DNA from: Quadrisphaera setariae
Lineage (GTDB): Bacteria; Actinomycetota; Actinomycetes; Actinomycetales; Quadrisphaeraceae
Direction of reading: 5' to 3'
DNA: 64,000 bases
Assembly: GCF_008041935.1 (NCBI RefSeq)
Contig: NZ_VKAC01000010.1
Location: forward strand, 1-64,000
Shown here piece by piece: positions 1 to 64,000 of this stretch. Positions within the stretch are counted from its first letter, which is position 1. Every line of letters begins with the position of its first letter. Both the position numbers and the translations under genes were made by a program. The notes under the pieces are model-generated. The model searched no databases. It was not told where the DNA came from and saw nothing but the letters and a program-made list of their open reading frames with translations.

Positions 1-167
1 GGTCATCGCGTGGTGTCCTTCGGTGAGTTCCCTAGGCAGGTCTCACTGACATCGCGCGGTGACCGTTCAACTTGATCGCTACGCCGTCGTCAACGAAGAC
101 GACCGCGTTGATCACCGGGAGCGACTCCGGGATCTACACCACTTCACGGGACGTGACTGTTCGCAGC

Positions 168-179
168 GTCCATGATCAC
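168..179. repeat. GTGATCATGGAC-family intergenic palindromic repeat (inverted copy)
   Basis: The 12-mer GTCCATGATCAC here is the reverse complement of the repeat found four more times between the PAC2 gene and the Eis-like gene near 26.6-26.8 kb. It lies in the non-coding stretch before the first gene. Nothing else is supported in the first 254 bases. Confidence 0.6.
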
Positions 180-254
180 AGAGGTGGGAGTGGTCATAGG
201 TGGGGCACAGCACCGGCGCAACCGTGCGAGAGGTGCCGGACCGAACCTCACTGC

Positions 255-1556
255 ATGACGACGTTCCTGCTGGACGGCTCGGCGCCCGGCCCCTCCCTGC
301 GGACCGAGCGCGGGCTCCTCGTGGCCGAGCCGGGCCGGCCGCTGCTCGACGTCGTCGTCCCCGTGTTCAACGAGGAGGACGACCTCGAGCCGTGCGTGCG
401 CCGCCTGCACGCCCACCTGACCCGGGCGCTGCCGTACCCCTTCCGCATCACCATCGCCGACAACGCCAGCACCGACGCCACGGCCGCGGTCGCCGACACC
501 CTGCAGGCCGCGATCGCGGAGGTGGTGGCGGTCCACCTCCCCGCCAAGGGACGCGGCCGGGCGCTGAAGGCCGTGTGGTCGGCCTCGGACGCCCCGGTCC
601 TCGTGTACATGGACGTCGACCTGTCCACCGACCTCGCCGCGCTCCTGCCGCTCGTGGCCCCGCTCATCTCCGGGCACTCCGACATCGCGATCGGCTCCCG
701 ACTGGCCCGGGGCTCCCGCGTGGTCCGCGGCCCCAAGCGCGAGCTGATCTCCCGCTCCTACAACGTGCTGCTGCGCCGCAGCCTGGGCGCCCGCTTCAGC
801 GACGCGCAGTGCGGCTTCAAGGCCATCCGCAAGGACGTCGCCGAGCAGCTGCTGCCGCTGGTGGAGGACACCGGCTGGTTCTTCGACACCGAGCTGCTGG
901 TGCTGGCCGAGCGCGCCGGCGCCCGCATCGCCGAGGTGCCGGTGGACTGGGTGGACGACCCGGACAGCAGCGTCGACATCCTCCGCACCGCCACCGACGA
1001 CGTGCGCGGCATCCTCCGGCTGGCCCGGGCGTTCGCCACCGGCGCCCTGCCCCTGGCGGCGCTGCGCGCCCAGCTCGGCCGCGCCCCGCTGGAGCCGACC
1101 GTGCCCGGTGTGCCGCGGGGCCTGCTCGGGCAGGTGGTGCGCTTCGGGGCGGTCGGGGTGGCCAGCACCCTGGCCTACCTGGGGCTCTACCTGCTGCTGC
1201 GCGGCGTCGTCGGGCCGCAGGCGGCCAACCTCGTCGCGCTGCTGCTCACCGCCCTGGCCAACACCGCCGCCAACCGCCGGCTGACCTTCGGGGTCACCGG
1301 GACCGGTGGCCTCCTGCGCGAGCACGCGCAGGGGCTGGTGGTCTTCGCCGCCGCGCTCGGACTGACCTCGGGAGCCCTCGCGGCGCTGCACGCGCTCGCG
1401 GACCCGTCGCGCGCCGTCGAGATCACCGTGCTGGTGGCGGCCAACGCAGCGGCCACCGCGATGCGCTTCCTGCTCCTGCGCCGGTGGGTGTTCCCCGGCG
1501 CCACCACCTCACCGGCCACCGCGACCAGCACCACCCGAGAGGAGACCTCACGATGA
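255..1556 (+). CDS. Family 2 glycosyltransferase (dolichyl-phosphate glucosyltransferase type) fused to a GtrA-like membrane domain
   Basis: The N-terminal half is a GT2 domain: DVVVPVFNEEDD opens the Rossmann-like fold, VYMDVDLSTD carries the DxD metal/nucleotide-sugar motif, and the SDAQCGFKAI stretch is typical of polyprenyl-phosphate hexose synthases. From about residue 290 to the C-terminus there are about four hydrophobic segments of the GtrA type. Such two-part proteins are expected to charge a polyprenyl-phosphate with a sugar and help flip it across the membrane; the sugar is not predictable. The frame is open further upstream (to base 72), but those 61 residues do not look like protein and the ATG used here starts just before the family's conserved part. 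The stop overlaps the next ATG (ATGA), so it heads an operon with the redox genes. Confidence 0.85.
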   Translation: MTTFLLDGSAPGPSLRTERGLLVAEPGRPLLDVVVPVFNEEDDLEPCVRRLHAHLTRALPYPFRITIADNASTDATAAVADTLQAAIAEVVAVHLPAKGRGRALKAVWSASDAPVLVYMDVDLSTDLAALLPLVAPLISGHSDIAIGSRLARGSRVVRGPKRELISRSYNVLLRRSLGARFSDAQCGFKAIRKDVAEQLLPLVEDTGWFFDTELLVLAERAGARIAEVPVDWVDDPDSSVDILRTATDDVRGILRLARAFATGALPLAALRAQLGRAPLEPTVPGVPRGLLGQVVRFGAVGVASTLAYLGLYLLLRGVVGPQAANLVALLLTALANTAANRRLTFGVTGTGGLLREHAQGLVVFAAALGLTSGALAALHALADPSRAVEITVLVAANAAATAMRFLLLRRWVFPGATTSPATATSTTREETSR

Positions 1557-1816
1557 TCGGCCAGCGCGAGACGAGCAGGCGGTGGGCGGGCCTCGTCGTC
1601 GCCGCGGCGACCGGAGCGGCGCTGCTCGGCGCCGCCACCATCGCCGGGGTGGCGGCGGCTGAGACCTCCAGCACCGAGGCCGCTGCCAGCACGACCAGCA
1701 CCACCGGCACGACGACCAGCGGGGGCAGCTCCAGCAGCACGAGCAGCTCGAACCAGGGCTGGGTCTCCTCCGGGAGCTCGGGCACCACTGCGGACAGCGG
1801 GTCGAGCGGGTCATGA
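1553..1816 (+). CDS. Small secreted or membrane-anchored Ser/Thr-rich protein
   Basis: This 87-residue protein has an Arg-containing N-terminus, one hydrophobic segment (about residues 11-35) ending in a plausible Ala-x-Ala cleavage site, then a tail made almost wholly of Ser, Thr and Gly. I see no known domain. It overlaps the stop of the glycosyltransferase gene and the start of apbE by 4 bases each, so it is translationally coupled to both. In related actinobacterial loci this slot often holds a secreted FMN-binding-domain protein with a similar low-complexity linker; here the linker is present but no FMN-binding domain or flavinylation Thr motif follows. A remnant or reduced version of that protein is one reading (inference). 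Confidence 0.7.
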   Translation: MIGQRETSRRWAGLVVAAATGAALLGAATIAGVAAAETSSTEAAASTTSTTGTTTSGGSSSSTSSSNQGWVSSGSSGTTADSGSSGS

Positions 1817-2952
1817 GCACCGCCGTCCTGACCCGCAGGGCCTCCACCCGGAAGACCACCCGGACCCGGCGGACCGCCACCCGCCCGACGGCCGTCGAGT
1901 GGTCGGTGTGGACGACGACGGCTCGGCTCGTCGTCACCGACCCCGCCGTCCTGCCCGCCGCGCGCGCCTTCGTGGAGGAGCGGCTGGCCGCCGTCGACGC
2001 CGCCGCCAGCCGCTTCCGCCCCGACTCGGAGGTGGTCGGTGCCTCCCGGGCCTCCGAGGCCGGGGTCCCGGTGCGCGTCAGCGCCCTGCTGGCCGACCTG
2101 GTCGCGGTGGCCCTCGACGCCGCCGAGCGCACCGGCGGCGCGGTCGACCCGACCCTGGGCGGCCTTCTGGCGCAGCTCGGCTACGACGACGACCTCGACG
2201 CCGTGCGCGCCCGCCCGACCCGTGCTCCCGCGACCCGACCGGTGGGCGAGGCGCCGGTGCCCGTCCGCCCCGTGCGCGCCACCGCGAGCGCCGACCCCGC
2301 GGCGCTTCCGCGCCCGTCAGCGGCCTGGCGCCACGTCGTGGTCCTCCCCGACAGCACGCCTGGCGGCGGTGCGCTGCTGTGGCTGCCGGCCGGGGTGCTG
2401 CTCGACCTGGGCGCCACCGCCAAGGCCCGCACCGCCGACCTGTGCGCCGCCGCCGTGGTCGAGCGCTTCGGCGGGGGAGCGCTCGTCAGCCTGGGCGGAG
2501 ATGTCGCGACCGCCGGCCGAGAGCCCGACGGGGGCTGGCAGGTCGACGTGCAGGACGGCGACGGGGAGCCCCGCAGCCGCCTCGCGCTCGGCGGCGTGCG
2601 CGGCGTGGCGACCTCGTCCACGCTCCACCGCCGCTGGACCACCGCGCACGGGCCCGCGCACCACGTGCTCGACCCCGCGACCGGGCTGCCGGCCGACCCG
2701 GTCTGGCGGACCGCCTCCGTGGTCGCCCCGTCGTGCGCGGAGGCGAACGCGCTGAGCACCGCGGCCCTCGTGCTCGGCGCCCTCGCGCCCGCCTGGCTGC
2801 AGCGGCAGGGGGCCACCGCGCGGCTGGTCGGGGACGACGGCGACGTCGTGCTCGTCGGCCCCTGGCCCTCCGAGGAGACGTCCGCGCAGGCGTCGTGGCA
2901 GACGTCCGTGCAGACGTCCGCGCTGGTAGCCGCGGAGGGGGAGCCCCGGTGA
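1813..2952 (+). CDS. apbE: ApbE-family FAD:protein FMN transferase
   Basis: ApbE enzymes move FMN from FAD onto a Thr or Ser of extracytoplasmic redox proteins. Here the family signatures are seen in order: the early Arg/Ser segment (AASRFRPDSEV), the GGAVDPTLGGLL segment, the DLGATAKARTAD segment, the GGGALVSLGGDVAT core, and the STAALVLG segment near the C-terminus. At 379 residues it is longer than many relatives because of a Pro/Ala-rich insert at about residues 135-165. I see no clear lipobox, so it may act in the cytoplasm or use another export route. Start and stop overlap both neighbours by 4 bases. The substrate is not evident in this window. Confidence 0.88.
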   Translation: MSTAVLTRRASTRKTTRTRRTATRPTAVEWSVWTTTARLVVTDPAVLPAARAFVEERLAAVDAAASRFRPDSEVVGASRASEAGVPVRVSALLADLVAVALDAAERTGGAVDPTLGGLLAQLGYDDDLDAVRARPTRAPATRPVGEAPVPVRPVRATASADPAALPRPSAAWRHVVVLPDSTPGGGALLWLPAGVLLDLGATAKARTADLCAAAVVERFGGGALVSLGGDVATAGREPDGGWQVDVQDGDGEPRSRLALGGVRGVATSSTLHRRWTTAHGPAHHVLDPATGLPADPVWRTASVVAPSCAEANALSTAALVLGALAPAWLQRQGATARLVGDDGDVVLVGPWPSEETSAQASWQTSVQTSALVAAEGEPR

Positions 2953-3638
2953 GCGAGACCCTCGTCGACGCCGCGTGGTACCTCGGACGCGGCACCGGCG
3001 TCTCCGCGCTCGTGCTCTTCACCGCCGTCGTGGTGGCCGGGGTCCTCGTGCGCCGCGGTGAGGCCGCCCCCGGCCTCTCGCGCGCTGCTGTCGCCGCCGT
3101 GCACCGCTGGCTGGGCCTGTCGGCGCTGGCGTTCCTCGTCGTCCACGTGGCGACGATGCTCGTCGACCCCTACGCCCAGCTCCAGCTGGTCGACGTCGTC
3201 GTGCCGTTCCTCGGCGCGTGGAACCCGTTCTGGCTGGGGCTCGGCACCCTCACCCTCGACCTGGTGGCTGCGCTCGTGGTGACGAGCCTGCTGCGCCACC
3301 GCCTGGGCCACCGCACCTGGCGTGCGGTGCACTGGGCGGCCTACCTGTGCTGGCCGAGCGCGGTGCTCCACACCCTCGGCACCGGCACCGACGCGGGCAC
3401 CTGGTGGATGACCGCTGTGGTCGTGGCGTGCACCGCCGCGGTGGGCGGTGCGGTGGTGCTGCGGCTGCTGCCGCGCCGGGTGGCGCTGCCGAGCGCCGCG
3501 GCGGTGGCCGGCACCTCCCGGGCCGCCGACCTCCCCGGCGGCCTGTCGGGGCTGTCCGGCGGTCTGTCCGGAGCGTCCCGGGGCGCCGGCCACGAGCCCG
3601 TCGCCCGCGAGACCGTCGGTGCGGGAGGTCGGCGATGA
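2949..3638 (+). CDS. Ferric-reductase-like transmembrane protein, probable di-heme b cytochrome
   Basis: This 229-residue protein has five or six hydrophobic segments and four well-placed histidines: one in AAVHRWLG, one in LVVHVATM, one in RAVHWAAY and one in AVLHTLGT. This spacing fits two stacked b hemes as in the ferric reductase/MsrQ transmembrane domain. The last 50 residues are Gly/Ser-rich and hydrophilic. The GTG start overlaps the apbE stop. Next to ApbE, a NuoF-like protein and a ferredoxin, it probably carries electrons across the membrane to an outer acceptor; the acceptor is not known. Confidence 0.8.
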   Translation: MSETLVDAAWYLGRGTGVSALVLFTAVVVAGVLVRRGEAAPGLSRAAVAAVHRWLGLSALAFLVVHVATMLVDPYAQLQLVDVVVPFLGAWNPFWLGLGTLTLDLVAALVVTSLLRHRLGHRTWRAVHWAAYLCWPSAVLHTLGTGTDAGTWWMTAVVVACTAAVGGAVVLRLLPRRVALPSAAAVAGTSRAADLPGGLSGLSGGLSGASRGAGHEPVARETVGAGGRR

Positions 3639-4966
3639 GCGCGCTGGCCGCACCTGCGCCGTCCCCCTCACCGGTGACCGCGCCGGCGGGGAGCACCCGC
3701 CTCATGGCGAGCGCGGCCCGCGACCTGGCCGGCCACCTCGCCCTCGTCGGACCGCTGCCGGCGGCGTCGGAGCTGACCGGCCAGCGCCTGGTGGAGCTGG
3801 TCCACGAGGCGGGCCTGACCGGGCGCGGAGGGGCTGCCTTCCCCACCGGTCGCAAGCTCGCCTCCCTGGCGGAAGCAGCGCGCCGGGGACGGCCGCCCGT
3901 CGTCGTCGCCAACGGGGCCGAGGGGGAGCCGGCCAGCAGCAAGGACCACGCCCTGCTCGCCCACGCACCCCACCTGGTACTGGACGGGCTGGCGCTGGCG
4001 GTCCGCGCCGCAGGGGGAGCGGCCGGAGGTGTCAGCGCCCACCTGTACGCCCCCGCGGAGGTCCTGCTCAGCCTCGCGCCCGTGCTGGCCGAACGGCTCG
4101 CCGTCGACGAGGTGGTGGTGGAGGGGACCTCGGCCCCCGACCGCTTCGTGGCCGGCCAGTCCTCGGCCGTCGCCTCCGCCGTGGCCGGCGGTCCGGCCCT
4201 GCCGCGCACGCCGTGGCCGCCGCCGCGGCTCGTCGGATCCGGCACGGCCCAGCGCCCCGGGCGTCCCACCCTGGTCGTGAACGTCGAGACGCTCGCGCAC
4301 CTGGCCCTGCTCGCCCGCCACGGCGCTGGCTGGTTCCGGTCGGTCGGCGCCGATGACGAGCCGGGTACGCGCCTCGTCACCGTCAGCGGCGCCGTCCGCT
4401 CGCCGCGGGTCGCCGAGGTGGCCGGCGGAGCGCCGCTCAGCGAGCTCCTGGAGCTGGCGGGCGGACCGTCCGAACCGCTGTCAGCCCTGCTGGTGGGCGG
4501 CTACCACGGCGGCTGGGTGCCCTACGGCGACCGTGCCCCTCACGCCGCTCACCTGCCGCACGCGCGCGCTGCGCTGGCGCCCTGGGGCGCGGACCCCGGC
4601 GCCGGGGTGGTCATCGCCCTGCCCGCGCGCGCCTGCGGGCTGCGGGCCGGCGCCGAGGTGGCCCGCTACCTGGCGGGGCAGACCGCCGGCCAGTGCGGGC
4701 CGTGCGTCAACGGCCTGCCGACGCTGGCCGAGCACCTGGTGGCGCTGGCCGACGCCGGCGCGCGGCAGCCGACACGGCCGCACAGCCGCGAGGGGCTGGC
4801 GCGTCGGGTGTCCGAGCTGCACCGCGTGGCCGGCCTGGTGGAGGGGCGCGGCGCCTGCCACCACCCCAGCGGGTCGGTGCGGCTGGTGCGCAGCACCCTC
4901 ATGACCTTCGCCGACGACGTCCAGGCGCACCTCGCAGGGCGCTGCCTGGCCCAGGAGGAGCGGTGA
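3635..4966 (+). CDS. NuoF-like NADH/FMN and iron-sulfur binding-domain protein
   Basis: This 443-residue protein resembles the flavin/NADH subunit of complex I (NuoF) and RnfC-type proteins. GRGGAAFPTGRKLASL and ANGAEGEPASSKD are the nucleotide/flavin-binding segments, a SLBB-like part follows at about residues 240-320, and the C-terminal third has QCGPCVNG and a further Cys in GACHHPSG. Compared with NuoF (SCGxCxxC plus a distant Cys) the first cysteine of the cluster is replaced by Ala, leaving three. It overlaps the upstream membrane protein gene by 4 bases and is followed 7 bases later by a ferredoxin, so it likely passes NAD(P)H electrons to the ferredoxin or to the heme protein. The physiological role is inferred. 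Confidence 0.78.
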   Translation: MSALAAPAPSPSPVTAPAGSTRLMASAARDLAGHLALVGPLPAASELTGQRLVELVHEAGLTGRGGAAFPTGRKLASLAEAARRGRPPVVVANGAEGEPASSKDHALLAHAPHLVLDGLALAVRAAGGAAGGVSAHLYAPAEVLLSLAPVLAERLAVDEVVVEGTSAPDRFVAGQSSAVASAVAGGPALPRTPWPPPRLVGSGTAQRPGRPTLVVNVETLAHLALLARHGAGWFRSVGADDEPGTRLVTVSGAVRSPRVAEVAGGAPLSELLELAGGPSEPLSALLVGGYHGGWVPYGDRAPHAAHLPHARAALAPWGADPGAGVVIALPARACGLRAGAEVARYLAGQTAGQCGPCVNGLPTLAEHLVALADAGARQPTRPHSREGLARRVSELHRVAGLVEGRGACHHPSGSVRLVRSTLMTFADDVQAHLAGRCLAQEER

Positions 4967-4973
4967 GCGCGAG

Positions 4974-5297
4974 ATGAGCAGGACGACGACGGCGCAGGTC
5001 CCCGTGCAGCTGACCACCCGGGCCGAGGCCGAGCGCGGCCAAGGCGTCGACGGCGTGGAGCGGGTGCACGTCGACTGGACCCGCTGCGACGGCCGGGGCC
5101 TGTGCACCGAGCTGCTGGGCGAGCTGCTCGCCGAGGACGACTGGGGCTACCCGGTCTCGACCACGGGCGAGGTCGCTCCCGCCGTCCCGCGGTCGCTGCG
5201 GAGAGCGGCCCGGCTGGCCGTGGCGGAGTGCCCGCGCATGGCGCTGTCCCTGCGTCCTCCGACCGACGGCTCGTCGACCGCCCGCCGTCCCGGTTGA
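4974..5297 (+). CDS. Three-cysteine ferredoxin, probable [3Fe-4S]
   Basis: This 107-residue protein has the pattern C-x5-C (CDGRGLC) and a later ECPRMAL, i.e. Cys-x5-Cys...Cys-Pro. In actinobacteria such single-cluster ferredoxins with three Cys usually bind [3Fe-4S] and donate electrons to partner enzymes. It is the last gene of the redox operon, 7 bases after the NuoF-like gene, and ends 16 bases before the convergent alcohol dehydrogenase gene; no clear terminator is seen between them. Confidence 0.85.
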   Translation: MSRTTTAQVPVQLTTRAEAERGQGVDGVERVHVDWTRCDGRGLCTELLGELLAEDDWGYPVSTTGEVAPAVPRSLRRAARLAVAECPRMALSLRPPTDGSSTARRPG

Positions 5298-5313
5298 CGG
5301 CGTCCGCGCGCTG

Positions 5314-6339
5314 TCACGGCCAGGTGATGCCGACCTTGCCGCCGGTGGCGGCGTCGGCGACCTCGTAGGCCCTGGCGGCCTCGGCGAGGGGGAAGGTGTC
5401 GGAGACCAGCACCTGCGGGTGCAGGTCCCACCGAGCCAGGTTGACCAGCAGCTCGCTCATCCGCCCCGTGGAGGTGACCCACGACCCGTGCACCGTCAGC
5501 TGGCGGTGGATGAGCACCTCCGAGACGTCCACGCTCAGCTGACCGCCCTCACCCACCAGCGCCGCACGGCCCCAGCGGCGGGTGTGGCGCAGCGCGGTCA
5601 GCTGGCCCCGGCCGTTGCCGGAGGCGTCCACCGCCACCTCAGCGCCATCACCCAGCAGCGCGTCCAGCTCTTCGTCGGAACCGGCCACCGCGTGGTCGAC
5701 GGCGCCCAGCGCCAGCGCCAGCGCCCGGCGCTGCGGGGAGGGGTCGGTGCCCACCACCAGGGGTGAGCCCATCTTCTTGGCCAGCAGCCCGATCGCGGCG
5801 CCGACCGGTCCCAGGCCGGTGATGAGCACCCGGTCGCGTCCGGAGACGTCCACCCGGCACAGGGCCTCGTAGGCGGTGCCGAACCCGCACGCCACCACCG
5901 CGCCGTCCAGGTAGGTCAGCGACTCCGGCAGGACCAGCAGGTCGCGCTCCTCGGCGAGCAGGTGGTCGGCGTGGCCGCCGTCGCGCTGCCAGCCGTAGGC
6001 GGCGCGTCCGGCGCCGGTGCAGGAGATCTGGTAGCCGCGGCGGCACTCGTCGCACTGCCCGCACCCGGAGATGTGATAGACGACGACGCGGTCTCCGACC
6101 CGGATGCGCTCCACGCCGGAGCCGACGGCGATGACCTGGCCAGCGGGCTCGTGGCCGCCGACCACGCCCTGGTAGGCCTCCGGGCCTTCGCCGAGGTGCT
6201 CGCGGTAGATGGCCCGCAGGTCCGAGCCGCAGATGGTGGAGGCCTTGGTGGCCAGCAGCACCTGGCCGTGACCGGGGGTGGGGTCGGGGACCTCCCTCAG
6301 CTCGACCCGGCTGCCTCCCGGCAAGAACGCTGCGCGCAC
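5314..6339 (-). CDS. Zinc-dependent alcohol/polyol dehydrogenase (MDR superfamily)
   Basis: This 341-residue medium-chain dehydrogenase has the catalytic-zinc Cys (TICGSDLR) and GHEPAG His/Glu, the four-Cys structural-zinc loop (CGQCDECRRGYQISC), and the NAD-binding GLGPVGAAIG Rossmann loop. The start is a GTG preceded by AAGGAG; the frame is open for a further 109 codons upstream but that part is not protein-like. It is transcribed away from a polyol ABC transporter operon, with a LacI-type operator between them, so an alditol or related alcohol is the likely substrate (inference). Confidence 0.87.
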   Translation of the reverse strand: MRAAFLPGGSRVELREVPDPTPGHGQVLLATKASTICGSDLRAIYREHLGEGPEAYQGVVGGHEPAGQVIAVGSGVERIRVGDRVVVYHISGCGQCDECRRGYQISCTGAGRAAYGWQRDGGHADHLLAEERDLLVLPESLTYLDGAVVACGFGTAYEALCRVDVSGRDRVLITGLGPVGAAIGLLAKKMGSPLVVGTDPSPQRRALALALGAVDHAVAGSDEELDALLGDGAEVAVDASGNGRGQLTALRHTRRWGRAALVGEGGQLSVDVSEVLIHRQLTVHGSWVTSTGRMSELLVNLARWDLHPQVLVSDTFPLAEAARAYEVADAATGGKVGITWP

Positions 6340-6656
6340 CTGTGGCTCCTTCGCTCGTGGTGGTTCCGGTCGTCGTCGACGGCCCCATGGGAGCACACCC
6401 CGAAGCTCGCCAGGGGAGCAGCGCCCCGTGACTGCTTCGTTACCGATCGTCGGTTGACAACGTTTGCAGACTATCGGCAGACTCTCAGCCACCACGACGA
6501 CGACGTCAAGGGACAGCCCCTCCGCGGCCCGTCCCGACACCCGGACGCGGCTCTCCGCCGCTCCCCATGGCGCGACCCCGCAGGGCCCGCGCCGCCAGAA
6601 CGCTCGACGCCGGCGCCGCCGGTGCCCGGTCACCTCCGAGGAAGAAGGTCTCCACC
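6340..6656. promoter_or_regulatory. Divergent promoter region between the alcohol dehydrogenase and polyol-uptake genes
   Basis: About 317 bases without a gene. It holds the ribosome-binding sites of both divergent genes (AAGGAG before the dehydrogenase GTG; GAAGAAGG before the binding-protein ATG) and one LacI-type operator listed separately. A TTGACA hexamer overlaps that operator, but no convincing -10 box is seen at the usual distance. The frame of the binding protein is open into this stretch but looks non-coding. Confidence 0.55.
6455..6468. promoter_or_regulatory. LacI-family operator
   Basis: TGACAACGTTTGCA is an imperfect palindrome centred on the CG step, matching the TGNNAACGTTNNCA form bound by many LacI-family repressors. 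It overlaps a TTGACA hexamer, which would let a bound repressor block polymerase. A LacI-family gene lies at the end of the same polyol operon. The match is by eye only. Confidence 0.6.
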
Positions 6657-8030
6657 ATGGCAGCACGACGACGTGTCCTCGCCTCCATCGCCGCCGCCGC
6701 GGGCCTCGCCGTCCTGACAGCGGGGTGCGCCGGAGCCGGCGGCGGAGGGGGCAGCGGCAGCGGCGGCACCGGGGGCGGTGACGCAGACTCCATCAACGTG
6801 GTGATGGTCAACAACCCGCAGATGGTCGACCTGCAGAAGCTGACGGCGGACAACTTCACCAAGGAGACCGGCATCACGGTCAACTACAAGGTGCTGCCCG
6901 AGAACGACGCCCGCGACACCATCCAGACCGACTTCTCCCAGCAGTCCGGCCAGTACGACGTCGCCACGATCTCCAACTACGAGGTGCCGTTCTTCTCGGC
7001 CAACAAGTGGATCGCCAACCTCGACGAGAACATCGCCGCGGACTCCGCCTACGACCAGGACGACATCCTCGGGCCCATCGCCGACGGCCTCAAGGGCGCC
7101 GACGGCTCGCAGTACGCCGAGCCCTTCTACGGCGAGAGCTCGTTCCTCATGTACCGCAAGGACGTCTTCGAGGCCAAGGGCCTGACCATGCCCGCCAACC
7201 CCACCTGGGACCAGGTCGCCCAGCTCGCGGCCCAGGCCGACGAGGGCCAGGGCGGGATGCGCGGCATCTGCCTGCGCGGCCAGGCCGGCTGGGGCCAGGT
7301 CTTCGCCCCCCTCACCACGGTGGTCAACACCTTCGGCGGCACCTGGTTCGACAAGGACTGGAACGCCCAGGTCAACGCCCCGCCGTTCGTCGAGGCGACC
7401 AACTTCTACGTCAACCTCGTGCAGCAGCACGGCGAGCCCGACGCCGCCAACGCCGGGTTCACGGAGTGCCTCAACGCCATGACCCAGGGCGGCGTGGCCA
7501 TGTGGTACGACGCGACGTCGGCCGCCGGCTCGCTCGAGGCGGACAGCTCGCCGGTCAAGGGGAAGATGGGCTACGTCGCAGCCCCGGTGAAGGAGACCGC
7601 CTCCTCCGGCTGGCTGTACAGCTGGGCCTTCGCCACGCAGGAGTCCTCCCAGAAGAAGGACGCCGCCTGGAAGTTCATCTCCTGGGCCACCAGCAAGGAG
7701 TACGAGCAGCTGGTCGGCCAGCAGATCGGCTGGTCCAACGTCCCGGCCGGCAAGCGCTCCTCGACGTACCAGAACGCCGACTACCAGGCGTCGGCGCAGG
7801 CGTTCTACCAGGCCACCGAGGCGGCCATCAACGCGGCCGACCCCAACAACCCGGGCGTGCAGCCCCGTCCGGCGCCGGGCATCCAGTTCGTCGCCATCCC
7901 CGAGTTCGCCGGCATGGCCACGCAGGTCTCCCAGGGCGTGAGCGCGGCGATCGCCGGGCAGCAGACCGTCCAGCAGGCCCTCGACACCGGACAGCCCCTG
8001 GCGCAGGCCGCGGCCGACGCCAACAAGTAG
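6657..8030 (+). CDS. Polyol ABC transporter substrate-binding lipoprotein
   Basis: This 457-residue extracellular binding protein (family 1/SmoE-MtlE type) has a signal peptide ending in a lipobox (LTAGC), a Gly/Ser linker, then a typical binding-protein fold with VNYKVLPENDARD, GQYDVATISNYEVP and YGESSFLMYRKD. The ATG chosen has GAAGAAGG 8 bases upstream and begins directly before the Arg-rich signal peptide. It is the first gene of a locus with two permeases, an SDR, a transaldolase-like enzyme and a mannitol dehydrogenase, much like the Rhodobacter smo operon, so sorbitol/mannitol is the probable ligand. Confidence 0.88.
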   Translation: MAARRRVLASIAAAAGLAVLTAGCAGAGGGGGSGSGGTGGGDADSINVVMVNNPQMVDLQKLTADNFTKETGITVNYKVLPENDARDTIQTDFSQQSGQYDVATISNYEVPFFSANKWIANLDENIAADSAYDQDDILGPIADGLKGADGSQYAEPFYGESSFLMYRKDVFEAKGLTMPANPTWDQVAQLAAQADEGQGGMRGICLRGQAGWGQVFAPLTTVVNTFGGTWFDKDWNAQVNAPPFVEATNFYVNLVQQHGEPDAANAGFTECLNAMTQGGVAMWYDATSAAGSLEADSSPVKGKMGYVAAPVKETASSGWLYSWAFATQESSQKKDAAWKFISWATSKEYEQLVGQQIGWSNVPAGKRSSTYQNADYQASAQAFYQATEAAINAADPNNPGVQPRPAPGIQFVAIPEFAGMATQVSQGVSAAIAGQQTVQQALDTGQPLAQAAADANK

Positions 8031-8137
8031 GCCCACCCATCCGGTGGTGAGCGCACCCCGCCGTCCGTCCTCCTCCTGCCCTCCGGGGTGAGGACGGCGG
8101 GCGGCGGGGACGCCCACCCGGCGGAAGAAGGACTCCC

Positions 8138-9115
8138 GTGACCACAGCCACACCTGCGGCGTCGGAGCTGACGCCGGAGCAGCGCACCACCTACCAGGCC
8201 CCCCAGGGGCAGGCGGCCCGCGACAGGCGCGAGGCCCGGCGCCGCCGGATCCCGCTGCTGCCGGCGCTCGTCTTCACCATCGCCGCCACGCAGCTGCCGT
8301 TCCTCGCCACCATCGTCATCTCGTTCATGGACTACCGGGCCCTGCGGCCCGACCAGCGCGGCTTCACCGGGTTCGACAACTACGTCCAGGTCTTCACCAA
8401 CCCGGCCATCCGCGGCGCGGTGCTCACCACGATCCTGCTGACGGCCACCGTCGTCATCGCCAGCCTGGTCCTCGGCACCGCGATCGCCCTGCTGCTGGAC
8501 CGCAAGTTCATCGGCCGCGGAGCGGTCCGCACGATGATGATCGCGCCGTTCCTCGTCGTCCCCGTGGCCTCCGCGCTGCTGTGGAAGCACGGCATCCTCA
8601 ACTCCGGCTACGGCCTGCTCAACGGCGTGCTGACGTGGGTCTGGGCGCTGTTCGGCTCCGACAGCCCGCCGCAGCCCGCCTGGCTCACCGACTACCCGCT
8701 GCTCTCGATCGAGCTGTCGCTCATCTGGCAGTGGACGCCGTTCATGATGCTGATCCTGCTGGCCGGCCTGCAGTCGAAGCCCGGTGACGTCGTCGAGGCG
8801 GCCCGCATGGACGGCGCCGGGAACTGGCAGATCTTCCGCTACATCACGTTCCCGCACCTGCGCCGCTACCTGGAGCTGGGCGGCCTGCTCGGGTCGATCT
8901 ACATCGTGCAGGCCTTCGACTCCGTCTTCATCATCACCGCCGGCGCCCTCGGCACCGCGAACCTGCCGTACACGATCTACGCGACGTTCTTCCAGCAGCA
9001 GAACTACGGCCTGGCCTCCGCGCAGGGCGTGGTCGTGGTGATCGGCACGATCATCATCGCCACGTTCGCGCTGCGCACCGTGTCCAGCCTGTTCGACGAG
9101 GAGACCGGCCGATGA
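8138..9115 (+). CDS. Polyol ABC transporter permease (MalF/SmoF type)
   Basis: This 325-residue integral membrane protein has six predicted membrane segments and the permease EAA loop (VVEAARMDGAGNWQIFRYITFP) through which the ATPase couples. A hydrophilic, Arg-rich N-terminus of about 45 residues precedes the first segment. The GTG start has GGAAGAAGGA 7 bases upstream. It overlaps the next permease gene by 4 bases. Confidence 0.88.
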   Translation: MTTATPAASELTPEQRTTYQAPQGQAARDRREARRRRIPLLPALVFTIAATQLPFLATIVISFMDYRALRPDQRGFTGFDNYVQVFTNPAIRGAVLTTILLTATVVIASLVLGTAIALLLDRKFIGRGAVRTMMIAPFLVVPVASALLWKHGILNSGYGLLNGVLTWVWALFGSDSPPQPAWLTDYPLLSIELSLIWQWTPFMMLILLAGLQSKPGDVVEAARMDGAGNWQIFRYITFPHLRRYLELGGLLGSIYIVQAFDSVFIITAGALGTANLPYTIYATFFQQQNYGLASAQGVVVVIGTIIIATFALRTVSSLFDEETGR

Positions 9116-9996
9116 GCACCCACACGAACCCCGCCGTCGCCGCCACCTCGTTCAAGGGCCCGGCCCGCAAGAAGCGGCGCACGCCCGAGCAGGGCGGGCA
9201 CCCCGCCTGGGGGATCGCCGCGTGGGCGGTCGGACTGCTCTTCGCGGCGCCCGTGCTCTTCATGCTGCTGACGTCGTTCCACTCCGAGACCGACGCCGCC
9301 ACCAACCCGCCGTCGGTGCTCGCCCCGCTCACCCTCGACGGGTACCGCTCGTTCTTCGCGGGCCAGCCCTGGCCGCCGCTCATCAACTCCCTCACGGCGT
9401 CGGTGGTCTCCACGCTGCTGGTGCTGGTGCTGGCGGTCCCCGCGGCCTACGCCCTGAGCATCAAGCCGGTCCAGAAGTGGACCGACGTCCTGTTCTTCTT
9501 CCTCTCCACCAAGTTCCTGCCGATCGTGGCCGGGCTGCTGCCGCTCTACCTGTTCGCCAACGCCACCGGGCTGCTCGACAACATCAGCTTCCTGGTGCTG
9601 CTCTACACCTCGATGAACCTGCCGATCGCGGTGTGGATGATGCGCAGCTTCCTGGCCGAGGTGCCCGTGGAGATGATGGAGGCCGCCCAGCTCGACGGCG
9701 CCGGGCTCATCACCATGCTGCGCTCGGTGGTGGCGCCCGTGGCCCTGCCCGGCATCGCCGCCACCTCGCTGATCTGCTTCATCTTCAGCTGGAACGAGCT
9801 GCTGCTCGCCCGCACGCTCACCTCCACCGTGGCGAGCACCTCCCCGGTGTTCCTCACGAGCTTCGCCACCAGCCAGGGCCTGTTCCTGGCCCAGGTGTGC
9901 GCGGCCGCCGTCGTCATCTCCCTGCCGGTGCTCGCCGCGGGCTTCGCCGCCCAGGACAAGCTGGTGCAGGGCCTCTCCCTCGGCGCGGTGAAGTGA
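9112..9996 (+). CDS. Polyol ABC transporter permease (MalG/SmoG type)
   Basis: This 294-residue protein has six membrane segments and the EAA loop (MMEAAQLDGAGLITMLRSVVAP). It is the second half of the heterodimeric permease, coupled by ATGA overlap to the first and by GTGA overlap to the SDR gene. No ATP-binding subunit follows; a shared MsiK-like ATPase encoded elsewhere would be needed. Confidence 0.88.
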   Translation: MSTHTNPAVAATSFKGPARKKRRTPEQGGHPAWGIAAWAVGLLFAAPVLFMLLTSFHSETDAATNPPSVLAPLTLDGYRSFFAGQPWPPLINSLTASVVSTLLVLVLAVPAAYALSIKPVQKWTDVLFFFLSTKFLPIVAGLLPLYLFANATGLLDNISFLVLLYTSMNLPIAVWMMRSFLAEVPVEMMEAAQLDGAGLITMLRSVVAPVALPGIAATSLICFIFSWNELLLARTLTSTVASTSPVFLTSFATSQGLFLAQVCAAAVVISLPVLAAGFAAQDKLVQGLSLGAVK

Positions 9997-10796
9997 GCGG
10001 GGCCGACCCGCTGCGCTCCGCCGTCGTCACCGGCGCCGCCGGGGGCATCGGGCGGGCGGTCGCCGCCCGCCTGAGCGCCGACGGGTTCGCCGTCACCCTG
10101 CTGGACCTCCCGCGCAGCGCCGACGCGCTGCGCGGGGTGGAGGACGGGCTGCGCGCCTCCGGGGGGACCGGCGCGCAGCCCGTGCGCTCCGACCACGTCG
10201 ACGTCACCGACCAGGACGACGTCGAGCGGGCGTTCCAGGCCCACGCGGAGGCGTTCGGCGGGCTCGACGTCGTCGTCGCCAACGCAGGGATCGCCGTGAC
10301 GGCCCCGCTGCTGGAGACCACCGCGCAGCAGTGGGACACCACCCTGGCCGTCAACGTGCGCGGCGTGGCCAGCTGCTACCGCTCCGGGGCCCGCATCATG
10401 ATCGACCAGGGGCGCGGCGGGCGGCTCATCGGCGCCGCCTCCGTGGCCGCCCACCGGGCGGGCCGCTGGCAGAGCGCCTACTCCGCCTCGAAGTTCGCCG
10501 TCCGCGGGCTCACCCAGGCCGTCGCCCTCGAGCTCGCCGAGCACCAGATCACCGCCAACTGCTACAGCCCCGGCGTGGTGCAGACCCCCATGTGGGACGG
10601 CATCGACGCCTCGCTGGCCCAGCGCACCGGCGCCGAGAGGGGCTCGTCGATGGCCGCCATGACCGGCCAGATCGCGCTCGGGCGGCTCCAGACGCCCGAC
10701 GACGTCGCGGGGGTGGTCTCCTTCCTCGCCTCGCCCGACTCCGCGTACATCACGGGGCAGTCGGTGGTGGTGGACGGCGGCATGTGGTTCTCCTGA
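9993..10796 (+). CDS. Short-chain dehydrogenase/reductase, probable polyol (sorbitol) dehydrogenase
   Basis: This 267-residue classical SDR has the TGAAGGIG nucleotide loop, VVANAGIA, and the catalytic Ser150, Tyr163 and Lys167 (AAS...YSASK), plus the C-terminal VVVDGGMW. It should oxidise an alditol to a ketose with NAD. The GTG start overlaps the permease stop, so it is made together with the transporter, as SmoS is in the Rhodobacter smo operon. The exact substrate is inferred from context. Confidence 0.82.
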   Translation: MSGADPLRSAVVTGAAGGIGRAVAARLSADGFAVTLLDLPRSADALRGVEDGLRASGGTGAQPVRSDHVDVTDQDDVERAFQAHAEAFGGLDVVVANAGIAVTAPLLETTAQQWDTTLAVNVRGVASCYRSGARIMIDQGRGGRLIGAASVAAHRAGRWQSAYSASKFAVRGLTQAVALELAEHQITANCYSPGVVQTPMWDGIDASLAQRTGAERGSSMAAMTGQIALGRLQTPDDVAGVVSFLASPDSAYITGQSVVVDGGMWFS

Positions 10797-10868
10797 ACCC
10801 TGTGCACCACCACCACCACCAGCCCAGCCCCGGCAGCCCGCCCCGACCGCGAGGACCGTGAGAAGACC

Positions 10869-11528
10869 GTGCAGCTCTACCTCGACACCGCAGACCGCGC
10901 CGCCGCGGTGCCCCTGCTCGCCACCGGCGCCTTCCGCGGCATCACCACCAACCCGGTGATCCTCCAGCGGGCCGGCCTCGGGAGCGGCGACATCCCCGCG
11001 GTCCACGACTGGGCCGTCGCCCACGGCGCCCAGGTGGTCTTCCTGCAGACCTGGGGCTCCACCGCCGAGGAGCTGGCCGGGCGCGGGCACCAGCTGGCGG
11101 CGCTCAGCGAGCGCGTGGTGGTCAAGCTGCCCGCCACGCTCGCCGGGACCACGGCCTGCGCGCAGCTCGCCGCCGAGGGCGTGCCGACCCTCCTCACCGC
11201 GGCGCACACCGTCGCCCACGCGGTGCTGGCGGGAGCAGCCGGCGCGCGCTGGGTGGCCCCGTACGTCAGCAAGGTCGACGACGACGAGAGCAGGGCCGTC
11301 GACGTCGTCGTCGCCATGCACCGCGCCCTGTCCACCGCGGGCGGCTCCGCCGGCGCCGGCGGCAGCTGCGAGGTCCTCGCGGCGAGCCTGCGCAGCCTGG
11401 CCGCCGTCGGGGCGCTGGCCGCCGCGGGGGTCCCCGCCGCCACCCTGGGCACCGCCCTCGCCGAGCAGCTCTTCACCCACCCGCAGACCCTGGACGCCGA
11501 CCGGCGCTTCCACGAGGCTGCCCGCTGA
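10869..11528 (+). CDS. Transaldolase-like protein, fructose-6-phosphate aldolase (FSA/TalC) type
   Basis: This 219-residue protein opens with the family signature LYLDTAD and ITTNPVIL. The Schiff-base lysine is expected at Lys86 (VVVKLPAT), close to Lys85 of Escherichia coli FSA. Length matches FSA/TalC rather than the longer transaldolases. FSA-type enzymes cleave or form fructose 6-phosphate from dihydroxyacetone and glyceraldehyde 3-phosphate. It sits between the SDR and the mannitol dehydrogenase genes, so it may process the ketose made by them, though no kinase is encoded here. Confidence 0.78.
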   Translation: MQLYLDTADRAAAVPLLATGAFRGITTNPVILQRAGLGSGDIPAVHDWAVAHGAQVVFLQTWGSTAEELAGRGHQLAALSERVVVKLPATLAGTTACAQLAAEGVPTLLTAAHTVAHAVLAGAAGARWVAPYVSKVDDDESRAVDVVVAMHRALSTAGGSAGAGGSCEVLAASLRSLAAVGALAAAGVPAATLGTALAEQLFTHPQTLDADRRFHEAAR

Positions 11529-11598
11529 CGCGCTGGCGCAGCCCGCCACCCCACCCCACCGCCACCTGCACCGCCACGCACCGCCCCCGGAGGCACCG

Positions 11599-13131
11599 AT
11601 GCCCGAGAACGCCACCGCGCTGAACGCCCAGAACCTCCCCGAGATCGGCACGCGCGTCCCGGTGCCCGGCTACGACAGGTCGGCCGTCACCGCCGGCGTC
11701 GTGCACTTCGGGGTGGGCGGCTTCCACCGCGCGCACCAGGCGGCGTACCTCGACCGGCTGCTCGCCGAGGACTTCGAGGCCGCCAAGGACTACGGCATCT
11801 GCGGCGTGGGCGTGCTCCCCGGGGACGCCCGCATGCGCGACACCATGGCAGCCCAGGACCGCCTCTACACGCTGGTGCTCAAGCACCCCGACGGCTCTCT
11901 CGAGCCGCGCGTCATCGGCTCGGTGGTCGAGTACCTCTTCGCCCCCGACGACCCTGAGGCCGTGGTCGAGAAGCTCGCGGCGCCCACCACGCGGATCGTC
12001 TCGCTGACCGTGACCGAGGGCGGCTACAACCTCGACGACATCACCGGCGAGTTCGTCACCGACACCCCCGCGGTGGCCGCTGACGCCGCCGCCGGCCCCG
12101 ACGCCGGGAAGCTCACCACCGTCTTCGGCCTCGTGGTGGAGGCCCTCGTGCGCCGCCGGGAGCGCGGCCTGGACCCGTTCACGGTGATGAGCTGCGACAA
12201 CCTCCAGGGCAACGGGCACCTGGCGCAGACGGCCTTCGCGGCCTTCGCGGAACTGCGCGAGGAGGCCCTGGGGGAGTGGGTGCGCGAGCACGTGCGGTTC
12301 CCGAACTCCATGGTCGACCGCATCACCCCGGCCACCACCGGTGACGACGTCGCGCTGGTCGAGCGGGAGTTCGGCGTGGCCGACTCCTGGCCGGTGGTGT
12401 GCGAGCCGTTCACCCAGTGGGCCCTCGAGGACGCCTTCGGCGCCGGCCGCCCCCCGCTGGAGGAGGTCGGCGTGCAGGTGGTGCCCGACGTCGAGCCGTA
12501 CGAGCTCATGAAGCTGCGGCTGCTCAACGCCAGCCACCAGGCGCTGGCCTACTTCGGGCGCCTGCTCGACCACGAGCTGGTCGACGGCGCCGCCACCGAC
12601 CCCGACCTGAAGCCGTTCGTGAGGGCGTACATGGACGCCGAGGCCACCCCCACGCTCGCACCCGTGCCCGGTGTGGACCTGGAGGAGTACAAGGACACCC
12701 TCGAGGAGCGGTTCGGCAACCCCCACGTGCGCGACACCACCGCGCGGCTGGCCGCGGAGAGCTCCGACCGCATCCCCAAGTGGCTGGTGCCGGTGGTGCG
12801 GGCCAACCTCGCCGCCGGGCGCGACGTGCACCGCGCGGCGGCCGTCGTCGCGAGCTGGGCGCGGTACGCCGAGGGTGTCGACGAGCACGGCGAGCCGATC
12901 ACCGTGGTCGACCGCCGCCGCGAGCGGGTGCAGGAGGCGGCTCAGCGGCAGCTCGGCGGGGACGGTGCCGAGGGCGGGGACCCGCTGGCCTTCGTCAGGG
13001 ACCGCGAGCTGTTCGGCGACCTCGCCGACGACGAGCGCTTCACCGCCGCGTACCTCGACGCGCTGCGCGGGCTGCACGAGCACGGCGCCCGGGCGACCCT
13101 GCAGCGCCTGCAGCGGGGCGAGCCGTCGTGA
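11599..13131 (+). CDS. mtlK: Mannitol 2-dehydrogenase family protein (long-chain polyol dehydrogenase)
   Basis: This 510-residue protein has the N-terminal GVGGFHRAHQA NAD-binding signature and the long-chain polyol dehydrogenase catalytic set Lys305-Asn310-His313 (KLRLLNASH), with the same spacing as Lys295/Asn300/His303 of the Pseudomonas mannitol 2-dehydrogenase. It should interconvert D-mannitol and D-fructose (or arabitol/xylulose) with NAD. The ATG has a CCGGAGG site upstream. It closes the catabolic part of the polyol operon; the LacI gene follows 77 bases later. Confidence 0.88.
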   Translation: MPENATALNAQNLPEIGTRVPVPGYDRSAVTAGVVHFGVGGFHRAHQAAYLDRLLAEDFEAAKDYGICGVGVLPGDARMRDTMAAQDRLYTLVLKHPDGSLEPRVIGSVVEYLFAPDDPEAVVEKLAAPTTRIVSLTVTEGGYNLDDITGEFVTDTPAVAADAAAGPDAGKLTTVFGLVVEALVRRRERGLDPFTVMSCDNLQGNGHLAQTAFAAFAELREEALGEWVREHVRFPNSMVDRITPATTGDDVALVEREFGVADSWPVVCEPFTQWALEDAFGAGRPPLEEVGVQVVPDVEPYELMKLRLLNASHQALAYFGRLLDHELVDGAATDPDLKPFVRAYMDAEATPTLAPVPGVDLEEYKDTLEERFGNPHVRDTTARLAAESSDRIPKWLVPVVRANLAAGRDVHRAAAVVASWARYAEGVDEHGEPITVVDRRRERVQEAAQRQLGGDGAEGGDPLAFVRDRELFGDLADDERFTAAYLDALRGLHEHGARATLQRLQRGEPS

Positions 13132-13208
13132 GGCCGTCGTGAGGCAGACCGGGTGCGGACGCCGAACCCGCTGGTGGGAGCGGGACGGTCGTCCGGAAGG
13201 GTGACCCC

Positions 13209-14273
13209 ATGGCAGACCCGGGACCGAGCGCCCCGCCCGCGCCGCCGCGCGCAGGGCGCGCCACGCTCGTCGACGTCGCCGCGGCGGCCGGGACCAGCGC
13301 CTCCACGGTCTCCCGCGTGCTCCACGGCGGCGCCGGGGTCACCGACGAGCTCGCCGAGCGGGTCCGCCGGGCCGCCCGGGAGCTCGGGTACTCCGTCAAC
13401 CGGCAGGCCCGCACCCTGCGCCGCGGCAAGGACACCGCCATCGGCGTGGCGCTGGAGGACTTCACCATCCCCTTCTTCGGCCGCATCGTGGCGCAGGTCG
13501 AGCAGGCCGCCCACGAGCGGGGGTACGGCGTGGTCATCACGTGCGCCGGGTCCGGGCGGTCGGAGGAGGAGGCCGTCGAGCCGCTGCTGTCCCGCAGCGT
13601 CGCGGGGCTCGTCGTGGCCACCGGCACCGCCGGCGCCCCGGAGGGGTACCTCGCCGAGCTCGCGGCCGAGCTGCCGGTGGTGCAGGTGGACGCGCCGAGC
13701 GCGAGCAGCCACTCCGACACGGTGGGCATCGACAACGAGGGGGCTGGCCGGCTGCTCACCGAGCACCTGCTCGCCCGCGGGCACCGGCGCGTCCTCTTCG
13801 TCGGCTCCGGCCCGGCGGCGACCACCGTCCAGCTGCGCCGGCGCGGCTACGAGGCCGCCATGCGCGAGGCGGGGCTCGAACCGGTCTCCGCGTGGCTGGG
13901 CTACCTGCCCAGCGAGACCACCGAGCGCGCCGTCGACCTGCTCCGGGAGCACGCGGACCCCGCCGCGCCCGGGGGCGGCATCACCGCGGTCCTGTCCGGC
14001 GTCGCCCGCGTCACCATGGGCCTGGCCTCCGCCATGACCCGGCTGGGGCTGCGCGACCTCGCCTTCGCCGCCGTCGACGACCTCGCCGGCGCCGACGCGT
14101 TCAACCCGCCGCTGACCGTGCTCGAACAGGACGTCGAGGGGATGGGGGCCCGCGCCGCCGAGCTGCTCTTCGCGCGCATCGACGGCGACCGGCGCCCTCC
14201 GGTGCACGAGCAGGTGCCGCTGCAGCTCATCGTCCGCGGCTCCGGCGAGCTCCCCCCGCGCGCGCCGCGCTGA
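13209..14273 (+). CDS. LacI-family transcriptional regulator
   Basis: This 354-residue repressor has the LacI helix-turn-helix near the N-terminus (TLVDVAAAAGTSASTVSRVLHG, in two helices at about residues 19-40) with the hinge helix (NRQARTLRR), then the periplasmic-binding-protein-like effector domain. Conserved effector-domain features include the IDNEGAGRLLTEHLLARGH segment. It is the probable controller of the polyol operon and of the divergent dehydrogenase through the TGACAACGTTTGCA operator; this is inferred from linkage. Confidence 0.88.
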   Translation: MADPGPSAPPAPPRAGRATLVDVAAAAGTSASTVSRVLHGGAGVTDELAERVRRAARELGYSVNRQARTLRRGKDTAIGVALEDFTIPFFGRIVAQVEQAAHERGYGVVITCAGSGRSEEEAVEPLLSRSVAGLVVATGTAGAPEGYLAELAAELPVVQVDAPSASSHSDTVGIDNEGAGRLLTEHLLARGHRRVLFVGSGPAATTVQLRRRGYEAAMREAGLEPVSAWLGYLPSETTERAVDLLREHADPAAPGGGITAVLSGVARVTMGLASAMTRLGLRDLAFAAVDDLAGADAFNPPLTVLEQDVEGMGARAAELLFARIDGDRRPPVHEQVPLQLIVRGSGELPPRAPR

Positions 14274-14341
14274 TCCGCGCCGATCCGCGGCTGCGCGCGC
14301 CGCGCTGAGCCCGGCCGCACGCGGCCTCGTAGGGTGGCGAC

Positions 14342-15139
14342 GTGCTCGTGGCCCTGGACGTGGACGGGACGATCGTCGACCACGACCTCGGCCTGTCGGA
14401 CCGCGTGCGCGACGCCGTCCGCGCCGTCGCCGCCGCCGGCCACCACGTGGTGGTGGCCACCGGCCGCTCCCTGGCCTCGACCCAGCCCGTCCTCGACGCG
14501 CTCGGTCTCGGCGCCGGCTACGTGGTGTGCAGCAACGGCGCCGTCACCGCACGCCTCGACCCGGCGCTGCCGGGCGGGCACGAGCTGGTCGACGTGGTCA
14601 CCTTCGACCCGGCCGACGCCCTGGAGCTGCTGCACCGCGAGCTGCCCGACGCGGCCTTCGCCGTGGAGGTGGCCGACGGCGGGGTCCTGGTGGCCGGTGC
14701 CTTCCCGGAGGGTGAGCTCGACGGCGCCCTGCGCGCGGTGGAGTTCGCCCAGCTGTCCGGGCAGCGCGCCACGCGCGTGGTGGTGCGCAGCCCCGAGCAC
14801 ACCACCGCCGACTTCGTGGAGCTGGTGGGCCGCGTGGGCCTGCACGGGGTGAACTACGCCGTCGGCTGGACCGCCTGGCTCGACCTGGCGCCCCTCGGCG
14901 TCACCAAGGCCAGCGCGCTGGAGCCGGTGCGGGTGCGCCTCGGCGTGCCGCGCTCGGCCACCCTGGCCGTCGGTGACGGCCGCAACGACGTCGAGATGCT
15001 CCGCTGGGCCGCTCGCGGCGTGGCCATGGGGCAGGGGCCGGCCGAGGTCCGCGAGGCCGCGGACGAGGTCACCGCCGGGGTCGACGACGACGGGCTCGCG
15101 GACGTCCTCGAGGGCCTGCTCGTGCGGGCCGCCTCGTGA
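14342..15139 (+). CDS. HAD-superfamily (Cof type) phosphatase
   Basis: This 265-residue protein has HAD motif I (DVDGT) at residues 6-10, motif II Thr/Ser in VVATGRS, a Cof-type C2 cap, and the motif IV GDGRND with a Lys before it (TKASAL). Such enzymes dephosphorylate sugar phosphates or flavin precursors. The GTG start lies 68 bases after the LacI gene and the stop overlaps the next HAD gene (GTGA). Substrate unknown; a sugar-phosphate role in the polyol locus is possible. Confidence 0.82.
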   Translation: MLVALDVDGTIVDHDLGLSDRVRDAVRAVAAAGHHVVVATGRSLASTQPVLDALGLGAGYVVCSNGAVTARLDPALPGGHELVDVVTFDPADALELLHRELPDAAFAVEVADGGVLVAGAFPEGELDGALRAVEFAQLSGQRATRVVVRSPEHTTADFVELVGRVGLHGVNYAVGWTAWLDLAPLGVTKASALEPVRVRLGVPRSATLAVGDGRNDVEMLRWAARGVAMGQGPAEVREAADEVTAGVDDDGLADVLEGLLVRAAS

Positions 15140-15945
15140 GCGTGCCAGCGGGTGTGAGGCTCGTCGCCACCGACCTCGACGGCACGGTCGTCCGCACCGA
15201 CGGCACCGTCTCCGTCCGCACCCGCGCCGCCTTCGACGCCTGCCGCGAGGCCGGCGTGCACGTCGTCGCCGTGACCGGCAGGCCGCCGCGCTGGGTGGTG
15301 GACCTGGCCGACCTCTTCGGGCCGGTGGTGGTCGTCTGCGCCAACGGCGCGATCACCTTCGACCTCGCCACGAGCTCGGTGCTGAGCTCCCGCACGGTTC
15401 CTCCGGCGGCGGTGCTGGAGACCGTGACAGCGGTCCGTCGCGAGCTCCCCGGCGTCTCCGCCGCGCTGGAGACCCTCGCGGGGTTCCGGCACGAGCCGGC
15501 CTACGTGCCCCGCTACGACGCCCTCCGCACGGCCGTGGTGGGCGAGCTGCCCGAGCTGCTCTCCGACGACCCCGGCGTGGTGAAGCTGCTGCTCCGCGAG
15601 GACACGACCCCCTCGGACGTGCTCCTCGACGTCGTCCAGCGCGCCGCCGGGCACCTCGTCGAGCCCACGCACTCCGGCATGGACGGCCTCGTCGAGGTCT
15701 CCGCCCGCGGCGTCAGCAAGGCGAGCGCGCTCGCCGAGCTGGCCGCCGGCCTCGGCGTCGACGCCGCCGACGTCGCCGCGTTCGGCGACATGCCCAACGA
15801 CGTCCCGATGCTGCGCTGGGCGGGTCACTCCTACGCCGTCGGCGGCGGACACCCCGACGTGCTCACCGCCGCCTCCGCGGTGGCACCCCCGTGCGACGAG
15901 GACGGCGTGGCGCAGGTCCTCGAGCGCCTGCTCGCCACCGCCTGA
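15136..15945 (+). CDS. HAD-superfamily (Cof type) phosphatase, second copy
   Basis: This 269-residue protein has the same domain order as its upstream neighbour: motif I DLDGT, motif II AVTGRP, SKASAL with the conserved Lys, and motif IV GDMPND. The two are clearly paralogous in architecture but well diverged. The GTG start overlaps the stop of the preceding gene. Substrate unknown. Confidence 0.82.
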   Translation: MSVPAGVRLVATDLDGTVVRTDGTVSVRTRAAFDACREAGVHVVAVTGRPPRWVVDLADLFGPVVVVCANGAITFDLATSSVLSSRTVPPAAVLETVTAVRRELPGVSAALETLAGFRHEPAYVPRYDALRTAVVGELPELLSDDPGVVKLLLREDTTPSDVLLDVVQRAAGHLVEPTHSGMDGLVEVSARGVSKASALAELAAGLGVDAADVAAFGDMPNDVPMLRWAGHSYAVGGGHPDVLTAASAVAPPCDEDGVAQVLERLLATA

Positions 15946-15961
15946 CCCGCCTCCCCTCCCC

Positions 15962-15981
15962 GCACTTGCCGCGGAAAGTGC
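15962..15981. repeat. Palindromic repeat copy 1 (GCACTT-N8-AAGTGC)
   Basis: First of three identical 20-mers GCACTTGCCGCGGAAAGTGC; arms GCACTT/AAGTGC with an 8-base loop holding CCGCGG. The starts of the three copies lie 41 and 42 bases apart in the gap between two convergent genes. Confidence 0.85.
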
Positions 15982-16002
15982 GACATGCACGCCGCCATTG
16001 GC

Positions 16003-16022
16003 GCACTTGCCGCGGAAAGTGC
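16003..16022. repeat. Palindromic repeat copy 2
   Basis: Second identical copy of the 20-mer. With copy 3 it also shares the preceding TGGC, so the repeated unit is about 24 bases. It precedes a short purine-rich tract. Confidence 0.85.
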
Positions 16023-16044
16023 AAGAAGGAGGGGCCTCGGTGGC

Positions 16045-16064
16045 GCACTTGCCGCGGAAAGTGC
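16045..16064. repeat. Palindromic repeat copy 3
   Basis: Third identical copy of the 20-mer, 11 bases before the stop codon of the convergent small gene. A stem of 6 bp with an 8-base loop could slow or end transcription from both sides. Confidence 0.85.
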
Positions 16065-16075
16065 GCTAGGGGCGG

Positions 16076-16534
16076 TCACGCCCTGACGAGGGCCTCCACC
16101 TGCGCCACGGCCCGGTCGGCCGCCTCGGCGCCGGAGGCGTCGGCCAGCACCGACGGGTCGGTGCGAGCGCGCACGCGCGCCATCGTCACCGCCTCCGCGG
16201 CCTGCGCCGCGAGCGTGGCCGCCCGCGACAGGCGCGCGTGGTGCTCGCCCGCCGCACCCCCGGGCACCTCCAGCCCCGTGCTCGGCGAGGTCGCCTGCTC
16301 GGCGGCGCAGGCGGCGCGCACCTCGTCCAGGCACACCGCCAGGCGCGCGCCGCACAGCTCCAGCGCGCCGCGCAGGGGCCCTTCGGGAACGCCCTCCAGC
16401 AGCTGGTGGTACCTGTCGACGGCGCGGCGGAACCTGTCGTGCAGGCGCCGCCACACACCGCCCTCGCCCAGCTCGAGGTCGTCGGGGGAGCGGCGCGCGA
16501 GGACGTCGCGCCACCGCCGGTGGGGAGGCACCAC
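16076..16534 (-). CDS. Hypothetical protein in the bpa operon
   Basis: This protein of about 152 residues is mostly helical by composition (Ala, Arg, Leu, Glu) with no motif I recognise; two Cys flank its middle. It starts 12 bases after the stop of bpa on the same strand, so it is probably co-transcribed with it. Two GTG codons (the one used and one 3 bases inside) could be the start. Codon use is like its neighbours, which supports a real gene. Confidence 0.6.
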   Translation of the reverse strand: MVPPHRRWRDVLARRSPDDLELGEGGVWRRLHDRFRRAVDRYHQLLEGVPEGPLRGALELCGARLAVCLDEVRAACAAEQATSPSTGLEVPGGAAGEHHARLSRAATLAAQAAEAVTMARVRARTDPSVLADASGAEAADRAVAQVEALVRA

Positions 16535-16546
16535 CCGGTCGGCCGG

Positions 16547-17101
16547 CTACAGGTACTGGCCGGTGGAGCCCTGCCCGGGCTGACCGGTGCCGCCCAGCCC
16601 GCCCGGACCCCCCGCCCCGCCCTGGCCCGGCGGCAGGGCGCGGCGCATCTGCTCCAGCTGCGAGCGCGCCGCCACCTGCTGCGCCACGAGCGCCGTCTGG
16701 ATGCCGTGGAACAGCCCCTCCAGCCATCCGACCAGCTGCGCCTGGGCGATGCGCAGCTCCGCGTCGCTGGGCGTCTCGCCCTCGCCGAACGGCAGCGTGA
16801 TGCGGCGCAGCTCGGCCACCAGCTCCGGGCTCAGCCCGTCCTCCAGCTCGGCGAGGGAGCGCTCGTGCACCTGGGCCAGCCGTGCGCGCCCGGCGTCGTC
16901 CAGCGGCGCGCCCCGCACCTCCTCGAGCAGCTGGCGCACCATGCTGCCGATGCGCATGACCTTGGCCGGCTGCTCCACGCTGCCGACCGCGCGGGCGGCG
17001 TCGGAGTCCTCCCCGCCCGCCGTCAGGGCCGTCCCGGACACCACCACCACGGGGTCCGACTGCTCCCGCTGACCACCCTGACCACTCAGCTGCTCGCTCA
17101 C
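16547..17101 (-). CDS. bpa: Bacterial proteasome activator (Bpa/PafE-like)
   Basis: This 184-residue protein matches the ATP-independent ring activator of the actinobacterial 20S proteasome. A Gly/Ser/acidic N-terminus is followed by a helical core (MRIGSMVRQLLEEVR, LEGLFHGIQTALVAQQ), a Gly/Pro-rich linker and the C-terminal Gly-Gln-Tyr-Leu, the HbYX-like tail that docks in the proteasome alpha-ring pockets and opens the gate. Length is near the 174 residues of the Mycobacterium tuberculosis protein. The GTG start overlaps the upstream oxidoreductase stop. No proteasome genes are in this window. Confidence 0.88.
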   Translation of the reverse strand: MSEQLSGQGGQREQSDPVVVVSGTALTAGGEDSDAARAVGSVEQPAKVMRIGSMVRQLLEEVRGAPLDDAGRARLAQVHERSLAELEDGLSPELVAELRRITLPFGEGETPSDAELRIAQAQLVGWLEGLFHGIQTALVAQQVAARSQLEQMRRALPPGQGGAGGPGGLGGTGQPGQGSTGQYL

Positions 17102-18138
17102 GCGACGCTCCTCTCCCACACCAGCAAGACCTTCCCCACGTGCGCGCCCGCCTCGAGGTCGGCGTGGGCCCTGCGCACGGCACCCGCGGCCTGGGCGGAC
17201 GTCGTCCCGGCGGGCACGGCCACCCGCTCGGAGACCACGGGCCGCACGGTGCCCTCGGCGACCAGCGGCCACACGTGCTCCACCACGCTCGCGCAGATCG
17301 CCGCCTTGCCGTCGGGTCCGTCCACGGGCCGCGCGCGCAGCGTGGCGCCCAGCAGCGACAGGCGCTTGGACGTCAGCAGGCCGAGGTCCACCTCGCCGCG
17401 CCGCCCGCCCTGCATCCCCACCTGCACGAGCCGCCCGCCGGTGGCCAGCACCTGCAGGTTGCGCTCCAGGTAGGGACCGCCGACCACGTCGAGCACCACG
17501 TCCGCGCCGCGGCCGCCGGTGGCCGAGCGCACCTCCTCGACGAAGTCCTGGCGGGAGTAGTCGACCAGCACGGTCGCGCCGAGGTCGGCGCAGGCGCGCA
17601 GCTTGCGCTCGCTGCCCGCGGTCACCGCCACCACGGCCCCGGCCTGGCGGGCCAGCTGCACGGCCATCGTGCCGACGCCGCTCGCGCCGCCGTGCACGAG
17701 GAGCACCTCGCCCGGTCGCAGCCCCGCGCTCATGAACACCGTCGACCAGACGGTGGCGGCCACCTCGGGCAGCGCCGCCGCGTCCACGAGGTCCAGCCCG
17801 GCGGGCACCGGCATGACCTGCCCCACCGGCACCGCCACGCGCTCGGCGTAGCCGCCCCCGGCCAGCAGCGCGCAGGCCGCGTCGCCGACGCGCAGCTCGG
17901 TCGCGTCCTCGACGCCCGCGCCGAGCGCGGCGACGCGGCCGGAGACCTCCAGCCCGAGCACGTCGCTGGCTCCGGGAGGCGGCGGGTACTTCCCCTCGCG
18001 CTGCATGAGGTCGGCGCGGTTCACCCCGGAGGCGACCACGTCGAGCAGCACCTCGCCGGGACCCGGCTCCGGGTCCGGCACCTCGGCCAGCTCCAGCGCC
18101 TCCGGGCCCCCGGGGGATCGGACCAGCACGGCACGCAC
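17098..18138 (-). CDS. NAD(P)H quinone oxidoreductase (zeta-crystallin/PIG3 type MDR)
   Basis: This 346-residue zinc-free medium-chain reductase has SGVNRADLMQREGKYPPPPG (PIG3-type signature), the nucleotide loop GGASGVGTMAVQLARQ and the LVQVGMQGG segment. It lacks the structural-zinc cysteines of alcohol dehydrogenases. It should reduce quinones by NADPH. The GTG start follows the MobA-like gene by 10 bases and the stop overlaps the bpa start, so it forms one minus-strand operon with both. Confidence 0.85.
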   Translation of the reverse strand: MRAVLVRSPGGPEALELAEVPDPEPGPGEVLLDVVASGVNRADLMQREGKYPPPPGASDVLGLEVSGRVAALGAGVEDATELRVGDAACALLAGGGYAERVAVPVGQVMPVPAGLDLVDAAALPEVAATVWSTVFMSAGLRPGEVLLVHGGASGVGTMAVQLARQAGAVVAVTAGSERKLRACADLGATVLVDYSRQDFVEEVRSATGGRGADVVLDVVGGPYLERNLQVLATGGRLVQVGMQGGRRGEVDLGLLTSKRLSLLGATLRARPVDGPDGKAAICASVVEHVWPLVAEGTVRPVVSERVAVPAGTTSAQAAGAVRRAHADLEAGAHVGKVLLVWERSVA

Positions 18139-18148
18139 CTCGCCGACC

Positions 18149-18844
18149 CTACGCAGGCCCGGCCCCGCGCGCCCTGCGGAGGCGGTGGAGGTGCTCGAGC
18201 CGCTCGAGGTCCCCGGGGGAGTCGACGTCGGCGAGCAGGTCCGCGTCCACGGCCACCTCCACGAGGCGGTCCGCGGGGGGCAGCAGACGGGCGGCCGGCA
18301 GCCCGGCCAGCCCCTGCTCGCGACCCAGCTCCGCGACGCGACCGGCCAGCGCGCCGGCGCGGTGCGCCGCCACGAGCACCTGCCGCCGGCCGCCCGCGTC
18401 CACCGCCACCGCCGCCTCGGCCCCCGGGCTCCGGGACAGGGCGGACAGCAGCGCCGGCACCGCCGCCGCGGCGTGCGGGGCGTCACCCGGCAGGACGACG
18501 ACGACGTCGAGCCCGTCCTGGGCGAGCCCGTCCCCGCGGGCCGCCGGGACGGCGCCGGCGAGGAGGGTGGCGACCCCCGCCGCCAGCGCCGCCGCGGGCC
18601 CGCCGCCCGGGGGCTCCTCGCGGCACCGCAGCACCGGCCGGTCCACCTCCAGCGCCAGCGGGCGCGGCGGCCCCACCAGCGCCACCGGCACCCCGGCGGG
18701 CAGGCCGTCCAGCAGGTGTTCGAGCAGGCCACGGCCCCCCAGGTCGAGCGCCGGCTTGTCGACGCCGCCCAGGCGGGAACCCCGCCCACCGGCCGGCACG
18801 ACCACCCCCCACGCGGGTGCTGGCGGGCGCGTGGGGGCGGACAC
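18149..18844 (-). CDS. MobA-like nucleotidyltransferase (molybdenum cofactor guanylyltransferase type)
   Basis: This 231-residue protein has the NTP-transferase signature VVVPAGGRGSRLGGVDKPAL at the N-terminus, VVLPGDAPH for the metal-binding Asp, and DVDSPGDLERL near the C-terminus, all usual in MobA-like proteins that attach GMP or CMP to molybdopterin. The GTG start is chosen because upstream codons run into the non-coding gap before the conservon. Another sugar-nucleotidyl transferase role cannot be ruled out. Confidence 0.72.
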   Translation of the reverse strand: MSAPTRPPAPAWGVVVPAGGRGSRLGGVDKPALDLGGRGLLEHLLDGLPAGVPVALVGPPRPLALEVDRPVLRCREEPPGGGPAAALAAGVATLLAGAVPAARGDGLAQDGLDVVVVLPGDAPHAAAAVPALLSALSRSPGAEAAVAVDAGGRRQVLVAAHRAGALAGRVAELGREQGLAGLPAARLLPPADRLVEVAVDADLLADVDSPGDLERLEHLHRLRRARGAGPA

Positions 18845-18977
18845 CCGGGGATCCTCCCGCGGGCCGCCCTCGGTCGGCCCGTCGACGCAGCGCCAGACCT
18901 GGGGGAGGATGTGCCCCGGAGTGCGCCGGTCGGGTGACGGGTCCACTCGACGTGAGCACGCACCTCGGAAGGTGGAC

Positions 18978-21900
18978 ATGGTCCGCAACCTCAGCATCAG
19001 GTCCCGGATCCTGGCCGTCCTGGCGGTGCCGGTCCTGGTGCTCGTGGCGGCAGCGGCCGTCTTCTCCTGGAACGGCTTCGCCGCCGCGCGCGACGCCGCC
19101 GCGCTGCGAGGCGCCGTGCAGGCCGCGCGGGACGTCCCCGCCCTGGTCGCCGCCCTCGACACCGAGCGCACCGCGTCCACGAGGGTGCTCGGCGGAGACG
19201 CCGCGGCCTCCACCGACCTCTCCCAGGCCCGCTCCGCCACCGACGCCCTGCTCGAGCGCTCCACCCGCGCCCTGCAGCAGGTCGACACGGGCCGCCTCGG
19301 CGAGGAGCCCGGCCGAGCCGTGGCCGCGGCGCTCGCCACCGCCGGCCAGGTGCGCGACGTCCGGGCCCTCGTCGACCAGGGCCAGCAGAGCCCCACCTTC
19401 GTCTCCGCCACCTACGAGACGGCCATCGGCGCGCAGAGCGAGCTGCCCGGCGCGCTCGCGGAGGACGCCGACCCTGCCGGCGCCGACGCCCTGCGGGCCG
19501 CCAGCGCGGTCCAGCAGCAGATCGGCCTGCTCGCGGACGAGCGCGACGTCGGCACGCGCGCCCTCACCACGAGCATCGGCATCAGCACGGCGGAGCGGTC
19601 CAGCCTGCTGGGCCTGACCGCGCAGATCTCCACCAACCGCAGCGAGGCCGTGCGCCTCGCCCGCAGCGCCGGTGTGCAGATCCCCCAGCCCAGCGTGGCG
19701 TTCGTCCAGCTGCGCACCGCCGTGGAGGCGGACCCGGGCGCCGGCTTCGCCCTGCCGTCGGTCGAGTCCTGGCGCTCCGCGCTGAACTCGGAGATCGCCG
19801 CCCTGGGCCCCTCCGCGCAGGCGCTGTCCGCCGCGAGCCTGGACGCCGTGACCCAGCAGGCCGACAGCGCCCGCACCACGGCGATCGCCGTGACCGCGGG
19901 GGCGCTCGCCGCCGTCCTCGTGCCGCTGCTCATCGCGCTGCTCATCGCCCGCGGCATCACCGAGCCGCTGCGGGCGCTCACCCGCGCCGCGGGCGACGTG
20001 CGCGAGCGCCTGCCCCGCCTCGTGGAGGCCGCTCACTCCGGGGACGGCACCGACAGCGCCGACGGCGCCGCGCCCGAGGCCGAGCTCGAGCCGATCCCGG
20101 TGCGGGGTCGCGACGAGGTCGGCCGCCTGGCCACGGCCTTCAACGAGGTGAACGCCACGACGGTTCAGGTGGCCCGGGAGCAGGCGGCGCTGCGCTCCTC
20201 CATCGCGAGCACCTTCGTCACCGTGGCCCGCCGCGACCAGGCCCTGCTCAACCGGCAGCTGGCGTTCATCGACGGCCTCGAGCGCGCTGAGGAGGACCCC
20301 CAGACCCTCGAGGACCTCTTCACCCTCGACCACCTCGCCACCCGCATGCGGCGCAACGCCGAGTCGCTGCTGGTGCTCGCCGGCATCGACAGCGGGCGCC
20401 GCCTGCGCGCCCCGATGCCGCTGTCGGACGTGGTCCGCACCGCGTCCAGCGAGATCGAGGACTACCGCCGGGTCGACCTCGCGCTCGGTGCGGACCCGGC
20501 CGTGCTGGGCCACCTCGCGCTGCCCGCCGCGCACCTGCTGGCGGAGCTGCTCGAGAACGCCACCCGCTCCTCCGACCCCTCCACCCGCGTGCGCGTGGCG
20601 ACGTCGCCGTCGCCCTGGGGCGTGCTGCTGACCGTGACCGACGAGGGCATCGGCATGACCCCCGCCCAGCGCGCCGAGGTGGCCGCCCGCCTGGCCGACC
20701 CGTCGGCGAGCGCGGCCGTCGGCGCCTCCGAGCTCGGCTACTTCGTGGTGGGCCGCATCGCGCGCCGCCTGGGCGCCACGGTGGAGGTCCACGCCGGGGC
20801 CGCCCGGGGCACCGTGGTGGCCGTCTCGCTGCCGGCGTCGGTGTTCGCCGGGACCGTCCAGGCGGCCGACCCCGGCACCCGGGCGTCCCAGCCCGCGCTG
20901 CCCGTGCGGGCGACCTCCACCGGAGCGCTCCCGGCGGTCCGCCTGCCCGAGACGGCCGCCGCGGCGGTGCCCGGCCCGCTGCCCGTCGCCGCGCGCGCTG
21001 CGGAGGCGGCGGCCGCCGCCTCCGAGCAGGCACCCGCCGCTGCGACGACGACGGGTGGCCTCCCGCGCCGCGCCCCGCGCGCGGCGCAGGCGGCCCAGGG
21101 CGTGCAGAGGGCCCGCGCGGCCACCGGGCAGCTCTCAGCGGTCGCGCCCGTGTCCTCAGCGTCCTCAGCGTCCTCGGCACCGGCCGCGGCGCCGAAGCCG
21201 GCGGCCGCAGGCGCCGTGGAGCGGCCCGGCGCCCCGGTCGACCCGGCGGTGGCCCGCCGCAGCGCGGTGTTCCGCACCTTCACCTCGCGCCGCTCGGACC
21301 TCGGGACCGCCCCGGAGGCCCCCCGCGAGATCGACCTCACCGCCCTCCGGTCCCCGCTGGAGGCCGCCGCGCCCACGGGGGCCGCGACGGCGCCGGCCGC
21401 AGCGTCGAGCGCCGCGGAGCCCCGCGCCGTCGCGCCCGCGGTCTCGCTCTCGGCGCTCGAGGAGGCCGTGGAGCCGTACTCGCCCACCACCACCCCGGCG
21501 AGCGGGGGCGCGGCTCTGCCGGCCCGCGAGGTCGAGCGCTCCCGCGGCGGTCACGCCGCCCCCAGGCGCGGTCTGTTCCAGCGGCTCACCACCGGCTCGC
21601 TGCCCGCCGTCCCGGCTGCCGAGCCCGCCCCGGCTGCCCCGGAGCAGAGCGAGGCGGCCGAGGCGGCCGAGGTGCGCCCCATGACGCGCCGCGAGCTGCG
21701 CGCGCTGGAGGCGAGCGGTCGCCTGACCGCCGTGCGCGGCCCGCGCACGGGCCCGCAGCGCGCCACCGCACCGAAGACCGGTCCGCAGCGAGCGGTGCTG
21801 CCGCCCGCTCCGCAGACCCCGCCCTCGCGCTCTGCGGCGCCGCTGCCCGAGCCCGCGGCGTCCCGGCCCGCCCCGGCGCCCGTGGCGCCGCCGCTGGTGC

Positions 21901-22430
21901 CCGCACCCACCGCCGTGGTGACGGGGCCGATCACCGGCCCGACGCAGCTGCCGGCCGGTCTCGTCCTCCCTGCCGACGAGACCCCGTTCACGCCGGTGTC
22001 CTCGGCCTCCGGGGCCGGTGCGGCGTCGCTGCCGCGCCGCTCGCCGGGTGCACCCGCAGCTGCGGAGGGCGGGTCCGACCGGGCCGCCGGGTGGCTCGCC
22101 CAGCCGGGCGCCCCGCTGCGGCCGCTGCGCTCGATGCCGCCGGCCACCGGCGTCTCCCCGGCCCTGGCCTCCTTCGAGACCGGTCGCATCCCCCGGGAGC
22201 CCTACCGACCGTCAGCGCACGCCTCGGGCGCAGCGCCCCTGGCGAGGCGGGCACCGTCGTCGTCGCCGTCCTCCTCGGCCCCCCGCAGCGCGGTGGCCCA
22301 GCACCCGCCCCGCCGCCGCGAGCCGTCCGAGGTCCGGAGCATGCTGGCGGGCTACACCAGCGGCGTCAGCCGCGCCCGCCGCACCCCCGCGGGCGCCCAG
22401 AGCGACACCCAGACCAAGGAGGAGCGGTGA
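18978..22430 (+). CDS. Conservon sensor kinase: nitrate/nitrite-sensing domain, HAMP, histidine-kinase ATPase (CvnA type)
   Basis: This 1150-residue protein starts with a membrane segment (residues 8-30), an extracellular Nit domain (about 40-300), a second membrane segment (about 300-325), HAMP, a helical dimerisation part (RRDQALLNRQLAFIDGLE, LDHLATRMRRNAESLLVLAG) and an ATPase domain with N box ELLENATR and G box DEGIGM. As in other conservon kinases the dimer region lacks an obvious H-box, so phosphotransfer is doubtful. About 550 C-terminal residues are Pro/Ala/Ser-rich and look disordered. The ATG has GGAAGGTGG upstream. It overlaps the roadblock gene by 4 bases; the four genes form one operon. 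Confidence 0.88.
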   Translation: MVRNLSIRSRILAVLAVPVLVLVAAAAVFSWNGFAAARDAAALRGAVQAARDVPALVAALDTERTASTRVLGGDAAASTDLSQARSATDALLERSTRALQQVDTGRLGEEPGRAVAAALATAGQVRDVRALVDQGQQSPTFVSATYETAIGAQSELPGALAEDADPAGADALRAASAVQQQIGLLADERDVGTRALTTSIGISTAERSSLLGLTAQISTNRSEAVRLARSAGVQIPQPSVAFVQLRTAVEADPGAGFALPSVESWRSALNSEIAALGPSAQALSAASLDAVTQQADSARTTAIAVTAGALAAVLVPLLIALLIARGITEPLRALTRAAGDVRERLPRLVEAAHSGDGTDSADGAAPEAELEPIPVRGRDEVGRLATAFNEVNATTVQVAREQAALRSSIASTFVTVARRDQALLNRQLAFIDGLERAEEDPQTLEDLFTLDHLATRMRRNAESLLVLAGIDSGRRLRAPMPLSDVVRTASSEIEDYRRVDLALGADPAVLGHLALPAAHLLAELLENATRSSDPSTRVRVATSPSPWGVLLTVTDEGIGMTPAQRAEVAARLADPSASAAVGASELGYFVVGRIARRLGATVEVHAGAARGTVVAVSLPASVFAGTVQAADPGTRASQPALPVRATSTGALPAVRLPETAAAAVPGPLPVAARAAEAAAAASEQAPAAATTTGGLPRRAPRAAQAAQGVQRARAATGQLSAVAPVSSASSASSAPAAAPKPAAAGAVERPGAPVDPAVARRSAVFRTFTSRRSDLGTAPEAPREIDLTALRSPLEAAAPTGAATAPAAASSAAEPRAVAPAVSLSALEEAVEPYSPTTTPASGGAALPAREVERSRGGHAAPRRGLFQRLTTGSLPAVPAAEPAPAAPEQSEAAEAAEVRPMTRRELRALEASGRLTAVRGPRTGPQRATAPKTGPQRAVLPPAPQTPPSRSAAPLPEPAASRPAPAPVAPPLVPAPTAVVTGPITGPTQLPAGLVLPADETPFTPVSSASGAGAASLPRRSPGAPAAAEGGSDRAAGWLAQPGAPLRPLRSMPPATGVSPALASFETGRIPREPYRPSAHASGAAPLARRAPSSSPSSSAPRSAVAQHPPRRREPSEVRSMLAGYTSGVSRARRTPAGAQSDTQTKEER

Positions 22431-22912
22431 CAGCTCAGACCGGCCAGAGCACCCAGGCGCCGGCGGGAGGGGAGACGACCGCCGCGGGCTTCAGCTGGCT
22501 CCTGGACGACTTCGTCCGCCGCGTGCCGGGTGCTCGCAACACCCTGGCGGTCTCCGCCGACGGCCTGCTCATGGCGATGTCCGCCGACCTCGACCGCACC
22601 GAGGGGGACCAGCTCTCCGCGATCGTGGCGGGCATGTCGAGCCTCACGCGCGGCGCGGCCCGCCAGCTGCGCGGCGGCGAGGTCCGCCAGGCCATCGTCG
22701 AGATGGACGAGCTGTTCCTGTTCACCATGAGCGTGTCGGACGGGTCCGTGCTCGCCGTGGTCGCCGACGCCTCCTGCGACGTCGGCATGGTCGGCTACGA
22801 GATGGCGATGCTCGTCTCCCGCGCCGACGCCGCGCTGACCCCGCAGCTGGTGGCGGAGATGCGCGCCGCCCTCCCGGTGGACGGGCCCGGACGCTCCCCC
22901 CGGGAGGGGTGA
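22427..22912 (+). CDS. Roadblock/LC7-domain protein (CvnB type)
   Basis: This 161-residue protein has the roadblock fold typical of the second conservon protein (SWLLDDFVRRVPGARNTLAVSADGLLMAMS). Such proteins bind and regulate the partner small GTPase. The GTG start overlaps the kinase stop; the DUF742 gene follows 3 bases after its own stop. Confidence 0.9.
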   Translation: MTAQTGQSTQAPAGGETTAAGFSWLLDDFVRRVPGARNTLAVSADGLLMAMSADLDRTEGDQLSAIVAGMSSLTRGAARQLRGGEVRQAIVEMDELFLFTMSVSDGSVLAVVADASCDVGMVGYEMAMLVSRADAALTPQLVAEMRAALPVDGPGRSPREG

Positions 22913-22915
22913 GCG

Positions 22916-23356
22916 GTGGTCAGCGACCACGCCGGTCGTCGCGCGGACGCGCTCGACGACCACGACGACGGCGAGGAGCTCCCCACCGTCCGTCCCTACG
23001 CCGTGGCCGGGGGCCGGCGCGCCCCGAGCGCCGCCGAGCTGCCGCTGGAGGCGCTCGTGCAGGCGCTGGGGGCCCCCGCGACGGGCATGACCCGCGAGTG
23101 CCGCAGCATCCTCGAGCTCACCGCCTCCGGGTGGCTCTCGGTGGCCGAGCTGTCCGCGCACGTCCGCCTCCCCGTGCCCGTGGCGCGGGTGGTCATCGCC
23201 GACCTGCAGCGTTCCGGCGCCGTGCGGGTCCACGCCCCCGTCCTGCCCCCCGTCGGGGCCTCGCGCGGCGGTGCCGCCGGCCGCGCGGGGGACTGGGCGC
23301 CCTCGTCCCCCCGCAGCGTCCTGGAGAGCGTCCTCGATGGCATCAGCAGCCTCTGA
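22916..23356 (+). CDS. DUF742 protein (CvnC type)
   Basis: This 146-residue protein has the DUF742 core: TVRPYAVAGGR near residue 25, then CRSILELTASGWLSVAELSAHVRLPVPVARVVIADL, which resembles a winged-helix, and a short variable tail. It is the third conservon member and may link the roadblock-GTPase module to another partner. Its 3' end overlaps the GTPase start by 20 bases. Confidence 0.88.
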   Translation: MVSDHAGRRADALDDHDDGEELPTVRPYAVAGGRRAPSAAELPLEALVQALGAPATGMTRECRSILELTASGWLSVAELSAHVRLPVPVARVVIADLQRSGAVRVHAPVLPPVGASRGGAAGRAGDWAPSSPRSVLESVLDGISSL

Positions 23357-23930
23357 CACCGTGGTCGAGACCGGCGGCGAGGCACCGACCACCGTCAAGA
23401 TCGTCATCGCCGGCGGATTCGCGGTGGGGAAGACGACCTTCATCGGGTCGCTGTCCGACATCGAGCCGCTGAGCACCGAGGCGGCCATGACCGAGCACTC
23501 GGTAGGCGTCGACGACGCCGGCGGCGTCAGCGACCGCAAGACCACCACCACGGTGGCCATGGACTTCGGCCGCATCGCGCTGCCGGGCAACCTCTGGCTG
23601 TACCTGTTCGGGACGCCCGGCCAGGACCGGTTCCTCTTCATGTGGGACGACCTCGTCCGCGGCGCCATCGGCGCGGTCGTGCTGGTCGACACCGAGCGCC
23701 TGGAGCAGTGCTTCTCCGCCGTCGACTACTTCGAGCAGCGCGGCATCCCCTTCGTGGTGGCCGTCAACTGCTTCGACGGCGTGGCCCGGCACGAGCTGGA
23801 GGACGTCCGCGAGGCCCTCGCCGTCCCCGACCACGTGCCGGTGCTCTACACCGACGCCCGCGCGCGCCCCGCCACCAAGCAGGCCCTCGTGACGCTGGTG
23901 CAGCTGGCGGTGCAGCAGCTCGCCGCCTGA
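23337..23930 (+). CDS. Conservon small GTPase (CvnD type, MglA-like)
   Basis: This 197-residue P-loop GTPase has G1 [10 protein letters not shown], switch [11 protein letters not shown] and the base-specificity element as VNCFDG, a conservon variant of NKxD. With the roadblock protein it forms a pair like MglA/MglB, which set cell polarity in gliding bacteria. The ATG lies inside the end of the DUF742 gene, indicating tight translational coupling. Confidence 0.9.
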
Positions 23931-23976
23931 GGGCAGGACGCCGGTGCCCTCCACCCGGGGGACCTGCGGAAGATCC

Positions 23977-24933
23977 GTGACGCCCAGGGTGTTCGATGCG
24001 GACGTGCGCATCTACGACGACGTCACGCAGCTGGTCGGCCGCACCCCGCTGGTGCGCCTCAACCGCCTCGCCGAGGGCGCGGTGGCCGAGGTGGTCGCCA
24101 AGCTCGAGTTCTACAACCCCTCCGCCAGCGTGAAGGACCGCATCGCGGTCGCCATGCTCGACGCCGCCGAGGCGTCGGGGGAGCTGCAGCCGGGTGGCAC
24201 CGTCGTGGAGGCCACCAGCGGCAACACGGGCATCGGCCTGGCCATGGCGGGAGCGGCCCGCGGCTACCGCGTGGTGCTGACCATGCCCGAGACGATGAGC
24301 CTGGAGCGGCGCGCGCTGCTGAAGGCGTACGGCGCCGAGGTGGTGCTCACCCCGGGCAGCGAGGGCATGAAGGGCGCCGTCGCCCGGGCCGTCGAGGTCG
24401 CCGCCGAGCGGGGCGCGGTGCAGGTGCGCCAGTTCGCCAACGCCGCCAACCCCGAGGTGCACCGCCGCACCACCGCCGAGGAGATCTGGGAGGACACCGA
24501 CGGCCGCGTCGACGTGGTCGTCGCCGGCATCGGCACCGGAGGCACCATCACCGGTGTCGGGCAGGTGCTCAAGCAGCGCAAGCCCGGCCTGCGGATGGTC
24601 GCGGTGGAGCCGAAGGAGTCCCCGATCCTCAACGGCGGGCAGCCCGGGCCCCACAAAATCCAGGGCATCGGCCCCAACTTCGTGCCCGAGGTCCTCGACA
24701 CGTCGATCTACGACGAGGTCGTCGACGTCGACATCGACACCTCCGTCGCCTGGGCTCGCCGGGCGGCCTCCGAGGAGGGCATCCTCGCGGGGCTGTCCTC
24801 CGGCGCCGCCCTGTCGGCCGCCGTGCAGGTGGCCAGCCGCCCCGAGATGGAGGGGAAGCTGGTCGTCGTCGTCATCCCCAGCTTCGGGGAGCGCTACCTG
24901 TCGACGGTCCTCTACAGCGACCTCATGCAGTGA
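23977..24933 (+). CDS. cysK: Cysteine synthase (O-acetylserine sulfhydrylase)
   Basis: This PLP enzyme joins sulfide with O-acetylserine to make cysteine. The PLP lysine is Lys53 (NPSASVKDR), the phosphate loop is TSGNTGIG and the GIGTGGT loop follows. It is about 318 residues from this GTG, which has CGGAAG upstream; another GTG 27 bases further in gives the more usual N-terminus ([16 protein letters not shown]), and one 33 bases upstream is also open. The stop overlaps the cysE start, so the two enzymes that form the cysteine synthase complex are made together. Confidence 0.9.
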
Positions 24934-25538
24934 GCCAGCAGCCGCCGCGCTCGTGGCGCGAGCGGGTGCGCGAGGACGTCGACGCGGTGCTCCTGCGCGA
25001 CCCCGCCGCCCACTCGCGCCTCGAGGTGGTGCTCACCTCCCCGGGCCTGCACGCGCTGTGGGCCCACCGCGCCGCGCACGCCCTGTGGCGGCGCGGCCCG
25101 GAAGGCCGGCTGCCGGCCAGGCTGCTCGCGCACTGGGCCCGCCGCCGCACCGGCGTGGAGGTCCACCCCGCGGCGCGCCTGGGCCGGCGGATCGTCATCG
25201 ACCACGGCATGGGCGTGGTGATCGGCGAGACCGCCGTCGTCGGTGACGACGTGCTGCTCTACCACGGCACCACCCTCGGCGGCCGCGTCAGCGGTCTGCA
25301 GGGCGAGCAGCAGGGACGCCGGCACCCCACCGTGGGAGACCGGGCGGTCCTCGGTGCCGGTGCGACCGTGCTGGGGGCGGTGCGGGTCGGCGACGACGCC
25401 CGCGTGGGCGCTGGCGCCGTCGTCCTCGTGGACGTCCCCGACGGGGCCACAGCGGTCGGGATCCCCGCCCGGGTGCTGCTCCCGCGCCCTGCCGCAGACG
25501 GCGGTCAGCCGCAGGAGCCGGCGGCCGACCCGTCCTGA
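24930..25538 (+). CDS. cysE: Serine O-acetyltransferase
   Basis: This 202-residue protein makes O-acetylserine from serine and acetyl-CoA. It has the left-handed beta-helix hexapeptide repeats (about residues 70-180), with the active-site stretch [16 protein letters not shown] and the YHGTTLGG loop. The C-terminus ends in a Pro/Gln-rich tail without the usual terminal Ile, which in other CysE proteins inserts into the CysK active site. GTG start overlaps the cysK stop. Confidence 0.9.
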
Positions 25539-25582
25539 CCCCCGCCGGGTCCGCTGCGGGTCAGCACCGGGTCAGCTGCGGG

Positions 25583-26623
25583 TCAGCTGCGGGGGTCGTT
25601 CCCGTCGTCCTGGGAACGCAGGAAGGCCTCCAGCTGCGCGGCGAGCTCGTCGCCGTCGGCCACCTCGTCCTCGGGCAGGTGCGGGGAGACCAGCGACGGT
25701 CCGGTCAGACCGCGACCGGCGGCCACGGCGTCGTACTGGTGCTCCAGCGCCGCCACGGCCTCGCGGGTCTCTGCGGACGCCGCCACCTGCTCGTCCACCT
25801 GGGCGAGCACCTCGACGCCGGTGGCGGCGAGGTCGGTGATCGCGGCCTCCAGCTCCAGGCCCGTGGCCTGGGCCAGCGCCTCCAGCAGCGCCACGGCCGA
25901 CGGCGGGAAGGTGGTGGAGCCGAGGTAGTGGGGCACGTGCACCGAGAAGCCCATGGACGGCAGCCCCGCTCGGGCCAGCGACAGCTCCACGAAGGCACCG
26001 GCGTGACCGGGCACGACGACGGCGTCGAACCACCGCGGCCGCCCTGCGATGAGCGCGCGGTCGCTGGCGTGGGCGGTGAGGGACGCCGGGCGGGTGTGCG
26101 GCGCCGCCCACGGGATGCCCTGCAGCGAGACCGCCAGGCGCGCCTGCGCGCGCTGCGCCAGCTGGTGGACCGCGGCGGCGAAGCGCTGCCAGTGCAGGTC
26201 GGGCTCGGAGCCCGCCAGCAGCAGGAACGGCGTGCCGGCCTCGTCGAGCACCTCGTGGAGCACGAGCTCGGGCAGGTCGGCGTCCTCGAACCGGTCGCCG
26301 CTGAAGGTCATCGGGGGGCGGCGGCCGCGGTAGTCGTGCACGAGGTCGACGTCGAACCGCGCCAGCACCCGCGACTCCAGCCGGCCCAGCAGGTGGGTGG
26401 CCACCAGCTGCGACGCCGCCCCGGCGTCGACGAAGCCGGTGAGGGCGTGCACCAGCACGGGCCCCCGGGCGGCCTCGCCCCCAGCAGCCGCGCTCGTGAG
26501 GGGGGTCGGCTCGCCGACCACCTCGTACAGGTCCTCCGGTGCCAGCACCGCTCCTCCGTCCCTCCGCGCGCTCGTGCGCAGACTGCGCCTGGTGCGCTCA
26601 ACACCGTCGGCCTCCTGAACCAT
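25583..26623 (-). CDS. PAC2-family (proteasome assembly chaperone-like) protein
   Basis: This 346-residue protein has the actinobacterial PAC2 pattern: VLVHALTGFVDAGAASQ, then YRGRRPPMTF, FLLLAGSEPDLHW, and VPHYLGSTTFPPSAVALLEAL. Function in bacteria is not established; the name comes from eukaryotic proteasome assembly chaperones. The ATG has a strong GGAGGGG site upstream. It converges with cysE; short tandem GGGTCAGCTGC copies sit in between. Its presence together with bpa is in keeping with a proteasome-bearing actinobacterium. Confidence 0.82.
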   Translation of the reverse strand: MVQEADGVERTRRSLRTSARRDGGAVLAPEDLYEVVGEPTPLTSAAAGGEAARGPVLVHALTGFVDAGAASQLVATHLLGRLESRVLARFDVDLVHDYRGRRPPMTFSGDRFEDADLPELVLHEVLDEAGTPFLLLAGSEPDLHWQRFAAAVHQLAQRAQARLAVSLQGIPWAAPHTRPASLTAHASDRALIAGRPRWFDAVVVPGHAGAFVELSLARAGLPSMGFSVHVPHYLGSTTFPPSAVALLEALAQATGLELEAAITDLAATGVEVLAQVDEQVAASAETREAVAALEHQYDAVAAGRGLTGPSLVSPHLPEDEVADGDELAAQLEAFLRSQDDGNDPRS

Positions 26624-26634
26624 CCCACCCCTCC

Positions 26635-26646
26635 GTGATCATGGAC
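26635..26646. repeat. GTGATCATGGAC repeat copy
   Basis: Exact 12-mer with a TGATCA palindromic core, in the gap upstream of the PAC2 gene. Four such copies lie within 125 bases here, two of them in inverted orientation. Confidence 0.7.
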
Positions 26647-26665
26647 ACCGCCGGCAGCACCGGCC

Positions 26666-26677
26666 GTGATCATGGAC
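26666..26677. repeat. GTGATCATGGAC repeat copy
   Basis: Second exact copy, starting 31 bases after the first and in the same orientation. Confidence 0.7.
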
Positions 26678-26692
26678 GTTGCCAACACCGCC

Positions 26693-26704
26693 GTCCATGA
26701 TCAC
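26693..26704. repeat. GTGATCATGGAC repeat copy, inverted
   Basis: Exact reverse complement (GTCCATGATCAC) of the previous copy. With it the pair can form a 12-bp stem around a 15-base loop. Confidence 0.7.
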
Positions 26705-26749
26705 AAGGCGTGCTGTCGGCAGCTGGGGGCACCTCCCGCTTGCGGGGGA

Positions 26750-26759
26750 CCATGATCAC
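26750..26759. repeat. GTGATCATGGAC repeat copy, inverted, partial
   Basis: CCATGATCAC matches 10 of 12 positions of the inverted repeat. It follows a GC-rich stretch CACCTCCCGCTTGCGGGGG that can itself form a small hairpin. Confidence 0.55.
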
Positions 26760-26809
26760 GGGAAGAAGTCGGTGGCGCCTGCGGCGAGGCGGCTGGCACT
26801 GTCGGTCTC

Positions 26810-28078
26810 GTGAGCCCCGCTGTGCCCTCCGGCGCCCCCGTCGAGCCCGTCCTGCGCCGCGCGACCCGCGACGACCTGCCCGCCCTGCGGGTCTTCGACA
26901 GCCGGGCCTTCGGCTTCACCTGGGGCGAGCCCGACTTCGCCGGCTTCGAGCCCCTCTTCGAGCCGGAGCGGTTCGTGCTGGCCCACGAGCCCACCGCTCC
27001 CGGCCTCGCCGCGTCCGACGCGCTCGTCGGAGCGGCGGGCGCGTACTCCATGACGATGACCGTGCCCGGTGGCGCGCGGCTCCCGGTACCGGGCGTCACC
27101 TGGGTGGGCGTGGCCCTGCACCAGCGACGCCGCGGACTGCTGCGGCGCCTGTTCGCCGACCTGCACGCGGGCCTGGTCGACCACGGCGCCGCGCTCGCGG
27201 TGCTGACGGCCAGTGAGGCGACCATCTACGGCCGCTTCGGCTACGGCGCCGCCACCACCAACCGCTCCGTGCGGGTCGACCGGCGCCGTGCCCGCCTCGC
27301 TCCCGCCGCCGAGGCCCTGGCGGGCGCTGAGGTCGCGCGCCACGCCACCGCCTCCGCCGTCCGCGGGCACCTCGCCGACGTCCACGAGCGCTGGTGCGCC
27401 GCCACGCCCGGTGCGATGGCCCGCAGCGCCGCCTGGTGGGACTGGCTGCTGGCCGACACCCCCGACCAGCGCTCCGGGGGCAGTGAGCTGTTCGTGCTCG
27501 TCCACCCCGACGGGTACGCCACCTACCGGGTCGCCGACGACGGCGCCCGTGCCCGGGTGGTGGACCTCGTGGCCGCCACCCCGGCCGCCCACGCCTCGCT
27601 GTGGCGCTCGCTGCTGGCGCTCGACCTCGTGGAGGAGGTCACCGCCGGCCGCGCCGTCCCCCTCGACGACCCCTTGCCGCACCTGCTGGTGGACCCCGCC
27701 GTCGTCACGACCACCGCGGTGGAGGACGGCGTCTGGGTGCGGCTGCTCGACGTCCCCGCGGCGCTCGCCGCCCGCACGTACGCGTGCGAGGTCGATGTGG
27801 TCCTCGACGTCGACGACGGCGGCGGCCTGGGCGGCGTCGACGCCTCCGGCCGCGTCCGCCTGCGCGGGGGCCCGGACGGCGCGGAGTGCACCCGCACCGA
27901 CGCCGCGCCCGACGTCCGCCTCGGCGTCGCCGCGCTGGGGGCCACCTACCTCGGCGGCACGCGGCTGGGGCCGCTGGCGCGCGCCGGCCTCGTGGAGGCC
28001 GACGAGCCGGCCGTCCTGGCGAGGCTCGGGGCCGCGCTGCTGGGCGAGCGCGAGCCCCAGTACGGCACCTCCTTCTGA
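26810..28078 (+). CDS. Eis-like GNAT N-acetyltransferase
   Basis: This 422-residue protein matches the Eis family, hexameric acetyltransferases that acetylate amines such as aminoglycosides or lysines with acetyl-CoA. The first GNAT domain has VTWVGVALHQRRRGLLRRL (acetyl-CoA loop with QRRRG). Tyr140 in TIYGRFGYG matches the catalytic Tyr126 of the mycobacterial protein, and the chain ends in Phe, whose free carboxylate serves as the base in Eis. A second GNAT-like and a C-terminal SCP2-like part follow. The natural substrate is not predictable. Confidence 0.85.
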   Translation: MSPAVPSGAPVEPVLRRATRDDLPALRVFDSRAFGFTWGEPDFAGFEPLFEPERFVLAHEPTAPGLAASDALVGAAGAYSMTMTVPGGARLPVPGVTWVGVALHQRRRGLLRRLFADLHAGLVDHGAALAVLTASEATIYGRFGYGAATTNRSVRVDRRRARLAPAAEALAGAEVARHATASAVRGHLADVHERWCAATPGAMARSAAWWDWLLADTPDQRSGGSELFVLVHPDGYATYRVADDGARARVVDLVAATPAAHASLWRSLLALDLVEEVTAGRAVPLDDPLPHLLVDPAVVTTTAVEDGVWVRLLDVPAALAARTYACEVDVVLDVDDGGGLGGVDASGRVRLRGGPDGAECTRTDAAPDVRLGVAALGATYLGGTRLGPLARAGLVEADEPAVLARLGAALLGEREPQYGTSF

Positions 28079-28134
28079 CCTCCGTGCGGTCCTGCCGCGG
28101 CGGGCAGTGAGGTGGGGCAGGATGGGCGTGCCGA

Positions 28135-28222
28135 GGAGGGCTGCCGGAGCGGCCGAACGGGGCAGTCTTGAAAACTGCTGACTGGTCATGCCAGTCCGTG
28201 GGTTCGAATCCCACGCCCTCCG
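28135..28222 (+). tRNA. tRNA-Ser (anticodon UGA)
   Basis: An 88-base class II cloverleaf. The acceptor arm GGAGGGC pairs with GCCCTCC, the anticodon loop CTTGAAA carries TGA at 28169-28171 between GCAGT and ACTGC, a long variable arm (GACTGG...CCAGTC) is typical of serine tRNA, and the T arm is CGTGG-GTTCGAATC-CCACG. CCA is not encoded. It reads UCA-type serine codons, which are rare in this GC-rich genome. Confidence 0.95.
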
Positions 28223-28223
28223 C

Positions 28224-29267
28224 TCAGGCGCGGGAGCGCTCCGCCGGGGAGGTCTCCGGCCGGGGAGCGCTCCCGCTCGCGCGGTGGGTGGCGCGCTTGA
28301 CCTCGTACATGGCGGCATCGGCGGCCCGCAGGGCGGTCTCCACGTCGGGGTGGTCGTCCAGCCGCGACAGCCCCACGCTGGCGCCGACGGGGACCCCTGG
28401 CGGTGAGGCCTCCACCACCGCCGCCCGCACCCGCTCGACCACGGCCTCCGCGTCTGACGCGGAGGCGCCGCGCAAGAGCAGCGCGAACTCGTCGCCCCCC
28501 AGGCGCCCCACGAGGTCTCCGGAGCGCACGTCGCTCACGAGGTAGGCGGCGATGCGCTGCAGCAGCGCGTCGCCAGCCGCGTGCCCGAGGCGGTCGTTGA
28601 CGGGCTTGAAGCCGTCGAGGTCGAGGAAGGCCACTAGGACGCCGGTCTCGCCGCCCGCCTTCAGCCGCTCCGCGGAGGTGGTGAACGCCCGGCGGTCGAG
28701 CAGACCCGTCAGCGGGTCGGTGTGCGCCAGCCGGCGCAGCTCGGCGTTGGCGCGCCCCAGCGCCCGCGAGCGCGCCGCGATGACCTCACCGACCACCACG
28801 AAGACCGGGACGGCGTACACCGCGGTCCAGGCCGAGCCCGGGTGGTGCAGCAGCAGCAGCGGCACCGTGTACGAGACCAGCGCCAGCGGCGCTGTCGACA
28901 GCGAGGTCCACCGCGGGTGGTGGATGCCGAGCCACACGTACAGGAGGAGGTAGAAGACGCCGTACCGGTAGGGGTCGTCACCACCGACGCTGTTGTGGAC
29001 GGCGATGAGCGCCAGCGCCAGCGGCACCATGGCGAGCGTGGCGCGGTGGGGGAGCCGGCCCCACACCGGCAGGTACATCGACGCCGCCAGGACGGCGGTG
29101 GCCAGGCACACCCAGCGGACGCCCGCGCCGTCGACGGCGAGGTGCTGGCCGGGCGTGAAGGTGGACACCAGGACGAAGGCCGAGGAGAGCAGCCCGATCA
29201 GCCCCAGGCCGCGAGCCGCCTCGGCGGCGGGCGTGCGCCTGCTGGAACCGTCCGTCGTCGTCCTCAT
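28224..29267 (-). CDS. Membrane-bound diguanylate cyclase (GGDEF)
   Basis: This 347-residue protein has about six membrane segments in residues 20-170 followed by a GGDEF domain. The active-site loop is intact (GRLGGDEFALLLRG), with the metal-binding DLDGFKPVND before it, so it should make cyclic di-GMP from GTP. No RxxD inhibitory site is seen five residues before the GGDEF. The ATG overlaps the stop of the EAL-protein gene by one base (TGATG), so the two are coupled and end the operon led by the DUF4383 gene. The stop lies next to the tRNA-Ser 3' end. Confidence 0.88.
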   Translation of the reverse strand: MRTTTDGSSRRTPAAEAARGLGLIGLLSSAFVLVSTFTPGQHLAVDGAGVRWVCLATAVLAASMYLPVWGRLPHRATLAMVPLALALIAVHNSVGGDDPYRYGVFYLLLYVWLGIHHPRWTSLSTAPLALVSYTVPLLLLHHPGSAWTAVYAVPVFVVVGEVIAARSRALGRANAELRRLAHTDPLTGLLDRRAFTTSAERLKAGGETGVLVAFLDLDGFKPVNDRLGHAAGDALLQRIAAYLVSDVRSGDLVGRLGGDEFALLLRGASASDAEAVVERVRAAVVEASPPGVPVGASVGLSRLDDHPDVETALRAADAAMYEVKRATHRASGSAPRPETSPAERSRA

Positions 29268-31177
29268 CACCGACCCACCCGAGGAGCGGGGGCGGTCAGG
29301 GAGGCGGCGCCGAGGGGGCGGGCGCCCGTGAGGAGGTCGAGGGCGACGTCGGCGTGGACCGGACGGGAGAGCAGGTACCCCTGCGCCTTGTCGCACCCCA
29401 GGTCGCCGAGGATGCGCAGCTGGCCGGGCGTCTCGACGCCCTCGGCGATGGTGGTCAGGCCCAGCGCGGAGGCGATGTCGAGCACCGCGCGGACCATCGC
29501 CAGCGCGGTCGCGTCGTCCTCGAGGCGGGAGATGAACGCGCGGTCGAGCTTGACCACGTCGACCGGCAGCCGGTGCAGGTAGGACAGCGACGACGACCCG
29601 GTGCCGAAGTCGTCGATGGCGATGCCCACGCCGAGGTCGCGCAGCGCCTGCAGGCGGCGCGCCGCGCCGTCGAGGTCCAGCATCATCGCCGTCTCGGTCA
29701 GCTCGAGGACCAGCAGGTGCGGCGCGAGCCCCGTGCGCGCCAGCACGTCGGTGACGCGGTGGACGAGGTCGACGTCGAGGAGCTGCTGCGGTGACAGGTT
29801 GACGCTCGTGGTCCACGCCCGGGCGGGGGCCAGGGCGTGCCAGGCGGCGGAGCGGGCCGCGGCGTCCTGCAGGACCTTCAGGCCGATCGGCCGGATGAGC
29901 CCGACCTCCTCGGCCACCGGCACGAAGTCGACGGGGGGGACCAACCCGCGCTGGGGGTGCTGCCAGCGCACGAGCGCCTCGAACCCGGCGACCGCAGCGG
30001 GGTGCGAGAGCAGCGCGTACGGCTGGTAGTGGACCAGCAGGTCGCCCGCGCCGTCTTGGCCCGCCAGGGAGGCGCGCAGCTCGTCGGCCAGGCGCGAGCG
30101 CTCCAGCGCCTCCTCGCGCAGGGAGCGGGTGAACACCGCCGCCCGCATCGTCGTCCCGGAACCGGAGCCGCCCTGGGCGGCGTGCAGCGCGAGGGAGGCG
30201 TCGCGCAGGACGTCCTCGGCGGTGCGGTCGTCACCGGGGAGGTGGAGCACCGCGCCCGCCCGGGCGCTGATGACGATGGACGCGCCCTCCACCTCCACCG
30301 GCCTGTCCACCACGTCCACCAGGCGCAGCGCGATCGCGGCGGCGTCTGCGGGGTCGGCGACGTCCTCCACGAGGACGGCGAAGACCGAGCCCGAGGCGCG
30401 GACCACGCGCTCCTCGCCGCGCACGGCGGCCGACAGGCGCGCCGCGGTGGTGCTCACCACCAGCTCCGCGACGTCGTGGCCGAGGGTGGCGTCGATGGTC
30501 GCGAGGTCGTCCAGCGCCACCTTCACCACCGCCAGGGAGGTGCTGCGCTGCTCGGCCAGCGTCCCCTCGAGTTGGCGCAGCAGCAGCTGGCGGTTGCCCA
30601 GCCCGGTGAGCGCGTCGTGGGTGGCGCGGTGCTCCAGCTCGTCGGTGAGGCAGCGCAGGCGCTGCTGCTCGAGGACGAGGGTGTCGAGCATCCTGTCGAA
30701 CTGGCCCCCGACGAGCATCAGCTCGTCGCGCGGAGGCCGGGGGCCGACGCCGCCGTCCTCACCGCCCGCACCGGCCGCGGAGCCGCCCACGCGCGCCGTG
30801 AGGTCCCCCTCGGAGACCCGCCGTGCCACGTCGGCGAGGCGCTTGGCACGCCGCCCGACGAACGCGCTGAAGACCAGCCACAGCACCACGAGCATCAGCG
30901 CGGTGCCGTCGGTGGTGACCAGCGACACCTGCTGGGTCATCGCCGTGCACGCGGGTGCGGCCCCGCACTCCCTCGTGTCCAGCGCGCCCTCGAGGTACAG
31001 GGCCATGCCCAGCGACACCGCCAGGACGGGACCGCCGACCTTGACGATGACGGGGGTCTGCGCGGAGGCGCGGTGCACCGTGCGCGCGGCTGCTCCGCGC
31101 AGCCGCCGGAGGGCTCGCCGGGCGGCCGGCGGCGGGCCGGCGGGCCCTGGCGCGCCGGGGTCGGCGAGCTGGCTCAC
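29267..31177 (-). CDS. Cyclic di-GMP phosphodiesterase: HAMP, degenerate GGDEF, intact EAL
   Basis: This 636-residue protein has two membrane segments around a short loop (about residues 45-115), a HAMP-like stretch, a GGDEF-like domain whose signature is lost (RASGSVFAVLVED in place of GGDEF) and an EAL domain. The EAL domain keeps its catalytic residues: FEALVRW, LELTETAMM, IAIDDFGTG, VVKLDRAFI and TIAEGVET. It should therefore hydrolyse cyclic di-GMP, with the dead GGDEF domain possibly sensing GTP. It lies 11 bases after the DUF4383 gene and is coupled to the cyclase gene. Confidence 0.87.
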   Translation of the reverse strand: MSQLADPGAPGPAGPPPAARRALRRLRGAAARTVHRASAQTPVIVKVGGPVLAVSLGMALYLEGALDTRECGAAPACTAMTQQVSLVTTDGTALMLVVLWLVFSAFVGRRAKRLADVARRVSEGDLTARVGGSAAGAGGEDGGVGPRPPRDELMLVGGQFDRMLDTLVLEQQRLRCLTDELEHRATHDALTGLGNRQLLLRQLEGTLAEQRSTSLAVVKVALDDLATIDATLGHDVAELVVSTTAARLSAAVRGEERVVRASGSVFAVLVEDVADPADAAAIALRLVDVVDRPVEVEGASIVISARAGAVLHLPGDDRTAEDVLRDASLALHAAQGGSGSGTTMRAAVFTRSLREEALERSRLADELRASLAGQDGAGDLLVHYQPYALLSHPAAVAGFEALVRWQHPQRGLVPPVDFVPVAEEVGLIRPIGLKVLQDAAARSAAWHALAPARAWTTSVNLSPQQLLDVDLVHRVTDVLARTGLAPHLLVLELTETAMMLDLDGAARRLQALRDLGVGIAIDDFGTGSSSLSYLHRLPVDVVKLDRAFISRLEDDATALAMVRAVLDIASALGLTTIAEGVETPGQLRILGDLGCDKAQGYLLSRPVHADVALDLLTGARPLGAASLTAPAPRVGR

Positions 31178-31188
31178 GGCGGTGCCGC

Positions 31189-31632
31189 TCAGGCGGTCCG
31201 GCGCGTGCGCGTGGCCCAGACGACGCCCAGCAGCACGGCGGCCGTGCCGAGGTGGAGCGCGTGGTCGGGGCTGTTGAGCGCGAGCGGGTCCGCGTGGCCG
31301 CCCATGACGAACGGGCCCACGAGCCCCAGGAGCAGGAAGACCACCCCGACGAGGCGGTCGACGCCGCGCGCGGTCTCGGTGCCGAGCACCGCGCCCACGA
31401 GCAGCGCCGCCCCCAGCCCGAGGTGGGCGACGTTGTGCACCGGGTTCACCTGGAACACCAGCAGGGTCTCGCTGTGGTGCATCGACCACGACGTGACGCC
31501 CGTGAGCACGAAGCCGGCCACACCGACGAGCAGGTACACCGCTCCCAGGCCCGCACCGGCCAGGCGCACCGGTGTCCAGCGGTCGCGGCCCGCGCTCTCG
31601 ACGTCGGCGCGCGGGCTGGTGGTGGAGGACAT
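31189..31632 (-). CDS. DUF4383 membrane protein
   Basis: This 147-residue protein has four membrane segments and the DUF4383 pattern LLVFQVNPVHNVAHLGLG in its second segment, common in actinobacteria; function unknown. It is the first gene of the c-di-GMP operon. A sigma-28-like promoter ends 8 bases before its ATG, and no ribosome-binding site precedes it, so the transcript is likely leaderless. Confidence 0.82.
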   Translation of the reverse strand: MSSTTSPRADVESAGRDRWTPVRLAGAGLGAVYLLVGVAGFVLTGVTSWSMHHSETLLVFQVNPVHNVAHLGLGAALLVGAVLGTETARGVDRLVGVVFLLLGLVGPFVMGGHADPLALNSPDHALHLGTAAVLLGVVWATRTRRTA

Positions 31633-31640
31633 GCCTCCTC

Positions 31641-31667
31641 ATCGGCACCGGAGGCGCTCCTGTTGAG
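31641..31667 (-). promoter_or_regulatory. FliA (sigma-28)-type promoter of the DUF4383/EAL/GGDEF operon
   Basis: On the minus strand CTCAAC, 15 bases, GCCGAT. The -10 element ends 8 bases before the ATG, so the expected transcript begins at or within a few bases of the start codon. The same pattern recurs before the flagellar and chemotaxis genes of this window. Confidence 0.7.
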
Positions 31668-31779
31668 GGCGGCCACACCTGCCGGGTGTCGGCCGTCGGG
31701 CAGACCCCCGCTGCCCCCGTGCCGCGCTCGAGGGCGCACGGGTCTGAACGGGTGCGGAGCAGTTGCCGGTGCCCAGGCC

Positions 31780-31806
31780 CTCAGGTCGGTGCCCGCTCCC
31801 GCCGAT
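31780..31806 (+). promoter_or_regulatory. FliA-type promoter of the MCP-cheA-cheW operon
   Basis: CTCAGG, 15 bases, GCCGAT. It leaves a leader of about 45 bases that includes GAGGAG before the GTG start of the chemoreceptor gene. Confidence 0.7.
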
Positions 31807-31858
31807 GGAAGCACTGCAGTCCTCCCCACGAGGACCTTCCCCGAGGAGACCGACGACG

Positions 31859-33439
31859 GTGACCACGCGCTTCGCTGACCTGAGGATCACGGTCAAGCTC
31901 ACGATCATGCTGCTGTCGAGCGTGCTGCTCGTCGGCGGTGTGGTGGTCTCGGCCGTGGTCGAGCTGTCCGCTGCGCAGCAGCGCGCCACGGAGGTCAACT
32001 CCCAGCTCGACTCGGTGGCCGGCATCGCCCAGGTGCGTTCCAGCATGCTCACCGTGCGCGCTGACGTGCTGCGGGTGGCCCTCGCCGGCGCGGCCAAGAA
32101 GCAGAGCGCCGTGGACGGCCTGAGCAAGGACGTCACGGCCATGGGCGAGGCATGGAAGGCCTACGAGGCGACCGCCCCGCGGGCGGCGGAGCGGGACCGC
32201 ACCGCCCTGTGGTCCGCCGTGGAGGCGTGGGGGACCGTGCGCGACCAGTCCGTCGCGCTGGCGGTGGCCGGGGACGTGGACGGCTACAACGCGCTGCGCG
32301 ACAGCAAGGTCACCCCGGCTGCGGACGCCGCCTTCACCGCCCTGGACGCGGTGCAGAAGGCCGAGGCCGACTCCGCCGACGCCATGGTGGCCGCCGGTGA
32401 GGCGGCCTACCAGCACAGCCTCGTGGTGTTCGTCGCGGTGGCGGCGGTGGGTCTGGCCCTGGTGGTCCTCCTCGGGGTGCTCATCAGCCGGAGCATCACC
32501 CGCCCGCTCAGCCGCCTGCTGACCGTGGTGGTGGGGCTCGCCGAGGGCCGCCTCGACCAGCGCACCGGCATCACCAGCAAGGACGAGGTCGGCCAGCTGG
32601 CCGGCGCCACCGATGCGTCCATCGCGAACCTCGCCGCCGTCGTCCGCGACATCAGCCTGCGGGCCGACCACGTCTCCGTGGCCTCCGACAACCTCACGAC
32701 CGTCTCGACGCAGCTGTCGGCGGGCGCCGAGGAGTCCTCGGTGCAGGCGCGCCTCGTGGCCGCGGCCTCCGAGGAGATCTCCTCCTCGATGTCGACCATC
32801 GCCGCCGCCGGCGAGCAGATGACCTCCGCCATCGGGGAGATCGCCTCCTCCACGGCCACCGCCGCCCAGACCGCCGGTGCCGCCGTGGCCACCGCTCACG
32901 AGGCCGACGCGATCCTCGCTCGCCTGGGCACCTCCAGCCGCGAGATCGGCGAGGTCGTCAAGCTCATCACCTCCATCGCCGAGCAGACGAACCTGCTGGC
33001 GCTGAACGCCACCATCGAGGCCGCCCGGGCCGGTGAGCTCGGCAAGGGCTTCGCGGTGGTCGCCGGGGAGGTCAAGGAGCTGGCCCGCCAGACCGCCCAG
33101 GCCACCGACCAGATCGTGTCCCGCGTGCACACCGCCCAGGCCGACGCTGCTGACGCCACCGCGGCGATCCAGCAGATCAGCGAGGTCATCGGCCGGATCG
33201 ACGCCCTCCAGGCCACCGTCGCCTCGGCGGTGGAGGAGCAGTCGGCCACGACCGCCGAGATGGTCCGCAGCGTCACCGAGGTGTCCTCCGGCACCCAGGA
33301 GATCAGCGCCAACATCTCCGGCGTGGCCACCGCAGCGGTGCAGACCACGGCCTCGGCGTCGGAGACGACGACGACGGCAGCGGACCTCGCCCACACCGCC
33401 CGCGAGCTGCGTGCCGCCGTCGGCACCTTCCGCCTGTGA
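31859..33439 (+). CDS. Methyl-accepting chemotaxis protein
   Basis: This 526-residue chemoreceptor has an N-terminal membrane segment (about residues 15-35), a four-helix-bundle ligand domain, a second membrane segment (about 185-210), HAMP and the cytoplasmic signalling bundle. The kinase-contact hairpin is clear: [21 protein letters not shown] followed by [22 protein letters not shown]. The GTG start follows GAGGAG; the frame opens 32 codons earlier but that would include the promoter. It is the only chemoreceptor here and lies just ahead of cheA and cheW, its expected partners. Confidence 0.92.
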
Positions 33440-33509
33440 CCCCCGTCCCCCGACCAGCCGAACGACCCCGCTCCACCACCCGCCAGATCCAGGACTAGGA
33501 GGCAGCCGC

Positions 33510-35900
33510 ATGGACGGCATGGATGAGATCATCGGCGAGTTCCTCGTCGAGAGCTACGAGAACCTCGACCAGCTCGACAGGGACCTGGTGGCGCTGGAGC
33601 AGGCGCCCGGCTCGCGAGAGCTGCTGGCCAGCGTCTTCCGCACCATCCACACCATCAAGGGCACCAGCGGGTTCCTCGCGCTGTCCAAGCTGGAGAGCGT
33701 CGCCCACGTCGGCGAGAACCTGCTCGCCAAGCTGCGCGACGGCGTGATGGTCATGGAGCCGGCCACGGCCGACGCGCTGCTCGCGATGGTCGACACCATC
33801 CGCGCGCTGCTCGGCAACCTCGAGGAGCAGGGCTCCGAGGGCGACCTCGACGTCACCGCCACGGTCGACCAGATCAAGGCCGTGCTCGAGGGCCGCGCCC
33901 CCGCCGCCGCGGCTCCCGCCGCTGCGCCGGTGGCCGAGGTCGTCGCCGCGCCGGTGGCCGAGGTGGTGGCCGAGCCGGTCGCCGAGCCCGTCGCCGAGCC
34001 CGTGACCGAGGTGGTGGCCGAGCCCGTCGCCGAGGTCGCCCCCGAGCCCGTCCCGGCTCCGGCTCCCGCGCCGGTCGCTGCCGCGCCGGCTCCTGCTCCC
34101 GCGCCGGCCCCAGCTCCGGCTGCGGCGCCCGCGCCCGCTCCGGCTGCTGCGCCCGCGGCAGCGCACCCGCCCGCGGCCGACGGGGAGCACCGCCGCAGCG
34201 CGGCGGACTCCTCGATCCGCGTGGACGTCGACGTCCTCGACGACCTCATGCGCCTCACCGGTGAGCTGGTGCTGGCCCGCAACCAGATCCTGCGCCAGGT
34301 CGCCATCCTCACCGACGACCTCGAGCTCACCCGCGCCGCGCAGCGCCTCAACCTCATCGCCGGTGAGCTGCAGGAGGGCGTCATGAAGACGCGCATGCAG
34401 CCCATCGACGCGCTGTGGGCCAAGCTGCCCCGCGTCGTCCGCGACCTCGGCGCCCAGTGCGGTCGCCAGGTGCGCCTGGACATGGTCGGTCGTGAGACCG
34501 AGCTGGACAGGACGCTGCTCGAGGCCGTGAAGGACCCGCTGACGCACCTCGTCCGCAACGCCGTCGACCACGGCATCGAGTCGCCCGCTGACCGCGAGGC
34601 CGCCGGCAAGCCCCGCGAGGGCGTCCTGCGCCTCGCGGCCCGCCACGAGAGCGGCCAGGTCGTCGTGGAGGTCTCCGACGACGGCAAGGGCATCGACCCC
34701 GAGATCATCGGTCCCTCGGCGGTGCGCAAGGGCGTCATCACCCAGGAGCGCCTCGAGAGGATGGCGCCCAACGACATCCTCCAGCTGATCTTCGCCCCCG
34801 GCTTCTCCACCGCCGCCGCCGTGACCAACGTGTCGGGCCGAGGCGTGGGCATGGACGTGGTGAAGACCAACGTCGAGGCCATCGGCGGCACCATCGAGGT
34901 GGAGTCCACCAAGGGTCGCGGCACCACCTGCCGCCTGCGGATCCCGCTGACGCTGGCGATCATGCCGGCGCTCACGGTGGTCTCCGGCACCGAGCAGTAC
35001 GCCATCCCGCAGGTCAACCTGCAGGAGCTGGTGACGCTCGACGTCGAGGCCGACCCCCGCCTCATCGAGAGCGTCGGTGGCGCGCCGGTCTACCGCCTGC
35101 GCGGCGAGCTGCTGCCCCTGGTGAACCTCGCCGACGTGCTGGGCGTCGTCTCCGGCCCCAAGGACGACGGCGGCCGCATCACCATCGCCGTCCTCGCCTC
35201 CGAGGGGCGCCGGTTCGGCCTCGTGGTCGACAAGGTCCTCAACACCGAGGAGATCGTCGTCAAGGCGCTGGGCAACCAGCTCAAGGCGGTCGGCATCTTC
35301 TCGGGCGCCACCATCCTCGGTGACGGCGCCGTCGCCCTCATCCTCGACGTGCAGTCGCTGGCGCGCCGCGCGATGCGCGGCATCTCCGCCGAGCGCCTCG
35401 AGGCCGAGCGCGACGAGCACACCGACGCCGTCGCCGGCGGCGGTGACCGGCTGCTCGTGGCCGGCATCGGCGGCAACCGCCAGGTGGCGATCCCGCTCGA
35501 CATGGTCACGCGCCTGGAGCGCATCCCGGCCGCGACGCTCGAGGTGGTCGGCTCCCGCGAGGTGGTGCAGTACCGCGGCGAGATCCTGCCGATCGTCCGC
35601 CTCGACCGCTTCCTCGGCTCGTACTCGGAGGTGGACCGCACCGACCTGGAGGTCGTCGTCTACTCCGACGCCCACCAGGGCGGCCGCAGCGTGGCCATCG
35701 TGGTGGAGTCGATCCTCGACGTGGTCGACGGCGCCACCGCCTCGGTGCTGTCCGACATCGACGACCACGGCCTGCTCGGCTCGGCCGTCATCGCCGGCCA
35801 CGTGACCGAGATGCTCGACGTGAGGGCCGCGATCCTCACCGCTGACCCGGGGTTCTTCTCGCACAGCGCCTTCAGCGCTGCCGACGTGGTGGAGGTCTGA
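33510..35900 (+). CDS. cheA: Chemotaxis histidine kinase CheA with tandem CheW-like domains
   Basis: This 796-residue kinase has the HPt domain with phospho-His47 (RTIHTIKGTSGF), a 100-residue Ala/Pro/Glu/Val linker (about 130-230) in place of a recognisable P2 domain, the dimerisation helices (VLDDLMRLTGELVLARNQIL), an ATPase domain (HLVRNAVDHGIE, SDDGKGID, GRGVGMDVVKTNV) and then two CheW-like domains, at about 485-630 and 645-780. Most CheA proteins have one. The ATG has AGGAGG upstream. It phosphorylates CheY and CheB under chemoreceptor control. Confidence 0.93.
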   Translation: MDGMDEIIGEFLVESYENLDQLDRDLVALEQAPGSRELLASVFRTIHTIKGTSGFLALSKLESVAHVGENLLAKLRDGVMVMEPATADALLAMVDTIRALLGNLEEQGSEGDLDVTATVDQIKAVLEGRAPAAAAPAAAPVAEVVAAPVAEVVAEPVAEPVAEPVTEVVAEPVAEVAPEPVPAPAPAPVAAAPAPAPAPAPAPAAAPAPAPAAAPAAAHPPAADGEHRRSAADSSIRVDVDVLDDLMRLTGELVLARNQILRQVAILTDDLELTRAAQRLNLIAGELQEGVMKTRMQPIDALWAKLPRVVRDLGAQCGRQVRLDMVGRETELDRTLLEAVKDPLTHLVRNAVDHGIESPADREAAGKPREGVLRLAARHESGQVVVEVSDDGKGIDPEIIGPSAVRKGVITQERLERMAPNDILQLIFAPGFSTAAAVTNVSGRGVGMDVVKTNVEAIGGTIEVESTKGRGTTCRLRIPLTLAIMPALTVVSGTEQYAIPQVNLQELVTLDVEADPRLIESVGGAPVYRLRGELLPLVNLADVLGVVSGPKDDGGRITIAVLASEGRRFGLVVDKVLNTEEIVVKALGNQLKAVGIFSGATILGDGAVALILDVQSLARRAMRGISAERLEAERDEHTDAVAGGGDRLLVAGIGGNRQVAIPLDMVTRLERIPAATLEVVGSREVVQYRGEILPIVRLDRFLGSYSEVDRTDLEVVVYSDAHQGGRSVAIVVESILDVVDGATASVLSDIDDHGLLGSAVIAGHVTEMLDVRAAILTADPGFFSHSAFSAADVVEV

Positions 35901-35901
35901 C

Positions 35902-36363
35902 GTGGCTGCCCTGACGACGACGAAGAAGGCGGCGACGCGCACCGCTGGCGCGCAGATGCTGACCTTCGAGCTGGCCGGGGCCCTGTACGGCCTCGAGGTG
36001 GAGCAGGTGCAGGAGGTGCTGCGGGCCCAGAAGGTCACGCGGGTGCCGCTGCACAGCGCCGCCATCGCCGGCCTGATCAACCTGCGCGGTGAGGTGGTCA
36101 CGGCCATCGACCTGCGGGCGCGGCTGTCGCTGCCCCCGCGGCCGGAGGGCCAGGACGCGGTGAACATCGTCGTGCGGCTGCACGGCGAGTCGATCAGCCT
36201 CCTGGTGGACTCGATCGCGGACGTCGTCGAGCTCGACGACCGCAGTTTCGAGCCGGTGCCCGACACCCTGGACGGCGAGGTCCGCGACCTGCTGCGCGGT
36301 GCCTACAAGACCGAGGGCCGGCTGCTGCTGGCGCTCGACGTCCAGCGCGCCGTCGCCGGCTGA
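35902..36363 (+). CDS. cheW: Chemotaxis adaptor CheW
   Basis: This 153-residue protein is a single CheW domain (LTFELAGALYGLEVEQVQEVL, then LINLRGEVVTAIDLRARL and LLVDSIADVVEL). It bridges chemoreceptors and CheA. The GTG start is one base after the cheA stop and the gene is followed by a strong terminator, closing the MCP-cheA-cheW operon. Confidence 0.93.
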   Translation: MAALTTTKKAATRTAGAQMLTFELAGALYGLEVEQVQEVLRAQKVTRVPLHSAAIAGLINLRGEVVTAIDLRARLSLPPRPEGQDAVNIVVRLHGESISLLVDSIADVVELDDRSFEPVPDTLDGEVRDLLRGAYKTEGRLLLALDVQRAVAG

Positions 36364-36376
36364 CGCCACCGCCCGC

Positions 36377-36428
36377 ACGACGACGAAGGGCCCCCGACCT
36401 GCGAAGGTCGGGGGCCCTTCGTCGTCGT
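36377..36428 (+). terminator. Rho-independent-type terminator after cheW
   Basis: A 24-bp perfect stem (arm beginning ACGACGACGAAGGG) with a GCGA tetraloop. There is no U tract, as is usual in very GC-rich actinobacteria. Confidence 0.85.
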
Positions 36429-36573
36429 CGGGCCAGCCGCGGCTGCGGTTCGGCCGGCTCCGCTCGGTGGACGGCAGTGACGACGGTGTCGCCGTCACGC
36501 TGCGTTAGCGCGTCCGGGTGAGAACGCGATTCCGGCGGTGGTGGTGGCTCAGAGTGACCGGCAGACTCCGTCC

Positions 36574-37590
36574 ATGCCGTACACGCTCACCAGCGCCGCT
36601 ACTCTCGGCTACGACCTGGTCCGGATCCCCGGGGGCCGCCAGGTCGCCGCGGTCCTCGTCTCAGCCCTGCGCAGCGACGTCGCCGAGTGGGCGCTGCTCG
36701 CCGCGCACCACCCCCTGCGCACCGCGGACCCCACCCGCGACCCGTTCACGGCGGCCGAGGAGTCAGCGCTCGCCCGCGAGCTCGCCGGCGGTGCCCCGCA
36801 GCTGTCCTCGCTGCCCGCCGGCGTGAGCGACGCTGCGACGGCTGGACCGGGGGGTACGGCGGAGTCCGTCGAGAGGGCGCGACTGGCCGCGCTCGCCGAG
36901 CACCTGCGCAGCTCGATGGTCGGCAACGCCGCAGCCCTGGAGCGCCTCGTGCGCGAGGAGGCCGTCGACGCCGCGGGTGCCGCCGACCTCCTGGACCACG
37001 AGGACCCCTCGGGTGGCGCCGCGCTGGAGCGCGCGCTGGCCGCCGACGTCCTCGCGGACGCCGCCCTGGCCTGGTACGCCTCGCGGCAGCTGCCGACCGC
37101 GCTGCGCCGACGCCTCACCGAGCCCTACGAGCGCGCCGTCGCCGGAGCGGTCCCGGGCACCTTCGACCTCGCCCCCGACCCCGCCGCTCCCTGGGGGCCG
37201 GCGCTGACCGAGCTGCTGCGGGCCCTGCGCGACCTCGACGGTCCGGGCCGGCAGCGCTGGCGCGCCGCCGTCGACGCCGGGCGCGCCTCCGGGCGCGGCG
37301 CCGCCGGCCCGGGCGCCGAGCAGCGCTCCTGGTCGCTGGCGATGCACGACGCCTGCTGGGCCGCCCACGCGTCGGGGCGCACGGCAGCTGCGGCCGCTGC
37401 CCAGCTGCTGGCCGTGCAGGCCTTCCTCGACGGCGGCTTCACCGCCGCGGACGGCGCCACCGGCTGCTGGAACGCCGTCGCCGGGTGCGTCCAGGCGGCT
37501 CTGGTCGGCGACATGCTCGGCGAGGAGTCGCTCGAGGTGCTCTCCCGGCCCTGGCGGACCGTGACCGGCGGAGCGCTCGCCGGCCTCTGA
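36574..37590 (+). CDS. Hypothetical protein in the chemotaxis cluster
   Basis: I do not recognise this 338-residue protein. It is Ala-rich (with many Leu, Arg and Asp), predicted helical, without membrane segments or signal peptide; the N-terminus MPYTLTSAATLGYDLVRIPG is its most distinctive part and the C-terminal third has two Cys and two Trp. Codon use is typical of the genome, supporting a real gene. It lies alone between the cheW terminator and the promoter of cheB. An upstream GTG adds 12 residues; I prefer the ATG. No clear ribosome-binding site is seen for either. Confidence 0.6.
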   Translation: MPYTLTSAATLGYDLVRIPGGRQVAAVLVSALRSDVAEWALLAAHHPLRTADPTRDPFTAAEESALARELAGGAPQLSSLPAGVSDAATAGPGGTAESVERARLAALAEHLRSSMVGNAAALERLVREEAVDAAGAADLLDHEDPSGGAALERALAADVLADAALAWYASRQLPTALRRRLTEPYERAVAGAVPGTFDLAPDPAAPWGPALTELLRALRDLDGPGRQRWRAAVDAGRASGRGAAGPGAEQRSWSLAMHDACWAAHASGRTAAAAAAQLLAVQAFLDGGFTAADGATGCWNAVAGCVQAALVGDMLGEESLEVLSRPWRTVTGGALAGL

Positions 37591-37645
37591 GCCCCCCCAC
37601 CCCGCGGGGAGCGGCCGCACCTGACGAAGAAGTCGGGCGCGGTCG

Positions 37646-37672
37646 CTCAACCCGGCCACCTCCCCGGCCGAT
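37646..37672 (+). promoter_or_regulatory. FliA-type promoter of the cheB-cheR-cheY-cheX operon
   Basis: CTCAAC, 15 bases, GCCGAT. It lies 53 bases ahead of the cheB GTG, so this transcript has a leader that carries the AAAGGGGAGG site. Confidence 0.7.
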
Positions 37673-37724
37673 GGACTCAGTACGCCCCGCTCCGCGGGAC
37701 GCGCTGACAAAGGGGAGGCCCCGC

Positions 37725-38894
37725 GTGCCGCCGGTCAAGGTCCTCGTGGTGGACGACTCCGTCGTCATCCGCAAGATCGTCACAGACTGCCTTTCCGGTG
37801 ACCCGCAGGTCGAGGTCGTCGGAACGGCCTCCAACGGCCGTCTCGCCCTCGGCAAGATCGCGGCGCTGCGACCCGACGTGGTCACCATGGACATCGAGAT
37901 GCCCGAGATGGACGGCATCTCCGCGGTCAAGGAGATCCGCAAGACCGACCGGCGCCTGCCGATCATCATGTTCAGCACGCTGACCGACCGCGGCGCGAGC
38001 GCCACGCTCGAGGCGCTGAGCGCCGGGGCGTCGGACTACGTCACCAAGCCCGCCAACGTCGGCAGCGTCCAGGCCTCCATGGCGCAGGTGCGCGAGCAGC
38101 TGCTGCCCAAGCTGCTCGCCCTCACCGGCCGCAGCGCCGGCCCGGCCGCCCCCGTGTCGGCCCGCCCCGCCGGCGGTGCTGGCGTCCCCGCGGCGGCGCC
38201 CGTGGTGCCCGCGCCCCGCTCCGGCGCGGTGCGCACGCCGGCCGTCCTGGTTATCGGGTCCTCCACCGGCGGCCCCGAGGCGCTCTCGGCGGTGCTTCCG
38301 AAGCTCCCCCGCAACCTGCCGGTGCCCGTGCTCCTCGTGCAGCACATGCCGCCCCTGTTCACCACGCAGTTCGCAGCGCGCCTCGACCGCACCTGCGCGC
38401 TCGACGTGGTCGAGGCGAAGGACGGCACCCCGCTGCGCCCCGGCACCATCCACCTGGCCCCCGGCGACTGGCACCTCACCGTCTCCGGCGACAAGCGCGA
38501 CCGGCGCACCGTGCTGAGCCAGGCGCCGCGCGAGAACTTCTGCCGCCCCGCGGTCGACCCGCTGTTCCGCTCCGCCGTGGAGGCCTACGACGGCGCTGTT
38601 CTCGCCGTCGTCCTCACGGGCATGGGGTCGGACGGCAAGCTCGGCGCCGGCCGGGTCCGCGAGGCCGGCGGCTACGTCATCGCCCAGGACCGGGAGTCCT
38701 CCGTGGTCTGGGGCATGCCGGGCGCCGTGACCACCGCCGGCTTCGCCGACGAGGTCGTGCCGCTGGCCGGCGTGGCCGACGCCATCGTGAAACGCCTGCC
38801 GCGCGGCCCCTCACCCGCGGCCTCCAGCTCCACCCCCACGTCCGCCCCTGCCCCGTCCCTGACGGCCTCTTCCTCGCACGGAGGTGCGCGATGA
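37725..38894 (+). CDS. cheB: Chemotaxis protein-glutamate methylesterase/deamidase CheB
   Basis: This 389-residue protein has a receiver domain (phospho-Asp56 in VVTMDIEMPEMDG, Lys in YVTKPAN), an Ala/Pro linker, and the methylesterase domain with catalytic Ser (IGSSTGGPEAL), His (LLVQHMPPLFT) and Asp (GMGSDG). It removes methyl groups from the chemoreceptor for adaptation. The GTG has AAAGGGGAGG 6 bases upstream. A Ser/Pro/Thr-rich tail of about 30 residues is unusual. The stop overlaps cheR. Confidence 0.93.
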   Translation: MPPVKVLVVDDSVVIRKIVTDCLSGDPQVEVVGTASNGRLALGKIAALRPDVVTMDIEMPEMDGISAVKEIRKTDRRLPIIMFSTLTDRGASATLEALSAGASDYVTKPANVGSVQASMAQVREQLLPKLLALTGRSAGPAAPVSARPAGGAGVPAAAPVVPAPRSGAVRTPAVLVIGSSTGGPEALSAVLPKLPRNLPVPVLLVQHMPPLFTTQFAARLDRTCALDVVEAKDGTPLRPGTIHLAPGDWHLTVSGDKRDRRTVLSQAPRENFCRPAVDPLFRSAVEAYDGAVLAVVLTGMGSDGKLGAGRVREAGGYVIAQDRESSVVWGMPGAVTTAGFADEVVPLAGVADAIVKRLPRGPSPAASSSTPTSAPAPSLTASSSHGGAR

Positions 38895-39712
38895 CGCTCG
38901 CTGCAGCCGACTTCTCCTTCGTCTCGGACCTGGTCCGGCGGGAGAGCGCCATCGTCCTGGCGCCCGGCAAGGAGTACCTCGTCGAGGCCCGCCTGCTGCC
39001 CCTGGCCCGCAAGGCCGGCGCCGCCGGCGTGGCCGAGCTGGTCGAGAAGGCGCGCCGCCACCCCGACCGCGCCACCACGCAGAAGATCGTGGAGGCGCTC
39101 ACCACCAACGAGACCTCCTGGTACCGCGACGGGGACCCGTTCTCCCAGCTCGGGACCACCGTCTTCCCCCAGCTGCTCGCCTCCCGCCCCGCGGGGGAGA
39201 AGCTGCGGGTCTGGTCCGCGGCCTCCTCCAGCGGGCAGGAGCCGTACACCATCGCGATGGTCGCCTCCGAGACGATCCCCGGCGGCAGCTCGCGCCTGGC
39301 CATCACGGCCACCGACCTGTCGGTGGAGATGGTCGAGCGCACCCGCGCCGGGCGCTTCAGCCAGCTCGAGGTGAACCGCGGCCTGCCCGCCCCCATGCTC
39401 GTGCGCCACTTCTCCCGCGCCGGTGCCGAGTGGGAGGTCGCTCCCGCCCTGCGCGCCATGGTCACCGCGAGCCAGCTGAACCTCGCGCAGCCGTTCCCGC
39501 GGATGGGCCCGTTCGACGTCGTCTTCCTGCGCAACGTCCTCATCTACTTCGACGTGCCCACCAAGCAGGACATCCTGCGGCGCATCCGCGCCGTCATGAA
39601 GCCCGACGGGTGGCTCTTCCTCGGGGCCGCGGAGACGACGCTCGGCGTCGACACCGCCTGGGAGCGCGTCGCGCTCGGCCGCACGTCCGCCTACCGGCCC
39701 ATCGCGGGCTGA
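38891..39712 (+). CDS. cheR: Chemotaxis protein methyltransferase CheR
   Basis: This 273-residue S-adenosylmethionine-dependent enzyme methylates receptor glutamates. The helical N-terminal domain contains TTNETSWYRD, the SAM loop is WSAASSSGQEPYTIAM, and DVVFLRNVLIYFD is the CheR motif. No TPR tail is present. ATGA overlap with cheB indicates coupled synthesis of the adaptation pair. Confidence 0.93.
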   Translation: MTLAAADFSFVSDLVRRESAIVLAPGKEYLVEARLLPLARKAGAAGVAELVEKARRHPDRATTQKIVEALTTNETSWYRDGDPFSQLGTTVFPQLLASRPAGEKLRVWSAASSSGQEPYTIAMVASETIPGGSSRLAITATDLSVEMVERTRAGRFSQLEVNRGLPAPMLVRHFSRAGAEWEVAPALRAMVTASQLNLAQPFPRMGPFDVVFLRNVLIYFDVPTKQDILRRIRAVMKPDGWLFLGAAETTLGVDTAWERVALGRTSAYRPIAG

Positions 39713-39777
39713 CCACACCAACCACCACCACCCGCTGCAGGACCGCGGCGGGAGACACCACTGAGAAGGGGAGTGCA

Positions 39778-40158
39778 GTGCACGCTCTGGTGATCGACGA
39801 CTCGCGCGCGATGCGCCGGATCGTCGGCGGCATCCTCACGGACCTCGGGTACGAGGTCGAGCAGGCCGGCGACGGTCAGGAGGCGCTCGACCTCCTCAAC
39901 TCCGGGCGGGTCCCCGACCTCGCCTGCATCGACTGGAACATGCCCGTCATGGACGGGCTGACCTTCGTCACCCAGGTCCGGGCCAACCCGGCCTGGCGCG
40001 ACGTCACGCTCATGATGGTCACCACGGAGAGCGAGCACGGGCAGATCGTCCGGGCGCTGGCCGCCGGTGCCCACGAGTACCTCATCAAGCCGTTCACCCC
40101 CGACGCCCTGCGCGACAAGCTGTCGCTGCTGGGCCTGGTCCCGGTGGAGGTGCCGTGA
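39778..40158 (+). CDS. cheY: Single-domain response regulator, CheY-like
   Basis: This 126-residue receiver has the acidic pocket (IDDS), phospho-Asp52 (CIDWNMPVMDG), Thr (MVTTESE) and Lys104 (YLIKPF). Fed by CheA it should bind the flagellar switch. AGAAGGGGAG precedes the GTG. Its stop overlaps the cheX start. Confidence 0.88.
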   Translation: MHALVIDDSRAMRRIVGGILTDLGYEVEQAGDGQEALDLLNSGRVPDLACIDWNMPVMDGLTFVTQVRANPAWRDVTLMMVTTESEHGQIVRALAAGAHEYLIKPFTPDALRDKLSLLGLVPVEVP

Positions 40159-40646
40159 GCGAGGGACTGCTCGAGACGGGCGAGACCTGCACGATGACCG
40201 CGGCGGAGCTGCTCCCCGAGGACTCCGTGCGCGCCGTCGCCGAGGAGATCTGGCTGTCGTTCATCGGGGCGGAGGAGTTCCTGATCCCCCTCGAGGGTGA
40301 CGCGCCCGCCTCCCCCTACAGCGCCTGGGTGGGCATCGACGGCCCGTGGCGCGGCCGCGTGGTCATCACCTGCGACCGCAGCGTCGCCGAGGACCTCACC
40401 CGCTGCCTGCTCGGCGAGGAGACCGTCGGCGACCTGTCCCAGGACGACGTCGAGGACGGCTTCGGCGAGCTCGCCAACGTCGTCGGCGGCGGCCTCAAGG
40501 CCCTGCTGCCCGAGGCCTCCACGCTGACCCTGCCGCTGGTCGGTGCCACCCCGCCCGCCCACGGCGAGGACGCGCACGTCATCCAGAGCATCTGGCGCGG
40601 CCAGAGCGTCGACATCGTCCTGTCCAGCGTCCCGCTGCAGCACTGA
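40155..40646 (+). CDS. cheX: CheX-like CheY phosphatase
   Basis: This 163-residue protein has the CheC/CheX signature Glu-x-x-Asn (Glu105, Asn108 in DGFGELANVVGGGLKALL) which in that family removes phosphate from CheY. It is coupled by GTGA overlap to the cheY-like gene, which supports the pairing. A hairpin follows the stop. Confidence 0.78.
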   Translation: MSEGLLETGETCTMTAAELLPEDSVRAVAEEIWLSFIGAEEFLIPLEGDAPASPYSAWVGIDGPWRGRVVITCDRSVAEDLTRCLLGEETVGDLSQDDVEDGFGELANVVGGGLKALLPEASTLTLPLVGATPPAHGEDAHVIQSIWRGQSVDIVLSSVPLQH

Positions 40647-40661
40647 CGCCCTGACGCACCC

Positions 40662-40681
40662 GCGCCGGCACCAGCCGGCGC
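40662..40681 (+). terminator. Hairpin after cheX
   Basis: Perfect 8-bp stem GCGCCGGC/GCCGGCGC with an ACCA loop, 16 bases after the cheX stop. It may end or attenuate the cheB operon before the next receiver gene. Confidence 0.5.
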
Positions 40682-40764
40682 ACGCACCGTCCCGTCCAGC
40701 CCAGGGCGACCGCACCCCCCACCCACCCCCCCCGACCACCCGCACCGACCCGAGGAACCCCACC

Positions 40765-41643
40765 GTGAAGATCCTGATCGCTGACGACAGCCGCGTCATG
40801 CGGCAGATCGTGATCCGCACCCTGCGCCAGGCCGGCTTCGACGACCACACGATCGTCGAGGCCGAGAACGGCCGCGACGCCTTCGAGAAGGTCAGCAGCG
40901 AGGCACCCGACCTGCTGCTGTCCGACTGGAACATGCCCGAGATGACCGGCATCGAGTGCCTGCGCGCGCTGCGCGCGCAGGGCGCTGACGTGCCGTTCGG
41001 CTTCGTGACCTCCGAGGGCAGCGAGGAGATGCGCGCCGCCGCGGCCGCCGCCGGCGCGATGTTCCTCATCGCCAAGCCCTTCACCGCCGAGACCTTCGAG
41101 GCCGCCCTCGGCGGTGTCCTCGGGGGCGGCAAGGCCAGCGCCGAGCTCGAGCACGTCACCACCACCGGCACCGGCGCCACCCAGCTGCCGGTCGCCAAGG
41201 ACGCCCGCGACATGCTCGTGGGCCTCCTCAACAAGGAGTGCGCGTTCGCCGACGGCAACCGCCCCACCGGGCACGTCGGCGTCGTCGGCACCTACGTCGA
41301 CGCCACCACCAAGCTGCGCGCCGTCGTGGCGTTCGACCTGCCGATGGCGGCGTACGTGGGCGCGGCCATCGGTCTGCTGCCCCCGGGCGCCGCAGCCGAC
41401 GCCGTGGACGACAAGGAGCTGTTCCCCAACCTGCGCACCAACGCCGCCGAGGTCCTCAACGTCATGGCGGCGCTGTTCAACGTGGGTGACGCGGCGCACC
41501 TCAAGCTGTACTCCCACCACGCCCTCGGCGAGCAGGTCCCGGCCGACGTGCTCGGTCACCTGACCGCCCTCGGCGGTCGCGTCGACTGGTCGGTCTCCAT
41601 CAAGGGCTACGGCACCGGGACGCTCTCCATCGTCCTGGTCTGA
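40765..41643 (+). CDS. Response regulator with CheX-like C-terminal domain
   Basis: This 292-residue protein has a CheY-type receiver in residues 1-120 (ADDS, phospho-Asp54, Lys104 in LIAKPF), a linker, and a C-terminal domain of about 150 residues of unusual type. That domain contains NAAEVLNVMAALFN, i.e. Glu229-x-x-Asn232, resembling the active helix of CheC/CheX phosphatases, which would make this a receiver joined to its own phosphatase. The similarity is seen only in that motif, so it is tentative. The GTG start lies after GAGGAA. A strong terminator follows. Confidence 0.72.
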   Translation: MKILIADDSRVMRQIVIRTLRQAGFDDHTIVEAENGRDAFEKVSSEAPDLLLSDWNMPEMTGIECLRALRAQGADVPFGFVTSEGSEEMRAAAAAAGAMFLIAKPFTAETFEAALGGVLGGGKASAELEHVTTTGTGATQLPVAKDARDMLVGLLNKECAFADGNRPTGHVGVVGTYVDATTKLRAVVAFDLPMAAYVGAAIGLLPPGAAADAVDDKELFPNLRTNAAEVLNVMAALFNVGDAAHLKLYSHHALGEQVPADVLGHLTALGGRVDWSVSIKGYGTGTLSIVLV

Positions 41644-41678
41644 CGCCCGGCGGGGGCCGGGTGGGCCCTGGGCTGGAC

Positions 41679-41716
41679 GAGGAGGGGGTCGGACCTGCGG
41701 GTCCGGCCCCCTCCTC
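41679..41716 (+). terminator. Terminator after the receiver-CheX-like gene
   Basis: Stem of 17 bp (one G-T pair) beginning GAGGAGGGGGTC with a TGCG tetraloop, 35 bases after the stop. Confidence 0.85.
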
Positions 41717-41819
41717 CGCCGTCGTCCGCCGTCGTCCCGGCCCGTGATCCAGTCGTGCGTGACAGGCCGAGGAAGCCGAGTTCCCACACTGGGAGCGTCC
41801 GGGGTGTCACGATCCGTGC

Positions 41820-44800
41820 ATGGAGACTGAGCGCACCGGCCGTCCGGCCCCGCTGTCTCCCTGGGACGCCCAGGACGGCTACGGCAGCGGGTTGGACGAC
41901 GACTTCGGCGTGGACCTGGAGGTCACCACCGGTCCGCTGCCCGTGACGAGCCGCTCCGCGGCGCTGCCCTCGCCGCGCCGCCAGGCCGACCACACGGCGC
42001 ACGCGGCCCACCCGGCCTCGTCGGTCATCGACCTGCGGGACGCCCGGTCGGGCACCTCCTACGAGCGCGCCGCCGAGCTGCTGGAGCTCGCCCGCAAGCA
42101 CGCCGAGCAGGTGCGCTCCGAGGTCGAGGCCGAGGCCCGGGCCGCGCTGGCGCGCGCCACCGAGCAGGCCGACGCCGAGCGCGCCGCCGCCACCCTCCAG
42201 GCCGCCGAGGTGCTGCGCGCCGCCGAGGTCCGCGCCGCCGAGCTCGTGGCCGAGGCGGAGGCCGACGCCGAGGCGCAGGTGGCCCAGGTCTCCGACCGCG
42301 CCGAAGAGGGCCGCCGCGCCGTGCAGGCCGTCGAGGCCCAGCGCACCGCCCTGCGGGAGCAGGTGCTGCTGCTGCGCACCGACCTCGGGGCGCTGCGCGA
42401 CCGCCGCCACCAGATCGGCGCGGAGGCCACCGCGCTGCAGGACCGCATCAGCGTGCTGCGCTCCATCGCCGACGTCGTCGTCGAGGAGGCGACCGCCACG
42501 GCCGCGGCGCGGACCACCGAGCTGGAGAGCGTCGCGGAGCGCGCGCTGCGCAGCCGCGCCGACGCCGAGGCCGAGCGCGACCTCGTCCGCACCGAGACCA
42601 TGCAGGCGGTGGTGCAGGCCGAGGCCCGCCGCGACGCCGCCCTCGCCGAGGCCGAGCGGCTGCGCGCCGAGGCCGACGAGCGCGCCCACGAGGCCACCGC
42701 CGCCGCCCACCACCTGCTGGTGCAGGCCCGCGGTGACGCCGCCCAGCTGCACGACGACGCGCGGCACGACGCGGCGCTGCTGCGCTCGGCAGCCGAGCAG
42801 GACGCGCACGAGCTCCGCACGACGGCGGAGCGGGATGCGCACGTGCTCCGCACGCTCGCCGACCAGCAGGTCCAGGCGCTGCGCGACGTCGCTGCGCAGG
42901 ACGTCGCGCAGGTCCTCGCCCAGGCCCAGCAGGACGCCGACCACCTCCGCGCCGAGGCGGTGGCGCTCGCCGAGCAGCTGCGCGCCGAGGCCGAGGTGCT
43001 GCGCGCCGAGGCGGAGGTGCTGCGCACGGAGGCCGTGGCCGCCGCGCAGCTGTCCCGCACTGAGGCCAGCGCGCTCGCGGAGCAGGAGCTGGCCCTGGCC
43101 CGCGAGGCGATGGACGCCGAGCGCTCCGCGGTGCTGAGCGCCCTGCACGCCGAGCGGGAGAGCGTGCAGCGCGACCTCGAGCGCCTCATGGTGGCCGCCC
43201 GCAGCGAGGCGGAGGCGCTGCTGGAGCACGCCCGCTCCGAGTCCGAGCGGTTGATCGCTGTGGCCGAGGCCGGCGCCGCCAGCTCCACCGCGCACGCCGA
43301 TCGTGTGCTCGCCCAGGCGACCGCCGAGGCGGCGCGCCTGCGCGAGGAGGCCGACGCGCTGCGCGAGCGGTACCAGGTGGAGGTGAGCACCGCCCTGGAG
43401 GCGGCTCGCACCGAGGCCGCGCGCCTGCGCGAGGAGGCCGACGCGGTCCTGGCTGTCGCTCGCACCGAGGCCGACAAGCTCATCGCGAGCGCCCGCACCG
43501 AGGTCGGTGCGCTGCGCGAGCGCTCCCAGGCCGAGGCCCGCTCCACCCTAGAGGTGGCCAGCACCGAGGCCGCGCGCCTGCGCGAGGAAGCCGACGCCCT
43601 GCTCGCCGCCGCGCACGCCGAGGGCGCCGCGGCGCGCGAGCGCGCCCTCCACGAGGCCCAGGCCGCCCTCGAGGTGGCCCGCACCGCCGCCGGCGAGGTC
43701 CGCCGCGAGGCCGAGCAGCTGCTCACCGGCGCCCGCGAGCACGCCACCACCTCCCGCGACCACGTGCAGTCGCTGCGCCAGAGCGTCCAGCGCGACGCCG
43801 AGCAGGTGCTCGCCGAGGCCCGCCAGTCCGCCGCGGCGATGCGCGCTGACGCCGAGCAGGAGGTGCTGCGGTCCCGCGAGCACTCCACCGTCGCCCGGGC
43901 CGACGCGGAGACCCTCGTCGACGCCGCCCGCGACCGCGCCGCCGAGGTGCTCGCCGAGGCGCGCGAGGAGGTCGACAGGCTCTGGCGCACCGCCGCCGAC
44001 GAGGCCGACCAGCTGCACGCCGACACCGTCCAGGTGGCCGACCAGGTGATGGTGCAGGCCCGCGAGCAGGCTGAGGAGATCGCCGCGGCCGCTGCCTCCG
44101 AGGCCGCTGGGGTCCGCAGCGCCGCCCACCTGGCGGCGGACGAGCTGCTGTCCCGGGCGCGCGAGCGCGGTGACGCGCTGCTGCAGGACGCCGAGGGTGC
44201 GCGGCACGCCATCGAGGTCGGTGCCACCGCTGCGGCCGAGGCGATCGTCGCCGCGGCCCGCGCCGAGGCCGACCGCGTGGTCGAGGTCGCCACCGAGCGC
44301 GCCCAGCGCGAGCGATCGGCGTCCGAGACCGCCTCCGCAGCGGCCCGCGCCGAGGCCGCGGCCCAGGTGCAGCGGGTCATGCGCGACGCCGCCGCCATCC
44401 GCGACCGGGCCGCCGACGAGGTGGCGCAGGCCCGCGCCGAGCTGGCCGGCGCCCGCTCCGAGCTGAGCCGAGCGCAGGTCGAGGCGGAGGAGCTGCGCGA
44501 GCGCTCCGAGGCCGAGGCCCGCGACGTGGTGTCCAGCGCCGTCGCCCAGGCCAGCGAGCTGCGCGCCGAGGTCGCGCGCCTCAAGGAGCGCGCCCGCACC
44601 GCCCTCGAGGACGCCGAGGCCGAGGCCCGCGCGCTGCGCGACCAGGCCGAGGCTGCGGCGACCGCGCTGCGGGTGCAGACCGAGGCTGCGGCGACCGCGC
44701 TGCGGGAGCAGGCCCGCGAGGAGGCCGAGGCCCTCGCGGCAGCGGCCCGCGCCGACGCCGACCGCGTCACCGTGGCCGCCGCCCAGCACGCCTCAGCGCT

Positions 44801-45767
44801 GACCACCCAGGCCGAGAGCGACGTCGCCGCCGCTGCTGCGCAGGCCATCGCGCTCGTCGACGAGGCCCGCCGGCGCAGCCACGCCGAGGCCGCGGAGCAC
44901 ACGCAGGAGGTGCGCCAGCGCCTGGAGCAGCTCACCGAGCGCACCCAGGCACGGGCGGCCGCGCTGCTGGAGGCCGCTGAGCAGGAGGCGCAGACCCTGT
45001 GCGCGGACGCCCAGCACGAGCTGACCACGGCGGAGCAGGCCGCCGAGACGCTGCGTCGCAGCGCTGAGGACGAGGCCGCGGGCATCGTCGGCACGGCCGA
45101 GCAGCGCGCGTGCGAGCTGCTCGACGAGGCGGCGCGCCTGCGCGTCGACTCCCACGCGCAGGCCACCGCCGCGCTGGCCGAGGCCGAGCTCGAGGCGGAG
45201 CAGGTGTTCGTGTCCGCCCAGGAGCAGGCGGTCGAGCTGCTCCGCGCCGCGGAGCACGACAGCGAGCAGCTGCGCCAGGAGGCCGCCGAGATGCTCCGCG
45301 CCTCGCAGCAGGACGGTGAGCAGCTGCGCCAGCAGGCGGCCGACGAAGCTGCTCAGCTGCGGGCCAAGGCCCAGGCCGAGGCCGCAGCTGTCGCCGACGC
45401 GCTCGCCGCGGCCCGCGAGGAGTCCGAGCGGGTGCTGGCGCAGGCGCGCGCCGAGGAGGAGGCCGCTGCCGAGCGCGCCGCGGCCGAGCGCGCTGCCGCC
45501 GAGCAGCTGCGCGCCGAGGCCGAGGAGGACCGCCGCGCCGCGTCAGCCGAGCGCGAGCGGCTGCTCGCCGAGGCCGCCGCTGACGTGTCGCGCCTGCGCG
45601 AGGAGGCCGCCGCCGACGCCGCGCGCACCCGCGAGGAGGCGAAGGCCACCCTGGCGCGCGCCGCCGCCGACGTCGAGGCGCTGCGCGCACGCCACCTGCG
45701 CATCCTGTCGGAGCTCTCCGACCTGTCGGGCTCGGCGTCCTCGCTGGCCGCGGCCGACGGCGTCTGA
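41820..45767 (+). CDS. Giant coiled-coil protein, Scy/FilP-like cytoskeletal candidate
   Basis: This 1315-residue protein is about 75 disordered N-terminal residues (ending SSVIDLRDARSG) followed by an almost unbroken Ala/Glu/Arg coiled coil to near the C-terminus, where HLRILSELSDLSGSASSL ends the chain. No membrane segment or enzyme motif is seen. The segment AARLREEAD recurs at residues 504, 533 and 584, with a variant at 624: spacings of 29, 51 and 40, i.e. 7+11n. Mixed heptad/hendecad periods, often of 51 residues, are known in the Streptomyces polar cytoskeletal proteins Scy and FilP. It lies between chemotaxis and flagellar genes, each side bounded by a terminator. A role in placing the flagellum or chemoreceptor array is inferred. 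Confidence 0.8.
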   Translation: METERTGRPAPLSPWDAQDGYGSGLDDDFGVDLEVTTGPLPVTSRSAALPSPRRQADHTAHAAHPASSVIDLRDARSGTSYERAAELLELARKHAEQVRSEVEAEARAALARATEQADAERAAATLQAAEVLRAAEVRAAELVAEAEADAEAQVAQVSDRAEEGRRAVQAVEAQRTALREQVLLLRTDLGALRDRRHQIGAEATALQDRISVLRSIADVVVEEATATAAARTTELESVAERALRSRADAEAERDLVRTETMQAVVQAEARRDAALAEAERLRAEADERAHEATAAAHHLLVQARGDAAQLHDDARHDAALLRSAAEQDAHELRTTAERDAHVLRTLADQQVQALRDVAAQDVAQVLAQAQQDADHLRAEAVALAEQLRAEAEVLRAEAEVLRTEAVAAAQLSRTEASALAEQELALAREAMDAERSAVLSALHAERESVQRDLERLMVAARSEAEALLEHARSESERLIAVAEAGAASSTAHADRVLAQATAEAARLREEADALRERYQVEVSTALEAARTEAARLREEADAVLAVARTEADKLIASARTEVGALRERSQAEARSTLEVASTEAARLREEADALLAAAHAEGAAARERALHEAQAALEVARTAAGEVRREAEQLLTGAREHATTSRDHVQSLRQSVQRDAEQVLAEARQSAAAMRADAEQEVLRSREHSTVARADAETLVDAARDRAAEVLAEAREEVDRLWRTAADEADQLHADTVQVADQVMVQAREQAEEIAAAAASEAAGVRSAAHLAADELLSRARERGDALLQDAEGARHAIEVGATAAAEAIVAAARAEADRVVEVATERAQRERSASETASAAARAEAAAQVQRVMRDAAAIRDRAADEVAQARAELAGARSELSRAQVEAEELRERSEAEARDVVSSAVAQASELRAEVARLKERARTALEDAEAEARALRDQAEAAATALRVQTEAAATALREQAREEAEALAAAARADADRVTVAAAQHASALTTQAESDVAAAAAQAIALVDEARRRSHAEAAEHTQEVRQRLEQLTERTQARAAALLEAAEQEAQTLCADAQHELTTAEQAAETLRRSAEDEAAGIVGTAEQRACELLDEAARLRVDSHAQATAALAEAELEAEQVFVSAQEQAVELLRAAEHDSEQLRQEAAEMLRASQQDGEQLRQQAADEAAQLRAKAQAEAAAVADALAAAREESERVLAQARAEEEAAAERAAAERAAAEQLRAEAEEDRRAASAERERLLAEAAADVSRLREEAAADAARTREEAKATLARAAADVEALRARHLRILSELSDLSGSASSLAAADGV

Positions 45768-45800
45768 CGCCGCCGGCGACGACCACCGGACCGAGCAGGA

Positions 45801-45852
45801 CGACGACGAGGGCGCCGCGCGGGGGAGTCCCTGCGCGGCGCCCTCGTCGTCG
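45801..45852. terminator. Bidirectional terminator between the coiled-coil gene and fliW
   Basis: Perfect 20-bp inverted repeat (arm CGACGACGAGGGCGCC...) with a 12-base loop, between two convergent genes. Confidence 0.85.
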
Positions 45853-45877
45853 CTGTGGTGCTCTGCGCTGCCGCCCG

Positions 45878-46369
45878 TCAGGCGGACAGCGGCTGGCGCA
45901 GCGGGTAGGCGCTACCGGTCAGCACGATCTGCGCCGCCGTGCCGCTGTTGGGGTTGATGAGGATCGGCGCGAGCAGGTTCACCGTGGCCTGCTCCAGGGA
46001 CTCGGCCCCCGCGGCGTTCACCACGGTCAGGAGCAGGCCCTGGTCACCGGCGGGCAGGCCGACGGCGGCGCGGGAGACGGCGTCCATGGAGGGCGCGTAG
46101 TCCTCGAAGACGGCCTCGGGGGCCAGCAGCAGCAGGCTGACGCCGGCGTCCTCGACGCTGCGCAGGGAGAACAGCGGGCTGTCCTCCTCGACCTGCTCCA
46201 GCACGAAGCGGGTGAGGTGCTCCAGGCCCAGCAGCGGTGCGGAGAAGTGCACCTCGGGGCCGCTCACGACCACGGTCACCTGGTCCTCCACAGTCACCTG
46301 GTCCTGGACGGTGTCCTGCTGCACAGCGGTGCTCGTCATGTCGACCGTACTCCCCGTCGTCATCGTCAT
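45878..46369 (-). CDS. fliW: Flagellar assembly factor FliW
   Basis: This 163-residue protein has the FliW pattern: LLGLEHLTRFVLEQVEEDSPLFSLRS, then LLLAPEAVFEDYAP and the late NLLAPILINPNSGTAAQ. FliW binds flagellin and, when free, antagonises CsrA at the flagellin leader. The ATG overlaps the flgL stop; ATG codons 3 and 11 residues further in are other possible starts, since the first 30 residues are Thr/Val-rich and variable. It ends the flgN-flgK-flgL-fliW operon; csrA, its usual neighbour, is absent. Confidence 0.9.
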   Translation of the reverse strand: MTMTTGSTVDMTSTAVQQDTVQDQVTVEDQVTVVVSGPEVHFSAPLLGLEHLTRFVLEQVEEDSPLFSLRSVEDAGVSLLLLAPEAVFEDYAPSMDAVSRAAVGLPAGDQGLLLTVVNAAGAESLEQATVNLLAPILINPNSGTAAQIVLTGSAYPLRQPLSA

Positions 46370-47289
46370 CGGATGAAGTCCATCAGGCTGGTCTGCAGCG
46401 TCTTCGCCGTCACCTGCAGCGCCGCCTGGTAGGCCGTCTGCTGCGAGGTGAGGGCGATGACCGCCTTGGGGAAGTCGAGGTCCTGCACGTCCGAGAGCTG
46501 CTTGGTGAGGGAGACGTCGCGGTCGGCCACGGCGTCCTGAGCAGCCATCACCCGGTTCTGCCGCGCGCCGAGCTCGGTCGCGGCGGTGAGGACGACGGCC
46601 TGGCGGTCCTGCAGCTTGGTGAGCAGCGTCCGCGTGGTGGCGTCGTCACCGGTCTTGATGGCGGTGGACAGCCCCTGGAGCACCGTGAAGACGGAGGTGT
46701 CGGACCCCGAGTCGGCACCGAAGACCGCCGTGCCGTCGGTGTCGACGCGCACGGAGTCGTCGGGGCCGATCTGCCGCTGCACGGTGCCCGCCCCCGTCGT
46801 CGCCCACGCGAACGTCTGGGACCCCGCGGCACCGGACGCCGTGACGGCAGCGCCCGTGGCGGTGCCGGCGAAGAGGCTGCGGTCGGAGTAGGTGCTGTTG
46901 GCTAGGCCCTTGACGGCGGACAGCACCCCGTCCACCTCGGCGGCCAGGGCCGCGCGCGACGTCGAGTTCTGGGTGCCGCTGTTCAGGGCCTGCAGCGTGC
47001 GGTTGACCGCGACGTTGAGCTGCGCCGTGGTCGACTTCAGCGCGGTGTCGGTCGCGTTGAGCCACGCCAGGCCGTCGTCGGCGTTCTTGCCGTACTGCAC
47101 GTTGTCGCGCTGCAGGGTGCGCAGGCGCAGCGCGTCGACGGTGCCGGTCGGGTCGTCCGACGGCTTGTTGATGCGCTTGCCCGTGGAGATCTGCTCGTTG
47201 AGGGTGGCCATCGACGCCAGGTTGCTCTGCAGGTTCGCGAGAGACTGCTCCTGGATCGTCCGGTGGGTCACCCGGCTGAGTCCGCTCAT
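46366..47289 (-). CDS. flgL: Flagellar hook-associated protein 3 (hook-filament junction)
   Basis: This 307-residue protein has flagellin-like terminal helices: the N-terminal TIQEQSLANLQSNLASMATLNEQISTGKRINKPSDDP and the C-terminal LSDVQDLDFPKAVIAL with QTAYQAALQVTAKTLQTSLMDFIR. It forms the last junction ring before the filament with FlgK. It lies 5 bases after flgK and overlaps fliW. Confidence 0.93.
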   Translation of the reverse strand: MSGLSRVTHRTIQEQSLANLQSNLASMATLNEQISTGKRINKPSDDPTGTVDALRLRTLQRDNVQYGKNADDGLAWLNATDTALKSTTAQLNVAVNRTLQALNSGTQNSTSRAALAAEVDGVLSAVKGLANSTYSDRSLFAGTATGAAVTASGAAGSQTFAWATTGAGTVQRQIGPDDSVRVDTDGTAVFGADSGSDTSVFTVLQGLSTAIKTGDDATTRTLLTKLQDRQAVVLTAATELGARQNRVMAAQDAVADRDVSLTKQLSDVQDLDFPKAVIALTSQQTAYQAALQVTAKTLQTSLMDFIR

Positions 47290-47294
47290 GTCCG

Positions 47295-48722
47295 TTACCT
47301 CCCGACCAGACCGGTCTTGTTGATGAGGGTGTCGAGCGCCTCGTCCACGGACGTGAGCACCCGTGCAGCGGCCTGGTAGGCGCGCTGCAGCGTCAGCAGG
47401 TTGGCGGTCTCCTCGTCGAGGGAGACCCCGGTCTCGGACTGCTGGGAGGCCACCGTGTTGCTCAGGGTGGCGGCGGTCGCCGTGGTGCGCGACGTGGCGC
47501 CAGCGGCGTCGGCGCCGAGCTGGGAGACGTAGGTCGCCCAGACGTTGTCGGGGCTCCCGGTGGCCTTGCCCAGCTTGCTCATGGCCAGCGCCACCGACGC
47601 GTCGGCGGAGCCGAGCGTGGAGTTGCCGGTGCGCAGCGCCGTCGTCCCGGGCGTGGTGGGCGCACCGGCGAGGGAGACCGCCACGGTGAGCCCGGTGACG
47701 CCCGAGGCCGTCGACCCGGTGAAGAACGGCTGCACCGGGTCAGCCGGTGTGGCCGAGGGGTTGAACGCGGCGGCGTAGGCGGCGTTCACCGAGGTGGAGA
47801 CCGCGGCCGCCACGGCGTCGTACTTGGCGGACGCCGTGTCGAGGGTGCCGCCGACGCGCAGCGCGTCGAGCACCCCGGCCAGCTGGCCGCCGCGCACCGA
47901 CGCGGGCGTGCCGTCGGCGAACTGCAGGGTCGGGGAGGCGGTCGGGGGCAGCGTGTTGGTCGTCGTGGGCGCCGAGACCTGGACGGTGTTGAAGGAGCCG
48001 TCCTGCACCAGGGCGTTGGAGCCGAGGTAGACGTCCACCACCCCGTTGGCCGCCTGCACCGTGGTGGCGCCGGTCAGCTCGGACAGGCGCGTCACCAGCT
48101 GGTCGCGCTGGTCCATGAGCTCGTTGGCGCTGTTGCCGGCGGCGACCGTCGCCTTGATCTGCTTGTTGTAGGTGGCGACGGCCTGGGTGGTGGCGTTGAC
48201 CTCGTTGGCGAGCGACGTCGCCTGCGTGCGCTGGTCGTTCCACATCGACACGACGCCGGCGGAGGAGTTCTTCAGCGTCTGGGCGACGTCCTGCGCGGCG
48301 GAGATGACCACCGACTTCGCGGAGTCCTTGGTGGGGTTGGCCGCCAGGTTGGCGAAGGCCGACCACATCGCGGAGAGCTTGCCGGACAGCGCCGTGTCGC
48401 TGGGCTCACCGGTGAGGTCCTGCAGGTTGTTGAGGACGTCGGCGCGGGAGGCGAGGTCGGCGTGCAGCGAGGTCTGGGAGCGCACCTGGGCGTCCCAGAA
48501 CGAGCTCGCCAGGCGCGAGACGCCGGTGAGGACGACACCGTTGCCGCCCTGCTGACCGGTGGTCATGAGGCCGACGGCGGTGGTCGCCGCCTGGAGGTCG
48601 ACCCGCTGGCGGGTGTAGCCCGGAGTGGCCACGTTGGCGATGTTGTTGCCCGTGACGTCCATGGCCTTGCGGGTCGCCTGAAGCGCGGACAGCGCCGTCG
48701 ACAGGCCGGAGAAGGAGCTCAT
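47295..48722 (-). CDS. flgK: Flagellar hook-associated protein 1
   Basis: This 475-residue protein has the rod/hook N-terminal motif (TGNNIANVATPGYTRQRVDLQ), a long variable middle, and the C-terminal helix ETANLLTLQRAYQAAARVLTSVDEALDTLIN. It forms the first hook-filament junction ring and is exported by the flagellar type III system. The ATG is set just ahead of the conserved SGLSTALSALQATRKAMD helix; it follows flgN by 11 bases. Confidence 0.94.
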   Translation of the reverse strand: MSSFSGLSTALSALQATRKAMDVTGNNIANVATPGYTRQRVDLQAATTAVGLMTTGQQGGNGVVLTGVSRLASSFWDAQVRSQTSLHADLASRADVLNNLQDLTGEPSDTALSGKLSAMWSAFANLAANPTKDSAKSVVISAAQDVAQTLKNSSAGVVSMWNDQRTQATSLANEVNATTQAVATYNKQIKATVAAGNSANELMDQRDQLVTRLSELTGATTVQAANGVVDVYLGSNALVQDGSFNTVQVSAPTTTNTLPPTASPTLQFADGTPASVRGGQLAGVLDALRVGGTLDTASAKYDAVAAAVSTSVNAAYAAAFNPSATPADPVQPFFTGSTASGVTGLTVAVSLAGAPTTPGTTALRTGNSTLGSADASVALAMSKLGKATGSPDNVWATYVSQLGADAAGATSRTTATAATLSNTVASQQSETGVSLDEETANLLTLQRAYQAAARVLTSVDEALDTLINKTGLVGR

Positions 48723-48733
48723 GTGGGGGTCCT

Positions 48734-49213
48734 CTACAGGGATCGGTCGACGAGGTTGGCGGGGGCGGCGGAAGTCATCCGACCCGTGGGGGCGTAGGTC
48801 TCGAGCGTCCCGTTGATGCTCAGGAGCGTCTCGTGGGTGGCCCGCGCAGCGGCGGACAGCACGATCCGGTTGCTCTCGGAGAGGCGGCGGATCTCGTCCG
48901 TGACCTCCACCAGGGCGTCGCGGTGGGCGAGCAGCAGCTCGCTCCACGGCTCGCCGGCGGCCGTCGCGAGGTCCTTCAGGCTGGGGTTGGGACCCAGACC
49001 GACGGACTCGGCGTACGCGTCCACCTCCACGGCGCGCAGGAGCTCGCTCTGGCGCACCTGCTCCAGCACGATCTCCACCTCGCGGGTGGCGTGCGCCACC
49101 CAGCGGGTGCGCCCGCTGTTCAGGACCAGCTGCTCCTCCTCGAGCTTGAACAGCAGCAGGTCGAGCTGCTCGCGCTCGCGCCACAGCACGTTGGACACCT
49201 CGGCGACGCCCAT
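48734..49213 (-). CDS. flgN: FlgN-type export chaperone for FlgK/FlgL
   Basis: This 159-residue helical protein has the FlgN pattern (LWREREQLDLLLFKLEEEQLVLNSGRTRWVAHATREVE) and heads the operon with its clients flgK and flgL. I use the ATG with GAGGAGG 6 bases upstream; a GTG two codons earlier lies too close to that site. A sigma-28-like promoter with a 14-base spacer lies about 45 bases upstream. Confidence 0.88.
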   Translation of the reverse strand: MGVAEVSNVLWREREQLDLLLFKLEEEQLVLNSGRTRWVAHATREVEIVLEQVRQSELLRAVEVDAYAESVGLGPNPSLKDLATAAGEPWSELLLAHRDALVEVTDEIRRLSESNRIVLSAAARATHETLLSINGTLETYAPTGRMTSAAPANLVDRSL

Positions 49214-49257
49214 GGACACCTCCTCAGCACGACGGTCGGGTTGTTGCTCGCCAGTCC

Positions 49258-49283
49258 ATCGGCGGCGGCCCCCCGTCCCTGAG
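49258..49283 (-). promoter_or_regulatory. FliA-type promoter of the flgN-flgK-flgL-fliW operon (14-base spacer)
   Basis: On the minus strand CTCAGG, 14 bases, GCCGAT. The spacer is one base shorter than in the other copies. It leaves a leader of roughly 37 bases with a good ribosome-binding site. Confidence 0.5.
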
Positions 49284-49386
49284 GGTTCTGCGGACGGGGA
49301 CGCCTCGTCGCGGCCCGACCACGCCGTTCCCTCGGCGCGCGCCGCACGTGCACGAAGAGCTGCTGGTCCGGCTGTGACCCGTGTGG

Positions 49387-49413
49387 CTCAAGGAAGTCAC
49401 CCGACCGGCCGAA
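49387..49413 (+). promoter_or_regulatory. FliA-type promoter of fliA (autoregulation)
   Basis: CTCAAG, 15 bases, GCCGAA. The -10 element ends 9 bases before the fliA GTG, so the transcript should be leaderless and fliA should activate its own gene. Confidence 0.65.
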
Positions 49414-49422
49414 ACACTCTCC

Positions 49423-50355
49423 GTGAGCAACTCAGCGAGCACCCCGCCGAACCGGCCCCGCCGGTCGGGCCGCGAGGTCGACGAGCTCGTCCGCGCGCAC
49501 CTGCCGATCGTCGGCTACCAGGTCAGCGAGACGATGGCGCGCCTGCCCGGTCACGTCCTGCGCGACGACCTCGTCTCCGCCGGCATGGCGGCGCTGGCCC
49601 AGGCGGCCATGAGCTACGCCGCCGAGACGGGTGTGCCGTTCAGCCGGTACGCGACGCTGCGCATCCGCGGCGCGCTGCTCGACGAGCTCCGCTCCATGGA
49701 CTGGGCGCCCCGCGGGGCGCGCTCCCGCACCCGGCAGGTGGCGGCCGCCGAGGAGACGCTCGCCGCGCAGCTCGGACGCAAGCCCGAGCGCGCTGAGCTC
49801 GCGGCGGCCCTCGGCTGCTCGCCGGAGGAGCTGGACGCCGCCCGCGCCACCACCGAGCGCGCGCTGGTGAGCATGGACGCCTACGACGGCGTCGTGGCCG
49901 AGGTGCTGCCGCACGAGGGCCCCGGCCCCGAGGAGCACCTCCTGCAGAACGAGCAGGTCAAGTACCTGCACGCCGCCGTCGCCTCGCTGCCCGAGCGGCT
50001 GCGCACCGTGGTCTCCGGCCTGTTCCTGGAAGACCGCTCGGTGACCGACGTCGCGGCTGAGCTCGGTGTCACGGAGTCGCGGATCAGCCAGCTGCGCACC
50101 GAGGCCCTGCTGCTCATGCGCGACGGCATGAACTCGGCCCTCGAGCCCGCGCTGGTCGCGCGGGCCGAGCGGCCCGGGGGAGTGGTGGACCGCCGGCGCC
50201 AGGCGTACTTCGCCGCCGTGGCTGCGCACGCCGCCGCGATGCCCATGGCGACGCTGCCCGAGACGTCGGAGGCCGCTGTGCGAGGGCCCGTCCCCGCAGC
50301 CATCCCCGCGCCGGCATCGCCGGTCGAGCCCGGCAGCTGGGCCGCGCTGGCCTGA
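49423..50355 (+). CDS. fliA: Flagellar sigma factor FliA (sigma-28, WhiG family)
   Basis: This 310-residue sigma factor has region 2 (LVRAHLPIVGYQV, DLVSAGMAALAQA, FSRYATLRIRGALLDELRSMDW), region 3 (RSRTRQVAAAEETLAAQLGRKP) and the region 4 helix-turn-helix (SVTDVAAELGVTESRISQLRTEAL). A tail of about 60 Ala/Pro-rich residues follows. The GTG is preferred over one 42 bases upstream because a FliA-type promoter lies between them. No anti-sigma FlgM is seen next to it. Confidence 0.92.
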   Translation: MSNSASTPPNRPRRSGREVDELVRAHLPIVGYQVSETMARLPGHVLRDDLVSAGMAALAQAAMSYAAETGVPFSRYATLRIRGALLDELRSMDWAPRGARSRTRQVAAAEETLAAQLGRKPERAELAAALGCSPEELDAARATTERALVSMDAYDGVVAEVLPHEGPGPEEHLLQNEQVKYLHAAVASLPERLRTVVSGLFLEDRSVTDVAAELGVTESRISQLRTEALLLMRDGMNSALEPALVARAERPGGVVDRRRQAYFAAVAAHAAAMPMATLPETSEAAVRGPVPAAIPAPASPVEPGSWAALA

Positions 50356-50372
50356 GCCGGCTCGACCGGTCC

Positions 50373-50392
50373 GAGCCCCGTCGTCGGGGCTC
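50373..50392 (+). terminator. Terminator after fliA
   Basis: Perfect 8-bp stem GAGCCCCG/CGGGGCTC with a TCGT loop, 17 bases after the fliA stop. Confidence 0.75.
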
Positions 50393-50400
50393 CTCGAACT

Positions 50401-50442
50401 GCAGCGGTGGTCCCGTGACTTCCCCACCGGGACCACCGCTGC
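50401..50442. terminator. Second inverted repeat after fliA
   Basis: Perfect 15-bp inverted repeat (arm GCAGCGGTGGTCCCG) around a 12-base loop, directly after the first hairpin. Together they form a strong double stop, readable from both strands. Confidence 0.75.
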
Positions 50443-51502
50443 CACCAACGCCCCTTGGCCGCTCCACGCGCACTGAGAGCTGGAGATCCTCGCGAGATCC
50501 AGGCGGGGCGGCTGCGGCAGGACCGCTGGGCTGGGCTCCGTGGCAGACTTCGCGAGAGAGCAGCGCCGCTCGTTCGCTGCAGACGGTGACCTGCGGTCGA
50601 TCCAGCGCCTCGGTGGTCCTCACCTCTGGTCGGCGTCCTGACGCGGTCATCGGCACCACCGCCTGCCGGCACGGAGATCTCCGCCCGCCGTCGACCTGCC
50701 CCAGTCCCCGTCTCGCCACGAGAAGCTGACCCAGCCGCTGGACCCAGAACGCGCCCGCTCTTGCCACGAGGTGGACCCCTGGCGGTCGAGGGCCTCGCGA
50801 TGACGAGCTCAGTGCCGATCTGTGCGCAGGGCGTGGATCGCTCCAGCGCTCCCGGGGCCTGTGGGGTTGCCCGCCCGTTCGTCGAGGTCCTGCTGTCCGC
50901 GCCCGTGCAGCACCGTCACCAGGACACGTCATCGTCGTTCATGCTCAGTCAGATCGCGACCGTGTGCGACGCTCTGGCCACGAAGAGACATTCGCCGCGC
51001 TGCCCGTCGCCGAGCGGATCCTCCGCGCGGTGGCGGCTGCGGACGACGCCCCAGGCGAGGCGAGCGGCTGCCCATCGCCTGAGCCTCGTCACCACGTGCG
51101 CCAGGCCGCCCCTGTTCGCGAGCGGCGCGCCGACCAGGCTCCGCTCTCCCGCGCGACTGACGGTGGCCACGCGCCACCGTTCCCCGCGCTGGCTGACGAG
51201 GCACGGCATGCCATGACGGGTTTCCGTGCTGGGCCCACGGTGACTGGGGCGAGCGTCTTCGACCTGACTCTCTTCCACCTGAGAGGCGTGACGCTCACGG
51301 GGGGGCTGGAGCCGTTGAGGCTTCGAGGCTCCACAGACCAGGGCAGCATGCACCCGGTCCACGACGCCGGGCGCCTTCACGAGGGGGGCGCACTCGACTG
51401 CCACGCGGTGCCGCAGAAGATCCCTGACGGTGTGCCGGCAACAGGGCGTCACCCAGCCGGACGCCCGACCGGGTGACGTGCCCCGCATCTGTGCTTGAAA
51501 GC
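50443..51502. other. Stretch without a supported gene
   Basis: About 1.06 kb after the fliA terminators. Several overlapping frames are open on both strands, up to 197 codons, but none has a recognisable domain, a good start site or the codon pattern of its neighbours throughout. The plus-strand frame at 50964-51476 has a protein-like first 35 codons and then loses the pattern, as expected for a decayed gene. I cannot assign any function. Confidence 0.5.
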
Positions 51503-51529
51503 GTTGAACGCGACAGCCGGATGGCCGAT
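51503..51529 (+). promoter_or_regulatory. Possible FliA-type promoter of the small protein gene
   Basis: GTTGAA, 15 bases, GCCGAT. The -10 is exact and spacing correct, but the -35 fits poorly (consensus CTCAAG). It would give a leader of about 40 bases. Confidence 0.35.
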
Positions 51530-51574
51530 GGACACAGTGCAAGGAGCACTGACCCGATGACCGAGGAGGTCGCG

Positions 51575-51880
51575 ATGAGCATGCCGATCACGTTCCGGGA
51601 CCGCTCGGCGGAGGGATCCGGCCGCGTCCTGGAGCTCCCCAGCACGCGTCAGGCGGAGGACGGGGGCAGCAGTCGAGGAGCCGCGCCCAAGCGGCGGATC
51701 GAGGACTCCGTGCTGCTCACGGTTGCGGTCGCCGACTCCGAGCGCACCTACACCTACGTCATGCCAGAGACGGCGCGCCTGGAGGCGGCGGTCACATCGA
51801 TCGCCGGTTCACCTGCTGAGTCCCTCGCCTCGCAGACCTCTCGTCTCGGGAGCCGGGTCCTCGCCCACCTCGTGACCTGA
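51575..51880 (+). CDS. Small hypothetical protein between fliA and the glycosylation island
   Basis: I do not recognise this 101-residue protein. The first half is hydrophilic (Ser, Arg, Gly), the second has RIEDSVLLTVAVADSERTYTYVMPETARLEAAV, which looks like beta strands followed by helix. The ATG is chosen for GAGGAGG 6 bases upstream; an in-frame ATG 18 bases earlier with AAGGAG further away is also possible. A weak FliA-type promoter upstream would place it in the flagellar regulon. Confidence 0.5.
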   Translation: MSMPITFRDRSAEGSGRVLELPSTRQAEDGGSSRGAAPKRRIEDSVLLTVAVADSERTYTYVMPETARLEAAVTSIAGSPAESLASQTSRLGSRVLAHLVT

Positions 51881-52360
51881 AGGCAGCTCCGCAGGCGCGT
51901 ACCGTCCCCGAGCGGCTGTCCCGGCCGACCTCGCAGGAGCGGAACTTGGCTCCGGAGGTCGTCCGCCACCGGTGTGATGGCCGTGTTGTACGGACTGCCT
52001 GCATGAAGGTGGAAGCTGCAGGTGACAGACACCCCTGCGCGCGCTCCACGACCGTGTTGGAGTGCCTCCACGACCGTGTTGGGGTGCACTGCCGCATGTC
52101 GTCTCCGAAGCACAGGTGCGGCAGCTGCGGGCGTCACGACGGGCAACTCACAGGCACCACTGCGGGCGTCGCGGCAGCGTCACGAACGTCGTCGCACGAC
52201 CCCGCACGGTGGGGGCCGTCCTGGACGGCCCACGAGACGAGACCCGGAGAACCGGTCAGATCACCCGCGACGAACAGTCCCTCGCGCGATGCCCGCCGTC
52301 ATCCGGCGTTGCCGGCGCTCGTGCTGCGAGGCTGCCGAGGCAGGAGATCCCGGCGCCGTC
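51881..52360. other. Stretch without a supported gene, containing a tandem repeat
   Basis: About 480 bases between the small protein gene and the convergent cupin gene. Open frames exist on both strands but none has a family match or convincing start. It holds a 22-base tandem duplication listed separately. Confidence 0.5.
52044..52087. repeat. 22-base tandem duplication
   Basis: Two head-to-tail copies beginning CTCCACGACCGTGTTGG, differing at one base (A/G at position 18). It lies in a non-coding stretch. Confidence 0.75.
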
Positions 52361-52780
52361 TCAGCCGAGCCCGACCTGATCAGGGGCGAGCGCCACGGCG
52401 TACTTGTCACCGATCACGGATGGGGTCTTGACGACCACCAGCACGGCGTCGGTGATCGCCGTGAAGTCGGTCTTGGTGTGGGGAAGGACCACGATGATGT
52501 CGCCAGTGCGCCACTCCTCGCCGCCGATGCGGATGCGTCCTGCGACCACCACGGTCGCCTCAGTGGCCAGCCGGTGCTCGTGGAGAGGTTCGTGCGTCCC
52601 TGCTCGCACGTGCTTGACAGCCACTTCAGCACCAGCGCAGCGCATCGCCGCGGGTGCGAAGTCCCCGATGAACCAGCCGCCCTTCATGTCCTCGAGGCGG
52701 TGGTGCTGGAGGGCAGAAGGCCGGCTGCGCGGCGCGTCGATGGAGAGCACGACGTCGCGGTGCTCGGTGCTGGTGCTCAT
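52361..52780 (-). CDS. Cupin-domain protein
   Basis: This 139-residue protein has a single cupin barrel: a metal-binding-like HEPLHEH segment (residues about 62-68) and RTGDIIVVLPHTKTDF for the second motif. It may bind or isomerise a sugar nucleotide or sense a small ligand. It is the last gene of the minus-strand glycosylation island and has its own promoter 8 bases before the ATG, so its transcript is probably leaderless. Confidence 0.75.
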   Translation of the reverse strand: MSTSTEHRDVVLSIDAPRSRPSALQHHRLEDMKGGWFIGDFAPAAMRCAGAEVAVKHVRAGTHEPLHEHRLATEATVVVAGRIRIGGEEWRTGDIIVVLPHTKTDFTAITDAVLVVVKTPSVIGDKYAVALAPDQVGLG

Positions 52781-52788
52781 GTCACCTC

Positions 52789-52815
52789 ATCGGCGTAGTG
52801 GGCCGAGGGCTTGAG
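52789..52815 (-). promoter_or_regulatory. FliA-type promoter of the cupin gene
   Basis: On the minus strand CTCAAG, 15 bases, GCCGAT, an exact match to the consensus seen in this window. The -10 ends 8 bases before the ATG. Confidence 0.72.
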
Positions 52816-52836
52816 CCGGTAGCTCCGGGGCGCGGC

Positions 52837-53586
52837 TCAGGCGGGGATGCCGAGGACCTGGGTGAGGTAATCGGGGCGGTTGCTCCGGAGCCACGACAGG
52901 CCTTCGTCCAGGAGGTCCTGGCTGCTCTTCCCCTGCCCGGTGCCGCGCTGGCCGACGTGGTGGACGTAGGAGCGGCTCACGAAGTGCCGGTATCCGAGCC
53001 GCTGCAGGTCCCACGAGATGAGGTCGTCCTGGAACCAGTTGGTGGCCTGGAAGCGCCCCACCTCCTCGAAGACGCTGCGCTGCATCCAGGCGACGACGGG
53101 GGCGATCATGGCCGTCTCGACGACGCTGCCCTCGGAGGCGAACCCGATCCCGGCCCTAGCGGAACCGTTGGCCTCGCGGATGTTCTGGGCGCCCTTCACG
53201 AAGTTCGACCTGACACCCACCATGCCCACCCGGAGGCTGTCGACGTGCTGGGTGAGCATGAGCGCGTCCTCGAGCAGCAGCCGGAGGGAGTCGGGGTGGA
53301 AGATGGTGTCGTCACCGACGAAGACCAGGTCCTCTGAGTCCGTCTGGTCCGTGCACCAGTTCCACGCCTCGCTGCAGGTCGTGAGCCCCTCAGGCCGCTT
53401 CAGGAGGCGGACGGAGGGGTTGTCGGGGAGGTGCCGCGGCTCCTCCGGGCCGTCCCAGGCGACGATCACCTCGAAGCCGGGTGCGTACTCCTTCAGTGAG
53501 GCCAGGAGGACTCGCAGGTCACCCCAGACCCGCTGCTTGTCTCCTGACTCCCACCGGCGATAGGTGGGCACGAGCAACGAAACCAT
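52837..53586 (-). CDS. Family 2-like glycosyltransferase
   Basis: This 249-residue protein has a GT-A fold: VSLLVPTYRRWESGD at the N-terminus, SLKEYAPGFEVIVAWDG, then LVFVGDDTIFHPDS, where GDD serves as the DxD-like motif, and a late GRFQATNWFQDDLISWDL, the likely acceptor/catalytic segment. No membrane segment. It is in the glycosylation island, 24 bases after the epimerase gene. It probably adds one sugar to the flagellin glycan (inference). Confidence 0.75.
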   Translation of the reverse strand: MVSLLVPTYRRWESGDKQRVWGDLRVLLASLKEYAPGFEVIVAWDGPEEPRHLPDNPSVRLLKRPEGLTTCSEAWNWCTDQTDSEDLVFVGDDTIFHPDSLRLLLEDALMLTQHVDSLRVGMVGVRSNFVKGAQNIREANGSARAGIGFASEGSVVETAMIAPVVAWMQRSVFEEVGRFQATNWFQDDLISWDLQRLGYRHFVSRSYVHHVGQRGTGQGKSSQDLLDEGLSWLRSNRPDYLTQVLGIPA

Positions 53587-53610
53587 GGTGTCTCCGCTCT
53601 GGGCTGAGGA

Positions 53611-54588
53611 TCAGGAGGTGGTGAGTCGGTCAGAGGAGGTGATGGAGACTTCTGTGATCTCCAGAGGCTGCTTGGTGGGCTGAGCGGGGATGCGCACCGA
53701 GGTGTTCGCCCTGTCTCGCAGGGAGGCGAGGGCCACCGGCAGCTCCGTGAAGAGGCTCCGCTTGCGCTCCCAGTCGGCTACGCACGGGAAGTGGTTCCAC
53801 GTCTCCATGGTTTCCCGAGGACGGTAGGGACGGGCTCCCCAGTGCACCGGCACCTCGGCGCCGAGCATGAGGGAGACGACGCCGACGAACTCCTTGAGCC
53901 GCAGGACTTCGCCCGGGACTCGGAAGCTCGGGGCCTCGTGGCTCGCGGCGGAGAGGGTGGCGAGCAGGGCGTCCACCACGTCGTCGATGTGGATCATCTC
54001 GATGACCTGCCCACCCGGCGACATCTGCAGCGCGACGCCCGTCTCGCTGGCGTCGACCAGGAGCCGCAGCAGCTTCTTCCGCTCGTCAGCCGGGCCGTAG
54101 GTGTCGGGGAACTCGACGGTCGCGGCTCTGACACCGCAGCACTCTGCGTAGAACTGCACGATGTCGACGAAGGCCTGCTTCGTCGCCGCGTACAGGGAGG
54201 ACGGACCGTACGGGCGGCTGTCGTGGTGCTGCCAGACGCTGCCCACGTTGACGAAGCGCACGCCCTCGAGGTGCGACAGCGCCTGGAGGAGCTGGGTGCC
54301 CATGATCACGTTGGCGTCGAGGAGGTGGCCGACGGTCGAGTCGTCGTGGACCTGGATCGACTGCGCCGCGAGGTGGAAGCAGACGTCCGGCGCGTACGAC
54401 CTGACCTCCCCGGTCCAGGAGCCGGAAGCGTCCGCTGTGATCACGTGGGCCCTCGAGGCCATCCACTCCGGGATGCGTGAAGTGCCCCGGACCACGATCG
54501 CGACCTCTGCTCCCATGGACATGAGGCGGCTCGTGAGGTGCATCCCCATGAAGCCGGTGGCGCCTGTGACGACGACCTTGAAAGGCAT
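53611..54588 (-). CDS. NAD-dependent sugar-nucleotide epimerase/dehydratase
   Basis: This 325-residue extended SDR has VVVTGATGFMGMHL, FHLAAQSIQVHDD, the NVGSVW serine segment and the catalytic Tyr-x-x-x-Lys (LYAATK). The fold acts on NDP-hexoses as a 4,6-dehydratase, epimerase or 4-ketoreductase; which of these is not clear. The ATG has AGAGGAAG upstream; a start 21 codons earlier is less likely. A 3,6-dideoxyhexose 4-ketoreductase would fit beside the ColD-like gene. Confidence 0.8.
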   Translation of the reverse strand: MPFKVVVTGATGFMGMHLTSRLMSMGAEVAIVVRGTSRIPEWMASRAHVITADASGSWTGEVRSYAPDVCFHLAAQSIQVHDDSTVGHLLDANVIMGTQLLQALSHLEGVRFVNVGSVWQHHDSRPYGPSSLYAATKQAFVDIVQFYAECCGVRAATVEFPDTYGPADERKKLLRLLVDASETGVALQMSPGGQVIEMIHIDDVVDALLATLSAASHEAPSFRVPGEVLRLKEFVGVVSLMLGAEVPVHWGARPYRPRETMETWNHFPCVADWERKRSLFTELPVALASLRDRANTSVRIPAQPTKQPLEITEVSITSSDRLTTS

Positions 54589-54701
54589 GTGTGCTTCCTC
54601 TGGTCTGGTAGGGGGTGTCCGGCTGGCTCTCCGGTGCGCCTGCGTGACCACCGCTGCTTACCGCAGCCGGGACCGTCGCTGGAGGAGCCGCGCCGGTGCT
54701 G

Positions 54702-55934
54702 TCAGCGCAGACCGCCGAGGACGTCGGCGACCTCGAGCAGCGCGCCGTCCAGGGCGTAGTGGTGGTTGCCGAGGTAGAAGCCGTCCACGTGGACCTGGTC
54801 GGCGTTCGGCAGGGGAGCAGACACGTCGGCGTTGAGGTGACGCATCACCGGGTTCCTGGCGAAGTTCCCGGCGACCACGGGCCGCGTCTGGACACCGGCG
54901 GCTGCGAGCGCGGCGACGACTTCGTCGCGGCGACCGGCAAGGTGCCCCTCGAGGACGCAGGAGAAGCCGAACCAGCTGCTCTCTCCCACCTCCTGCTGGA
55001 GCCGGACACCGGGGACCGACGACATCGCGTCCCGGAAGGCATCGGCGTTCGCCCGGCGGATGGCGACCATCGTCGGGAGCTTCTCCAGCTGGTGGAGACC
55101 CACGGCCCCGGACATCTCCAGCGGGCGGACGTTGTAGCCGGGGAGCACGAAGTGGAAGAGGTCGTGGAACCCGTGGACGCCCGCGGAGCGCAGAGCGCTG
55201 TCCGCCGGGAGGTTGCGCGTCCACCCGTGGGAGCGCAGGGACAGGAGCATGTCGCGGAGGTGGTCGTCGTCCGTGACGATGACGCCCCCCTCCATCGTGG
55301 AGATGTGGTGGGAGAAGAAGGTGCTGAAGGTGCCCATCAGGCCGAAGGTCCCTGCAGACCGGTCGTCGAAGGTCGCCCCCATCGACTCGCAGTTGTCTTC
55401 CAGGACCACCAGACCGCAGTCGTCCGCCAGCTGCTGCAGGTCGTCGAAGCGGTTGGGGTTGCCCAGGAGGTTCACGGCCATCAGACCCTTGGTGCGCGGG
55501 CCGCAGCGCTCCCTGGCGGCGTCGAGGTCGATGTTCAGGGTCAGCGGGTCGACGTCCACGAGGACCGGACGCAGCCCGTACTGGGCCAGCGGGTAGTACG
55601 TCGTCGCCCACGAGACGGCGGTGACGAGGACCTCGTCGCCAGGGTTGAGGTCGATCCGGTCGTCGAGCACGGCGGCTGCGACCATGAGGAGGTTGGCGCT
55701 GCTACCGGAGTTGACCATCACTGCGTGCGCGGCGCCGAACTGCTCTGCGAAGGCGTGCTCGAAGGCGTGGACGTGCGCACCCATGGTGAACTGGCCCGAA
55801 GCGATGACCTCCTGGAGGGCCGCGTACTCGCGGTGGTCCCACGTGCTGGTGGCGAGGGGCAGGGCCAACGGGGCCGGGGCTGCGCTCAAGCGGTCGACGC
55901 GCAGCTCGGAGACCTGAGCGGGGGTCGTGGTCAC
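54702..55934 (-). CDS. DegT/DnrJ/EryC1-family PLP enzyme with His for Lys: probable NDP-4-keto-6-deoxyhexose 3-dehydratase (ColD-like)
   Basis: This 410-residue protein has the sugar-aminotransferase fold (VNSGSSANLLMVAA, AVSWATTYYP, LEDNCESMGATF). The lysine that normally holds PLP, in SF(x)3K(x)5EGG, is here His209 in STFFSHHISTMEGG. This exchange marks the 3-dehydratases ColD (GDP-colitose) and E1 (CDP-ascarylose type) rather than aminotransferases. No ferredoxin-type Cys cluster is evident, favouring the ColD type. The GTG start overlaps the stop of the GDP-fucose-synthase-like gene, its likely pathway partner. Confidence 0.8.
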   Translation of the reverse strand: MTTTPAQVSELRVDRLSAAPAPLALPLATSTWDHREYAALQEVIASGQFTMGAHVHAFEHAFAEQFGAAHAVMVNSGSSANLLMVAAAVLDDRIDLNPGDEVLVTAVSWATTYYPLAQYGLRPVLVDVDPLTLNIDLDAARERCGPRTKGLMAVNLLGNPNRFDDLQQLADDCGLVVLEDNCESMGATFDDRSAGTFGLMGTFSTFFSHHISTMEGGVIVTDDDHLRDMLLSLRSHGWTRNLPADSALRSAGVHGFHDLFHFVLPGYNVRPLEMSGAVGLHQLEKLPTMVAIRRANADAFRDAMSSVPGVRLQQEVGESSWFGFSCVLEGHLAGRRDEVVAALAAAGVQTRPVVAGNFARNPVMRHLNADVSAPLPNADQVHVDGFYLGNHHYALDGALLEVADVLGGLR

Positions 55935-56935
55935 GCGGTCACCGCCGCGCCGAGGAAGTGCTCGTAGGTGGCTCGCATGCCGTCCTCCAGCGTGGTGGTG
56001 GGGTTCCAGCCGAAGCGCTGCGCCGGCCGGGAGTCCATGAGCTTCTGGTGCATTCCCGAGGGCGCCGTCGTGTCGTAGACGAAGCTCCCCTCGTAGCCGA
56101 TGACGGCACGGGCCGCCTCGTAGTACTCGGTGACGCTGTGGTCGGTCCCTGCACCGGCGTTGAGCACCGGTGGCATCTCGTCGAGCCGGTGGAGGCTCTG
56201 CACGATCCACCGGGCGAGGTCGCCGACGTAGGTGAACTCCCGCCTCGCCGTGCCGTCGCCCCAGACGGTCACCGTCGGGTCCCCCCTGCGGTGAGCCGCA
56301 TGGACCTTCGACAGGGCCGCTGCGACGAGGTGCGCCCTGTCCCCCTCGAAGTGGTCGCCCGGTCCGTAGAGGTTGGACGCGACGACTGCCCGGTAGGCGA
56401 GACCTCGCTCCTGGCTCGCGAACTGGCACAGGCGCGTCCCTGCGAGCTTGGCCAGGGCGTAGCCCTCGTTCGTGGGCTCCAGCGGAGCCTGCAGGAGATC
56501 GGTCTCCACGAGGGGCTGGCGGTGGTTCCGCGGATAGGTGCACGAGCTGCCCAGGTAGACGAGCCTGTGGATGCCGAGGCGCATGGCGGCGCGGAAGACC
56601 GCGCTGTCGATGGCGATGTTGTCCATGAGGAAGCCGGTCTGGTCGGCTGCGTTCGCCTTGATCCCCCCGACCTTGGCCGCGCAGTGGACGATGACGTCCG
56701 GCGAGGTCCGGGCGACCAGCCGAGCCGTCTCGGCAGGACTGGTGAGGTCGGCGGCGCTCCTGTGGGCGAATGTCACCTTGAGGTGAGGGTGCCGGTCGTT
56801 CCTGACCTCGGTCGCGATGGCCCTGGCCAGCATCCCGCCGCCACCGGTCACGAGCACCTTCAACGGCTTCGTCTCGGCTTCGGCAGGAAGGCTGATCACT
56901 GACGTCGCGCCGCCTTCGGTGATGACGATGCTCAT
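55931..56935 (-). CDS. GDP-L-fucose synthase-like (or GDP-L-colitose synthase-like) epimerase/reductase
   Basis: This 334-residue extended SDR has VLVTGGGGMLARAI, HCAAKVGGIKAN, the GSSCTYPR serine/cysteine segment, the catalytic Tyr/Lys (YALAKLAG) and SNLYGPGDHFE, all typical of GDP-fucose synthase (WcaG/Fcl), which epimerises C3/C5 and reduces C4 of GDP-4-keto-6-deoxymannose. The colitose enzyme ColC is a close relative, and the adjacent ColD-like gene makes that an attractive alternative. The first 25 residues are extra. GAGAGGAG precedes the ATG. No GDP-mannose 4,6-dehydratase is in the window. Confidence 0.85.
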   Translation of the reverse strand: MSIVITEGGATSVISLPAEAETKPLKVLVTGGGGMLARAIATEVRNDRHPHLKVTFAHRSAADLTSPAETARLVARTSPDVIVHCAAKVGGIKANAADQTGFLMDNIAIDSAVFRAAMRLGIHRLVYLGSSCTYPRNHRQPLVETDLLQAPLEPTNEGYALAKLAGTRLCQFASQERGLAYRAVVASNLYGPGDHFEGDRAHLVAAALSKVHAAHRRGDPTVTVWGDGTARREFTYVGDLARWIVQSLHRLDEMPPVLNAGAGTDHSVTEYYEAARAVIGYEGSFVYDTTAPSGMHQKLMDSRPAQRFGWNPTTTLEDGMRATYEHFLGAAVTA

Positions 56936-56992
56936 CGGGTGCTCCTCTCCCCGCGGAACTGGTCGTTCAGCGGTGCAGTGCGGTAGTCATCC

Positions 56993-57019
56993 ATCGGCCG
57001 GAAGGGCGACTGCCTTGAG
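56993..57019 (-). promoter_or_regulatory. FliA-type promoter of the sugar-nucleotide genes
   Basis: On the minus strand CTCAAG, 15 bases, GCCGAT, in the 112-base gap between the GT10-like gene and the fucose-synthase-like gene. It leaves a leader of about 50 bases with a good ribosome-binding site. Confidence 0.7.
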
Positions 57020-57047
57020 CCCTTCGGGTGACAGGGGTGGGTGGTGC

Positions 57048-58265
57048 TCACAGGTACGGGAGGAGATGGGGTTGGATGCGGTCCTCCACGACTCGCCAGG
57101 CGCGAGCACGCTCGTAGTTGTCCCGCACGGCGTCTAGGCGCTCTGCGTAGTGCTCGGGTGTCGCTGTCCGCAGCGCGGCCTGGAGCTCCTCGAGCGTCTT
57201 GAACGTCAGGATCCCGTCGGGGTTGAAGTGGTTGAGGACCGCGGACGTGCCCCACCAGATGGGGATGGTCCCGGTGCGGAAGCAGTCGATGATCTTCTCG
57301 GAGAAGAAGTCGTCGGTCCACGTGTTCTCCACCGCGATCGAGTAGCGGTAGGGGAGGAGGGCGTCCGCCTTGTTCCTGACCTCGCCGAGGTTGGGCACGC
57401 CGTGCAGTCCTCGCCCGTACAGGTCGACACCCTGCAGGTGCGGGATCACGTGGTGCCTCATGCGGTGCCCGGACGTGAAGCCCTTGCCCGAGGCGACCAT
57501 CGAGACGTCGCGTGACTTCTCGGCCAGCCTCTGGTCCTCCGGTGGCACCCAGCACCCGGCCAGGGGCACGGTCACGGCCCGTGGGAGCGATCGCGCCAGG
57601 TGGGCGTCACTGGTGATGACGAGGTCGAAGAGGTTGGGGTTGGCGGTCACGAAAGCGGTGGCCTCCGAGTACACCTCGGGCGACTCGATCAGCCACGCGA
57701 CCTTGGTGTGCGCCCGGTAGGCGGCCGCCCGGGCGACGGAGAGGTTGGTGAAGACCACCACCGGATGCTTGACCGCGGGATCGAAGTCTCGCTCCCACGT
57801 CAGGACCCCCAGACCGTCGGCAGCGGGGTGGAAGTTGCTCAGCGACTCCAGCCGGTCCCCTGTCCACGGGTCGATGCCCTGCTCGTCGACGAGCGGGACG
57901 CGGATCTTCGTCGACGAGCTCGCACCGCCTCCGACGGAGGCCGAGTCGCCGGCCACCAGCACCGTCGGCTCAGAGCCCCGGGCGCGCACGGCGCTGAGCA
58001 CGGAGGAGACGTCGAGCACGTCGTAGTGGACGGTGAGGTCACCGTCCAGGCACCCGACCAGGGACTCCGTCGAGCCGTCCCTGGGGATGACGAGCTCGAC
58101 GTCCCACGTGCCACCCCTGCCCTCCCACTCCTGCACCACCGACTGCAGGGTGGCCAGCGTCTGGATGCTGCCCGCCGCGCCACCACGACCGATGACGACC
58201 GCGGTGCGACTCCTGTCGACGGTCGAGGACCGGCTAGCGGTGTTCGCGTCGCTCACGACGCTCAC
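57048..58265 (-). CDS. Family 10-like (fucosyltransferase-like) glycosyltransferase
   Basis: This 405-residue protein has no membrane segment. Its C-terminal third carries the GT10 donor-binding pattern (YSIAVENTWTDDFFSEKIIDCFRTGTIPIWWG), found in bacterial and animal alpha-1,3/4-fucosyltransferases that use GDP-fucose. The N-terminal 200 residues are divergent. It overlaps the GT2-TPR gene (GTGA) and precedes the genes for a GDP-fucose- or GDP-colitose-like donor, so it may transfer that sugar. Confidence 0.78.
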   Translation of the reverse strand: MSVVSDANTASRSSTVDRSRTAVVIGRGGAAGSIQTLATLQSVVQEWEGRGGTWDVELVIPRDGSTESLVGCLDGDLTVHYDVLDVSSVLSAVRARGSEPTVLVAGDSASVGGGASSSTKIRVPLVDEQGIDPWTGDRLESLSNFHPAADGLGVLTWERDFDPAVKHPVVVFTNLSVARAAAYRAHTKVAWLIESPEVYSEATAFVTANPNLFDLVITSDAHLARSLPRAVTVPLAGCWVPPEDQRLAEKSRDVSMVASGKGFTSGHRMRHHVIPHLQGVDLYGRGLHGVPNLGEVRNKADALLPYRYSIAVENTWTDDFFSEKIIDCFRTGTIPIWWGTSAVLNHFNPDGILTFKTLEELQAALRTATPEHYAERLDAVRDNYERARAWRVVEDRIQPHLLPYL

Positions 58266-60319
58266 CGCTGCTCCCCCATCAGGACGAGGGGGGTGGCGGC
58301 GGTGCTCGACAGGCTGATCCTCGCCGACGTGACCAGGGTGCTCGCGTCCAGGCCGTGCTGCTCGGCGTGGCTGCGCAGGACGAGGAGGTCCCGCGGGTCC
58401 GTGTGAGCGACCAGACGGGAAACCTGCTCCGGCGCGTCGTGCTCTCCGAGGACGGAGGCGAGCACGAGCCAGGCCATCACACGGTCGGCGACCGGCATGG
58501 ACTGGTTCTCGCCCAGCCCTCGCAGCGCGCACACCTCCTCGAGGCCGAGCTCTCGTGCCCGGACGCTCCAGGCCAGCGCGACGGTCCACGCGGCACGGGC
58601 GGCGAACAGGTTGCCTGCGACCACGGGCCGCCGGTCGTGGGGGTTCGCCTCGTGGAGGGCCTCGAACCACTCGAGGGCGACGACGGGGTGCATCGCCGAG
58701 GCCTCGCGGATCGTGCGCTCGATGAACTGGTTGGGCGCGATCCCGGCGATCTCGACGAGGCGCCGGCCGGCTGCGCTGACCGCGTTGACGATGAGGTCGA
58801 ACGGCACGGCGTCGGAGGCGGTGCGCACCAGGTCCAACAGGAGGTCCGCTCCGGTGTGCGGGTCTCCGAGGCTGATCTTCGCCGCTGCCTCGATGACCTG
58901 GGCGCGAGCGGGGTCGAAGGGCATGCCCCAGGGGTCCGTGCCGCCACCGTCGGTGAGCGAGCTGACCGCGTCGAGCGCGGCCGTCGGCTCGTTGAGCTTG
59001 ATGTGCTTTCGAGCGCGGTACACGGCGATGTTGCCGGGGGCCTCGCCGCTGGAGGCCATGACCTCCAGCCACGGCTCGACCTCGTCGGTGCGGTGACTGG
59101 CGAGCAGCACCTCGAGGGCTGCACGCCCACCGATGACGATCGAGGTGGGGTTGCCGGGGGTGGTGCGGAGCTCCTCCAAGACCTCCAGCGCCTCGTCGGT
59201 CTTGCCCGCCCACAGAAGGGTGCGGCCCTGGTTGCTCAGGAGGACCGCGCGCTCCGGGTCGCCCTTCGGGGTCGCCTCGAGCTCCTTGGTGGACAGGGCG
59301 AGGTTGCGCATCGCCTTGTTGCGCTCTGCCGTCCGCTGGGGCTGGTAGCCGCTGTGCATCAGGCGGACCGGAGGCTGCTGCGGCGACATGCCTCGAGCGG
59401 GGATCCCGGGCAGCGCCAGCGGGTACTCGTGGAGCGCTCCCGTCCACCGGTAGTACCCGCGGCGGAAGATCCGGGAGGGCTGGGTCGTCAGGCCCGTCGT
59501 GCTGCCGCGGTGCGCCGTCGAGATGATCGTGATGGAGATCTGGTCGTACGGATCGGTGTCGAGCTGGCGGCGCCAGGCATCGACGTCGCCCTCCATCACC
59601 TCGTCGGCGTCGACCTGGATGACCCAGTCACTCGTCGCGTGTTCGAGAGCGCGGTTGCGGGCGTCCCCGAAGTGGTCGTTCCAGTACCCCTCGACCACCA
59701 CGACCCCGTGGGAGCGGGCGATGTCCACGGTGCGGTCGGTGCTCCCGGTGTCGTAGACGACCACCTCGTCGACGAAGGGAACGAGGGCGGTGAGGCACTC
59801 GTCGAGCACCTCTTCCTCGTCCTTGACGATCATCACGGCACTGATCGTCCGCCGAGCCGTGACCTCCTGGGCGGACTCCCGGAGGCGCAGACCGGTAGCC
59901 CCCACCCACGAGCTGCGGCTCGCGCGCACATCCGTCACAGCACGCGGGACCACCAGGATGCTCCGCCCGTGGGCGCCCACCACGCTGATGGTCTGGCTGT
60001 GGACGCGTGCGCGTTCACGCACAGCGGCCGGCCAACCGGTGGAGAAGGCGGCGCTCGTGGGTGCGACCAGCACGAGCGCCCTGGCGCTCGCCTCGGACGC
60101 CGCGGCACCGTCCAGCGCTGCGGCTTCCGACACGCGGACCGTGCGGGTGCGACGTGCGAGGTGGCTGGGAAGGGACGTCGCACGAGCGGACACGACCACG
60201 ACCTGGCAGCCGCCCCCGGTGCGCACGACCTGCTGCACGCACCGCACCAGCGCATCAGGGGTGGTGCTGTCGATGAGGACGACGGTGATGTCTTCGCTCG
60301 CAGGAGGAGTGATGTCCAT
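58262..60319 (-). CDS. Family 2 glycosyltransferase with TPR-like repeats, probable flagellin glycosyltransferase
   Basis: This 685-residue protein has an N-terminal segment of about 150 residues, a central GT2 domain (ISAVMIVKDEEEVLDECL, VVYDTGSTDRTVDIARSHG, IQVDADEV as DxD-type motif, then WTGALHEYP) and a helical TPR-like C-terminal half (about 330-685). SunS/glycan-type enzymes of this architecture glycosylate proteins. It diverges from fliC, with its promoter in the shared gap, which makes flagellin the likely acceptor (inference). Confidence 0.78.
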   Translation of the reverse strand: MDITPPASEDITVVLIDSTTPDALVRCVQQVVRTGGGCQVVVVSARATSLPSHLARRTRTVRVSEAAALDGAAASEASARALVLVAPTSAAFSTGWPAAVRERARVHSQTISVVGAHGRSILVVPRAVTDVRASRSSWVGATGLRLRESAQEVTARRTISAVMIVKDEEEVLDECLTALVPFVDEVVVYDTGSTDRTVDIARSHGVVVVEGYWNDHFGDARNRALEHATSDWVIQVDADEVMEGDVDAWRRQLDTDPYDQISITIISTAHRGSTTGLTTQPSRIFRRGYYRWTGALHEYPLALPGIPARGMSPQQPPVRLMHSGYQPQRTAERNKAMRNLALSTKELEATPKGDPERAVLLSNQGRTLLWAGKTDEALEVLEELRTTPGNPTSIVIGGRAALEVLLASHRTDEVEPWLEVMASSGEAPGNIAVYRARKHIKLNEPTAALDAVSSLTDGGGTDPWGMPFDPARAQVIEAAAKISLGDPHTGADLLLDLVRTASDAVPFDLIVNAVSAAGRRLVEIAGIAPNQFIERTIREASAMHPVVALEWFEALHEANPHDRRPVVAGNLFAARAAWTVALAWSVRARELGLEEVCALRGLGENQSMPVADRVMAWLVLASVLGEHDAPEQVSRLVAHTDPRDLLVLRSHAEQHGLDASTLVTSARISLSSTAATPLVLMGEQR

Positions 60320-60328
60320 GTGGCGCTC

Positions 60329-60355
60329 ATCGGCGCCGCAGCCCTCGGCCTTGAG
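60329..60355 (-). promoter_or_regulatory. FliA-type promoter of the GT2-TPR/GT10 genes
   Basis: On the minus strand CTCAAG, 15 bases, GCCGAT. The -10 ends 10 bases before the ATG, and no ribosome-binding site is evident, so the transcript should be leaderless or nearly so. Confidence 0.72.
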
Positions 60356-60391
60356 CCGAATGGGGGACGCCGCGATGAGCGCGAGGAAATC

Positions 60392-60417
60392 CTCACGTGC
60401 ACCGGTCGCGGACCGAT
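60392..60417 (+). promoter_or_regulatory. FliA-type promoter of fliC (14-base spacer)
   Basis: CTCACG, 14 bases, ACCGAT. The match is weaker than the others and the spacer one base short, as for flgN. It would start a leader of about 58 bases. Confidence 0.45.
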
Positions 60418-60424
60418 GGACGGG

Positions 60425-60474
60425 GTGTCAGCCCACGGACGGGCTCGATCAGCACCACTGACACTCACGGAGGA
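60425..60474 (+). promoter_or_regulatory. fliC leader with nested hairpin and GGA motifs (candidate CsrA site)
   Basis: The outer arms GTGTCAG (60425-60431) and CTGACAC (60458-60464) pair over 7 bp. Inside, GCCC and GGGC (60431-60444) close a hexaloop ACGGAC that presents GGA at its apex. A second GGA lies in the Shine-Dalgarno GGAGGA (60469-60474), 4 bases after the outer stem. This layout, one GGA in a hairpin and one in the ribosome-binding site, is that of CsrA-controlled flagellin leaders. Confidence 0.5.
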
Positions 60475-60481
60475 AATCACC

Positions 60482-61783
60482 ATGGCTCTGACCGTCAACT
60501 CGAACATCCAGGCCCTCAACGCCTACCGCAACCTGAACAAGACGCAGGCCGGCCTGTCCGCTTCGCTCGAGAAGCTGTCCAGCGGTCTGCGCATCAACCG
60601 CGCTGCTGACGACGCCGCCGGTCTGGCCATCTCCGAGGGCCTCAAGGCCCAGATCGGTGGTATCAACCAGGCGTCCAAGAACGCGCAGGACGGCATCAGC
60701 CTGGTCCAGACCGCCGATGGCGCCCTGGGCCAGTCGCAGGCCATCCTGCAGCGCCTCCGCACGCTGGCCGTCCAGTCGGCCAACGGCAGCCAGAGCACCG
60801 ACTCGCGCACGGCCATCAACTCCGAGGCCACCGCCCTGAAGGCCGAGCTCACCCGCATCTCCGACACCTCGTCCTTCAACAGCGTCAACCTGCTCGACGG
60901 CACTTACAAGACCGGCTACGACTTCCAGATCGGCTACAAGGCCAACGGGACGTCCAGCACCGGAAACGTGATCGCGGTTGCGATCGACTCCGGCGCAGCC
61001 TCGGTGGCTGCTGCTTCGGCCGTCGCTGCTCAGACGGCGATCCTCGCCAGCCTGACCTCGACCGGCACGTTCGCGGACGCGGCGACGACGACGATCTCCG
61101 GTGCTTCGGCGACCACGTTCAGCGCGAAGATCAACGGTGTCACTGTCAACTTCAGCGTGAGCGGCACCTTCGCCAGCACCAACAACGACATCGTCGGAGC
61201 CTCGGTGGCGGCCATCCTGACGGCTCAGGCCGCCTCGGTGAACGCCGTCTTCACGTACAGCGCTGCCAGTGACACCTTCACGGTCACCGCCGGGGGCGCG
61301 TCCGTGGGCGTCTCGTCGAACGTCACCTTCCTCGGTGCGGCGACTGTGCCGGCTGGCGGCCTCACGCTGAACTTCGGCGCGACCGTCTCCAACACGGGCA
61401 CCGCGTCTGTGAACGCGGCGTCCGCTGTGGCGGCTGTTGCGGCGGGCTCCTTCGGCGCTGGGGGTCTGGGCGTGGCTTCGCTCGACCTGTCGTCGCAGTC
61501 CACCGCGGTCTCGGCGATCACCGCCATCGACACGGCCATCAAGAACGTGTCGAACGCTCGCGCCTCCCTCGGTGCGCTGCAGAACCGGTTCCAGTACACG
61601 GTCGACAACCTCGACACCACTGCTGAGAACCTGTCTGCTGCTCAGAGCCGCATCACGGACACCGACATGGCGTCCGAGATGGTCAACTTCACCCGCGCTC
61701 AGATCCTGTCGCAGGCCGGCACCTCGATGCTGTCGCAGGCCAAGAACCTGCCCAGCAGCATCCTCTCCCTGCTCCAGGGCTGA
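60482..61783 (+). CDS. fliC: Flagellin
   Basis: This 433-residue filament subunit has the conserved D0/D1 N-terminus (SNIQALNAYRNLNKTQ, LSSGLRINRAADDAAGLAIS) and C-terminus (NRFQYTVDNLDTTAENLSAAQSRITDTDMASEMVNFTRAQIL, ending SLLQG). The middle (about residues 160-345) is Ala/Ser/Thr/Val-rich and variable, exposed on the filament and rich in possible O-glycosylation sites. The ATG has GGAGGA 7 bases upstream. It is monocistronic, followed by a terminator, and diverges from the glycosyltransferase operon. Confidence 0.96.
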   Translation: MALTVNSNIQALNAYRNLNKTQAGLSASLEKLSSGLRINRAADDAAGLAISEGLKAQIGGINQASKNAQDGISLVQTADGALGQSQAILQRLRTLAVQSANGSQSTDSRTAINSEATALKAELTRISDTSSFNSVNLLDGTYKTGYDFQIGYKANGTSSTGNVIAVAIDSGAASVAAASAVAAQTAILASLTSTGTFADAATTTISGASATTFSAKINGVTVNFSVSGTFASTNNDIVGASVAAILTAQAASVNAVFTYSAASDTFTVTAGGASVGVSSNVTFLGAATVPAGGLTLNFGATVSNTGTASVNAASAVAAVAAGSFGAGGLGVASLDLSSQSTAVSAITAIDTAIKNVSNARASLGALQNRFQYTVDNLDTTAENLSAAQSRITDTDMASEMVNFTRAQILSQAGTSMLSQAKNLPSSILSLLQG

Positions 61784-61795
61784 TCCACCCCGACA

Positions 61796-61833
61796 CCACG
61801 ACGCCGGGCGAGGCGACTCGCCCGGCGTCGTGG
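61796..61833 (+). terminator. Terminator after fliC
   Basis: Stem of 16 bp (arm CCACGACGCCGGGCGA) with a GGCGAC loop, starting 13 bases after the flagellin stop. Confidence 0.85.
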
Positions 61834-61888
61834 TCGTCGGCTCCTCAGCCACTTCTCCCTGATCCTCGTCAGCCTCCGGAGGCTTCCC

Positions 61889-63316
61889 GTGACCTCGTCG
61901 ACGTCCAGTCTCAGCACGTCCACCAGCGGTGCGGCGTCGATCTCAGGTCTCGCCAGCGGCATCGACACGGCTGGCCTCATCAAGAACTTCCTCGCCCTCG
62001 AAGCGGTTCCCCAGACCGTGCTCAAGGGCAAGCTCTCCACCGGTCAGGCGCAGCTGAGCGCGCTCCAGGCCATCAACGCCAAGCTCGCTTCCCTCACCAC
62101 GTCCGCCGCGGCGCTGTCCACCGGCACGGCGCTCAAGACGATGGCCGTCGCCACGACCAGCTCCGCCGACACGGCGACCGCCAAGGCGGTGACTGCCACG
62201 GTGACCGGGACGCCGACGGCGGGGAACCTCGCCATCAGGGTCAACGCTCTCGCCGTGGCCGAGAGCCGCGAGTTCACCGGTACGACCGACACCTCGAAGA
62301 CCTCCTGGACCCCGCCCTCCGGTGCGACCAGCTTCCCGGTGACGATGACCGCCGCCGGGGTCACCAAGACCTTCTCCGCTGCGAGCTACAGCGCCGCTGA
62401 CGTCGCTGCGGCCATCAACGCCAACCACGAGGGCGTCACCGCCGCCGTCATCCCCGACTCCAACGGCGCGGATCACCTGGTCCTCACCGCGAAGAGCGGC
62501 AGCTACCCCGACTTCGCCCTGACGCTCACCGACTCGAGCAACGCCTCCGTCGCTTCGGAGAAGGAGAACGGCAATGCCGGAGCCGACGCTGAGATCAGCG
62601 TCAACGGCATCACGCAGAAGTCCAAGTCCAACACCTTCACCGGTGTGGTGGCAGGACTCGACGTGACCCTGGGCAGCAGCGCCGCGGTGAACACCACGGC
62701 CACGGTGACCACCACGCGCGACGCCGCTGCGACGGCCACCTCCGTCGGGGGTGTCGTCTCGCAGATCGCAGCGGTGCTCGACGACATCGACTTCCACACC
62801 ACGGCGCCCGCTCCCCCCGCCAAGGCGTCGTCCGTCAACGGTGGCCTGCTCGCCGGCAACTCGGTGCTGCGCGGCATCTCCGACGCCCTCACCCGAGCGG
62901 TCTCCGACGCAGCGGCAGCGGTGGGCGCGACCACGGCCGACACGGGCATCGAGGTGAAGACCGACGGCAGCGTCGCTGTCGACACCACCAAGCTGACGGC
63001 GTTCATCAGCAAGAACCCCGCGATCTCGAGCACGCTGCTCACCCAGCTGGGCACCGCGGTCAACACCGTGGCCAGCCAGGCGAGCCTGTCCGGCAACGAG
63101 ACCAGCCCGACCACCGGCACCGTCAGCCGCCTCGTGGCGGCCATGCAGAGCAGCAACACCAGGCTCGGCAGTGACATCAGCGCCTGGGACGTCCGCCTCG
63201 CCATCCGCTCCAAGACGCTCAACGCCCAGTTCTCGGCCATGGAGACGGCGCTGTCGAAGCTGCAGTCGCAGAGCTCGGCTCTGACGACCGCGCTGAAGCA
63301 GCTCGAGACCAACTGA
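61889..63316 (+). CDS. fliD: Flagellar filament cap protein (hook-associated protein 2)
   Basis: This 475-residue protein has the FliD N-terminus (ASISGLASGIDTAGLIKNFLALE) and C-terminal coiled-coil (DISAWDVRLAIRSKTLNAQFSAMETALSKLQSQSSALTTALKQL). The FliD-type middle domain with FTGTTDTSKTSW and AGADAEISVNGI lies between. It caps the growing filament and folds flagellin. GGAGG precedes the GTG. fliS follows 56 bases later. Confidence 0.94.
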   Translation: MTSSTSSLSTSTSGAASISGLASGIDTAGLIKNFLALEAVPQTVLKGKLSTGQAQLSALQAINAKLASLTTSAAALSTGTALKTMAVATTSSADTATAKAVTATVTGTPTAGNLAIRVNALAVAESREFTGTTDTSKTSWTPPSGATSFPVTMTAAGVTKTFSAASYSAADVAAAINANHEGVTAAVIPDSNGADHLVLTAKSGSYPDFALTLTDSSNASVASEKENGNAGADAEISVNGITQKSKSNTFTGVVAGLDVTLGSSAAVNTTATVTTTRDAAATATSVGGVVSQIAAVLDDIDFHTTAPAPPAKASSVNGGLLAGNSVLRGISDALTRAVSDAAAAVGATTADTGIEVKTDGSVAVDTTKLTAFISKNPAISSTLLTQLGTAVNTVASQASLSGNETSPTTGTVSRLVAAMQSSNTRLGSDISAWDVRLAIRSKTLNAQFSAMETALSKLQSQSSALTTALKQLETN

Positions 63317-63372
63317 CGCTGGCGTCCGCGTCCACAGCACCACCACCTCACCGCTGACGGAAGGGATCTCCC

Positions 63373-63807
63373 GTGCCCGCTCCCGCTTCCATGCGCGCCC
63401 GCTTCCTGCAGGACGGCGCCGCCGGCGCCTCGCCGCAGGTCATGCTGCTCCGCCTCTTCGACCGCCTCCTCGCCGACCTCGCCCGCGGTGCCGCGGGTCT
63501 GCGGGCGGGGGAGCGGGAGGCGTCGCACAAGGCGCTGATGAACGCGCAGAGCATCCTCAACGCCCTGACGGTCGCGCTGGACGGGTCCGACTGGGAAGCG
63601 GCGGACAACCTCCGTGCGCTCTACGCCTTCCTCCTCACTGAGTTGGCCCAGGCCAACGTCAAGCAGGACGCCGAGCGCGTCGATGCATGTTTCGCAGTCG
63701 TCGAGCCCCTGCGCGACGCCTGGAACCAGGCCGCCTCGAGCCTGGTGCTGCCCCACACGGAGACGTCGGTGCAGCGCAGCCTGCCGATGGGAGGGATGAC
63801 CGCGTGA
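63373..63807 (+). CDS. fliS: Flagellin export chaperone FliS
   Basis: This 144-residue helical protein has the FliS order: a short N-terminus, SPQVMLLRLFDRLLADLARGAAGL, KALMNAQSILNALTVALD and LYAFLLTELAQANVKQD. It binds the C-terminal helices of FliC until export. The GTG has a GGAAGGGAT site upstream. Its stop overlaps the next gene by 4 bases. Confidence 0.92.
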   Translation: MPAPASMRARFLQDGAAGASPQVMLLRLFDRLLADLARGAAGLRAGEREASHKALMNAQSILNALTVALDGSDWEAADNLRALYAFLLTELAQANVKQDAERVDACFAVVEPLRDAWNQAASSLVLPHTETSVQRSLPMGGMTA

Positions 63808-64000
63808 GCAGCACCATCGCCCTGCCCGGCAGCAGCGAGCACTGGCGCACCGCCTGGGTGCGGGCGCTGGACGCCCTCGAGCTCGACGTCAACGACGTCG
63901 AGAACCTCCTCGACCACCTGCACTCCGCTGCTGACGCCGCTGCGCAGTCCGATGCCGCTGAGGCCGTCGCGCAGCGCAGCGCGCTGTTCCACCAGCTCGA
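63804..64000 (+). CDS. Small helical protein after fliS (partial, FliT position)
   Basis: The frame starts with a GTG overlapping the fliS stop and runs off the end of the window (about 65 codons seen). The visible part is acidic and helical (WVRALDALELDVNDVENLLDHLHSA). Genes at this position are often fliT-like chaperones, but I see no diagnostic motif, so the function is open. Confidence 0.6.
   Translation, partial: MSSTIALPGSSEHWRTAWVRALDALELDVNDVENLLDHLHSAADAAAQSDAAEAVAQRSALFHQL

Follow-up and report, generated by a model that had tools for sequence, protein, structure and literature searches.

What does a coiled-coil protein of 1315 residues do between the chemotaxis genes and the flagellar genes of the round soil bacterium Quadrisphaera setariae? 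The window (the whole 64,000-nucleotide stretch that was analysed, contig NZ_VKAC01000010.1) carries cheA, cheW, cheB, cheR, cheX and a response-regulator gene upstream of this giant gene, and fliW-flgL-flgK downstream of and convergent to it. An earlier note on this DNA had placed the gene there correctly, described it as isolated by terminators, and suggested that its product could position the flagellum or the chemoreceptor array.

40543..41643, forward strand: response-regulator gene, upstream of the giant; start uncertain.
41679..41716, no strand: 17-bp hairpin between the response-regulator gene and the giant, by fold z-score.
41820..45767, forward strand: giant coiled-coil gene (motility-locus copy), 1315 aa, by open frame, rhythm and coding signal.
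45801..45852, no strand: 24-bp hairpin between the convergent giant and fliW, by fold z-score.
45878..46369, reverse strand: fliW, convergent neighbour of the giant.
46366..47289, reverse strand: flgL, with flagellin-type N and C domains; name partly from position.
47295..49184, reverse strand: flgK.

The open frame is real and coding, as indicated both by its GC content at the three codon positions (0.875/0.532/0.961) and by the third-position differences from its orthologue. Alanine makes up 28.5% of the whole protein, a figure of composition in which core positions are not assigned singly. The two hairpins contain one G-U pair apiece and lie on either side of the gene, in folded stretches with z-scores of -3.3 (17 bp) and -5.4 (24 bp). 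A consensus scan returned no intrinsic terminator. Sigma-70 promoters, sought by consensus, likewise numbered zero. Against a plasmid collection, the che genes showed generic similarity only.

Most of the protein is a rod with the following features.

42630..45629, forward strand: rod with mixed 7/11-residue rhythm, residues 271-1270, by Fourier analysis.
43356..43656, forward strand: 153-bp (51-codon) tandem repeat, 2.0 copies, 75% matches.

Fourier analysis over 1221 residues yielded a single peak, of power 39.5, at 3.639 residues per turn, against a maximum of 12.0 among 100 shuffles of the residues, for which the scanning grid was four times coarser. Its half-height interval, 3.633-3.644, includes 40/11 and 51/14 and excludes 7/2 and 11/3, at which the power is 1.3 and 0.8, respectively. 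The six other complete copies of the gene family peak at 3.637-3.653; for the main copy of genome G000 (peak 3.653, half-height 3.645-3.661) neither 40/11 nor 51/14 fits. Residues 71-270 and 1171-1315 of the giant lack the rhythm, and because the phase of the rod drifts slowly against exact 51/14, the period is claimed as a range. The 7/11-residue rhythm that the earlier note had proposed is far above chance, and the Fourier result is much stronger than the spacing of the AARLREEAD segment. That segment recurs exactly at residues 504, 533 and 584, with the claimed spacings of 29 and 51, but the claimed spacing of 40 is weak, residue 624 opening AGEVRREAE, which has four of nine letters as in AARLREEAD. 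Six AARLREEAD-like copies (at least 6/9 matches) are mildly in phase, 7 of their 15 pairs lying within 0.15 turn where 4.5 would be expected. A 51-residue period of mixed heptads and hendecads is known from Streptomyces Scy and FilP, and the giant shares with rods of this group a mixture with a period of about 51/14.

In the orthologue of the window copy the 153-bp tandem repeat reaches 4.3 copies at 93%, which suggests that the rod grows and shrinks in whole units that preserve the phase; repeat units count as strong above a score of 140, whereas the weaker rows (5, 6, 8, 9 codons and others) are partly off the rule. The rod would have been lengthened by gain and loss of units that keep the helix phase, of 11, 18, 29, 40 and 51 residues. 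Most likely the product is a long, nearly untwisted coiled coil, which we infer to be dimeric, of about 0.18 micrometre (1221 residues x 0.15 nm).

The reading that we favour, and to which we give about an even chance, is that the giant is a FilP/Scy-related rod acting as a Scy-like polar or segregation scaffold, docked on a hub by the motif VIDLR[DE]. The segments outside the rhythmic rod are these.

41820..42053, forward strand: head, residues 1-78, presumably unstructured (from composition), replacing the DivIVA-like domain.
42024..42044, forward strand: VIDLRDA motif, residues 69-75, rare, common to ParB, a FilP-like protein, a Ser/Thr kinase and a cellulose-synthase-like enzyme.
42057..42503, forward strand: most conserved coil segment, residues 80-228, in which the 51/14 rhythm is absent; its relative is the opening part of the FilP rod.
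45660..45734, forward strand: conserved C-terminal cap, residues 1281-1305, ALRARHxRILSxLSxLS, aligning with the FilP C-terminal end.

The pattern [VI][ILV]DLR[DE] occurs five times in 564,742 residues (translated frames from 18 loci), always in the giant-rod family, and in four of five Quadrisphaera FilP-like tails versus none of ten other FilP-type proteins. The corresponding DNA pattern, which covers some codons only and misses some giant copies, has five sites in the giant's own genome: the giant itself, the FilP-like protein, ParB, a kinase and a glycosyltransferase of cellulose-synthase-like type. The kinase (Ser/Thr, with a beta-propeller; 78 bits against a curated cut-off of 1300) and the cellulose-synthase-like enzyme (126 bits against 699 for the CelA model) are likened to AfsK and CslA, respectively, by domain type only. 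VIDLRDGA is present in all five aligned ParB linkers, and in a sixth ParB, and is invariant within an otherwise variable linker; the motif is absent from the Quadrisphaera DivIVA sequences compared. According to PMC5157956, the Streptomyces tip complex consists of Scy, FilP and DivIVA, with ParA bound by Scy and no direct binding of ParB to Scy or DivIVA. PMC13432765 reports that Streptomyces DivIVA is phosphorylated by AfsK and that CslA overproduction rescues the colony growth defects caused by DivIVA-induced hyperbranching. In light of these counterparts we hypothesize docking via VIDLR[DE], and tentatively propose, in an argument that is partly after the fact and that we rate somewhat below an even chance, that the motif is the docking tag of a coccal polarity hub, joining the giant rod, which has no DivIVA-like domain, with ParB, the FilP-like protein, the cellulose-synthase-like enzyme and the kinase, whose architecture is AfsK-like. 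These would be counterparts of the Streptomyces tip complex, and the tag would offer each of them a simple route, open to testing, to one shared place.

Alternatively, the giant might be a FilP-type rod that serves mechanical strength alone and has nothing to do with poles or chromosome segregation, its motif being coincidental or generic. FilP gives Streptomyces hyphae their full mechanical strength, as stated in PMC4255298, and the range of the complete family members, 700-1901 aa, would suit a passive rod; moreover, over six genomes 15 of 32 sites of the motif DNA pattern lie elsewhere, in unrelated enzymes, and 17 in the polar/segregation set, which includes ScpA. The invariance of the motif in the ParB linker argues against this explanation, as do the five sites of the giant's own genome, among which the kinase and the glycosyltransferase belong to types with polar Streptomyces members, and we consider it unlikely.

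The preferred reading, a FilP/Scy-related scaffold, also implies common descent, and here the Scy/FilP likeness, for which the earlier note had proposed a profile search, is supported by decoy-controlled tests, although the RGYD domain is absent and no GYD occurs in the window giant protein. Among 396 genomes of the order, a profile of the head coil (A3) matched six Quadrisphaera at E 2.3e-60 or better and ten other genomes weakly, at E 1e-6 to 9e-5. In all ten the stretch that matched belongs to a FilP-type protein carrying RGYD or RGYE, at residues 97-104 in nine and, elsewhere in the rod, at residue 408 in the tenth. When aligned by hhalign to 15 FilP-type proteins, the head coil and the C-terminal segment scored 60.0 and 53.5, against 40.2 and 32.7 for the best of 30 block shuffles and 36.8 and 31.2 for the reversed profile. 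In hmmsearch with the profile of these FilP-type proteins the seven complete copies totalled 14.0-69.9 bits (40 phase-block shuffles, -107 or lower; 40 residue shuffles, -200 or lower; reversed, -71), and six copies had a best single domain of 20.2-40.8, a score that never exceeded 9.5 among 40 block shuffles. No matching domain begins before FilP position 75; RGYD is at about residue 16. The window copy is thus related to FilP above shuffled and reversed sequences, but the main copy of genome G002 is not by its best domain (8.4 against a decoy 9.5; total 14.0, weak).

With only the five FilP-like proteins of Quadrisphaera as reference, the head coil scored 32.7, which is decoy level, and the C-terminal segment 40.0, versus 55.8 and 49.5 with the ten other FilP-type proteins; the decoy-level head coil leaves descent from the genus's own filP unsupported. 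Those FilP-like proteins, with RGYDPxQVD, are found in five of the six Quadrisphaera genomes, separate from the giants (in the window giant's own genome, giant copies on contigs C10 and C8, FilP-like gene on C16), and DivIVA with EGYDQDEVD is found in all six. The N-terminal RGYDxxEVD with heptad coil, given as the defining feature of the group in PMC9858780, is lacking in the giant, as is, at the loci scanned, the group's gene context (adjoining filP, crotonyl-CoA carboxylase or methylmalonyl-CoA epimerase). Scy orthology was rejected, RGYD being missing and NCBIfam NF041483 giving 60.3 bits against a cut-off of 1040; a search of the giant's own genome with that model returned no match. A direct DivIVA origin was also rejected: the head-coil matches are weak, hhalign of A3 to the own DivIVA had a probability of 9.5%, and BLASTP to it gave nothing. 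Among solved structures the best head-coil match was a phage tail needle (E 0.0014), which we take to reflect no more than a generic coil.

An Ala/Glu/Arg-rich coil without common descent with FilP or Scy, convergent by composition and helix rhythm, would accord with the NCBIfam score, the G002 main copy, the decoy-level score of the head coil when compared with the FilP-like proteins of Quadrisphaera alone, and the blank BLASTP against the own DivIVA. It is at odds with the placing of six of the seven copies by best domain, and of all seven by total score, above every one of the 40 phase-block shuffles, and with the hhalign scores of both protein ends above 30 shuffles and the reversed profile; such convergence is, in our estimation, quite improbable.

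No family member was found outside Quadrisphaera as far as searched, the A3 scan included. The eight copies in the six Quadrisphaera genomes occupy two loci: all six genomes have one copy away from, or unlinked to, flagellar genes (the main locus, with che/flg genes absent nearby in five genomes and, in G000, desaturase, oxidoreductase, PKD, MarR and MFS genes as neighbours), and two of the six have the che/flg-locus copy. The other four have the same response-regulator/fliW junction without a giant and without protein matches to a remnant. More permissive blastn/tblastx produced five short, low-scoring tblastx matches (24-34 bits), all in the intergenic stretch of one of the four genomes, which we put down to chance, the DNA being GC-rich. 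Because the che/flg copy occurs in 2/6 genomes only, though flgK is present in 6/6, conservation beside che/flg genes is not seen in the genus, and a role in placing the flagellum or chemoreceptor array is unsupported. The motility copy forms its own clade (support 100/100), lacks the Pro/Gln-rich linker and the APRPRxGS-type tail, unlike the main copies, and accompanies only one divergent flgK/flgL/fliW allele type, given which it may have a special role. Directly upstream lies a further feature.

41777..41818, forward strand: conserved 5' element GGAAGTNCCAC-N17-TGTCACGATCCGTG, with 3 mismatches in the window copy; a single base separates its end from the ATG.

When up to 3 mismatches are allowed, the element has eight sites in the six genomes, one per giant-rod copy (eight upstream regions compared; reversed control, 0 sites), and none elsewhere in these genomes. 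A motility promoter was rejected on this restriction to the giant-rod family; the element is a candidate promoter or operator, possibly of a leaderless gene. Co-option of the motility-locus copy to organise the flagellum or chemoreceptor array, favoured by its place between che and fliW-flgL-flgK in both genomes having it, by its own clade and missing linker and tail and by the single allele type, is highly improbable in view of the four congeners that share the gene order and have flgK but carry no giant there, of the family's own 5' element, and of Table 3 of PMC7472656, which gives Quadrisphaera as non-motile cocci arranged in tetrads.

The giant is therefore probably part of an internal cell scaffold rather than of the motility machinery. 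As a Scy-like scaffold it would assemble with its own kind into a putative filament, perhaps also with the canonical FilP-like protein, and the VIDLR[DE] of the head would dock it and the other motif-bearing proteins on a single hub at the pole or the division site, which might be DivIVA. The giant would thereby support growth of the envelope and segregation of the chromosome in a coccus that divides into tetrads, and the flagellar-side copy would be a paralogue inside an exchanged or long-retained che/flg block. A coccal genus that forms tetrads has a FilP-like protein plus giant rods without the group-defining domain; PMC4255298 reports FilP as absent from coccal organisms except one Kineococcus. 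The RGYD-less giants suggest that evolution can uncouple rod and cap from the DivIVA-like head, the direction of domain loss being one that we infer. If VIDLR[DE] is a docking tag, recruitment of ParB, kinases and wall enzymes by a polar scaffold becomes testable by one peptide change.

Among known systems, DivIVA/Wag31 has profiles that match the giant head coil weakly (21.3 and 19.9 bits); the giant has no GYD domain, and its own genome has a separate DivIVA. Scy of Streptomyces resembles the giant in its very long near-hendecad rod and in the partial NCBIfam match, but begins right before its RGYD motif, which the giant lacks. As described in PMC9858780, Scy is a FilP duplicate with a lengthened rod, exclusive to Streptomycetales; according to PMC4255298, some further mycelial lineages also have Scy orthologues, almost always next to filP. 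From FilP of Actinobacteria the giant differs in having no RGYD DivIVA-like domain and in its length, about 2-6 times that of the FilP-like proteins in Quadrisphaera (328-345 residues, counted from just ahead of RGYD), but the two share an Ala-rich rod with a mixed 7/11 rhythm, and the start of the rod and the C-terminal end are related above decoys.

The protein under study, hereafter the giant, is encoded by the following gene.

41820-45767, + strand: giant coiled-coil gene, 1315 residues, 28.5% Ala.

Its product matches no Pfam family at E 0.01. Codon-position GC is 0.875/0.532/0.961, and over 1186 codons aligned with the orthologue 574 differences fall at third positions, and 343 and 301 at the other two. 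Among 59 genomes of relatives the family was matched in six, which are all six of Quadrisphaera (G000, the genome of the window, to G005); the other 53 are without a match. Two peptide patterns run against the species collection yielded five loci, every one from genomes of this genus. The family is present in Q. granulorum DSM 44889, Quadrisphaera sp. INWT6, an Actinomycetales MAG and a record labelled Streptomyces sp. NP160. The last-named record (L035) groups inside the same genus as Quadrisphaera.

Each of the six genomes carries a main copy that is not beside flagellar genes. Its surroundings, partly shared in five genomes, show no match there to the che or flg proteins of the window, and among the neighbours scanned in G000 are a desaturase, two FAD oxidoreductases, and PKD-domain, MarR and MFS proteins. 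The G005 copy, incomplete on a 3-kb contig, is placed by the tree with that of G003 (98/96). A second, motility copy lies between che and fliW-flgL-flgK in the window and in G002. At the response-regulator/fliW junction of the other four genomes the matches are convergent, with ends about 500-660 bp apart, and no match to the giant was found. The role in placing the flagellum or chemoreceptor array suggested in the earlier note is not supported by the six genomes sampled: the giant stands beside che and flg genes in two, although flgK was found in all six. In the tree the motility copies fall into a single clade (100/100), separate from the main copies; for the long-branched G002 main copy, p-AU on belonging with the motility copies is 0.406.

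The same two genomes share alleles around the giant.

Window 33033-49184 and L016 4428-20000: allele block in which G000 groups with G002, from gene trees.

Trees of CheX, response regulator, FliW, FlgL and FlgK join G000 and G002 (100/100), and the test rejects a tree that forces G000 with G001 and G004 (p-AU 1.6e-35). CheA, CheB, CheR and CheW give the same pairing (100/100; alternative grouping p-AU 0.000187). Six other genes place G000 with G004 (97/98), and a tree that forces it with G002 is borderline for rejection (p-AU 0.0497). Identity of FlgK and FlgL between G000 and G002 is 79-80%, against 39-45% with the other four. From these trees we read the che/flg block, with the giant inside, as either exchanged or long retained; the position of the giant shows linkage and does not prove a function. 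The genus is listed as non-motile in PMC7472656 (Table 3), despite its che and flg genes (window 33033-49184; L016; L043-L046). Upstream of the MCP gene, a 609-aa frame (window 29837-31666) shows 49-64% identity to relatives and matches no Pfam family at E 0.001.

Fourier analysis of the rod, with hydrophobic residues plus Ala as input, bears out the mixed heptad/hendecad periodicity proposed earlier. A single peak at 3.639 residues per turn was obtained, with a power of 39.5 versus 12.0 for the best of 100 shuffles run on a coarser grid; its half-height range, 3.633-3.644, holds 40/11 and 51/14 and leaves out 7/2 and 11/3. The maxima of the six other complete copies lie at 3.637-3.653 (powers 19.7 to 60.6), and the G000 main copy, at 3.653, lies outside both 40/11 and 51/14. 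Residues 71-270 and 1171-1315 of the giant gave no rhythm by Fourier analysis. Because the peak of 3.639 compares with 3.63 residues per turn for an undistorted helix, as given in PMC9858780, a giant-type rod should be almost untwisted. As to the AARLREEAD segment, reported earlier at spacings of 29, 51 and 40, it is exact at 504, 533 and 584, but residue 624, 40 on, reads AGEVRREAE.

At the DNA level a 153-bp repeat occurs in 2.0 copies at 75% in the window and in 4.3 copies at 93% in the G002 orthologue. In arrays scoring >140 the unit lengths in codons are 11, 18 and 51 for the window gene and 11, 29, 36, 40, 51, 69 and 102 for the orthologue, all at most 0.12 turn off whole turns; some units of lower-scoring arrays depart from this rule. 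A 42-bp pattern ending one base 5' of the ATG is kept in all eight giant copies. With up to three mismatches allowed, the six whole genomes together contain exactly eight sites, one for each copy, and none for the reversed pattern. We read it as a candidate family-specific promoter or operator. The listed frame opens at 41820, so that no in-frame ATG, GTG or TTG lies upstream of the start, and the transcript is possibly leaderless.

The likeness to Scy and FilP put forward in the earlier note stands as a profile relation above decoys, but not as membership. A head-coil profile (A3, start of the rod) was searched against 396 genomes of the order, with at most nine candidates scored per genome. 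It matched 16: the six of Quadrisphaera at E 2.3e-60 or better and ten others at 1e-6 to 9e-5, in all ten of which the matched peptide lies inside an RGYD/RGYE FilP-type protein (residues 97-104 in nine, 408 in one). Against 15 FilP-type proteins (five from Quadrisphaera), hhalign scored the head coil at 60.0 and the C-terminal segment at 53.5, versus 40.2/32.7 for the best of 30 block shuffles and 36.8/31.2 for the reversed profile. The ten non-Quadrisphaera proteins alone gave 55.8 and 49.5, and the five Quadrisphaera ones alone 32.7 and 40.0; the relation claimed is thus to the FilP group, not descent from the genus's own filP. With a FilP profile, hmmsearch gave the seven complete copies 14.0-69.9 bits, versus -107 for the best of 40 phase-block shuffles, -200 for 40 residue shuffles and -71 reversed. 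The best single domain scored 20.2-40.8 in six copies and 8.4 in the G002 main copy, below the 9.5 reached by block shuffles. These domains begin at FilP position 75 or later; RGYD lies near residue 16.

A short motif is shared more widely. VIDLRDG or a variant (VIDLRDA, VIDLRES, MIDLRDG, AIDVRDG) stands in the head of all eight giants; the string VIDLRDG was not found in a literature search. [VI][ILV]DLR[DE] has five matches, each in the giant family, in 564,742 residues of translated frames of 100 aa or more, antisense included, from 18 loci picked around that family and the che/flg region. It recurs in the C-terminal tail of four of five Quadrisphaera FilP-like proteins and in none of ten other FilP-type proteins. 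A DNA pattern for it, in which only some codons are covered, has 32 sites in the six genomes, and none when reversed. The five in G000 are in the giant, the FilP-like protein, ParB, a Ser/Thr kinase with a beta-propeller and a cellulose-synthase-like glycosyltransferase. A polar or segregation set accounts for 17 of the 32 (giant 3, FilP-like 2, ParB 6, kinase 2, glycosyltransferase 3, ScpA 1). The other 15 are GyrA-like (3), cysteine-desulfurase-like (3) and nine cases seen once each, including RNase-J-like, LuxR-like, siderophore-synthetase-like, exonuclease, and unknown or spurious frames. The names ParB, kinase, glycosyltransferase, ScpA and exonuclease come from profile matches of one or two members of each, the others from reading their sequence. 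AfsK architecture includes a beta-propeller. The NCBIfam AfsK model gives the kinase 78 bits (cut-off 1300) and the CelA model gives the glycosyltransferase 126 (cut-off 699), so both likenesses go no further than domain type. The C-terminal end of G002 ScpA (L109:454-1560) reads VIDLRDQ, then an Asn/Pro-rich tail.

L120:4458-5891, also L096, L099, L102, L106 and L108: Quadrisphaera ParB, linker with VIDLRDGA, invariant in an otherwise variable linker (five of five aligned, the sixth read separately).

The Streptomyces tip complex is made up of Scy, FilP and DivIVA; ParA is bound by Scy, while ParB binds neither Scy nor DivIVA directly (PMC5157956). DivIVA is phosphorylated by AfsK, and CslA overproduction restores colony growth in DivIVA-induced hyperbranching (PMC13432765). 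We propose that the giant would form a dimer, a long and almost straight rod whose head motif anchors it to a polar or septal hub and whose cap, the conserved C-terminal end, joins it to its fellows. Such a rod could still assemble after losing the head domain, since FilP without its first coil keeps its striation repeat (PMC6599971). FilP and Scy carry RGYDxxEVD, the defining mark of their group in PMC9858780, whereas the giant has no GYD; for this reason, and because separate DivIVA (six of six genomes) and FilP-like (five of six) proteins are present, it is not filed as either. The profile evidence makes it a derived relative of FilP/Scy, and it probably works like Scy.
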